DNA from: an uncultured Acidobacteriota bacterium
GTDB taxonomy: Bacteria > Acidobacteriota > CAIWXX01
Length of the DNA stretch: 37,556 nt
Direction of reading: 5' to 3'
Assembly: GCA_903916735.1 (NCBI GenBank)
Contig: CAIWXX010000081.1
Coordinates: forward strand, 1-37,556
Shown here piece after piece: positions 1 through 37,556 of this stretch (within the stretch, counting starts at the first letter, position 1; every line of letters begins with the position of its first letter). A program made the translations under genes and the position numbers. The notes beneath the pieces were generated by a model. It was not told the DNA's origin, did no database searches, and saw nothing but the letters and a program-made list of their open reading frames with translations.

Positions 1-59
1 AGTAACTCGTTTCTCGATCGGCATTATCGGGTAAGTGATGACCGGATTCCAGATAATAA

Positions 60-86
60 AATGCCGGGGAACGAATCCCCGGCATT
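60..86 (-). terminator. Rho-independent terminator after the C1A protease gene
   Basis: An 11-bp perfect inverted repeat (AATGCCGGGGA / TCCCCGGCATT) with a 5-nt loop lies about 27 nt past the stop codon of the leftward protease gene. Read on the minus strand, the stem is followed by a T-rich tract (TTTATTATC). The plus-strand side is less T-rich, so it mainly serves the minus strand. Confidence 0.8.
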
Positions 87-113
87 CCTTGTCAACGCGC
101 TTCGCCGATGATC

Positions 114-1556
114 TTATTGGCCGGTGAACGCCTTGATGCAAACACTTGCTTTCGCAGCAATGTCCACCATATCGTACCATTTTGTGCCATCTAGACTTAT
201 GAAAGTTTCGCCTTTTTTTGCATTGACTTTGCTCCATATGCCTGCCCAATTATCTTCGACCGGAATCGGGTACCCATACTTCGGAGTTGTGTATTTAATA
301 ACAACCGAGAATTTTTTTCCGGGCGTGATGTTGGCAATGGACGGCAATTTGATTGTGTGATATCCGGCTGTTGATATCGTTCCGCTGGCTTGTGCAATAA
401 GACTGCCTGTTCTTGGATTGGTAGTCGATGAGACGTTGTTGTAAAGGTAGATTTGGTAGGCAGTCTTAGGCACTGCAGCATAAGTCGATATCGCTTTGAT
501 CGGTTTCGTTGTTGAAATGGCTTTGAAAATGCTGGCACCCCATGCTGTGTATACCTTGCCGCCTTCAGCTCCGAAACTGTCAGTATCACCCAGCGGGTCG
601 TATTGATAAAACCCACTGTAATTAGTTGTTGGTGATGGTGTCACGAAAACGGAACCAACTGATAGGTTGAAATCATAGTAGGACATATAAAAGTAGCCGT
701 TGTCACCGGAGCCGGTGCCCCAGCTGTTTTTAATAAGAAAGGCACCATTACCATTCGGAGTTTTCGAAAACTTGCTTTTGCTGAAATTGTCGTCCCATCC
801 GACGCACGTGACGGCATGCCCTGCGTTCGATACTTTGGATGGGGAGTAATATGTGCTTCGGTCGGCATTCCAACATGACGAGTCCACCTGAAAGCTCACA
901 TAAACGCCACCATAGGTCATAACGGCTTGCTTTATCGTTGAATTGTCCGTCTTGCTTTTCCTATCCGGAAGCCAAATGACATCCTGGATGTGTTTCTGAA
1001 CAGAGCCGGCTCCATCGAATTCGGTGTAATATGGATATGGGTAATCCGACTCATTGTATGGGCCACTCCACCGGGCCAGGTAGGCGGTGGATTCAATAGA
1101 ATTGCCGCCGTCGCAGATTCCCCAATCCCATCCGGCATTTTTAATCAGATGATATTCGGAAAAGTCCCGTTCTTCTCCGGGCATCATATTGGATTCCATA
1201 GAACCGAATGTGGCAAAGGCCCAGCAGGAACCGCAGCCGCCCTGATCCTTGACATCTGTGAGCTTACCGTGCGTGCGCAAATCATAGGACGACGGCACAG
1301 CTTTATGCCCGTCGAAAATCCGCATTCCTCTCATGTAAGAAAAATCGATGCTTGGGGGTATTGATCCAAGCCCGTGCCCATCGGGCGTCATAAACTGGAC
1401 TTTCCCCTCTTTCAGGGCTTGCTGATACTTGATGAATTCCGGATTTGGCGGTGCTGATGAGAATTGATTTTTCTGTGCCGCAAAGCCGAGAATCGGCGAA
1501 AAAGTAATTATGCCGATCACGAGAACGGAAAGAAACAACCACACCTTCCTTGACAT
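114..1556 (-). CDS. Secreted papain-like (C1A) cysteine protease with C-terminal lectin-like domain
   Basis: This 480-residue exported endopeptidase has an N-terminal signal peptide (basic SRK, hydrophobic residues about 5-25, cleavage near residue 26-27). It then has a short propeptide-like stretch and a papain-family domain. The catalytic set is visible: Gln105 and Cys111 in QGGCGSCWAF, His247 in AGHAVTCVGWDD, and Asn277 in KNSWG. After about residue 300 comes a beta-rich region of about 170 residues, consistent with the lectin-like domain often attached to bacterial C1A proteases. The ATG is preceded by GGGGGAG at 4 nt spacing, which supports this start. It is a single gene transcribed away from the two giant envelope genes at 1870-13084 and is closed by the hairpin at 60-86. 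Function as a secreted or periplasmic protease is secure at family level; the substrate is unknown. Confidence 0.92.
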   Translation of the reverse strand: MSRKVWLFLSVLVIGIITFSPILGFAAQKNQFSSAPPNPEFIKYQQALKEGKVQFMTPDGHGLGSIPPSIDFSYMRGMRIFDGHKAVPSSYDLRTHGKLTDVKDQGGCGSCWAFATFGSMESNMMPGEERDFSEYHLIKNAGWDWGICDGGNSIESTAYLARWSGPYNESDYPYPYYTEFDGAGSVQKHIQDVIWLPDRKSKTDNSTIKQAVMTYGGVYVSFQVDSSCWNADRSTYYSPSKVSNAGHAVTCVGWDDNFSKSKFSKTPNGNGAFLIKNSWGTGSGDNGYFYMSYYDFNLSVGSVFVTPSPTTNYSGFYQYDPLGDTDSFGAEGGKVYTAWGASIFKAISTTKPIKAISTYAAVPKTAYQIYLYNNVSSTTNPRTGSLIAQASGTISTAGYHTIKLPSIANITPGKKFSVVIKYTTPKYGYPIPVEDNWAGIWSKVNAKKGETFISLDGTKWYDMVDIAAKASVCIKAFTGQ

Positions 1557-1869
1557 AGCTCCCCCTTTTTTTTAGTGAAGGTATCGTGCCGAAACCATCG
1601 TATGGATTCGAGAAGCCCTTACTCCACGCCCTTTCGGGCTCCCTTTCGCTGCCGGAGAATAATACAACCTCTTTTTCCTTGATTGCCGGTCCATCCTAAA
1701 ATATGCAAACTCCAATATTGGAATGCTATCATTCGCAGGAGGAAGAATTCAACCCTGAATTATTAAGCAGCTCATTTTCAACAATAGAGCCGGCGAACAG
1801 GATGTCGCTTTTCCGGAGCTTGTGGATGGAGTAAGCTGGTAGCAGTTCTGAATTTTCAAGGACACCAAA
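1557..1869. other. Divergent intergenic region with a 12-bp palindrome
   Basis: This is the 313-bp gap between the leftward protease gene and the rightward giant-protein pair, so it must carry both sets of start signals. It contains a perfect 12-bp palindrome, TCCAATATTGGA, at 1711-1722, a possible operator. A small GCCC-TTTC-GGGC hairpin lies at 1628-1639. No convincing -35/-10 pair was found. An AAGGA ribosome-binding site at 1858-1862 serves the gene at 1870. Confidence 0.4.
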
Positions 1870-4800
1870 ATGCAAGCAAAAGGCCACTCGTTTGTCGCCC
1901 TCTCTTTCATCTCAACATTCTGCATTTTTCACTCGGTCGTTGGGGCTGGAGGCACCGAGGCCGTTGCGCCGCCGATGACCGAGCTTGATCGGACTTCGTT
2001 CGAAGCTCAGGGCACTCATGATGCCATCCTGACCGTCCATCGATATGGCCGGTATTCACTCGCCACCAAAAGCGGCCAGGGGACATCGCTGCAAATCTAC
2101 GACCGGATGATGGGCCCCGGCGAGATCAGCGGCGCGCCGGGAAACAAAGATGGGCGGATCGATACTTATTTCGATGAGGGCAACTACCGCATTGAGTTGC
2201 GTTCACATAAAAAAGGACAGGGCGAGGTTGCACTCTCGGTCCATTCCTTCAAGGAGCTCAACCAGCCGCAAGCGCCGGTGCTCATCGAAAACAAGCTGGA
2301 ACAGGGATTGCTGGATGATTATCAGCAGATCTCTTACTGGATTGAGATCAAGGAGCGCCGGTTTGTCTACATTGAAGCAGAGGGGCGTAACCTGAGCGAT
2401 CTCCGCCTCTGGCAGGATGGGTCCTGGATGCTGGATGCCGTGCCGACCGTTCAAGCCAGAGAGAGCGCTGTGGGCCACCCTCAGACTGATTGCCTGCTCG
2501 TTGCCGATCTCACTCCCGGCTACTATCTTCTGACAGCATATGGCGGCCGGCCGAATGCCTGGGCCAAGGAAACCGATGAACATCCATTCCATCTGAGACT
2601 CGGGATTCCGGAGCTTGGTTCCGTTTCACGGCTGCAGCTCAGCCTCTCTCCTTTTGGCATGGACCGCTTCCTCGTTCCTCAGGAAGCGAATTTTTTCCTT
2701 TTACAGCTGGCGAAGAAAAAGGATTTTCGTCTCGATATTCAATACTTCAATCCGGGCGATGTCCCTGGACGAGCCCAGGCCGGCGCCGTCATCAATAAGA
2801 AATCCCAGGACCCTGAATGCGCAATCGAGACTCATAGCCCCAATCCCTACAGCCTCGTCACTGTTTCCGGAGCACCCGGAGAAGCATACATCCTGCAAGT
2901 ATTTCGAAAAGACTATGAGAGAACTTTTCGAAAAACCGGAGACTATTGGATTTCGACGATTCAATCCGGTTACATGGATGACGATATCGATGCATCAGGT
3001 ATTCTCGTGTCTTCCGAAAACACGGGATCACATGTCGAACCGCTCACAGCCGATGTTGTCCATTTGAGCGCCAACAAAGGATGGGCGCGACGTTTCAATC
3101 TCCTCGGCGTGGAGACGCTTTTTTTCTTTGTCGATGAGGCCGGTGAATATGAAATCAAGTCGACAGGAACAACTGCTCTCTACCGATTCGAACCCTTCAT
3201 GATCAATGTGCCGCAAGAATACCGGACCCCCGAATCCCAACCAAGTGGAGGAGTCTTCGATTTGGATCGTGGATATTGGGTGCTCACGATCTCGCCCGAG
3301 AACAAGGGGATTCTCGCTGTGGTCGTTCAGAAGCGCGGCGGACTCATCAAGACGCTTCTCGACAAGCTCATGTCCACGGATCTGCCTCCTCCTGAGCCCG
3401 TCAAAGGAGCCTGCCAGCTCGGCCGCGTTCATCTCGATGACCGCTTCTCATACACTCTCTACACGAATACTCAGGGCGGCAGCCAAGGGCTTATTCTGCG
3501 GCCTTACCCGCTGAAGTTGGAAGATCCATTGCCCCTGGTTCTGAAACCTGCCGAAGAGGAAAAGGTGGATTTCATTGCATCGGAGGAAAGCGAGCTCAGT
3601 GCGGCCACCATCACGACCGGCATCTCTTTCACATCGACGCTAGACGGGAACCCCTGTGGATCCTCCTGCCTGGTCTCTGCCGGTGAACATTCCATCGTGG
3701 TCCGTAATGATTCCCCGCGGACGCAAATTTTTTCACTGAAGATGACTTCAATTCGCATTCTCTCGAACAGCAAACCAGCGTATCTCACAAGCGGCGTCCT
3801 CGAGAATTTTCCAAAATTCCCCGTGATGACCGAAAAAACGCCGCTGTTCGGCGACTACGGTTATAACGAAAAGAAGACTTTCTTACTGACCGTTGCTTCC
3901 CCGGCTCTTTATCGGATCGAAACCAGTGGATTGCTGAAGACGGCCTGTGTCGTGCGAACGCGCACGAGAACGAAACTGTTCTCGGCTGAAGCCAACGGAG
4001 TCGGACGCAATGCGCTCATTCAGCAATTCCTGAAGGATGGTGAATATCAGGTCACGGTTGAACCCCTCGATCGTTCGGCGGGGCATGCCGGCATCCAGTT
4101 GATGCGCACCAGTGTCCTGGAAGGCGGCGCTCTCACTCTTGGGAAAGATGCCAAGGAAGATGTGCCGGCGGGCTCGGCCGTTCGCTACTCGTTCCATATT
4201 CCTGAGGCGGGTCGCTACAAACTCACGACCTTTGGCATCGATAAGAAATTTCGCTGCCGCATCGAGGATGCCGACGGCTGGCCGTTGAGGGATCCAAGCG
4301 GTGATGCCGATCTGACATGGGACTTTCAATCAGGCGATTTTCATTACATGACTCTGCCGCTCGATGTCGACAGCCTGCGCGTGGCACATGTGCAGCTAGT
4401 GAAACAGGAGCGGACGGCTGAAGGAAAAGGCCCTCATCAGTTGTTCCTCAATCAGGCACTCGGCAATGTGTGGCGCGAGAGCCCGGATAGAGCGCGCGAT
4501 CTCTATGACCTGAATATTCCAGCCGATATCGATGCGACTCTGACGCTGGGCAATGATCAGATGCAGGCTTTCATCAAACGGAAAGATGGCACCGGATTCA
4601 GCGTCGTTGATACCGCAGCACCGGGCCAGGCATGGTCCGGGGCGCTGGGCGCTGGAGATTATCGGATTGAAGCCGAGTGCAGCCGTCCGAACGATTACCT
4701 GTCCTACTCGATCAAGCTCGACTCAAAGCAGCTTGTGGATGGCACTCATAAGCAGATCAGCGTGCCGGGCTCTGTGGATGTGAGAGTTGGGAAAACCGGC

Positions 4801-7143
4801 ATTGTCGAAATGGCTTCAACCGGGCCTCTTGATGTGCGCGCCACTCTCTCATCCGACGCCGGCATCATCGATGCGAATGACGATTCCTTCAATGATTGGA
4901 ATTTCAGAATCGCCCGAAAGCTGGAAGCGGGATGGTATCATCTGCAAATTGATCCGGTTGGAAAATCCGAAGGCAGGACAACAGTCATGCTGAGCATGCC
5001 GGAGGAAGTCGAGAAAGAAGCCGTCACACTGCCGATCGATATGACTTTGGATCTGCAGGGTAAGATCAATGTTTTGCCTGTTGCGGGAAACCCCGGGATC
5101 ATGTCCATCAAAGCCGGCGGCGGATCCTTTGTCGGTTGTATTCTCGAACGCGTCGACGGCGATGCTCGAAAACTTATCTGGCAGCAAAACGGAAAGACCT
5201 GCGAAGTGTCGATACCTTTGGATCAATCCGGCAAGTATCAGCTTCGTCTCTGGTCGGCGGATCATCAGAGTGAAAACGTGAGGTTGCAGGCAAGCAGTGA
5301 AAGCCCTGCTGTGCAGCCGGCCGACGATTTTTCCAGGCCGACAATGTTGCGACCTGCTTTGATGAACGGATCCTACTCCACGATTCGTCTCATAAGGAAC
5401 GCGACAGCCGGGACATTCAAAATTCGGCCGTCAGAAGGCTTCTCATATTCAACAGGCACAGATCAGCCTCTCGTGCCGGCGACTTCGGATCTGGTGGCCC
5501 TTCCTTCAGGCCTGATGGCTGTCCGCTGGGAGTGCAAAGGCGCGCAGGAATTACGAGTTCAGGCAAGCCGGTACACGTTACAAAAAGATGAAAGATACGA
5601 AACATCTGTTGTTCGCAGCCAACCACAATGGGTCGATGTCATCAATGATGCAAAAGGCTCGACGCTCATTGATGCCCGCGTTGTTCAGGGATTGCCCGCT
5701 TGCGCCTTGATATCGGAAAATGAAAATCCATTTCTTTCGAGCTCGTTCGCGAGGATAGGCGATATCTGCATGACTATCGCTCCGCCGGGAGTTGCGCACA
5801 CGAAAGTTGTTATCTGGAATGCAGATCCGGATGCGCCTGCATCCAGCACTTTCAACGCTGGTGTGCAATGTTTTGCTAAAAGCGCTGAAACCATGCTGCC
5901 TTACGGCCGCACAAACGGGAGCGTCGATGCATCGAAAGAAGTGACCTGGACTCTTCCATCGGAACCCAAGCAGATCGACGTGGCTCTCGACCGAGGCATG
6001 GTCGCATATGTGTGGGATGGGCTGCAGGTTGTGGATATGGCATTCGCAGGTGAGTCTCCTTATCACCATACATTCATGACCGGCGCGACACACCTCACTT
6101 TCCTGGCGCGCGCGCCCGGCCTTTTCGAAATCGATATGCTGAAGAGGGAAGTGCCGGCGCCTCCGCTTCTTCTCGCAGATGAAAGCCTTTATGAACTGAC
6201 CGAGGCATCTCCCGGCATGATTCTCATGACAATTCCGCGGAAACTATCGCCATCGACGGTGCTGTGGATCGCAGGGGATGGGATCGAATCCTGTGCATGG
6301 ACCGATGAAATCGGCATTGTTCATGAAGGCAGCCGGCTGGAAGTCGGAGGGCACAGCGGCAAGGTGATTGTGAAACATACCGGCGGCTTTGTGAAAATCT
6401 GGACCGGGCTTGGGAGTCGAGAGATGCAGGCGAGGTGGGGAAAGATTGACGAAGGGCCGCTCCGCCAGATCAATCCGCAGTCGGTTGTCCCGCTGGCAGG
6501 AAACGTCCAATGGTACGGTGTGATTCTGACATCTCCGTCCGTCATTCACTGTGCGACCAGCCGGCCGGCTGTTGTCGGCATCAGCAGGAAGATCGCCGGC
6601 TCGCTGCCGCAGGCTATCGATGCGCACTTTTCGGCGCAGCCTGATGGAGATGCATTTCTCAAGGTCGCCGAAGGCCTGCCTGCAGCTTCGCTCGATTTCT
6701 TCCTCGAACCAGGCAACTACATCGTCGGCGTACGCGCACCTAAAGGCGAGACCCTGACAGGAACGGCTGAGTATTCTCACACGCCGGTGATACCGATCTC
6801 GAAGTTGTTCGGCCCGGAAACACTCATCAGAGGCGGCGAGTCAATGACCTTCTCTTTCACCCTCGCTCAGCACGGCAACATCGGCATCGGGCTGAAGAGT
6901 GAAGGCGAGGCGTTGAGTTGCGAGTTGCTGAGCCGCGATGAAAAAGCGATCGGCAAAGGCATCCAGCAATTCGTGGAACTCGATGCCGGGACGTATCTGA
7001 TGCGTGTCGCACTGTCCGCCGGCGAGGAGCCACAGAGATTCACACCGGTTGTCGTCGGTATCGAGCCGCCGGGAATGGGGCCGCCCGAGGATTATCTGCA
7101 CGATTTCCTGCAAAAAATCGATCAGGCTGAGGGAGGTCATTAA
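1870..7143 (+). CDS. Giant exported protein of tandem beta-sandwich-like units, partner of the macroglobulin
   Basis: This 1757-residue protein has an N-terminal signal peptide (hydrophobic to about residue 25, cleavage near VVGA) and no later membrane segment, so it is periplasmic or secreted. I do not recognise a named full-length family. The body repeats a strand pattern G-x-[YFW]-x-[LIV]-x-[VIL] at the end of about ten units, for example GNYRIELRS, GYYLLTAYG, GYWVLTISP, GEYQVTVEP, GDYRIEAEC, GWYHLQIDP, GKYQLRLWS, GNYIVGVRA and GTYLMRVAL. The first unit (residues about 45-125, with DGRIDTYFDEGNYRIEL) resembles the bacterial pre-peptidase C-terminal (PPC) beta-sandwich. No catalytic motif is visible. 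AAGGA lies 7 nt before the ATG. The stop codon is separated by one base from the macroglobulin ATG, so the two are surely an operon and probably translationally coupled. A role as scaffold, ligand-binding partner or presenter for the macroglobulin is inference only. Confidence 0.85.
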   Translation: MQAKGHSFVALSFISTFCIFHSVVGAGGTEAVAPPMTELDRTSFEAQGTHDAILTVHRYGRYSLATKSGQGTSLQIYDRMMGPGEISGAPGNKDGRIDTYFDEGNYRIELRSHKKGQGEVALSVHSFKELNQPQAPVLIENKLEQGLLDDYQQISYWIEIKERRFVYIEAEGRNLSDLRLWQDGSWMLDAVPTVQARESAVGHPQTDCLLVADLTPGYYLLTAYGGRPNAWAKETDEHPFHLRLGIPELGSVSRLQLSLSPFGMDRFLVPQEANFFLLQLAKKKDFRLDIQYFNPGDVPGRAQAGAVINKKSQDPECAIETHSPNPYSLVTVSGAPGEAYILQVFRKDYERTFRKTGDYWISTIQSGYMDDDIDASGILVSSENTGSHVEPLTADVVHLSANKGWARRFNLLGVETLFFFVDEAGEYEIKSTGTTALYRFEPFMINVPQEYRTPESQPSGGVFDLDRGYWVLTISPENKGILAVVVQKRGGLIKTLLDKLMSTDLPPPEPVKGACQLGRVHLDDRFSYTLYTNTQGGSQGLILRPYPLKLEDPLPLVLKPAEEEKVDFIASEESELSAATITTGISFTSTLDGNPCGSSCLVSAGEHSIVVRNDSPRTQIFSLKMTSIRILSNSKPAYLTSGVLENFPKFPVMTEKTPLFGDYGYNEKKTFLLTVASPALYRIETSGLLKTACVVRTRTRTKLFSAEANGVGRNALIQQFLKDGEYQVTVEPLDRSAGHAGIQLMRTSVLEGGALTLGKDAKEDVPAGSAVRYSFHIPEAGRYKLTTFGIDKKFRCRIEDADGWPLRDPSGDADLTWDFQSGDFHYMTLPLDVDSLRVAHVQLVKQERTAEGKGPHQLFLNQALGNVWRESPDRARDLYDLNIPADIDATLTLGNDQMQAFIKRKDGTGFSVVDTAAPGQAWSGALGAGDYRIEAECSRPNDYLSYSIKLDSKQLVDGTHKQISVPGSVDVRVGKTGIVEMASTGPLDVRATLSSDAGIIDANDDSFNDWNFRIARKLEAGWYHLQIDPVGKSEGRTTVMLSMPEEVEKEAVTLPIDMTLDLQGKINVLPVAGNPGIMSIKAGGGSFVGCILERVDGDARKLIWQQNGKTCEVSIPLDQSGKYQLRLWSADHQSENVRLQASSESPAVQPADDFSRPTMLRPALMNGSYSTIRLIRNATAGTFKIRPSEGFSYSTGTDQPLVPATSDLVALPSGLMAVRWECKGAQELRVQASRYTLQKDERYETSVVRSQPQWVDVINDAKGSTLIDARVVQGLPACALISENENPFLSSSFARIGDICMTIAPPGVAHTKVVIWNADPDAPASSTFNAGVQCFAKSAETMLPYGRTNGSVDASKEVTWTLPSEPKQIDVALDRGMVAYVWDGLQVVDMAFAGESPYHHTFMTGATHLTFLARAPGLFEIDMLKREVPAPPLLLADESLYELTEASPGMILMTIPRKLSPSTVLWIAGDGIESCAWTDEIGIVHEGSRLEVGGHSGKVIVKHTGGFVKIWTGLGSREMQARWGKIDEGPLRQINPQSVVPLAGNVQWYGVILTSPSVIHCATSRPAVVGISRKIAGSLPQAIDAHFSAQPDGDAFLKVAEGLPAASLDFFLEPGNYIVGVRAPKGETLTGTAEYSHTPVIPISKLFGPETLIRGGESMTFSFTLAQHGNIGIGLKSEGEALSCELLSRDEKAIGKGIQQFVELDAGTYLMRVALSAGEEPQRFTPVVVGIEPPGMGPPEDYLHDFLQKIDQAEGGH

Positions 7144-7144
7144 T

Positions 7145-10100
7145 ATGAAAAAAATTGCTCTCGTCATCCCATTCATCGTGTCCTGCTGTTTGATCGCCTC
7201 GGCTGAAACTCCCCAGGCAGGAGGCAAGATCAGGATCGTCCCCGAGAGTTTCGTGCGGGGGTACGACCCAGTCACAATTTTCTTCCCGAATGCGACAGGG
7301 CCGGCGGCCGCCGGTCCCGAGGATCATCCTGAAAAATATCTTCGCAGCGAGCCCGCTCAGCCCGGCGAATTCCGCTGGATCGATGCTCGCACGCTGATCT
7401 TCAAGCCGACCATTCCTTGGCCGCCGTTGGAAAGATTCAGGTGGAGTGTCGGCGAGTACCACAAGACACTCACGACGATGATGATCCCGCCGACGACCTT
7501 GTCGCCGGCCGACGGCGCAAACGAACTGGATCCTGTGCAAGAGGTCGTTCTGACTTTTCGGGAGCCGGTCACGAAACTCGATTCGATGGTCGGTTTTGAA
7601 ATCCGGCCGCTCCCGGGTATCGACAAGCGTGGCCCGCGCCGGCTGACGTCGGATGACTTTCTCATTAAACCCCTCGAGCGTGCGTCGGCCAAAGATCCGG
7701 TTAGCTATGTCTTCAGATTCAAGAAACCAATCGAAGACGGCGTGAGAGTGTTGATCCATATCAGGCTTTCATTGGACGACTCCTCCGATTCGCTGGCCGA
7801 GTACTCCTTCTCGACGAAGCAGCCATTTCGAGTTCTCTCGGCTGGCTGCACCAGCGGTACAACACAAGAGGTACAACGGCCTTGGCAACAGCAGGAGCAG
7901 CCGGAAGAATCCACAACCGCCGATGAGGAATCCACAAATGAAGAAGGCAGCGAAGAGACGGAAGGCGAAGTGACGGAGGATGCGCAACAAGAAGAGCCGC
8001 AGGCCGAGGAGTCGGCGACGCCATCCTATGAGTCGCAGAATCTGCTTCCCTTGACAATCAGTGGATCAAGATACAGCCGCGAGCAAGCGGTCAACGGCGG
8101 GACGGGAACTCCGAAGATTGCCGTTCTCTTTTCATCAGAACCTGAAGCACTCAGCCTTTCGGCCGTCAAATCGCTCATCCGTTTTACGCCGTCGATTCGA
8201 GATATGTCGTTCACGCAAGCCGGGCCGTTCCTCTATATCACCGGCAAGGTTGAAAAGGACACTGTCTATGCCGCGACAATTCAGCCATCGCCGATCAAAG
8301 ATCTCCACGGCCGGGTTCTGAAAATGACCGGCATCTCGGAATTCCACATTTACTTTCCACATCAGGAGCCCTTTCTGCGATGGTCTCAAAGCGCAGGAAT
8401 TGTCGAACGCTTTGGCCCGCAGATGTTCCCAATGTCGGGGCGAGGTGAATCCAAGGTGGACTTGCGCATCTATCGAGTCGATCCGCTGGATCGGAATTTC
8501 TGGCCGTTCCCGGCGAGCCCGGTGAGCGTGAAGGAGTCGGATCGCCCGCCGGGCCCCGGTGAGGAGCCTCCGTCCGCGGACACTCTTCAGAACTATATCG
8601 ATGCCGATCAACTGGCAGTGCGGCTGAAGCTGCTGGGCTCGCCGCCTGTTTCGAAAATCGTGGCGCTTCCGCTGCGCAAGGAAGGAAGCTCAACCGACTT
8701 CGGATTAGCGCTCAAGGAGCACCTCCGGGCCATCGCCGGTCCGGATGCACCGGGCACATACCTTGTCGGTGTCCGCCGCCTCGGAGAAGAATCCGAGCGA
8801 CAGTATGTTCGCCTTCAAGTGACGGATTTGTGCCTGTCCACGGTGGAAGAAGAGCGCTCAATTGAGTTCCTGGTAACATCGCTGAAAACCGGCAAGCCGA
8901 TTCCGGGTGCAAAGGTCCTGGTTGAGGGCATCCCTGCGAATCAGGACGGCACGGCCTATGCCGCCATCATTTCAGGAATAACGGATGCACGCGGATTGTT
9001 CCGGTGGGAACACCGCGAGAAAGCCGAAGTTGACTTGCGCCGCATCGTCGTTAGAAACGGCGATGACGCGCTCGTCCTTCAACCCAACGATCCACCCTAT
9101 TCCTTCTCGAACAACCACTGGTATGGCCCAAGCGGCATCTGGCTGAACTGGATCAACAGCGATCCGTATGTCGATCCCGAAGCATCCATGCTGATGTGCC
9201 ACATCTTGACGGAAAGGCCCGTTTACAGGCCCGAGGAGGAGGTTCACATCAAGGGATACTTGCGGATGCGTGAGAAGGGTCGCCTCAAACTCCCGCCGGC
9301 AAGCAACTACGAACTCCTCATCACGGCGCCGGGCGAGGGCGAGAAGGTCTGGAATTTCCCGGTGACACTGACGAGCGAAGGCAGCTTCTATTACAAATTC
9401 CAGGACAAGGATCTGCCGACCGGAGAATACACGGCCACGCTACGCGACATCGATTCACAGGTGACATATGGGCATGTGGACTGGAAAATGGAGGCATACA
9501 AGATCCCGCGTTTCGAAGTCAATATTCACGGCCCGGATCGAGTTCCGATGGATCGTGAATTCACGATGTCGATGACGGCGGATTATTATGCGGGAGGCCG
9601 CGTCGTCGGCCAGCCCGTGCTCTGGCGCGTAACGCAATTTCCATATGCCTACGTTCCTGAAAAGCGTGAAGGTTTCGTTTTCTCTTCCGATGAACGGTTC
9701 AGCCGACCGAGCCGGTTCAGTGGAAGCGGAGCTATCGAGAAGAGCGACAAGACGGATGATTCCGGCGCGTCGAAAATTGCAGTTAACCCCGCTCTTGAGA
9801 TCGATGGAAAGCCGCGACAGTATGTTTTCGAAGTGACGGTGACCGGCGCCGACGAACAGACCGTGTCGGCAACGCGGTCTGTCATCGGACTGCCGTCATT
9901 TGTGCTCGGGCTGCAAGTCGACAGGTTCCTCAAGAAGACGACGACAATCACGCCGAAAATCATCGCGATCGATGTGAATAACAAGTTGTTGGCGGGGCAG
10001 GATGTCGCGGTGCGGCTGCTGGCGCGTGAATGGCATTCGCATCTGCGAGAGACGGATTTCGCCGAGGGGCAGGCCAAATATGAAACGGATATGGTGGATC

Positions 10101-13084
10101 GCGAGGTTTTTAAGACAACGATCCAGACGGCTGATCAACCTGTGTCGGTGACACTGCCTGCCGAGAAGGCTGGAATCTACGTTGTCGAACTTTCATCGCG
10201 CGATCAACTCGGGCGCCTTCAACTCGTCACAACCGATCTCTATGTCGCCGGGGATGAACCGATTTCGTGGAAAAAGCCGGAAGCAAACGTGTTCGAAACC
10301 GTGACGGACAAGACGGAATATGTGCCCGGAGAGACGGCGCAGATACTGCTCAAGAGCCCTTTCCAGCAGGCCGACATTCTGGCCGTGATCGAAGGGCCGG
10401 ATGGTAATGTCTATCAGGAATTTCCGATTGTCGGAGGAAAAGCGGTTTTTGTTCTGCCGATTAAAAATGAATACAACCCGCAGATTCCGGTTCATTTTTT
10501 GCTGATGCGAGGACGCATCGTGGGAGGCGCCGCGACGGCCGGCCCGGTCGATCTCGGCAAGCCGTCAACAGTTGCCGCAACACAGTGGGTGAAGGTGAAG
10601 CCGGTCGACAATGTCGTCAATGTTGAGTTGAAGCATCCCGACAAGGCGACACCGGGACAGGAGATCTCGATGCAGATCAAGCTGTCCAGCCCTGATGGGA
10701 AGCCGCTTCCAGGCGAAGTGACATTATGGCTCGTCGATCAGGCCGTGCTCTCGCTTGGCAAAGAAAAGCGCCTCGATCCGCTGCCCTCCTTCATCAGCGA
10801 CGTCAAATCCCATATCGCCATCCGCGACACTCGCAACAAAATCATCGGCGAGCTCGTGACGGTAGAGAACCCTGGAGGCGGCGGGGCCGAAGGCGAAGCG
10901 GAATTGCTCGACAAGGTCACCGTGCGCAAGGAGTTCAAAACGGTTCCTTATTACAACCCCCGCATCATGGTCGACAAGACGGGCATGATCGAAGTGAAGA
11001 TCAAGCTTTCGGATGATCTGACGATTTTCAAGGTGAGGGCGGTTGCGATCAGCGGGCCGGATCGTTTCGGCTCGGCAAAATCGCAAATCGCCGTGCGCTT
11101 GCCCGTCATCGTGCAACAGGCGCTGCCGCGCTTTGTGCGGATCGGGGATCGGCTGGTGGCGGGTGGCATCGGCAGGATCGTCGAAGGAGAAGGCGGCCTG
11201 GGGAGCTGCCAGGTACAGGTGGATGGCGCGAGCCTCGAAGGGGATAGCAAGCACGCGATCCAGTGGATCAAGGATAAGCCGGAAAAGCTCTTCTTCCCGA
11301 TGACAGTCGATGTGCCGAAGGTCGATCAGGGGCGTGACGTCAACGAACTGACAGTGAGGTTGGCCGTCATACGGGATTCGGACAAGGCGAGCGACGCATT
11401 CGAAGTGAAACTGCCGATTCTGCGCGATCGTGATCCCTTGAGTGTGGAAGTCTTCAAAGAGCTCAACTCCGGGACGCCACTCATGTTTCCATCGATTCAA
11501 GAAAAAGTGCGCGAAGGGAGCGCTCGGCAGTCGATCTTGATCACCGATCAGGAAGCGTTACTCAAAATGATCAGCGGCCTCGATTACCTCTATCAGTATA
11601 ATCATCTGTGCACGGAACAGCGTGTCAGCCAGTCCTTCCCGGCGGTGGCTCTGAAAGGAATTTATGACACATACAAGATCCGCGCGCCAGAGAAGAAGCT
11701 GAACGAAGTTCTTGCCTACACGTTCGACTATCTCGGGAAGACACTCAAGCCCAACGGCCTGTATTCCTACTGGCCTGGAGGCGATGGGCGTGTGACATTG
11801 ACGGCCTATGTGGTCGAGTTCCTGAGTGAAGCCAAGAAGGCCGGTTACCAGTTCCCACCGAAATTGATGGAGAAGCCTGTGGCCGCGCTGAAGGAGGCGT
11901 TGAGGTCGGATTATGCGCACTTCATCGATGGAGCGTCGTTCATGGAACGGTGCGAGGCGCTGGCGGCTCTGAGCAACGCCGGCCAGTTCGATGTCTCGTA
12001 CGGAAGTGAGCTCGGGAAGAAGGCCGGGTTCCTCGATCTTTACAGTGAAGCCAAAGTACTGCAAGCCTGCAATCTGGGGCAAAAATGCTCGAAGGATATT
12101 TTCGAAAAACTTCGTAAAGATCTCTGGGACAACACACTCTTTAAATTACGCGATGGGAGCGAAGTCTATGGCGGGCTGCAGTCGCGTATCAAGAGCTGGG
12201 GCGGGCAGGCGCTGTCATCCGAAATCAAAACGCAGGCGGCCATGATCCGCGCTCTCTATCCAAAGGATGCGGCGAATCCCAAGTTCCAACTGATGGTGAG
12301 CGATCTCATCGAAAGCGGCGAAAAGGACGGGTGGGGCAACACGAACACCAATGCGGCGGCCCTGCTGGCACTTCGCGACATCATTTCAACACCGAGGAAA
12401 GACATGCCGGCCGCCGAATTGTCGGTCGACTTCGGCGACAGCAAGAATCCGCTGCACATCGGGGCCGATCAGCCGACGGCTTTTCTGCTAAGCCGAGACG
12501 TTCGGCAAGGCAAAGTGAATATGACATCAGGTGGAGGAAAACTCTACGCGCGGATGAATGTCACCTATCTGCCGCAGGCAATGGGCGATCAAGTTGCAGC
12601 CAAGAACGAAGGGTTTGTTGTGACGCGCGAGATCATCCGGGTCTCGACCGGCTCCGAGCCCAACACGAAGGAATGGATCGAAAAGCCCGGGACGACGATC
12701 ACATGCCGGCTCGGCGACATCACCGAAGAACACATCCAGGTCATCAACCCCGACGATCGGAATTATGTCGCGGTCATCGCGCCGTTTGCCGCGGGACTCG
12801 AACCGATGAACCCGAACCTCGCAACGTCACCAAAGGAAGCTCAGCCAAGCGGCAGTCTGACGCGCGATCCATCCTACGCAATGTACATCGATGACGAAGT
12901 CCGCTTCTATTATGAACAGCTTCCAAAAGGCACATACGATTTCTACTTTAGAATCCGCGCCATGACCGAAGGCTCCTACGTCCACCCGGCCGCTCACGCC
13001 GAAATGATGTACCAACCGGCAACGAAGGGAAACTCGGCGGGGGCGAGGGTGGTGATTGAAAAGGGGGAGGAAACAGATAAATAG
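7145..13084 (+). CDS. Bacterial alpha-2-macroglobulin with thioester motif
   Basis: This 1979-residue exported protein is of the alpha-2-macroglobulin family, periplasmic traps that bind attacking proteases through bait cleavage and a reactive thioester. The ATG at 7145 was chosen because GGAGGT lies 7 nt upstream and it opens a signal peptide ending IASA (about residue 20). The frame stays open upstream but inside the previous gene. Visible parts are: Ig-like N-terminal domains; an acidic Glu-rich insert (about residues 245-295); an MG2 signature ERPVYRPEEEVHIKG (about 690-704); the core A2M segment with NPRIMVDKTG (about 1268) and DDLTIFKVRAVAIS; thioester Cys1489 in CTEQ; and a C-terminal segment ending AHAEMMYQPATKGNSAGARV, typical of the family. 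An IVSC sequence at 11-14 could be read as a lipobox but is too close to the N-terminus to trust. It is longer than E. coli YfhM (about 1650 residues), and no penicillin-binding protein 1C gene, the usual neighbour of one subfamily, is adjacent. Confidence 0.93.
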   Translation: MKKIALVIPFIVSCCLIASAETPQAGGKIRIVPESFVRGYDPVTIFFPNATGPAAAGPEDHPEKYLRSEPAQPGEFRWIDARTLIFKPTIPWPPLERFRWSVGEYHKTLTTMMIPPTTLSPADGANELDPVQEVVLTFREPVTKLDSMVGFEIRPLPGIDKRGPRRLTSDDFLIKPLERASAKDPVSYVFRFKKPIEDGVRVLIHIRLSLDDSSDSLAEYSFSTKQPFRVLSAGCTSGTTQEVQRPWQQQEQPEESTTADEESTNEEGSEETEGEVTEDAQQEEPQAEESATPSYESQNLLPLTISGSRYSREQAVNGGTGTPKIAVLFSSEPEALSLSAVKSLIRFTPSIRDMSFTQAGPFLYITGKVEKDTVYAATIQPSPIKDLHGRVLKMTGISEFHIYFPHQEPFLRWSQSAGIVERFGPQMFPMSGRGESKVDLRIYRVDPLDRNFWPFPASPVSVKESDRPPGPGEEPPSADTLQNYIDADQLAVRLKLLGSPPVSKIVALPLRKEGSSTDFGLALKEHLRAIAGPDAPGTYLVGVRRLGEESERQYVRLQVTDLCLSTVEEERSIEFLVTSLKTGKPIPGAKVLVEGIPANQDGTAYAAIISGITDARGLFRWEHREKAEVDLRRIVVRNGDDALVLQPNDPPYSFSNNHWYGPSGIWLNWINSDPYVDPEASMLMCHILTERPVYRPEEEVHIKGYLRMREKGRLKLPPASNYELLITAPGEGEKVWNFPVTLTSEGSFYYKFQDKDLPTGEYTATLRDIDSQVTYGHVDWKMEAYKIPRFEVNIHGPDRVPMDREFTMSMTADYYAGGRVVGQPVLWRVTQFPYAYVPEKREGFVFSSDERFSRPSRFSGSGAIEKSDKTDDSGASKIAVNPALEIDGKPRQYVFEVTVTGADEQTVSATRSVIGLPSFVLGLQVDRFLKKTTTITPKIIAIDVNNKLLAGQDVAVRLLAREWHSHLRETDFAEGQAKYETDMVDREVFKTTIQTADQPVSVTLPAEKAGIYVVELSSRDQLGRLQLVTTDLYVAGDEPISWKKPEANVFETVTDKTEYVPGETAQILLKSPFQQADILAVIEGPDGNVYQEFPIVGGKAVFVLPIKNEYNPQIPVHFLLMRGRIVGGAATAGPVDLGKPSTVAATQWVKVKPVDNVVNVELKHPDKATPGQEISMQIKLSSPDGKPLPGEVTLWLVDQAVLSLGKEKRLDPLPSFISDVKSHIAIRDTRNKIIGELVTVENPGGGGAEGEAELLDKVTVRKEFKTVPYYNPRIMVDKTGMIEVKIKLSDDLTIFKVRAVAISGPDRFGSAKSQIAVRLPVIVQQALPRFVRIGDRLVAGGIGRIVEGEGGLGSCQVQVDGASLEGDSKHAIQWIKDKPEKLFFPMTVDVPKVDQGRDVNELTVRLAVIRDSDKASDAFEVKLPILRDRDPLSVEVFKELNSGTPLMFPSIQEKVREGSARQSILITDQEALLKMISGLDYLYQYNHLCTEQRVSQSFPAVALKGIYDTYKIRAPEKKLNEVLAYTFDYLGKTLKPNGLYSYWPGGDGRVTLTAYVVEFLSEAKKAGYQFPPKLMEKPVAALKEALRSDYAHFIDGASFMERCEALAALSNAGQFDVSYGSELGKKAGFLDLYSEAKVLQACNLGQKCSKDIFEKLRKDLWDNTLFKLRDGSEVYGGLQSRIKSWGGQALSSEIKTQAAMIRALYPKDAANPKFQLMVSDLIESGEKDGWGNTNTNAAALLALRDIISTPRKDMPAAELSVDFGDSKNPLHIGADQPTAFLLSRDVRQGKVNMTSGGGKLYARMNVTYLPQAMGDQVAAKNEGFVVTREIIRVSTGSEPNTKEWIEKPGTTITCRLGDITEEHIQVINPDDRNYVAVIAPFAAGLEPMNPNLATSPKEAQPSGSLTRDPSYAMYIDDEVRFYYEQLPKGTYDFYFRIRAMTEGSYVHPAAHAEMMYQPATKGNSAGARVVIEKGEETDK

Positions 13085-13278
13085 CAAAGGATGCGAGAGG
13101 AGAGAGCGCCTCACTTCTCACATTCCCGATCAGGATGCGCAGACGACCCAATATTTCGGAAGCCATCCAATGCACTTCATAGACAGGGTCACGAGCGTTG
13201 TGAGGCGACGTCGCCCAATAATCCCTTCTCATTTGGTGACAACTCGATTATCAAGAACCTTTATAAGGAGGAACCCCG

Positions 13279-13902
13279 ATGCAAGATTTCTTAAAGAAAA
13301 TCCATTGGCTGGGGCATGATGCCTTCAGAATTGAAGGAGAAACGATCGTCTATATGGATCCCTTTCAGATCAAGGCAGGTCCCATTGCGGACTTGATTTT
13401 GATTAGTCATGAGCATTTTGATCATTGCTCTCCGGATGATGTCAAAAAGATTCAACAGAGTAAGACGGTCATTGTCACCGAAAAGGATTCGGCCAAAAAA
13501 TTGAGTGGGGATGTACGGGTGATCAAACCCGGCGATTCCATCATGATTGATAAGGTTAAGGTCGAGGCGATCCCTTCTTATAATCTAGACAAGCACTTCC
13601 ATCCCAAGAAGAATGGTTGGCTCGGCTTTATTTTGGAAATGGATGGAGTGCGGCTTTACCATGCCGGCGACACGGATTTTATTCCAGAGATGGAAAATCT
13701 GAAAGTGGATATTGCCTTGTTACCGGTTTCAGGAACCTATGTCATGAATTCAGATCAGGCCGTCAAAGCGGCCTTGGCCATCAAGCCCAAAATTGCTATT
13801 CCTATGCACTATGGAGCCATTGTCGGCAGCGATCAGGATGCCACTCAATTTAAACAAGCATTGACAGGCAAAGTTGAGGTCGTGATTTTAAATCAGGAAT
13901 AG
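13279..13902 (+). CDS. Metallo-beta-lactamase-fold metal-dependent hydrolase (UlaG-like)
   Basis: This 207-residue cytoplasmic protein has no signal peptide. Metal-binding motifs of the metallo-beta-lactamase superfamily are intact: HEHFDH (His44, His46, Asp48, His49), Asp131 in YHAGDTD, and His177 in IPMHYG. Length and motif spacing fit the UlaG-like / L-ascorbate-6-phosphate lactonase-like branch, whose members have diverse and mostly unknown substrates, so no reaction is assigned. A strong AAGGAGG site at 13265-13271 fixes the ATG. Base composition is lower in GC than the neighbours (sampled lines 40-48% against about 58% in the macroglobulin gene), hinting at separate acquisition. It stands alone, 194 bp after the macroglobulin and before a decayed gene. 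Confidence 0.9.
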   Translation: MQDFLKKIHWLGHDAFRIEGETIVYMDPFQIKAGPIADLILISHEHFDHCSPDDVKKIQQSKTVIVTEKDSAKKLSGDVRVIKPGDSIMIDKVKVEAIPSYNLDKHFHPKKNGWLGFILEMDGVRLYHAGDTDFIPEMENLKVDIALLPVSGTYVMNSDQAVKAALAIKPKIAIPMHYGAIVGSDQDATQFKQALTGKVEVVILNQE

Positions 13903-14079
13903 GCATTCATCGAAATCACTGCTGCCAGATACTTAAGAAATCCGGCGAACAGATGACTTTCCTTGCCTGGATGGTTGATCCGGCAAGCATATCAAATACC
14001 TGTTTGAAACGAACACTCACTTGCTTTTGTTTTGGAAACAAGTTCTTATGGCCCATTGCAGCCGTAAGGAGATTGTGCA

Positions 14080-14343
14080 GTAAAAAACACGATCAGAATC
14101 GTCTTTTTTCTCTGTCTGTGCCCATTCTTTTGCGTCGGACAAGTGTTCAGCCAGGCCTTGCCATCGGCCAAGCCCGAGGAAATCGGAGTTTCCACGGCCA
14201 GGCTTGAAGAGCTCAACAAGATGATCCAGGATCACATAAACCGGGGGGAGCTGGCCGGAGTCGTCACGCTGATCGAACCCACAACCTACAGGCAGATTGT
14301 AATGAGTGTCCGGGGGCGGAAACCATCCAATCACAAGGGGTAG
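14080..14343 (+). pseudogene. Remnant of a secreted serine hydrolase (class C beta-lactamase-like), 5' end only
   Basis: Reading in one frame from 14080 gives a clear signal peptide (KNTIRIVFFLCLCPFF, then Cys-Val-Gly-Gln-Val-Phe-Ser-Gln-Ala). This is followed by PEEIGVSTARLEELNKMIQD and HINRGELAGVVTLIEP, the usual N-terminus of the beta-lactamase-related serine hydrolase family. After about codon 69 the similarity stops and the frame ends at a TAG (14341-14343). The SxxK and later catalytic motifs are absent, so no active enzyme can be made. An AAGGAG site (14066-14071) sits 8 nt before codon 14080, but that codon is GTA, not a start; the only in-frame GTG (14143) lies past the hydrophobic core. 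Lost start plus 3' truncation indicate a pseudogene. Confidence 0.7.
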
Positions 14344-14463
14344 TGGATACGCCAGCGAACAGGATACCCCAGTTTGAAAATTGGGTGAGTTTGGTGAGAT
14401 GCCCGCATCGAAGATGTTGATTGGAGCTTAACCGGCTCTAGGATTGGGGCATTGATCCTTAGT

Positions 14464-14481
14464 ATCTGTGTTCATCTGTGG
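14464..14481 (+). repeat. ATCTGTG-type dispersed repeat element
   Basis: ATCTGTGTTCATCTGTGG contains two ATCTGTG units 11 nt apart. I recall very similar intergenic sequences, giving spurious peptides with ICVHLW, in many environmental bacterial genomes. Only one copy is present here, so the repeat status rests on memory rather than on this window. Confidence 0.35.
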
Positions 14482-14547
14482 CTCCAATCTTTGGGCCGGC
14501 AATTCCTATGCGGCTTTTCTGACGTACGCCCGGAATTCGCTAAAAGC

Positions 14548-14576
14548 TTGACTTCACATCCATGGCGCCCTATATT
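14548..14576 (+). promoter_or_regulatory. Sigma70-type promoter upstream of the HDOD gene
   Basis: TTGACT (14548-14553) and TATATT (14571-14576) are separated by exactly 17 nt, each matching the consensus at 5 of 6 positions. Predicted transcription start is near 14583, which would give a roughly 320-nt leader before the HDOD GTG at 14902, or an almost leaderless start for the small frame at 14594. Confidence 0.65.
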
Positions 14577-14593
14577 CTCAGCATGATTGAAAA

Positions 14594-14905
14594 ATGATGA
14601 ACACCTTGTGGAATCCGTCATCCACTGATGTTCAAGGAGTGGCCCTTTCTTATGGCCCGAAAAAAAGGCCCTTTTATCTGAAACTCTTCGGTATGATTAT
14701 CGCCGGCTATTCACGGATTTTCGACGATGGCGGTTTCTTAAAAAACGGCCTGCGCACTGATGGCACAATCCGCAGGCTACTCCTGAACAAGAGTGTCCAC
14801 ATCAATGTTGAATGCTGCAGCGAGTCATACAACCAGGCAATTCTGTTCGATATTGTCACTGGCACCGTCGGCAATCGGATCGGAAATGAGGGTATCCTCC
14901 CGTGA
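14594..14905 (+). CDS. Possible small hypothetical protein overlapping the HDOD start
   Basis: This is a 103-codon open frame of unknown function. It begins ATGATGAAC about 11 nt after the predicted transcription start and ends at a TGA that shares GTGA with the HDOD start codon (4-nt overlap), an arrangement typical of translationally coupled genes. Against it: no ribosome-binding site precedes the ATG, the sequence matches no family I know, and the composition is ordinary. It may instead be an untranslated leader. No signal peptide or membrane helix is evident. Confidence 0.3.
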   Translation: MMNTLWNPSSTDVQGVALSYGPKKRPFYLKLFGMIIAGYSRIFDDGGFLKNGLRTDGTIRRLLLNKSVHINVECCSESYNQAILFDIVTGTVGNRIGNEGILP

Positions 14906-15738
14906 CACGATTGGATGAAATCCTCTCCCGCATCAACTTCCTCCCAGCCATTCACCCGACTTTCTCCCGGGCTCTGGACCTGCTGGCGTCACCCGACTCC
15001 GACGCTCGCGATGTCGTCGGCGTGATCCAGTATGACCCCGCGATCAGCACCAACATCCTCCGCCTTTGCAACTCCCCTCTCTATCCAATTCAGAGACGGA
15101 TCAGCTCCCTGGAGGAGGCCGTCGTTTATATCGGCTTCACGGAGGTCCGGCGGATGATTTTATTGATAGCGACCGAGAAGATCTTCACGAAGACATACCC
15201 CGGATACGAGGAGCTGCGGGGGGAGCTCCTCAATCACTCCGTCGCCTGCGCCGTCATCTCGAAGCGCCTCCTTCCGCTGTCCCCGCCACTGGCGGCCGAC
15301 CTCTTCACGACGGCCCTGCTCCACGACATCGGGAAGATGATCCTCAGCGATTTCGTTGGGGAGGATTACGAGCGGATTCTGGGACGCGTGAAGGAACTGA
15401 AATGTGCGTTCTCTGAAGCCGAACAGGAGATCATCGGAACCACTCATGCGGAGGTCGGCGCGAGAATCCTCCAGAGCTGGAACTTTCCAGAGGAGATGAC
15501 CGAGGCGGTCCGGAATCACCATAATCCGCAAAAAGTCCCCAACTCCCCGCTCACACACTTCGTCTCCATCGCGAACATCATCGCGATGATGATGGGTTAC
15601 ACCACCGGAATCGATGGTCTATCATACATGGGCTTCCCCGACCTCTACCGCCGGTATTCCATCAAGGAAAAAACCATCGAAAAAATCATGATGACCGCAT
15701 CCGATGAAATCGCCACCGTCCAGGCGATGTTCTCCTGA
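14902..15738 (+). CDS. HDOD domain signalling protein
   Basis: This 278-residue cytoplasmic protein consists almost entirely of an HDOD domain (about residues 10-210), a helical fold related to HD phosphohydrolases and common in bacterial signalling. Family-typical segments include the early stretch with DPAISTNILRLCNSPLY, then VVYIGFTEVRRMILL, LFTTALLHDIGKMILSDF and HAEVGARILQSWNFPE. The HD pair in LLHDIGK is kept, which many HDOD proteins lack, but enzymatic activity is not implied. The start is GTG, with GAGGGT 8 nt upstream. The gene converges on cheB with 90 bp between stop codons and is transcribed opposite to the chemotaxis run. A regulatory link to chemotaxis is plausible from position only. 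Confidence 0.9.
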   Translation: MTRLDEILSRINFLPAIHPTFSRALDLLASPDSDARDVVGVIQYDPAISTNILRLCNSPLYPIQRRISSLEEAVVYIGFTEVRRMILLIATEKIFTKTYPGYEELRGELLNHSVACAVISKRLLPLSPPLAADLFTTALLHDIGKMILSDFVGEDYERILGRVKELKCAFSEAEQEIIGTTHAEVGARILQSWNFPEEMTEAVRNHHNPQKVPNSPLTHFVSIANIIAMMMGYTTGIDGLSYMGFPDLYRRYSIKEKTIEKIMMTASDEIATVQAMFS

Positions 15739-15792
15739 CGCGGCATCGCCACAATCACACAAGATAGCTTCGACAACCATCGCTCCCGAATC
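15736..15792 (+). repeat. Post-stop dispersed repeat, copy 1
   Basis: The sequence starts at the TGA stop of the HDOD gene and runs about 57 bp. It aligns with a second copy at 31082-31137 that also begins at a TGA stop. About 84% of positions match, including the identical block GCTTCGACAACCATCG. It lies between convergent genes. Confidence 0.65.
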
Positions 15793-15828
15793 AGTCCCAC
15801 CCGCCCCGGATGCGAGAATCAGTGTCCT

Positions 15829-17342
<1,514 letters not shown>

Positions 17343-17343
17343 A

Positions 17344-17727
17344 CTACTCCCACGCTCCCAATGTTTTGATAATGGTGTCGCGGATGCTTTCGGGCTTGAA
17401 AGGCTTGCGAATATAGCCGGCGATCCCCATGGCTTCGAGCTCTGCAATTCGCCGCTTGCTGCCCTCGGTGGATATGACGACCACAGGTACATCCATCAGC
17501 TCCGACTCCTTTTTCATGACCTCAATCAGCTCGATGCCGGACATTTCCGGCATATTGATATCGGTAAAGACGATATCAACCCAGTGGTTGCGCAAAATCT
17601 CCAGCGCCTCTTTGCCATGTTGTGCATTGAGGACCGAGTCGATGGGAAGCTTCGTCATGTGAAGGATCCTTTCGAGCACCTCACGGATGATCGACGAATC
17701 ATCAACTACAAGAATCGTGTATGCCAT
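17344..17727 (-). CDS. cheY: Chemotaxis response regulator CheY
   Basis: This is a single receiver domain of 127 residues. The acid pair is Asp9/Asp10, the phosphoacceptor Asp56 is in FTDINMPEMSG, a Ser-Thr switch region is in VVVISTEGS, and the conserved Lys is in IRKPFKPE. The start at MAYTILVVDD was chosen because it places the first strand at the usual position; a start 17 codons upstream is possible but would add an odd tail. Its place between cheD and cheX makes it the CheA output regulator, presumably for the flagellar motor or a pilus. Confidence 0.92.
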   Translation of the reverse strand: MAYTILVVDDSSIIREVLERILHMTKLPIDSVLNAQHGKEALEILRNHWVDIVFTDINMPEMSGIELIEVMKKESELMDVPVVVISTEGSKRRIAELEAMGIAGYIRKPFKPESIRDTIIKTLGAWE

Positions 17728-17750
17728 AAAGCACCTGGTGCCGGTCATAA

Positions 17751-17770
17751 GTGAAATGTGAAATGTGAAA
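17751..17770. repeat. Short heptamer tandem repeat before cheY
   Basis: Nearly three copies of GTGAAAT run in tandem just upstream of cheY in the 192-bp gap to cheD. The rest of that gap shows no plausible gene, only a (CAT)5 tract next to the cheD stop. Confidence 0.5.
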
Positions 17771-17919
17771 AGGTTCATTTGGAGAAATCATTGGAACGCT
17801 CCTCATGATTTTCCGAGTACGGTTTTCGTTCCGGTTCCCATACGCACATCCATCGGCCGGGTAATATCTCTTCTGCATAGTTGCACCCTTCTGCCGTAAA
17901 TAAGGCATCATCATCATCA

Positions 17920-18411
17920 TCAAGGATTCCATAAATCGGTCCGTTGTCCATGGCTGGTGAACCAGACTTTGCCGCTTTCTATTTCCAGGACCAAAGTCCG
18001 AGGGATTTGGCCCCCGACATCCTCGGCCGAAATCAGGATGCCATTCTTCCAGAAGAGCTTTCGGGCAATCATGATATTTCGATTCCCGATGTCAAAGAGA
18101 TCCCCGCCTCCGAAGACGCGAGCGCCGCCGGCCATGATGACTCGCATGTTCTCCTTTCGCGCACCCATTTTGTAGGCGCTCACGAAAAGGGAAGGTATGC
18201 CGGTATCTCCGAACATAAATGGGTTGGCCGCCGCCTTTTCTTGGTCCAATTTGGATTGAGGGAGCATGTAATGCAGGATCCCGCCAACGTGCGCATGCGG
18301 ATCATGGATAGCGATCCCGATGCACGAGCCCAAGGCATGCGTGATGATCTGATCTCCAATTACCTGGGATAGCTTCATGTCGGAGACACCCACGATGTGC
18401 CTTATGCCCAT
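17920..18411 (-). CDS. cheD: Chemoreceptor glutamine deamidase CheD
   Basis: This 163-residue enzyme deamidates selected receptor glutamines and in many bacteria also binds CheC. Catalytic residues are present: Thr24 and Cys30 in THALGSC, and His47 in GGILHYMLP. The later family segment (VIMAGGARVFGGGD, ARKLFWKNGILISAEDVGG) is intact. A purine-rich GGGGGAGG lies close to the ATG; an alternative start at Met12 is possible. It sits between cheR and cheY in the leftward run. Compare the degenerate paralogue at 34868-35365. Confidence 0.95.
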   Translation of the reverse strand: MGIRHIVGVSDMKLSQVIGDQIITHALGSCIGIAIHDPHAHVGGILHYMLPQSKLDQEKAAANPFMFGDTGIPSLFVSAYKMGARKENMRVIMAGGARVFGGGDLFDIGNRNIMIARKLFWKNGILISAEDVGGQIPRTLVLEIESGKVWFTSHGQRTDLWNP

Positions 18412-18565
18412 GGCCTCCCCCCCGGACTGCTCAATCCCTTACTCGTACCCGTTCCCTTTCGTTTTCCCGCTTCCGATATTTGCAGGCAAAGCAGATCAGG
18501 TAAGGATTCGGACATGTGAAAGGATATTGATTCTCGGCGCCATCGCATTGACATCATCGCATCGC

Positions 18566-19384
18566 TCAACCCGCCGGTTTGATATACACGGACGGGTGTA
18601 CGCACCGGAGAGTGCTGACGAAACCGGTCAGGCTCTCGGAGTGACCGACGAAGAGGTAGCCCCCCGGCTTAAGGAGCCGTATGAATTCATCCAACAGGTT
18701 CTTCCGGACAGCGGTGTCAAAATAGATCATCACGTTCCGGCAAAAAATTGCGTCCATCGGTCCACGCATCGGGAAGGGCGTCACCGAAAGGTTCAATCGT
18801 CTGAAGACGATCAGTCTCTTGACTATATCCTTAATCCTGAATAAGGCATCCCGCCCTCGTCCCTCCTGCTCGAAATACTTCGCTCGCCAGGCTGCAGGAA
18901 CATCTTTCACTTTAACCGAAACGTACTCTCCTCTCAGGCATTCCTTCAGTATCCGAGTCGAAATGTCGGTTGCCAGGATCCGCTGATTGATCCTCGCATC
19001 ACCCATCGCATCCAAAACCGTCATCCCGATCGTATAGGGCTCTTCGCCCGAGGAGCATCCGGCCGACCAAAACCTGAATTGTCGTTGTCCGTCGGAAAGC
19101 CACTGGCACACTAACTGCTTGAGCAGCTCGAAATGGTCAGGTTCTCTAAGGAATCGAGTGACATTGGTCGAAATAGCATCAAGCAAGTGGATGATTTCTT
19201 CGCCTGTATCGTCTTCGAGGATAACCCTGAGATAGTCACTGGATTCTTCGACTCCGAGCACCCGCATGCGTTTTGCGATTCGGGCGCTCACCAGAGTTAC
19301 TTTGTTATCGTTGAGGGTAATGCCGCTCTTGTCGTAGATGATCTTTACAAGTTGGTTATAGACGGCTCTATTCATGTGCGTCAC
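18566..19384 (-). CDS. cheR: Chemotaxis protein methyltransferase CheR
   Basis: This 272-residue SAM-dependent methyltransferase acts on receptor glutamates. It has the N-terminal helical domain (about 5-75), NVTRFLREPDHF (variant of the usual N-x-T-x-F-F-R segment), the SAM-binding loop FWSAGCSSGEEPYT (about 105-118), and IFCRNVMIYFD plus LLKPGGYLFVGHSESL near the C-terminus. The start is a GTG with AAGGAA 11 nt upstream; an ATG three codons later is an alternative. Its first bases overlap a possible 46-codon gene (19368-19508). It probably balances CheB on the MCP at the right edge. Confidence 0.95.
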   Translation of the reverse strand: MTHMNRAVYNQLVKIIYDKSGITLNDNKVTLVSARIAKRMRVLGVEESSDYLRVILEDDTGEEIIHLLDAISTNVTRFLREPDHFELLKQLVCQWLSDGQRQFRFWSAGCSSGEEPYTIGMTVLDAMGDARINQRILATDISTRILKECLRGEYVSVKVKDVPAAWRAKYFEQEGRGRDALFRIKDIVKRLIVFRRLNLSVTPFPMRGPMDAIFCRNVMIYFDTAVRKNLLDEFIRLLKPGGYLFVGHSESLTGFVSTLRCVHPSVYIKPAG

Positions 19385-19508
19385 ACGCGGTCGGGAGTTC
19401 CTTCAGAATGATCGCTACTCGAACAATCATATCAAAAATGATCAGAAAGGCTGTTAGATAAGGATAGGGCATTGCCGCAGCTATTGCTCGTTTGGTGAGT
19501 GATTTCAT
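19368..19508 (-). CDS. Possible 46-residue membrane peptide overlapping cheR
   Basis: This short open frame lies in the 208-bp gap between cheA and cheR. It reads MKSLTKRAIAAAMPYPYLTA, then a hydrophobic run FLIIFDMIVRVAIIL, then a short polar tail. The profile (basic N-terminus, one helix of about 17 hydrophobic residues) suits a small inner-membrane peptide. Its TAG lies 15 nt inside cheR in another frame, so it could couple to cheR translation. Weak points are the lack of a good ribosome-binding site and the short length. No family is recognised. Confidence 0.35.
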   Translation of the reverse strand: MKSLTKRAIAAAMPYPYLTAFLIIFDMIVRVAIILKELPTACDAHE

Positions 19509-19592
19509 GCCTGCATCCGATGGTGTGCCCCCCTGAGGGTCATGTCAGTGCCTTTTCTCCAACCCGCGCATCTTTACTCGCCTGCACATTGC

Positions 19593-22274
19593 TCATTGGT
19601 TCGCGAGCCTTATGATCTCGCCGATATCGAGGATAAGACTCACCGACCCGTCAGTCATGATCGCCCCTCCGGCTATCCCTTGCATGTCTCCGATGCCGTC
19701 GCCCAGTTTCTTGATGACGACTTGCTGCTGATCAATGATGTCATCGACCAATAGGCCGACTCGTTTTCCGAGCGCATCTTCGACGATCAGGATGATGCCG
19801 TCGGCAACTTGCTGCCGGGCGCTCGTTTGCTCGAAAATTTCGGCGAGCCGGGCCAGCCTCAGAAGATCGCCGCGGACTTCCACCATTTCACCTTTGCCGA
19901 TAACCGTCAAAATTTGATCTTCGCGGGGTTTTATCGATTCGAGTATCGATAGCGTCGGTACGATGTACCGCTGATTGTCCAGCTTGACGATCATGCCGTT
20001 AATGATGGCGAGCGTCAGGGGCAGTCGAATTGTAAAACGGGTCCCCTTTCCGGCCTCAGTGTGAATATCAACCACTCCACGCAATGCCTGGATGTTCTTC
20101 CTGACGACATCCATCCCGACACCTCTTCCCGAAATGTCCGTCACTACCTTGGCTGTTGAGAAGCCGGGCATGAAAATAAACTGGCAAATTTCTGAGTCGG
20201 CAGGCCGTGCATCGGCTTTGCAGAGACCCTTCTGTATCGCCTTCTGAAGGATTGCCTGCACATCCAATCCCTGGCCGTCATCTTCGATTTCGATGCATAC
20301 ATTTCCGGCCTTGTGATAAGCCCGCAAGGTAATCCGGGACTTGGTGGGTTTTCCTGCAGCCGTTCGATCCTCGGTCGATTCGATTCCATGGTCAAGGGAA
20401 TTCCGGATCATGTGGATAAGCGGATCGCTGATATTCTCGACGACCGACTTGTCGATTTCGGTGTCTTCACCTTCCATGATGAACTCGACATCCTTTTCCA
20501 TTTTTTTCGAAAGATCGCGGACGAGCCGTGCCATTTTCTGGAACGTCGGCTTGATGGAGATCATTCGGAGCGACATGGAGAGTTCCTGTATCTGACGCAT
20601 GACGAGGGCCGCGTGTGCGATTTTCTTTTCAAGGACGTTGTTGCCTGTCTGACGCACGGCTGAATCGGCGTATACCATGGATTGCGCGATGACAGCTTCA
20701 CCGATGGCATCGATGAGTTGGTCCAGCCGGGTGATGGGAACCTTGATGGTTTCTTCGACTGCTGCCGCCGCGCGACCGGCTATTTGGCTGGCGAGTGCCG
20801 CACCCACGTCACGGGCTGGAATTCCTTTCTCTGCGATGAGAATCTCGCCGAGCTTGCGCATATCTCCGGCTTGCTGTTTCCGGAAAGCATCCTCGATTTC
20901 GCGAGGTGAGACTGAGCCGTCTTCCGCCAGTATTTCTCCGATCTTCTTTTCCGGAAGCACGGCGTGAACTCGATCCATAGGAGGTTGGATGGGCGGGGGC
21001 ATGGATAATCGATTGATTGTGGATTGAAAATTTCCAGGGATGAAATATGAAGCTCCGCCAAGCGCTCCTTCGACCGAGTTGATCAACCCTCGCATACAAT
21101 CCACTGCCTCAAGCAGAAGGTCGATGTGTGCAAAGGAGAGCGTTAATGTTCCTTTGCGTGCCTGATCCATGAGGCTTTCCATGTTGTGCGCCAGAAGTTG
21201 GATTTCTTGCATTCCAAGAAAGCTCGATACCCCTTTGATCGTGTGACAGCCTCTGAAGACGCTGTTGAGATGATCGGCGTTTGTCGGTTCTGTTTCAAGG
21301 TTCAGAAGCAACGGGTCTATCTTGTCAAGGTGGTCACGAGCTTCAGTAATGAAATCCTTGACAATGGACGGGTCTCCTGTGAACGCCGTACCTCCCAAAA
21401 CAGGCTCGGATTGGAGTGACTCCTGTCTCATGGTTTCTTCCACCTGAGTTCCGGGCGCTGAAACGGGCTCAGAGCCTTGAGGCGGCTTCTCAGACGGTTT
21501 CTTTTTCTCTTCACACAACGACTGGATCAGCAGATTGACTGTAGCATCCTGTAGCCGCAAGACGGTGCCGGTCGCCATCTGGCTGAACCGTTCGGCCAGG
21601 AAATCCTTCAACTTCAGGAGTGCATCTGCCGACATGCGGTCGTTTTCGATGCATTCCTCGACCCCATGAATAAGCTTCGAATAGTCGCTCAGGTCCAACA
21701 CGCCCAGTTCGCCCTTGAGCGTGTGGAGGCGGCGTTTGATTTCAGCCATAGCCTGAGTGGAACCCTTTTCGAACTCGATGCAGCAGACCTCAAAATCCTC
21801 GAGAGTTGACTGTTGCTGTGCAGCGAACTTCAGGAGCAGATCATCCGGAGATCGAGCCCGATCGACTGATGAAGGCCGGCCCTCAAGGAGCGATGCCCCT
21901 TCCGGTGGATTTGTGTTGTCCCATTCGTCATCCATCGATTCGTCTCTCTTCTGTACCACGCGCGTTTGAGAGAGTCCCTCAATGTACTTGCGCATCTTGT
22001 CGACGGCTTCGCCGAGCTTTGAACAACCGCCGCCGAAGTCGGCATCACCTGCAATCATCCGTTCCGCAAGTTTTGCCGTGCGCGATGCAAGTGCGATGAA
22101 AGCCGAGGGGAGACCGCCTTCGAGTGAAAGGTCCCTGAGCTTGGCCTGGATCTGCGCAAGGTCGGACAGATCGCTCTTGTCGAGCATCGGAATGCCGGCG
22201 GCGATGTCGTTGAGCAATTCTCTGAGATTGAGGGGAGATCTTTTGGTATCGCTTTTTGCTTCCTGCTTCTTCAT
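19593..22274 (-). CDS. cheA: Chemotaxis histidine kinase CheA with two Hpt domains
   Basis: This 893-residue kinase phosphorylates CheY and CheB. The start at MKKQEAK follows AAGGGG at good spacing. Order of parts: an unassigned helical N-terminus (about 15-105); Hpt1 with His184 in LHTLKGELGVL; Hpt2 with His344 in CHTIKGVSSFLG; a linker (443-497) with two tandem GspE-N-like units (KKIGEILAEDG, RKLGEILIAEK); dimerisation helices (about 510-575); an ATPase domain with N box HMIRNSLDHG (621-630), DDGQGLD and GRGVGMDVV; and a C-terminal CheW-like domain (about 755-893). No P2-type CheY-binding domain is obvious. No separate cheW lies in this window, so receptor coupling needs a cheW elsewhere or relies on this domain. 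Confidence 0.95.
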   Translation of the reverse strand: MKKQEAKSDTKRSPLNLRELLNDIAAGIPMLDKSDLSDLAQIQAKLRDLSLEGGLPSAFIALASRTAKLAERMIAGDADFGGGCSKLGEAVDKMRKYIEGLSQTRVVQKRDESMDDEWDNTNPPEGASLLEGRPSSVDRARSPDDLLLKFAAQQQSTLEDFEVCCIEFEKGSTQAMAEIKRRLHTLKGELGVLDLSDYSKLIHGVEECIENDRMSADALLKLKDFLAERFSQMATGTVLRLQDATVNLLIQSLCEEKKKPSEKPPQGSEPVSAPGTQVEETMRQESLQSEPVLGGTAFTGDPSIVKDFITEARDHLDKIDPLLLNLETEPTNADHLNSVFRGCHTIKGVSSFLGMQEIQLLAHNMESLMDQARKGTLTLSFAHIDLLLEAVDCMRGLINSVEGALGGASYFIPGNFQSTINRLSMPPPIQPPMDRVHAVLPEKKIGEILAEDGSVSPREIEDAFRKQQAGDMRKLGEILIAEKGIPARDVGAALASQIAGRAAAAVEETIKVPITRLDQLIDAIGEAVIAQSMVYADSAVRQTGNNVLEKKIAHAALVMRQIQELSMSLRMISIKPTFQKMARLVRDLSKKMEKDVEFIMEGEDTEIDKSVVENISDPLIHMIRNSLDHGIESTEDRTAAGKPTKSRITLRAYHKAGNVCIEIEDDGQGLDVQAILQKAIQKGLCKADARPADSEICQFIFMPGFSTAKVVTDISGRGVGMDVVRKNIQALRGVVDIHTEAGKGTRFTIRLPLTLAIINGMIVKLDNQRYIVPTLSILESIKPREDQILTVIGKGEMVEVRGDLLRLARLAEIFEQTSARQQVADGIILIVEDALGKRVGLLVDDIIDQQQVVIKKLGDGIGDMQGIAGGAIMTDGSVSLILDIGEIIRLANQ

Positions 22275-22384
22275 AGAAGTCAACCCCTTTTTTCCGAGGA
22301 CATCTCTGGGCTGCAACACGATTGTGAGCTTTCCAGTAACAAGGACGCGGGAGACGAGGTGAGCGATCGATGATCTTTCATAGC

Positions 22385-24436
22385 CTATTCTAACAATTTG
22401 CGGATGGCGAGGAGTAGCTCTTTCGGACTCAGGGGTTTGAGTGCAAGGTGAGTGATGTCATCAGGCTGAAAATCGCTTCCGAGATAGCTGTGGCTGTAAC
22501 CGCTGAAAAAGATGATCGGAAATCTCGGCCTGACTTTTCGAATGAAGTCGCGTACCGATCGGCCGCCTTTTTTCGGCATGACGATATCGAGGAGCGCCAT
22601 GTCGAACTTGCTCGGATCCTCACTGAACGCCCGTATGGCCTCTTCGCCATCCGATGCCACAATGACGCGATATCCTGCGTTTTCAAGAAGTTTTACGATC
22701 AGGGTGCGAACGGCCTGTTCGTCTTCGGCGAGGAGGATCGTCTCGGATCCGCCATGGACTATGATCGGGATTCCTGCCGTCTCTGCTTCTTTCGGCGGTG
22801 TAAGCGCCATCGGGATGTAGATACGAAAAGTTGTCCCCCGCTCAGGATGGCCATCGACGGTAATGAACCCGTCGTGTTGCTTCACGATACCGTAGACTGT
22901 TGCAAGGCCAAGGCCTGTCCCTTTGCCAACTCCCTTCGTCGTGAAAAATGGTTCGAAGATGTGCTCCTGCACTTCCGGCGTCATTCCGATTCCGGTATCG
23001 GAAACGAACAAAACGACATAATCCCTTTCTCTGGCTTCCGGGTGGAGTTTACAGTATTCCGAATCCAGGCAGGCATGCTCGGTGCCGACCGTCAGCATGC
23101 CTCCTTCCGGCATGGCATCCCGGGAGTTCACACACAGGTTGATCAGTATCTGCTCGATTTGCCCCGGATCAGCATATATCGTTTTTAGTCCGTTTCCCGG
23201 TACGATTTTAAGCTCGACATGTTCCCCGATTAAAGGGCGCAGCATCTTCATGATGCCTGAAATGAGATCGTTCAGATGAATCAATCGCGGCTGCAGCGTT
23301 TCTCGCCGGCTGAAGGCGAGGAGCTGCCGGACGAGCGTCCGGCCGCGTTCAGCAGCCGATAGCACCTCTTTGAGATGCGCGCGCAATTGCTCATTGGATT
23401 CGACCTGCAGCAGGGCCAGCTCCCCGTATCCGACGACTGCCTGAAGTATGTTGTTGAAGTCATGTGCCACACCTCCAGCCAGTTGACCGACGGCCTCCAT
23501 CTTTTGTGCCTGGCGAAGCTGGGTTTCAAGCCTCTCATGCTCTCGTTCCGCCTGCACGGCCTCAATCTCCGAGCTGATCCGTGCCGAAATCACGCTCAAT
23601 AGCGGCTGAGCGGTTTCCGGCACATACATCCGGCTCCGAGTCAGACAGCCCAATACGCCTAGGATGGATCCATCGGCTGCGCGGAGTGACATGCCCACAT
23701 AGCCTTGGGCTCCGAGCCCGGCAAGTTCCTTGTCGTTGGGGAAATGCTCTTGAACACCGTCGGGAATGATTGTGTATCCTTCCTGGATGCTTCGTTCAAA
23801 TGGGGTTTCATGGAGGATATATGTAAAATCGCAGACGATCCTGCCGTCCATGAGAACCGACAGTCCACGAACCATGCTGTTGTCGACGATTTCTCCAATG
23901 ACAACAATGTCCGCTTTCAGGTATTGAGCCAGGTTGAAGGCGGCTCTGTCGAAACACTCCTGTCCCGTCACACCGACCGTCGCTGATACAATGGCCCGGA
24001 AAGCGGCCTCTGCCTTCTTTCGTTCCATCACGTTGTCCCACTCACGAAGGGCACGATCCACGACATGAGGCATCTCGGCGAATGTTTGAGGGGATTTGAC
24101 GACGTAATCTAGCGCTCCTCTTTTGATCATCTCGACAGCCACGTACTCATTTCCGTGGCTCGTCATGACGACAACGGGGGTCACACCCAACCCGGACTCG
24201 ATCACATCGAGTCCGCGTCCATCGGGGAGAAGGAAATCGGTGATGATCAGGTCAGGGCGATTCTGTGAAATTCGCTGCCGGGCCTCACTGACCGTCGCCG
24301 CTGCGGTGAGTGAGAAACGATCGGTGGAGCCCTCGAATGCGCGACGGATAAGCTCGACATGTCCACTCTCATCTTCCACCAGCAGGATGTTTTTCGGGCT
24401 CTCCGCCATGGTCTTCTTTTCCTTCGCTGAACTCAT
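22385..24436 (-). CDS. Hybrid histidine kinase: receiver-GAF-kinase-receiver
   Basis: This 683-residue cytoplasmic hybrid kinase has no membrane segments. The N-terminal receiver (about 15-130) has phosphoacceptor Asp67 in [16 protein letters not shown]-like sensory domain follows (about 145-290). The HisKA domain has His325 in GGVAHDFNN, followed by the HATPase domain with N box [20 protein letters not shown] and [15 protein letters not shown]. The C-terminal receiver has Asp617 in [11 protein letters not shown]. The ATG lies 10 nt past the stop of the preceding response regulator with GGAG upstream; MAESPK nine codons later also follows a purine-rich tract. It is 110 bp before cheA. The leading receiver suggests it takes phosphoryl input from an upstream kinase, perhaps the Rcp1-like partner system. 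Confidence 0.93.
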
Positions 24437-24445
24437 GATCTCCGG

Positions 24446-24886
24446 CTACAGTGGGTTCCTGTTCCAGCAAAGCCAATAGAAACCGAGATCTCGCATAAGC
24501 TTGGTGAACATGCCGAAATCAACGGGTTTAACAATGTAGCTGTTCGCATGGTATTCATAGGCTCGTGCGATGTCTGTTTCCGCTTCAGATGTCGTCAGCA
24601 CAACGACCGGGATATCACGGAGTTGGGGCTGCGTCTTCACTTCTCGTAGAACGTCGAGTCCATCGATCTTGGGGAGACGCAGATCGAGCAAGATCACGTT
24701 GGGCCTTGGAAACTTCTCATGGTCGCCGTATTCTCCTCGTTGGAAGAGATAATCAAGCGCCGCCTCGCCATCCTGAACGACGCGAATGGGATTCGCGACA
24801 TTGTGATCTCCGAAACTTCGGATCACCAGCTCCGCGTGCGGCTCGTTGTCCTCGACGAGGAGTATCGTCAATGGTTCTCCAATCAT
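24446..24886 (-). CDS. Rcp1-like single-domain response regulator
   Basis: This 146-residue receiver has phosphoacceptor Asp68 in ILLDLRLPKIDG and Lys in IVKPVD. The insertion with LDYLFQRGEYGDHEKFPRPN and the aromatic C-terminus (FTKLMRDLGFYWLCWNR) are typical of the Rcp1 family, which usually serves phytochrome-like or PAS/GAF kinases. GGAGGT at 8 nt fixes the ATG. It lies 17 bp downstream of the Cache-PAS kinase stop and 9 bp before the next hybrid kinase, so it probably relays between them. Confidence 0.95.
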   Translation of the reverse strand: MIGEPLTILLVEDNEPHAELVIRSFGDHNVANPIRVVQDGEAALDYLFQRGEYGDHEKFPRPNVILLDLRLPKIDGLDVLREVKTQPQLRDIPVVVLTTSEAETDIARAYEYHANSYIVKPVDFGMFTKLMRDLGFYWLCWNRNPL

Positions 24887-24903
24887 GGATATTGACCTCC
24901 TTG

Positions 24904-27057
24904 TTATTTTCCGAGTGATGGTTCGGGCAACGTGAGACAGAACGTGCTCCCATGTCCAACGCCATCAGATTCGACCCAGATACGGCCGCTGTGGACCTCG
25001 ACGATTCTCTTCGCTCGAGCAAGGCCTATTCCCGTGCCTTCGCTGGTTGGATCAAGTTTGTTGAACAAGCCGAAAACATTTTCGTGAAATCGGGAATCGA
25101 TGCCGATGCCGTTATCTCGGACGTAGATAACTGTTTTAGTTCCTTCCAGCCGGGAGCCGATTTCGATCCGGGGATTCGGCTGTGCCCCCATGAACTTCGC
25201 TGCATTGTCGATGAGATTCTGCATGACATCGAGCAGGCGTTTTCGGTCTCCATAAACCCTGGGAAACTCCGGCTGTACAACAACCTCGACTTTCTTGGCT
25301 GCGATCCTCCCGGAAACGAGCTCGATGGCGTCGGCGATGAGCTGGCGGAACGGCACCCAGTTCGGAGTGCCGATGATCCGGCCGATGCGAGAGAGCTCGA
25401 GCAGATCGTTCAGGAGTGCCGCCATTTTGTCGGCAGCATCGGAGATCCGAGCCAGGTCGCCGCGGATTCGATCTTCTTTTCCGTCTGCAAGATCCTGTGC
25501 CAACATCGACACGAAGCCCTTGATGGTGATGAGCGGACTCTTCAGATCATGGGATGCCGTGTAGGTGAATCGTTCGAGCTCGGCGTTCTTGAATCCCAGA
25601 TCCTTGATGAGGTTCTCCCTTTCCGCTTCGGCCTGTTTCCGGTCAGTGATGTCGAAGATGAGTCCGTCGATGTAAAGGGCATTGCCGTTTTCATCATAGA
25701 TCGGTACACCTTGCTCAAGGACGAAGATGTCTCCTTTTGTCTTTGTGTGGAGTCTGTATTCAATGGAAAAGGAACTCCGATTTTTGATGGCGCTCCTCAC
25801 GCCGCCAATGACTCGCCCTCGGTCTTCGTCGTGGATCAGTGGATCGATGGAACAGACATCCCCGGCATGGAGATCCGCTGCCTGGTATCCGCTGATGCCG
25901 AGAAGCGCGTCATTGAAGAATTCCATACGGTTCTTTTCCTGGATGTGGACTCGGTAGACGATTCCTGGAAGGTTTCCAACCAGTACCCGGTAGCGGCTTT
26001 GACTCTCTCGCAGCTCTTCCTCGACTCGGTTTCGTTCCGCGATCTCTCTTTCCAAATCGATGCTCAATTGTCGATAGTACTCTCCCGTCTGTTTCTTCCA
26101 GACATATCCGATGCTCGTGCCGGCAGCTAATATCATGGCGATCACGGCGAGAGTGATCGTGAGAGCCGCTTCTCGGATCGGCTCGTGGATCTCGCTTTCG
26201 TCCACCTTGCACACGAGAAACCATGGAGTATCGCGGACGCCCACGAGTGCAGCCTCAACCCGGATTCCACGGTAGTCGGTTCCGTTTGTCAATCCCGTAT
26301 TTCCGCGAATCGCCTTTGCCGCGGGGAGATCGGAGGAACTGAGAGGAAATCTTAATTTGAGCGCCGTTTTTTTTCTGTGCCTCAATTCATTGAGATAGAG
26401 GACATCATCTCCTTCACGCCGAACGAGGAGGGTCTCAGCCGTCGGGCTGTTTGTCGGCCACGATTCGATCAAAGGGAAGAGAAATTTGTAGGGGTTGATG
26501 CTCAGTACCAATACTCCCGATGCCGTCGCTGGAGATGTTCCTGCGGAACGCAAGGGAATAAAATAGTCGATGCGCGCTTGCCCAATGCTCTGGTCGAAAT
26601 AGAGATCGGACCATGTGATAGTGGTTCCTTGAATGGCTTTGGCGGCCATTTCTTCCGCCTTCCCATGGGTCCCAAGATTGGCCGGACCCGTTCTCAGCCG
26701 TACCGCAAGGACCCTGTCGAGAAGCAGCAGGCCCCAGCAGTCTTCTGAAAGCTCCTGGAGAGACCTCATGCAGGAAACCTCTTCCTGAGGGGGCCTTTTC
26801 GCTGAATTCTCGAGCCAGTCCAGGAGTCGAGCTGTGCATGCGCTCGATCGGATCAGTTCGGCGCCCTCTCTGCGATCGCGTATCCACCGGCTGATCTCAT
26901 CGGACTTGAGTGCCCCGATCGCCAGCAGATCCTTCTGTTTTTCCCTGAGGCTCTCATCTCGTTGAGTGCGATAATACAGATAGCCGGCGCCGCCGATTCC
27001 ACAGTACAGTGTGATGAGGATCAAGAGGAGATTGATGGGAAGCGGTCGTGCTTTCAT
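24904..27057 (-). CDS. Membrane sensor histidine kinase with Cache-like sensor and PAS domain
   Basis: This 717-residue inner-membrane kinase has a first membrane helix at about residues 8-28, a periplasmic Cache-like sensor of about 260 residues, and a second helix at about 295-315. A PAS domain follows (about 350-470, ending YIDGLIFDITDRKQAEAE). HisKA has His503 in SHDLKSPL; HATPase has N box NLIDNAAKF, RDNGIGID and GTGIGLARAKRIV. This kinase type (phytochrome-like C-terminus) commonly pairs with Rcp1-type regulators, and one is encoded next. The start ATG overlaps the stop of the previous kinase by 4 bases (ATGA). The periplasmic domain is paralogous to that of the kinase at 31292-34153. 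The ligand is unknown. Confidence 0.93.
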   Translation of the reverse strand: MKARPLPINLLLILITLYCGIGGAGYLYYRTQRDESLREKQKDLLAIGALKSDEISRWIRDRREGAELIRSSACTARLLDWLENSAKRPPQEEVSCMRSLQELSEDCWGLLLLDRVLAVRLRTGPANLGTHGKAEEMAAKAIQGTTITWSDLYFDQSIGQARIDYFIPLRSAGTSPATASGVLVLSINPYKFLFPLIESWPTNSPTAETLLVRREGDDVLYLNELRHRKKTALKLRFPLSSSDLPAAKAIRGNTGLTNGTDYRGIRVEAALVGVRDTPWFLVCKVDESEIHEPIREAALTITLAVIAMILAAGTSIGYVWKKQTGEYYRQLSIDLEREIAERNRVEEELRESQSRYRVLVGNLPGIVYRVHIQEKNRMEFFNDALLGISGYQAADLHAGDVCSIDPLIHDEDRGRVIGGVRSAIKNRSSFSIEYRLHTKTKGDIFVLEQGVPIYDENGNALYIDGLIFDITDRKQAEAERENLIKDLGFKNAELERFTYTASHDLKSPLITIKGFVSMLAQDLADGKEDRIRGDLARISDAADKMAALLNDLLELSRIGRIIGTPNWVPFRQLIADAIELVSGRIAAKKVEVVVQPEFPRVYGDRKRLLDVMQNLIDNAAKFMGAQPNPRIEIGSRLEGTKTVIYVRDNGIGIDSRFHENVFGLFNKLDPTSEGTGIGLARAKRIVEVHSGRIWVESDGVGHGSTFCLTLPEPSLGK

Positions 27058-29441
27058 GAATCAAGAATCTCCCGGACAGCCTGAGAGAGACCTGACGGGG
27101 TGAATGGTTTCTCAAGAAAGGCGAGTCCGGTTTCGAAAATACCCTGATGCGGAATGGCGTCGTCTGTGTAACCCGATATGAAAAGCACTTTCGTTTGCGG
27201 GTGCAGATTCCGGATTTTTTCGGCCACCTCCCGCCCGCCCATCCCCGGCATGATCATATCCGCTATCAGCAGGTGAAGGCGCGGCATGTCCTGCGCTCGC
27301 GAAATGGCATCGGGGCCATCACAGGCTTCGCAGACCGTGTAACCGGCCTCTGTGAGCGTCCTGATGACGACCCGCCGGATGAATCCCTCATCCTCCACCA
27401 CAAGTATGCTCTCACTGCCCCGGGCTTGGATCGTGCGCCGGTCATCGGTGTTTCTCTCCGTGGGATCTTCTCTGACGCTCGGCAGATATATCTTAAAAGT
27501 TGTGCCGACGCCGACTTCACTATCAACATATATGTGCCCGCCGCTCTGACGTACAATCCCGTAAACGGTCGATAGCCCGAGACCGGTTCCTTTGCCTTCC
27601 TCCTTTGTCGTAAAAAACGGCTCAAAAATATTGGGGAGAACCTCTGAACCGATGCCACACCCCGTATCGCCCACTGACAACATGACGTACTCGCCGGGAG
27701 GCGCCTGATGCGTCCGGCTTTTATCCTGAATTTTATCGACGTGCACGGTCTCTGTTTCGATCGACAACGGCCCGCCGTCCGGCATCGCGTCTCTGGCGTT
27801 GACCGCCAGGTTCATCAACACCTGCTCCATCTGCGCCTGGTCCGCAATAAAGTGACTCGCATGGGCTCCCAGCCGAGTCACAAGCTGGATGTTCTCCCCA
27901 ATCATACGGCTGAGCATTTTCACATTATCGGCGACGATGACGTTCAGGTCCAGGAGTTTCGGCTTGTACATCTGCCGGCGGCTGAAGGCGAGGAGTTGAC
28001 GGGTGAGCGCTGAAGCACACGTTGCAGCTTTCCTGATTTCCTGCGCCATCGAAAGTTGCTCGTCCTGCAACTCGGCTTCGAGTAGTTCCGCGTAACCGAG
28101 GACGGCGGTGAGAAGGTTGTTAAAGTCGTGGGCGATGCCGCCGGCAAGGAGCCCAACGGCTTCCATTTTCTGCGCATGGTGATACTGGTCCGCGATGGCC
28201 TGCCGTTGAGTGATGTCCTCGGCGATAACCTCGTACCCCTCGAAATGGCCGGCCGAATCTTCCATGGCCTGACCGCTGAGGGAAATCTTCAGGAGATTTC
28301 CATTCTTCTGCCGCCATTCAACATGAACATTTTCAAACTTGCCCTGTTCCCGCTCCAGTTTCCGAAATCGATCTCGGTCGGATGTATTGCCATAAAGCAT
28401 CGCCGGTTCAACCGCGGCCAATTCGTCTTCGGAGTCATAGCCGAGCATGGATGCGAGTGCATGGTTGGCGGCGGATATCCGCCCATCCGGAGTTATGTGG
28501 CATATGCCGCATGCGGCATTTTGAGCGATCGAGCGGTACCGCGCCTCTGCCGTACGCCGCTCATCCTCGGCGCTCCGGCGATCCGATGTTTGCATGCCTG
28601 CAGCAATCAGCCCTCGAATACCTCCTGAAGGATATCGCAGGAATGATGTCTGCCACTCAACCACGATCTCTCTTCCGTCACCGGCACGGATCGAGCTCAA
28701 TTCACCGGTCGCCGGCATCAAGTTCAAACTCCCTTTTCCAAAAGCTGCCGCCTTCCCGTTCTTACCGGATTGCTCGCAAAAAATTTCAAGCCACCGCCGT
28801 CCTCGCACCTCCTTAAGTTTATGCCCCGTGAGCTCTTCCAAGCGGGAATTGTAACGCACGATGTGCCCCGTTTCATCCAGTTCGATGATGATTCCCGGCA
28901 TGATCCCGAAAAGGCAATCCACTGTTTCTCGTTGATAAGCCAAGTCGCCCTCAAGCACCTCCCGCCAATCACGTGCCTCATGTTCCCGGATGATTCTTGC
29001 AACCGCTTGCATGAGCGCTCGGGAGTTGCCCAGGGGAACAAACTCAACCATTCCCGTGAGAAGAGATTCGATTGATGTGAGATTCGTCTCGCCTCGGTCG
29101 ATGAAGATAATAGGGGTGTTGGATTGCGTCGCGAGAATCACATCCGCGACGGTGTCAGGCAGCAATTCCCCCTCTCGCAGAATCATAATCAGCAGATCAT
29201 AGTTCTCACTATCGAGCCTGTTCTTGAGCTCGTCATAACTGATGACCACATCGAATTGACATACGCGCCCTGAGCTGAGAAGTATCGTGTGGATTTCCTC
29301 GGATGTCTGATCCATGTCTCCATAAAAAAGTATATTGATTGAGGGCTGGCTAAACTGCACGCCGGGAAATGGAGCCGACTTATGATCGTGCGGTTGAACG
29401 TCTCCTGCGTTTTTTGCGGCGGAGTTCCTTTTGGTTTCCAT
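27054..29441 (-). CDS. Hybrid histidine kinase with degenerate N-terminal receiver
   Basis: This 795-residue soluble kinase starts at METKRNSAAK, preceded by a GGGGAT tract; longer in-frame starts exist but pass through the hairpin region. Residues about 34-155 look like a receiver fold (SINILFYGDMD, YDLLIMILREGELLPD) in which the phosphoacceptor Asp position is Ile87 and the usual Lys is missing. Then come two PAS domains (about 170-285 and 300-412), HisKA with His438 in GGIAHDFNN, HATPase ([36 protein letters not shown]), and a functional-looking C-terminal receiver with Asp728 in IADMIMPGMGG. It is first in the leftward run and overlaps the next kinase by 4 bases. Confidence 0.92.
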   Translation of the reverse strand: METKRNSAAKNAGDVQPHDHKSAPFPGVQFSQPSINILFYGDMDQTSEEIHTILLSSGRVCQFDVVISYDELKNRLDSENYDLLIMILREGELLPDTVADVILATQSNTPIIFIDRGETNLTSIESLLTGMVEFVPLGNSRALMQAVARIIREHEARDWREVLEGDLAYQRETVDCLFGIMPGIIIELDETGHIVRYNSRLEELTGHKLKEVRGRRWLEIFCEQSGKNGKAAAFGKGSLNLMPATGELSSIRAGDGREIVVEWQTSFLRYPSGGIRGLIAAGMQTSDRRSAEDERRTAEARYRSIAQNAACGICHITPDGRISAANHALASMLGYDSEDELAAVEPAMLYGNTSDRDRFRKLEREQGKFENVHVEWRQKNGNLLKISLSGQAMEDSAGHFEGYEVIAEDITQRQAIADQYHHAQKMEAVGLLAGGIAHDFNNLLTAVLGYAELLEAELQDEQLSMAQEIRKAATCASALTRQLLAFSRRQMYKPKLLDLNVIVADNVKMLSRMIGENIQLVTRLGAHASHFIADQAQMEQVLMNLAVNARDAMPDGGPLSIETETVHVDKIQDKSRTHQAPPGEYVMLSVGDTGCGIGSEVLPNIFEPFFTTKEEGKGTGLGLSTVYGIVRQSGGHIYVDSEVGVGTTFKIYLPSVREDPTERNTDDRRTIQARGSESILVVEDEGFIRRVVIRTLTEAGYTVCEACDGPDAISRAQDMPRLHLLIADMIMPGMGGREVAEKIRNLHPQTKVLFISGYTDDAIPHQGIFETGLAFLEKPFTPSGLSQAVREILDS

Positions 29442-29455
29442 GGTATCCCCACTGA

Positions 29456-29481
29456 AAATGTAGATCGATGGATCTATATTT
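29456..29481. promoter_or_regulatory. Hairpin or operator just upstream of the leftward kinase run
   Basis: AAATGTAGATC and GATCTATATTT form an 11-bp inverted repeat (one wobble pair) around a GATG loop, 15-40 nt before the ATG at 29441. It could be an operator for a dimeric repressor or a leader RNA hairpin that influences translation of the first kinase. Confidence 0.45.
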
Positions 29482-29591
29482 ACCATCAGGACGAATACAT
29501 ACGCGTGACTCCGTATTCGGCATAGGGTCATTTCCCCTAACCTGACGGAGCCGGAACCTAAAACTGTGGCCACGCCACCCGCGACTCCGGA

Positions 29592-29703
29592 CCTCTCAGG
29601 AATGCAGGAACGGATTTATTTTGACCGGCGGTGGTTTCATACGCCATTCCTGCATTCCATTTTCCTGGCTTCCTGAGAGGAATTCACGATTATGCCCTGT
29701 CAC
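29592..29703 (+). repeat. Hairpin repeat family, copy A
   Basis: The 19-nt left arm CCTCTCAGGAATGCAGGAA (29592-29610) pairs with TTCCTGCAT (29647-29655) and, across a 15-nt bulge, TCCTGAGAGG (29671-29680). A flank through GCCCTGTCAC (29694-29703) is also conserved in copy B at 31136-31250, which has the same orientation. Other shared blocks are GCGGTGGTTTCATA and CCTGGCTTCCTGAGAGGAAT. It resembles a small non-coding palindromic element; no transposase is present. Confidence 0.85.
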
Positions 29704-29775
29704 CTGAGCACCGTAGCGACGCAGGCGACGAAGCAGATGCGCCATTCTCGCGGGATCTGAGCGGAGTATGGTCCC

Positions 29776-29804
29776 TTGACCGTCTATTTCCGCCCCCCTA
29801 TACT
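29776..29804 (+). promoter_or_regulatory. Sigma70-type promoter for the response regulator pair
   Basis: TTGACC (29776-29781) and TATACT (29799-29804) are separated by 17 nt, each matching 5 of 6 consensus positions. Predicted start near 29811 gives a leader of about 155 nt before the ATG at 29966. Confidence 0.65.
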
Positions 29805-29965
29805 CTAGGAATGCATTCTGTTGTCGAGGCATTGTGTGCGGAGGCTGGGACGATCCAAGGGCAGCGATTTTGTAGAGTGGAAGCAGGGATTTTCAATATA
29901 CATAGGTGTCATCGCTATTCTCCGATGCGCAACCGGCACTTGAAGGCACAGTTTGGAGGAAGATC

Positions 29966-30349
29966 ATGGAAAAAACCGTTTTCGTCGTGGATGATGAGCA
30001 GGCCGTTCGGAAGGTGCTGACAAAGGCATTTGAAAGGGCCGGCTACAGTGTGGAAAATGCAGAGGACGCCGAGACAGCTCTGGCTATGCTTGAGAGCAAG
30101 ACGTACCATGTTTTCTTTATTGATATGAAGCTTCCTGGAATGGACGGCATGGAACTGGCTCACCACATTCGCGAGAAGAACCCTTTCGTGTGTCTCTTTG
30201 CGATGACGGGCTATTCGGCGCTGTTTGAGCTGGCGACATGCCGGGAGGCCGGATTCGATGACTATTTCACGAAGCCGCTGGATATTCCAGGCGTTATTAA
30301 GGCAACAGGCGAGGCTTTCAACAAAGTCGCTCGCTGGCTCAAACTATAA
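29966..30349 (+). CDS. Single-domain CheY-like response regulator
   Basis: This 127-residue receiver domain has Asp9/Asp10, phosphoacceptor Asp53 in FFIDMKLPGMDG, and Lys in YFTKPLDIP. The ATG at 29966 follows GGAGGA by 5 nt. The frame extends upstream but without a site. It has no output domain, so it works by protein contact or as a phosphorelay intermediate. It is 66 bp before the NarL-type regulator and shares its direction and promoter. The partner kinase is not certain; any of the kinases lacking a linked receiver is possible. Confidence 0.93.
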   Translation: MEKTVFVVDDEQAVRKVLTKAFERAGYSVENAEDAETALAMLESKTYHVFFIDMKLPGMDGMELAHHIREKNPFVCLFAMTGYSALFELATCREAGFDDYFTKPLDIPGVIKATGEAFNKVARWLKL

Positions 30350-30415
30350 CCACAGTGTCATTCAATTTATGCGGCTGAGTGCTCTCCGCGAGAGCGGTAA
30401 CATGATGCAGTATCG

Positions 30416-31084
30416 ATGTCGAGCTTCATGACCATCACAGTCGCCCTTGCCGAAGACCACGCAATTGTCAGGCACGGAATTCGCGTCCTCCTGGAAGCGC
30501 AGCCGGACATTCACGTGGTTGGCGAGGCGAGCAATGGAGTAGAGCTGCATGAACTTGTCGCCCAACTCAAACCACAGATCGCCATCGTGGACATCTCAAT
30601 GCCCGGAATGAACGGCCTTGATGCCATTCCGATCTTGAGGCGGGAGACACCCGAGACACAAATCATCATTCTCTCGATGCATTCCGACGAATCCTACGTC
30701 CATCAGGCTCTCGTGCGCGGAGCCATGGGATATGTTCTCAAGGGAGCGGGGTTTTCATCCCTCATAGAGGCTATCCGGAGTGTCGTCGCCGGCGACCGCT
30801 ACTTGTGCCCCCCTCTCACTGAAACCATCATCAACGACTATCTGCAGAAGTCACAGCCGGCGCCTGTCAACTCGGGTGTTCCATTGACTCCTCGCGAACG
30901 CGAAGTGTTGAAGTTCGCAGCCGATGGGCTTCTGAACAAGCAGATCGCGGCCCGGCTTTCGATCAGTCCCAGAACAGTGGAAATTCACCGGGCTCGGCTG
31001 ATGAAAAAACTGCGGCTCGATTCTCAGACGGGGCTCGTGAAGTACGCGATCCGCCAGGGGATCACCAAGTCGGATAAACCCTGA
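30416..31084 (+). CDS. NarL/FixJ-family response regulator
   Basis: This 222-residue DNA-binding regulator has a receiver domain (about 6-125) with phosphoacceptor Asp59 in AIVDISMPGMNG. The LuxR-type helix-turn-helix (about 155-215) contains LTPREREVLKFAADG and LNKQIAARLSISPRTVEIHR. The ribosome-binding site is weak, and ATG codons at 30416 and 30428 are both possible. The HisKA_3 sensor kinase at 31292-34153 converges on it, and HisKA_3 kinases normally pair with NarL-type regulators, so these two are the likely two-component system. A dispersed repeat begins exactly at its stop codon. Confidence 0.95.
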   Translation: MSSFMTITVALAEDHAIVRHGIRVLLEAQPDIHVVGEASNGVELHELVAQLKPQIAIVDISMPGMNGLDAIPILRRETPETQIIILSMHSDESYVHQALVRGAMGYVLKGAGFSSLIEAIRSVVAGDRYLCPPLTETIINDYLQKSQPAPVNSGVPLTPREREVLKFAADGLLNKQIAARLSISPRTVEIHRARLMKKLRLDSQTGLVKYAIRQGITKSDKP

Positions 31085-31137
31085 CGCAGCATAGCCACAA
31101 CCAAACAAGCCGGCTTCGACAACCATCGTCCCGAACC
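31082..31137 (+). repeat. Post-stop dispersed repeat, copy 2
   Basis: It starts at the TGA of the NarL-type regulator and matches copy 1 (15736-15792) along its length with one gap. It runs directly into hairpin repeat copy B, suggesting a composite element or nested insertion. Confidence 0.65.
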
Positions 31138-31250
31138 TCTCAGGAATGCAGGAACAAATCTTTATGTCGAACAGCGGTGGTTTCATAAACCATTCCTGCA
31201 TTCCTCCATTCCTGGCTTCCTGAGAGGAATTTGCGATGTTGCCCTGTCAC
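31136..31250 (+). repeat. Hairpin repeat family, copy B
   Basis: It has the same 19-nt left arm as copy A (31136-31154), with right arms TTCCTGCAT (31193-31201) and TCCTGAGAGG (31218-31227) separated by a 16-nt bulge, and ends at the conserved GCCCTGTCAC (31241-31250). The loop has diverged from copy A while both arms are unchanged. It lies between convergent genes and could act as a transcript end. Confidence 0.85.
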
Positions 31251-31291
31251 AACTGTTGCCATTTCATCCACAAATTTCGAACACTTAATCA

Positions 31292-34153
31292 TCACTTGAC
31301 CATGAGATCATCGCCGCCATGTGCCGCGGACTCGCGCGATGTGAGAGGCAGATGAATGACGATGTTTGTTCCGCATCCTGGAGCGGACTTGATGGTCATA
31401 CGGCCGTTGAGGAGTGAGACCCGATCTTCCATCCCGGAGAGCCCTGATCCATGCATTCTTGAATCCGACGCATCGAATCCGGCTCCATTGTCCTCGATTG
31501 AGATAAGAAGTCTCTGCTCTGATGCCGAACAACGGACGGAAGCTTGATCGACACCGGCGTACCTTACGATGTTGGTCAGCGCCTCCTGCACGATTCTGTA
31601 GGCGGCCGTCTCGACGTCGGGATCGAACCTTCGGTTCAAGCCGTCATGTTGAAAATCGGCAATCAGATTCATATGGATTTCGCACCTGCGGATCAGCCAG
31701 AGAAGCGCCGGGAGCAGTCCAAGATCATCGAGCATGGTCGGCCGCAGGTTCAGGGAGATATCCCTGATGGCGCCGGACATCTCGCGGACAAGCGCCATGG
31801 CCCTCTCGATGTGTGGGTTCTCCATGCCTTTCATAGAGAGGGTGCCGGCCTCGATACTGACTTGAAGGGCAGTCAGCGTCTGCCCGATTTCATCATGGAG
31901 CTCGCGCGCGAACCGACGCTTTTCTTCTTCTTGCACAGTCATGAGCCGCCTTGACAAAGCGCGATATTTTTCTTCGCTGTGTTGCAATGCGTCGGTTGCT
32001 GTTTCGCGTTCATATTCCAATCGCTTGCGCTCAGTGAAATCCGACAACATGCCGCGAGCCTCTATGAATATTCCATTTTTAATAATAGGTTCACTGCTGG
32101 TCCTGACCCACTTCGGCTCGTCCGATTTCGAGATAACCCTGAATTCACTTTCTTTGACGACTCCGCTCTTGAGCTCACTGAACCTTCCTGAAATTCGTTC
32201 GGCGTCATCGGAGTGGATGAGGGTGATGAAACTTTTTCCAATCAGACTTTCAGGAGAGATGTCGAGAATTTTTTCAATGGCAGGGCTGATATACGTGATG
32301 ATCCCATCCGCATCGATTGTGAATATGACATCATTAATGGTCTCGACCAGCCCGCGGTATTTGTTCTCGCTCTCCTGGAGGGCTTCCTCCAGCAGCGCAT
32401 GTGCCGTGATGTCGATGCATGCGCCGGTCATACGAACAACGCGTCCCTGAGCGTCTCTGATGGCCCGCCCGGCATCATGCCACCAGACATAATCCTGCTT
32501 CTTCGTTCGGATCCGATAAGCCATTTCGTAGGGTGTGCCCATGTCGATGTTAGTGCTGAACTCATGCAGGACTTTTTGCCTGTCATCGGAGTGGATGCTT
32601 GCTTCCCAGGCATCGAACGTCCTCGGGAATTCACCTGAGTTGTAACCGAGCAGAGTATCGACGGTGTCCGTCCATTCCACAATTCCAGAGGAAATGTCCC
32701 ATTCCCACAAGGTGACCTTTCCTGCAATCAGAGCATCGTTCAGCAATTTTGAAATGTTCGCGATCTGCTCCTGTGAGCGTTTTCTCCGGGTGATGTCCGT
32801 GAACATAGCGAAGGATCCTGCGAATTCGTTATGACTGTCCAGGATTTGGGTTGATGAAACAAGCAACCATCGTTCGCTCCCATCCTTGTGCCGTAATTTC
32901 CGCTCGTACGGCACACTCGAAAATTTTCCATGGGGGTCCATTCTGGTTAAGAAATCCAATTGCTGGTCCTCAAACATGAAAGCCGTCGCCGGCCGGCCCA
33001 TAATTTCGGCCACGGTGTAACCCAGCATTTCAGCCATGGTTCTGTTCACGAACGTCGTCCGGCACTGCTGGTCTATCTCCCAAATCCCTTCCGTAGCCGT
33101 CTCGACGATGCGTCGGAATCGTTCTTCGCTCGCCCGGAGATCGGCGTTGGCCAGGGCGTAGTGGAACTCCAGGTCCCTCCGCATGAGATGGGCCTCCAGA
33201 GCCCCAAAAGAGAGCAGGAGCGCCGACATGCATATGAATATGAGCCAGCCGGTTCGTCTGATGGGGCCTTGGATCTCTTCGAGATCCTGCTTGCAGACCA
33301 GAAACCACCCCGTTCCCGGCACGGCACATGAGGCGGCAAGGACCCGGACGCCTCGGTCATCGATGCCGTCGTAAATTCCTTCGTGACTGAGGACTGCCTG
33401 CACTTCCACATGCTCTCTCCGGCTCATCGGGATCTGAAAAATGAGCGCTCTTTTCGTGCCGCCCCTTGGATCGTTCAGGAACACGACGCTATCTCCATCG
33501 CGCCTGATGAGAAGGCTTTCGACCGTCAGATTGGCTTTGGGCCGGGATAGGACGGGATCATAGAGATTCGGCCCAACATCGACACAGAGCTCAATGACGC
33601 CAGCCGGCTTTCCATCATGAACGCGATCCAGTATCGGAACAAATAGATCGATGTGCGGCTGAGCGATCACTAGCCCGGGGACCGCATCCGATATGACGAT
33701 TTCGCCGGTCTTCAGTGAACGCATGAATTCCGCCGAGAATGTTCGAGCCGGATAAGGCGGCTTCCATGTAGTCAGCTTCAATGAGGGAGATGCATCATAG
33801 AGATGGGCCGCCTGGTATCCTTCGTTCCGGCAAAAAGCGATCATCCAAGAATGAATTTCCTCCTCCAGCTCGACCGGACCGGATCGGCGAAGATACTCGA
33901 TGATCCGCTGCGTTAGGATTGTGTTGGCCCTGATAGAGCCGGCATCTCCTATTTTCTCATTGCGCCAATAGCTGATTTCCTTGGCTGTCAGGCGGGAGAT
34001 GGCCTGGAGGGATTCCTCCGTGTCACATCGTATCCGATTCCTTTGATTGATATAGTAAGCGTGCCCGATGACTCCGATTGCCGTGCAGAACACAAGAAAA
34101 ATAATCAACTGTGACCAATGCGCGTAGGGTTTTGGAATTTTGCTTATTTCCAT
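31292..34153 (-). CDS. Membrane sensor histidine kinase (HisKA_3) with Cache-like sensor and three PAS domains
   Basis: This 953-residue inner-membrane kinase has membrane helices at about 15-35 and 305-325 enclosing a Cache-like periplasmic sensor. Three PAS/PAC units follow (about 345-465, 475-595 and 605-725), including LGYTVAEIMGRPATAF and WWHDAGRAIRDAQGRVVRM. HisKA_3 has His753 in ARELHDEIGQTL, and the C-terminal ATPase domain has EALTNIVRYAG, EDNGAGFD and GSGLSGMEDRV. This NarX/DegS-type core fits the convergent NarL-type regulator at 30416-31084. GAGGTGG about 6 nt before the ATG supports the start. The sensor is clearly paralogous to that of the kinase at 24904-27057, for example the shared segments around RR-x-GD and the PWFLVCK/GWFLVCK motif. 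Confidence 0.94.
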   Translation of the reverse strand: MEISKIPKPYAHWSQLIIFLVFCTAIGVIGHAYYINQRNRIRCDTEESLQAISRLTAKEISYWRNEKIGDAGSIRANTILTQRIIEYLRRSGPVELEEEIHSWMIAFCRNEGYQAAHLYDASPSLKLTTWKPPYPARTFSAEFMRSLKTGEIVISDAVPGLVIAQPHIDLFVPILDRVHDGKPAGVIELCVDVGPNLYDPVLSRPKANLTVESLLIRRDGDSVVFLNDPRGGTKRALIFQIPMSRREHVEVQAVLSHEGIYDGIDDRGVRVLAASCAVPGTGWFLVCKQDLEEIQGPIRRTGWLIFICMSALLLSFGALEAHLMRRDLEFHYALANADLRASEERFRRIVETATEGIWEIDQQCRTTFVNRTMAEMLGYTVAEIMGRPATAFMFEDQQLDFLTRMDPHGKFSSVPYERKLRHKDGSERWLLVSSTQILDSHNEFAGSFAMFTDITRRKRSQEQIANISKLLNDALIAGKVTLWEWDISSGIVEWTDTVDTLLGYNSGEFPRTFDAWEASIHSDDRQKVLHEFSTNIDMGTPYEMAYRIRTKKQDYVWWHDAGRAIRDAQGRVVRMTGACIDITAHALLEEALQESENKYRGLVETINDVIFTIDADGIITYISPAIEKILDISPESLIGKSFITLIHSDDAERISGRFSELKSGVVKESEFRVISKSDEPKWVRTSSEPIIKNGIFIEARGMLSDFTERKRLEYERETATDALQHSEEKYRALSRRLMTVQEEEKRRFARELHDEIGQTLTALQVSIEAGTLSMKGMENPHIERAMALVREMSGAIRDISLNLRPTMLDDLGLLPALLWLIRRCEIHMNLIADFQHDGLNRRFDPDVETAAYRIVQEALTNIVRYAGVDQASVRCSASEQRLLISIEDNGAGFDASDSRMHGSGLSGMEDRVSLLNGRMTIKSAPGCGTNIVIHLPLTSRESAAHGGDDLMVK

Positions 34154-34356
34154 GAGGCCACCTCTCCGGGAAGAGAGCCTGTAATCCTATTCAATCACCT
34201 ATCGCATGCCGGCCGCAACTGCAGCACTCTCACCCCTATCCGCGAGTAAGCACACACCTATTGCGACAAAATGGCTTCGGAGCCTCTGCGGCACGACCCT
34301 CGCGAGGATGCCGAGCCCTCCCCTCCGTATTTCAAGCATTCCGTGGTCGATGGTTT

Positions 34357-34381
34357 GGGAGGGCGAGGCTCCTGCCGAGCC
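34357..34381 (+). repeat. REP-like GC-rich palindromic element
   Basis: The core GGCGAGGCTCCTGCCGAGCC contains the stem GGCTC-CTGCC-GAGCC. Its spurious translations (EGEAPAEP in one frame, GGRGSCRA in another) are ones I recall as hallmarks of an abundant intergenic repeat in many environmental genomes. It is present once here. Confidence 0.5.
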
Positions 34382-34742
34382 GTCATGCCGGGTCTATCGA
34401 GACTACCTGATAGCTTGCCGCCATTCCTTATCCGCGGATTTCTATATCAAGGTACGGCAAAGTTGATCACCGCATATTATTGGCAAAATACTCCTGACAT
34501 GAAGCCAAGTAAAACCAATACTTTCACAAGCGACAACTGCTCGAAATCATATCCTTTTTACTTCGCCTTTCAATCACTAACGCCGACTATGCCGCAGCCG
34601 TGGATGTAATAGTATGATCCCGAATCTGAGTTCTGAGTCACAATCGAAAATTGAAATTGGAGCCCTGAAAGGGCGTACAGAGGACACCAGGTTCATCCCA
34701 CGACTCCGCCTTGAATGAAGGATTCACTGCGCTCGCAGACCA

Positions 34743-34788
34743 CGTGGACGTAGACGTGGGCGATCAGCGCATTTCGTCTACGTCTACG
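34743..34788. repeat. 14-bp hairpin with GACGTAGACG core
   Basis: CGTGGACGTAGACG pairs with CGTCTACGTCTACG (one G-T wobble) around an 18-nt loop. A related CGTAGACGTG palindrome lies at 35508-35567, so the two flank the CheD paralogue. No T-run follows, so it is not a standard terminator. Confidence 0.6.
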
Positions 34789-34867
34789 CTATATGCTCTG
34801 GAGGCTCTGATTATATGTTGGTAAGGATTGCGCGCAAAGTCGCACTCAGAATGACTGGATTCGGCGG

Positions 34868-35365
34868 TCAGTTTTCCCAATCTTCGCGTCTGATGGAATG
34901 AACCTTGAGCACGGCCACATGGCCTGTTTCAGGATCGAATAGAATTTTCCTCCCTTTCGATCCGCCGACATCCTCTGTGGCAATACTAATTCCGCGGCTG
35001 GAAAGCACCTTGCGTGCCATGGCGATATTGGCATGTCCTCGTCCATCGTTGGAATCGAGTGCTGCACCGCCAAAAATATGGGCCTCGAAATTTCCTTTCG
35101 GGGATTGACCTTTGATCAATAAGATCAGTGTCAGCACGGATACGTTGCCATATCTGCACGTCGCTTGTTTTGGATCGTATGTCGCCGGTTCTGTAAAGTG
35201 CGACATCCCTGCCGTGCGGTCGACTCGGTCCCAGATGCATACCACCACACCCCTGCCGACGACTGCCATCAATGGGTGATCATCCTTTACCAGTTTGATT
35301 TCGCCCTGGGAAACGACGATGGCATCACACTCGACTCCATTTTTTCTTCTCTCTATAGATGGCAT
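34868..35365 (-). CDS. Divergent CheD paralogue lacking catalytic Cys and Thr
   Basis: This 165-residue protein shows a CheD fold by alignment with the cheD product in this window. Shared features are GEIKLVKDDHP at the N-terminus, ARKVLSSRGISIATEDVGG, and the ETGHVAVLKVHSI tail. At the active site, the CheD Thr24/Cys30 positions are Met33 and Gly39, while the His is kept (His56 in AGMSHF). Cys43 lies four residues too late to substitute. Deamidase activity is therefore unlikely. A binding or regulatory role toward receptors or CheC/CheX-like proteins is inference. The ribosome-binding site is weak (GAAG). The gene stands between two hairpin repeats, 436 bp downstream of the MCP stop and in the same direction. 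Confidence 0.8.
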   Translation of the reverse strand: MPSIERRKNGVECDAIVVSQGEIKLVKDDHPLMAVVGRGVVVCIWDRVDRTAGMSHFTEPATYDPKQATCRYGNVSVLTLILLIKGQSPKGNFEAHIFGGAALDSNDGRGHANIAMARKVLSSRGISIATEDVGGSKGRKILFDPETGHVAVLKVHSIRREDWEN

Positions 35366-35507
35366 CGCGTCTTCAGATCCCAGCCCGAATGCAGCAGATT
35401 CTCCACCCCTATAATTTTCTCGTTCATTTTATCGGCACATGCCTGTGAAACACAAGGGATCACCCTCTCGACTCTCGCGGCAAGGTTGTCACAAACGCGG
35501 ACATAAT

Positions 35508-35567
35508 CGTAGACGTGGTCATGGTCATGGACGAATCATGCTGAGCTCGTTGACGTTCACGTCTACG
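35508..35567. repeat. 10-bp inverted repeat related to the hairpin at 34743
   Basis: CGTAGACGTG (35508-35517) and CACGTCTACG (35558-35567) are perfect inverted arms with a 40-nt interval. The arm shares the GTAGACGTG core with the element at 34743-34788. Confidence 0.5.
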
Positions 35568-35660
35568 TTTACGAACGCACCGCCTTCACCAAGCTTCGGT
35601 TTCCCAGTGAATTCTCAAACCCTTCAGATCATGCTGTCGTCGCCGCCTAGAGACCGGGGA

Positions 35661-35719
35661 GCGGAGGAGCGGAGGTGAGCAGGCCCAATCGCCCCACGCC
35701 TGCTCATCAGCTCCTCCGC
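35661..35719. repeat. GC-rich two-step hairpin after the MCP gene
   Basis: The inner stem TGAGCAGGC/GCCTGCTCA (35676-35684, 35698-35706) and outer stem GCGGAGGAG/CTCCTCCGC (35661-35669, 35711-35719) form an extended hairpin about 80 nt past the MCP stop. There is no T-run on the minus strand; it may stabilise the mRNA 3' end or be a repeat element. Confidence 0.5.
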
Positions 35720-35801
35720 CGTCTCGATACCCCCGCATGTTTCATGTGCAGTCTCGATGCCCCCGGATTTGGCTGCCCCTTTTATGTTGTCGATCCAGCT
35801 A

Positions 35802-37556
35802 TCAAAACTCCTTCAACCCCTCTTCATCCATCGGGATGATGTCATCCGCGTTGATCATCTCAACCTGTTTTCTATCGCCGGCTTTCTTCAACACAGGCTT
35901 GGCCAGCATTTTTTTCTGTTTCGGATCAACCTGAGCACCGATGGCGACGCGCTGCTGCTGCTTGTGCTCGGAACCCGGCGCCGCTTGAGGAGGAGCCTGG
36001 TGGAGGTGTTGGGGTTGACGGTGGACCACTGCGGCCGCGGCAGGCCTGCTCTGAGCCGCCTGTGTGATCGTGAACTGGGCGATCATGGTCTGCAATTGCT
36101 CGGCCATCGAGCTGAGCTCTTCGGCAGCGCTGGCCGATTCCTCGGAGTTGGCCGCATTCTGCTGCGTCACCTTATCGAGTTGCGCTACGGCCACATTGAC
36201 CTGATCGATCCCTTGTGATTGTTCACCTGATGCCGCGGCAATTTCGGCGATAAGGTCATTCACCTTCTTGACGCTCACGGCGATCATCTCGAACGCCTTT
36301 GACACATCAATGGAAATCTTGACCCCGTCGTCGGCGTTCTTGACGGACTCGCTGATCATGTCGGCTGTGTTCTTGGCTGCCTGAGAGCTCCTCTGCGCCA
36401 GGTTTCGGACCTCCTCGGCCACCACGGCGAATCCTCTTCCGGCCTCGCCCGCACGGGCCGCCTCGACAGCCGCGTTGAGTGCGAGCAGGTTGGTCTGGAT
36501 GGCGATCTCGTCGATTGTCTTGACGATCTTGGCCGTCTGGTCGGACGACTCTTTTATCTTGTTGATGGACAGGGACATTTTGTTCATTGCATCAGCCCCT
36601 GTCTTTGCGTTGCCGTTCGCCTCTTCGGCCAGGGCCTTGGCTTGAGTGGCATTCCCTGCGTTTTGCTTGGTCACCGATGACATCTCTTCGAGGCTGCTGG
36701 AGACCTCCTCGAGCGAGCTCGCCTGTTCGCTGGTCCCTTGGGACAAGGTCTGGCTTCCGGAAGCGATCTCCTGGCTGGTCGATGATACCTGTTCAGTAGC
36801 CTCTGAAACCTGCATGAGGGCCGTATCCAGGTTGTCGACCGCTGTATTCAGAGCATTCTTGATCTTGGCGAGATCGCCCTTGTAATCGCCCTTCACGCGC
36901 GCGGTCATATCGCGCACCGCGACTTTTTCGAGCACCTCGGCTGCCTCGTTGACCGGACCCACGACCGCGTCCAAGGTCATGTTGACACCCTCGACGACCT
37001 TGCGGAAATCTCCTTGATGCTTCGTCGCATCTGCACGGGTCGCGAGCCTGCCATCAATGGCCGCCTTCGACAATAAATCGGCATCGTTGACCAGCCCATT
37101 CACCGCATCGATGCACTGGTTGAGGTTGTTCTTGATCGAGTTGAAGTCGCCATTGTAACTGTCGGTGATCTTCTTCGGGATGTCGCCCTTGCTGATACGG
37201 TCTACAAATTCTGCCGCGACGTTGAGCGGACCGATCACCGCGTCGAGCGTATCGTTGACGCCCTGCACAATTTTGCGGAAGTCGCCCTGGTGTTTGCTTG
37301 CATCGGCGCGCGTCGCCAGTTTGCCCTCATTGGCCGCCTTCGCCAATACACCGGCATCACTGCTCAGCCCATTCACCGCATCGATGCACTGGTTGAGGTT
37401 GTTCTTGATCTCGTTGAAGTCGCCGTTGTAACTGTCGGTGATCTTCTTCGGGATGTCGCCCTTGCTGATGCGATCTACAAATTCCGCAGCGACGTTGAGC
37501 GGACCGATCACCGCGTCAAGGCAGTCATCAACGCCCTGAACGATCTTGCGGAAGTC
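35802..37556 (-). CDS. Methyl-accepting chemotaxis protein with tandem HAMP-like repeats (5' end outside window)
   Basis: The visible 584 C-terminal residues of a chemoreceptor are in frame to the right edge, so the N-terminus and any membrane or ligand domain are missing. The visible part begins with HAMP-like units of exactly 91 residues ([20 protein letters not shown], then [19 protein letters not shown] and an NGDFN-x-IKNNLNQ segment), two nearly identical and a third degenerate. The cytoplasmic coiled-coil signalling domain follows, with the conserved tip [38 protein letters not shown]. After that come an Ala/Gln/His-rich linker and an acidic tail ending [14 protein letters not shown], like tails of many deltaproteobacterial receptors. 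It presumably signals to the CheA in this window through a CheW and is modified by CheR, CheB and CheD. Confidence 0.95.
37023..37556 (-). repeat. 273-bp tandem repeats within the MCP gene
   Basis: One complete unit (37023-37295) is followed at the window edge by 261 bp of a second. They match almost base for base, for example TTGTAACTGTCGGTGATCTT at the same position in both, 273 bp apart. The third, more distal unit has diverged. The near identity suggests recent duplication or gene conversion. Confidence 0.85.

What the first reader, a model, noticed from the sequence alone, without database searches (positions are those of the whole stretch)
1870..13084. Two-gene giant envelope module: repeat beta-sandwich protein coupled to a thioester macroglobulin
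The 1757-residue exported protein ends one base before the start of a 1979-residue alpha-2-macroglobulin with an intact CTEQ thioester. Known bacterial macroglobulin neighbours are penicillin-binding protein 1C or YfaS-type accessory genes; I know of no described partner like this one. About ten beta-sandwich-like units ending in G-x-[YFW]-x-[LIV] strands suggest a long scaffold or ligand-binding rod. The pair may act as a two-component protease trap or surface defence unit.
Basis: partly seen in the sequence, partly recalled or inferred. Interest (0 to 1): 0.7.

Follow-up and report, generated by a model that had tools for sequence, protein, structure and literature searches.

The report
Giant partner protein for bacterial macroglobulin
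A very large, unnamed exported bacterial protein is inherited, across at least ten phyla, together with one particular kind of protease-trapping macroglobulin and usually with a dedicated cell-wall-building enzyme, which points to an undescribed three-part envelope protection system.

Summary
The 1757-aa ORF (1870-7143) and the 1979-aa CTEQ macroglobulin (MG; 7145-13084) are both real, one base apart, with the MG ribosome-binding site inside the upstream gene. The upstream protein ("UP") matches no Pfam or NCBIfam family above cut-off. AlphaFold (pLDDT 92/91) gives an all-beta tandem array of about 14-15 units, resembling PPC/collagen-binding and CUB jelly-rolls.

In 72 of 74 UP loci with a readable 3' side the next gene is an MG; in 56 of 63 the gene after that is PBP1C. 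In 396 genomes of the window's phylum, UP and this MG subtype occur in exactly the same 19. UP-linked MGs form one clade (SH-aLRT 100) apart from other bacterial MGs, and UP-linked PBP1Cs form another (99). The window's genome keeps that PBP1C on a different contig. The thioester cysteine was lost at least three times while UP stayed. UPs of some rhizobia carry an N-terminal LprI domain.

Best reading: a tripartite periplasmic protease-trap and wall-repair module, with UP as scaffold. Linkage is shown; binding and function are inferred. It is a new variant of the known type I A2M-PBP1C system.

The parts
1870..7143 (+). UP: giant exported protein, 1757 aa, tandem PPC/CUB-like jelly-roll beta-sandwich array; unnamed family
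   Evidence: no Pfam or NCBIfam family above cut-off; AlphaFold pLDDT 92.3/91.1; Foldseek
1870..1947 (+). probable Sec signal peptide of UP (residues 1-26, no lipobox)
   Evidence: sequence; judged by eye, no predictor run
4480..5010 (+). one of the most conserved stretches of UP (residues ~870-1045; W868, D877, Y946, D1009-W1010-N1011, Y1023)
   Evidence: conservation profile over 58 homologues
7090..7140 (+). UP C-terminal tail (residues 1741-1757), following a conserved GPP motif and forming a predicted helix; a candidate docking segment (inference)
7132..7136 (+). Shine-Dalgarno of the MG gene inside the UP coding sequence (translational coupling)
7145..13084 (+). UP-clade bacterial alpha-2-macroglobulin, 1979 aa
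   Evidence: tree
7145..7207 (+). MG signal peptide, probably signal peptidase I (ASA-E); the overlapping I-V-S-C is probably not a lipobox, since relatives lack the Cys
7844..8044 (+). acidic low-complexity insert in the MG N-terminal part (about residues 234-300)
   Evidence: sequence
10301..10756 (+). A2M bait-region domain (BRD), residues 1053-1204
   Evidence: Pfam PF07703 E 5.9e-18
11609..11620 (+). CTEQ thioester motif, residues 1489-1492
12611..13018 (+). bMG10 domain
   Evidence: Pfam PF17973

Best explanation
UP, this clade of macroglobulin and a matching clade of PBP1C form one co-inherited periplasmic module. SHOWN by sequence: gene order UP-MG-PBP1C, tight spacing, reciprocal presence of UP and MG, shared pairwise divergence, and separate clades for the MG and PBP1C members. 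INFERRED: UP is secreted to the periplasm and folds into a long chain of about 14-15 PPC/CUB-like jelly-roll units. It binds the (mostly non-lipidated) MG directly and holds it near the inner-membrane PBP1C and the peptidoglycan, doing the job of the lipid anchor of E. coli YfhM (and of MagA/B/F for the type II MagD). When a foreign protease breaches the outer membrane and cuts the bait region, the MG closes on it (covalently where CxEQ is kept, as here) while PBP1C re-synthesises wall; UP keeps trap and repair enzyme together and may itself bind the target or the glycan. In the window's genome the PBP1C gene has moved away but is retained.
For: 72/74 UP loci are followed by an MG and 56/63 then by PBP1C. 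In 396 same-phylum genomes UP and UP-clade MG (>=1893 bits; others <=522) occur in the same 19. One MG clade, SH-aLRT 100, and one PBP1C clade, 99, which includes the window genome's relocated copy G000:C85:26116-28500. Pairwise identity correlations over up to 63 loci: UP-MG 0.98, UP-PBP1C 0.97, MG-PBP1C 0.96. No fourth conserved neighbour. UP-linked MGs mostly lack a lipobox, while E. coli YfhM has LAGC. The fold is an array of ligand-binding-type jelly-rolls. UPs of some rhizobia are fused to LprI (PF07007), a domain tied to lysozyme resistance and peptidoglycan homeostasis (PMC7933661). The A2M-PBP1C defence-and-repair hypothesis and periplasmic partner proteins that stabilise MagD are published (PMC4498604, PMC5764988).
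Against: No binding, location or activity data exist here for any member. The high identity correlations would also arise from simple joint descent of linked genes. Two UPs (L037, L039) have no MG nearby, and seven UP-MG pairs lack an adjacent downstream PBP1C, the window included. PPC/CUB-like folds are generic and do not fix a ligand. The lack of a lipobox was judged by eye, start codons are uncertain for many relatives, and the window MG has an ambiguous IVSC. LprI's link to lysozyme is not general: Salmonella ScwA has the domain but no role in lysozyme resistance (PMC7933661).
Confidence: 0.58

Rival explanations
1. The module is mainly a peptidoglycan-synthesis complex: UP and MG are structural regulators of PBP1C, guarding or positioning it at sites of wall damage, and protease trapping is secondary or lost in several lineages.
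For: PBP1C belongs to a dedicated clade. The thioester cysteine was replaced (STEQ, SSEQ, SAEQ, GTEQ, NVEQ, TTEA, NAEA) in relatives with 4 changes on the tree, 3 forced by supported branches, while UP stays. LprI fusion in some rhizobia.
Against: CxEQ is kept in most UP-linked MGs and in the window. In the window's genome PBP1C is no longer linked while UP and MG stay together, so UP-MG is the tighter pair.
Confidence: 0.22
2. UP is an independent periplasmic or surface rod (adhesin or glycan-binding protein) that is only co-transcribed with MG.
For: Tandem PPC/CUB-like units are common in adhesins and secreted enzymes (established knowledge; fold and profile matches). Two UPs occur without a nearby MG (L037, L039).
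Against: Strict reciprocal co-occurrence in 396 genomes. Linkage to one MG clade only, conserved over at least ten phyla.
Confidence: 0.12
3. UP is the part that recognises the attacker: it binds target proteases or the invading cell's envelope and presents them to the MG bait region (a receptor rather than an anchor).
For: CUB/PPC-type folds often bind protein or glycan ligands (established knowledge; fold matches). The UP C-terminal half is more variable (28% mean column identity against 35%). Thioester loss in some lineages could be compensated by a second binding protein.
Against: The most conserved stretches are spread over residues 61-240, 660-1020 and 1620-1740, which fits fixed internal partners at least as well. 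No direct evidence.
Confidence: 0.15

Closest known systems
Type I bacterial A2M with PBP1C (E. coli yfhM-pbpC, ECAM; Salmonella SaA2M)
   Same: MG domains, bait region, CxEQ thioester in the window copy; PBP1C next door in most relatives
   Different: A separate, well-supported MG clade. No clear lipobox in most UP-linked MGs, whereas YfhM has LAGC. An added giant partner gene, UP, absent from the E. coli locus. A separate PBP1C clade.
Type II bacterial A2M operon (Pseudomonas magABCDEF; E. coli yfaS operon)
   Same: An MG encoded with dedicated periplasmic partner proteins; some UP-linked MGs lack the thioester cysteine, as MagD does
   Different: The window MG has CTEQ; gene content differs (one giant UP plus PBP1C rather than the mag genes). 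UP's relation to MagA/B/F was not tested directly; UP shows no Pfam hit above cut-off.
PPC (PF04151) / collagen-binding and CUB jelly-roll domains
   Same: Fold of the repeat units: ColG s3a-s3b 5iku, Foldseek E 6e-7 and 3.5e-7, probability 1.0; weak PPC profile hits in 4 and 9 members
   Different: No unit of the window protein reaches the Pfam PPC cut-off. The array of about 14-15 units has no whole-chain structural match (TM-score over the query <=0.17).

Membership tests
Type I bacterial A2M (ECAM-like) | MG domains, bait-region domain and C-terminal MG10 | tested here: met
   Pfam hits above cut-off
Type I bacterial A2M (ECAM-like) | CxEQ thioester motif | tested here: met
   CTEQ residues 1489-1492; presence of the thioester bond itself is not testable here
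Type I bacterial A2M (ECAM-like) | adjacent pbpC gene (described in the literature as frequent, so not strictly defining) | tested here: not met
   No PBP1C gene follows the MG in the window, but the clade-specific PBP1C is on another contig of the genome and 56/63 relatives have it adjacent.
Type I bacterial A2M (ECAM-like) | inner-membrane lipoprotein anchor | tested here: inconclusive
   Window MG has an ambiguous IVSC; its closest relative L008 and most others have no lipobox; no predictor run
Type I bacterial A2M (ECAM-like) | covalent trapping of a cleaving protease | not testable with these tools
   needs protein
Type II bacterial A2M (MagD/YfaS) | absence of CxEQ | tested here: not met
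   CTEQ present in the window
Type II bacterial A2M (MagD/YfaS) | six-gene mag/yfa operon | tested here: not met
   flanks are a papain-family protease gene and a metallo-beta-lactamase-fold gene; no other conserved gene set near relatives
PPC domain protein (for UP) | Pfam PF04151 above gathering score | tested here: not met
   no hit in the window protein; 13 sub-sequences of relatives match at E<=0.1, best 5.9e-6
PPC domain protein (for UP) | jelly-roll beta-sandwich of the PPC/collagen-binding type | tested here: met
   Foldseek to ColG s3, probability 1.0, (a generic fold resemblance)

The most novel reading that the evidence does not exclude
This is a third class of bacterial macroglobulin system, UP-MG-PBP1C, spread as a unit across diderm phyla. 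In it a giant jelly-roll scaffold replaces the membrane anchor and can make the thioester dispensable, so that trapping becomes a property of a two-protein cage rather than of the macroglobulin alone.
Probability: 0.33. Interest if true: 0.78.

Novelty: new variant of a known kind. Interest (0 to 1): 0.62.

Why it matters
Why bacteria carry complement-like macroglobulins, and how these work with PBP1C, is an open question. A giant, so far unnamed protein that goes with one macroglobulin clade gives that question a handle: delete or pull down UP and see what happens to MG and PBP1C. Rhizobium (plasmid-borne copies among others), Methylocystis and Arhodomonas carry the full three-gene unit in cultured strains, so the test is practical. 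Repeated loss of the thioester with UP retained offers a natural experiment on whether covalent capture is needed.

Tried and rejected
Homology of UP to the MG itself (for example a split macroglobulin): hhalign finds none. A solved-structure relative by sequence: none. An anti-phage defence family: no PADLOC hit. A fourth conserved gene: none beyond common families. Literature on UP: the open-access library holds papers on ECAM, SaA2M and MagD, and none of the passages read describes such a partner; Budd et al. 2004 is not held. A second taxonomic replicate of the co-occurrence test (order of Methylocystis, 170 genomes) had only the centre genome as a positive, so it adds only the score gap: 1887 against <=176 bits. 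Weak profile hits of UP in other Acidobacteriota proteins (E 1e-4 to 1e-6) are short single-unit matches (60-80 positions) in other reading frames and were not counted.

Full report
OBSERVATION. The window contains ORF 1870-7143 (1757 aa) followed after one base by an ATG at 7145 that opens a 1979-aa macroglobulin ending at 13084. The longer ORF call from 7004 is an upstream extension; the good ribosome-binding site (ggagg, 7132-7136) fits the ATG at 7145 and lies inside the upstream gene. Pfam finds MG2, the bait-region domain, A2M and bMG10 above cut-off in the second protein and nothing above cut-off in the first. CTEQ is intact. The repeat motif is far beyond chance (16 against 2.8 +/- 1.6) and 12 such sites are conserved in 58 homologues.

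WHAT THE UPSTREAM PROTEIN IS. It has no NCBIfam match, no PDB sequence relative and no similarity to the macroglobulin. With 52 and 51 homologous sequences AlphaFold gives confident all-beta models for residues 28-865 (pLDDT 92.3, pTM 0.85) and 845-1757 (91.1, 0.75). Foldseek matches are local and fall mainly on tandem jelly-roll or CUB-like domains: ColG collagen-binding s3a-s3b, neuropilin, PCPE-1, SIDT1, with no whole-chain relative. Thirteen sub-sequences of relatives reach weak PPC (PF04151) scores. Self profile comparison confirms internal repetition. I call it UP.

SURVEY. A scan of 84,980 species genomes with two peptide patterns taken from UP, so blind to what lies next door, gave 75 loci from Acidobacteriota, Pseudomonadota, Myxococcota, Nitrospirota, Elusimicrobiota, Thermodesulfobacteriota, Fibrobacterota, SAR324, Eiseniibacteriota, Schekmaniibacteriota and others. 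Together with the same-phylum genomes, 74 UP loci can be read on the 3' side. In 72 a macroglobulin follows on the same strand, and of 63 with more than 2 kb beyond it 56 have PBP1C next. In one further case PBP1C lies just upstream of UP (L013). Close relatives (about 15 Methylocystis) inflate these counts, but 58 UPs remain at under 85% identity. The two exceptions, L037 and L039, have no macroglobulin nearby; in L039 UP itself is broken into two frames. In annotated Rhizobium plasmids the order is the same and the products are 'hypothetical protein' (or 'lysozyme inhibitor LprI family protein'), 'MG2 domain-containing protein' and 'transglycosylase domain-containing protein'.

RECIPROCITY. 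In 396 genomes of the window's phylum, UP is found in 19 (weak single-unit hits not counted). Macroglobulins scoring at least 1893 bits with the UP-linked profile are found in 19, with the next score at 522. The two lists are the same genomes. Any bMG10 macroglobulin occurs in 220, so this is a minority subtype that does not occur without UP in this sample, nor UP without it.

TREES. Twenty-seven UP-linked MGs form one group (SH-aLRT 100) against 20 other bacterial MGs, including PBP1C-linked MGs without UP and E. coli YfhM. UP-linked PBP1Cs form their own group (99), and the window genome's PBP1C on contig C85 (26116-28500) falls inside it beside that of the same-family genome G001; a second PBP1C (C82) belongs with the non-UP set. 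So the window's genome keeps all three parts, with the third moved. Pairwise identities of UP and MG correlate at 0.98 and of UP and PBP1C at 0.97. Elusimicrobiota, Nitrospirota and Thermodesulfobacteriota units are 64-78% identical in UP and 73-85% in MG, which suggests transfer between phyla as a unit, with the usual caution about metagenome bins.

CLUES TO FUNCTION. (a) Most UP-linked MGs have plain Sec signals without a lipobox, unlike E. coli YfhM with its LAGC; this was judged by eye. (b) The thioester cysteine is replaced in Rhizobium (STEQ), Plastoroseomonas (GTEQ) and several other lineages, with 4 changes on the tree and 3 forced by supported branches, while UP and the rest of the MG stay. 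Type II MagD also traps without a thioester and depends on a periplasmic partner protein for stability (PMC5764988). (c) UPs of four Rhizobium or Rhizobiales records and of YIM 77505 carry an N-terminal LprI domain above Pfam's cut-off, a domain linked to lysozyme resistance in Mycobacterium and to peptidoglycan homeostasis in Salmonella (PMC7933661). (d) No other gene is conserved nearby.

MECHANISM. [quoted passage not shown]). The simplest extension is that UP is the scaffold of this pair in its clade. That step is inference; only linkage, reciprocity, joint divergence and fold are shown. The main alternatives are that UP recognises the target, that the unit mainly serves wall synthesis, or that UP acts alone; the last fits the reciprocity poorly.

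VERDICT. The module is larger (PBP1C included), probably periplasmic rather than surface, and its trap function is untested. I found no description of UP in the databases and papers I could search, which do not include most subscription journals.

Noticed in passing
window 114-1556 (-): Divergently transcribed papain-family (C1) protease with a C-terminal Lectin_like domain (PF18560), directly upstream of a gene pair that includes a protease-trap homologue; not seen as a conserved neighbour in relatives.
   Followed up: partly
L045, L085, L082, L070 (STEQ); L041 (SSEQ); L067 (SAEQ); L063, L073 (GTEQ); L042, L034, L046, L051: UP-linked macroglobulins of full length in which the thioester cysteine is replaced; 4 changes on the tree, 3 forced by supported branches.
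   Followed up: partly
L143:13509-19157, L082, L045, L070, L044: UP homologues with a fused N-terminal LprI (PF07007) domain.
   Followed up: partly
G000 contigs C12, C128, C82, C85: The window's genome encodes three macroglobulins and two PBP1C types, i.e. a second, ordinary type I set besides the UP set.
   Followed up: yes
L037:9902-14800 and 18053-19672; L039:9668-14989: UP homologues without any macroglobulin within about 9-10 kb downstream; L037 has a second UP-like fragment and in L039 UP is split into two frames.
   Followed up: partly
L024:1093-7053: A Nitrospiria contig carries a second, only distantly related CTEQ macroglobulin a few kb upstream of the UP gene.
   Followed up: no
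window 7844-8044: Acidic low-complexity insert (E/Q/T-rich) in the macroglobulin N-terminal part; a similar acidic stretch is in L008 but apparently not in L009 or L010.
   Followed up: no
window 19593-37511: Cluster of signalling genes on the - strand: CheA-like Hpt/CheW kinase, four PAS or receiver histidine kinases and a triple-HAMP chemotaxis receptor, with a LuxR-type regulator on the + strand.
   Followed up: no
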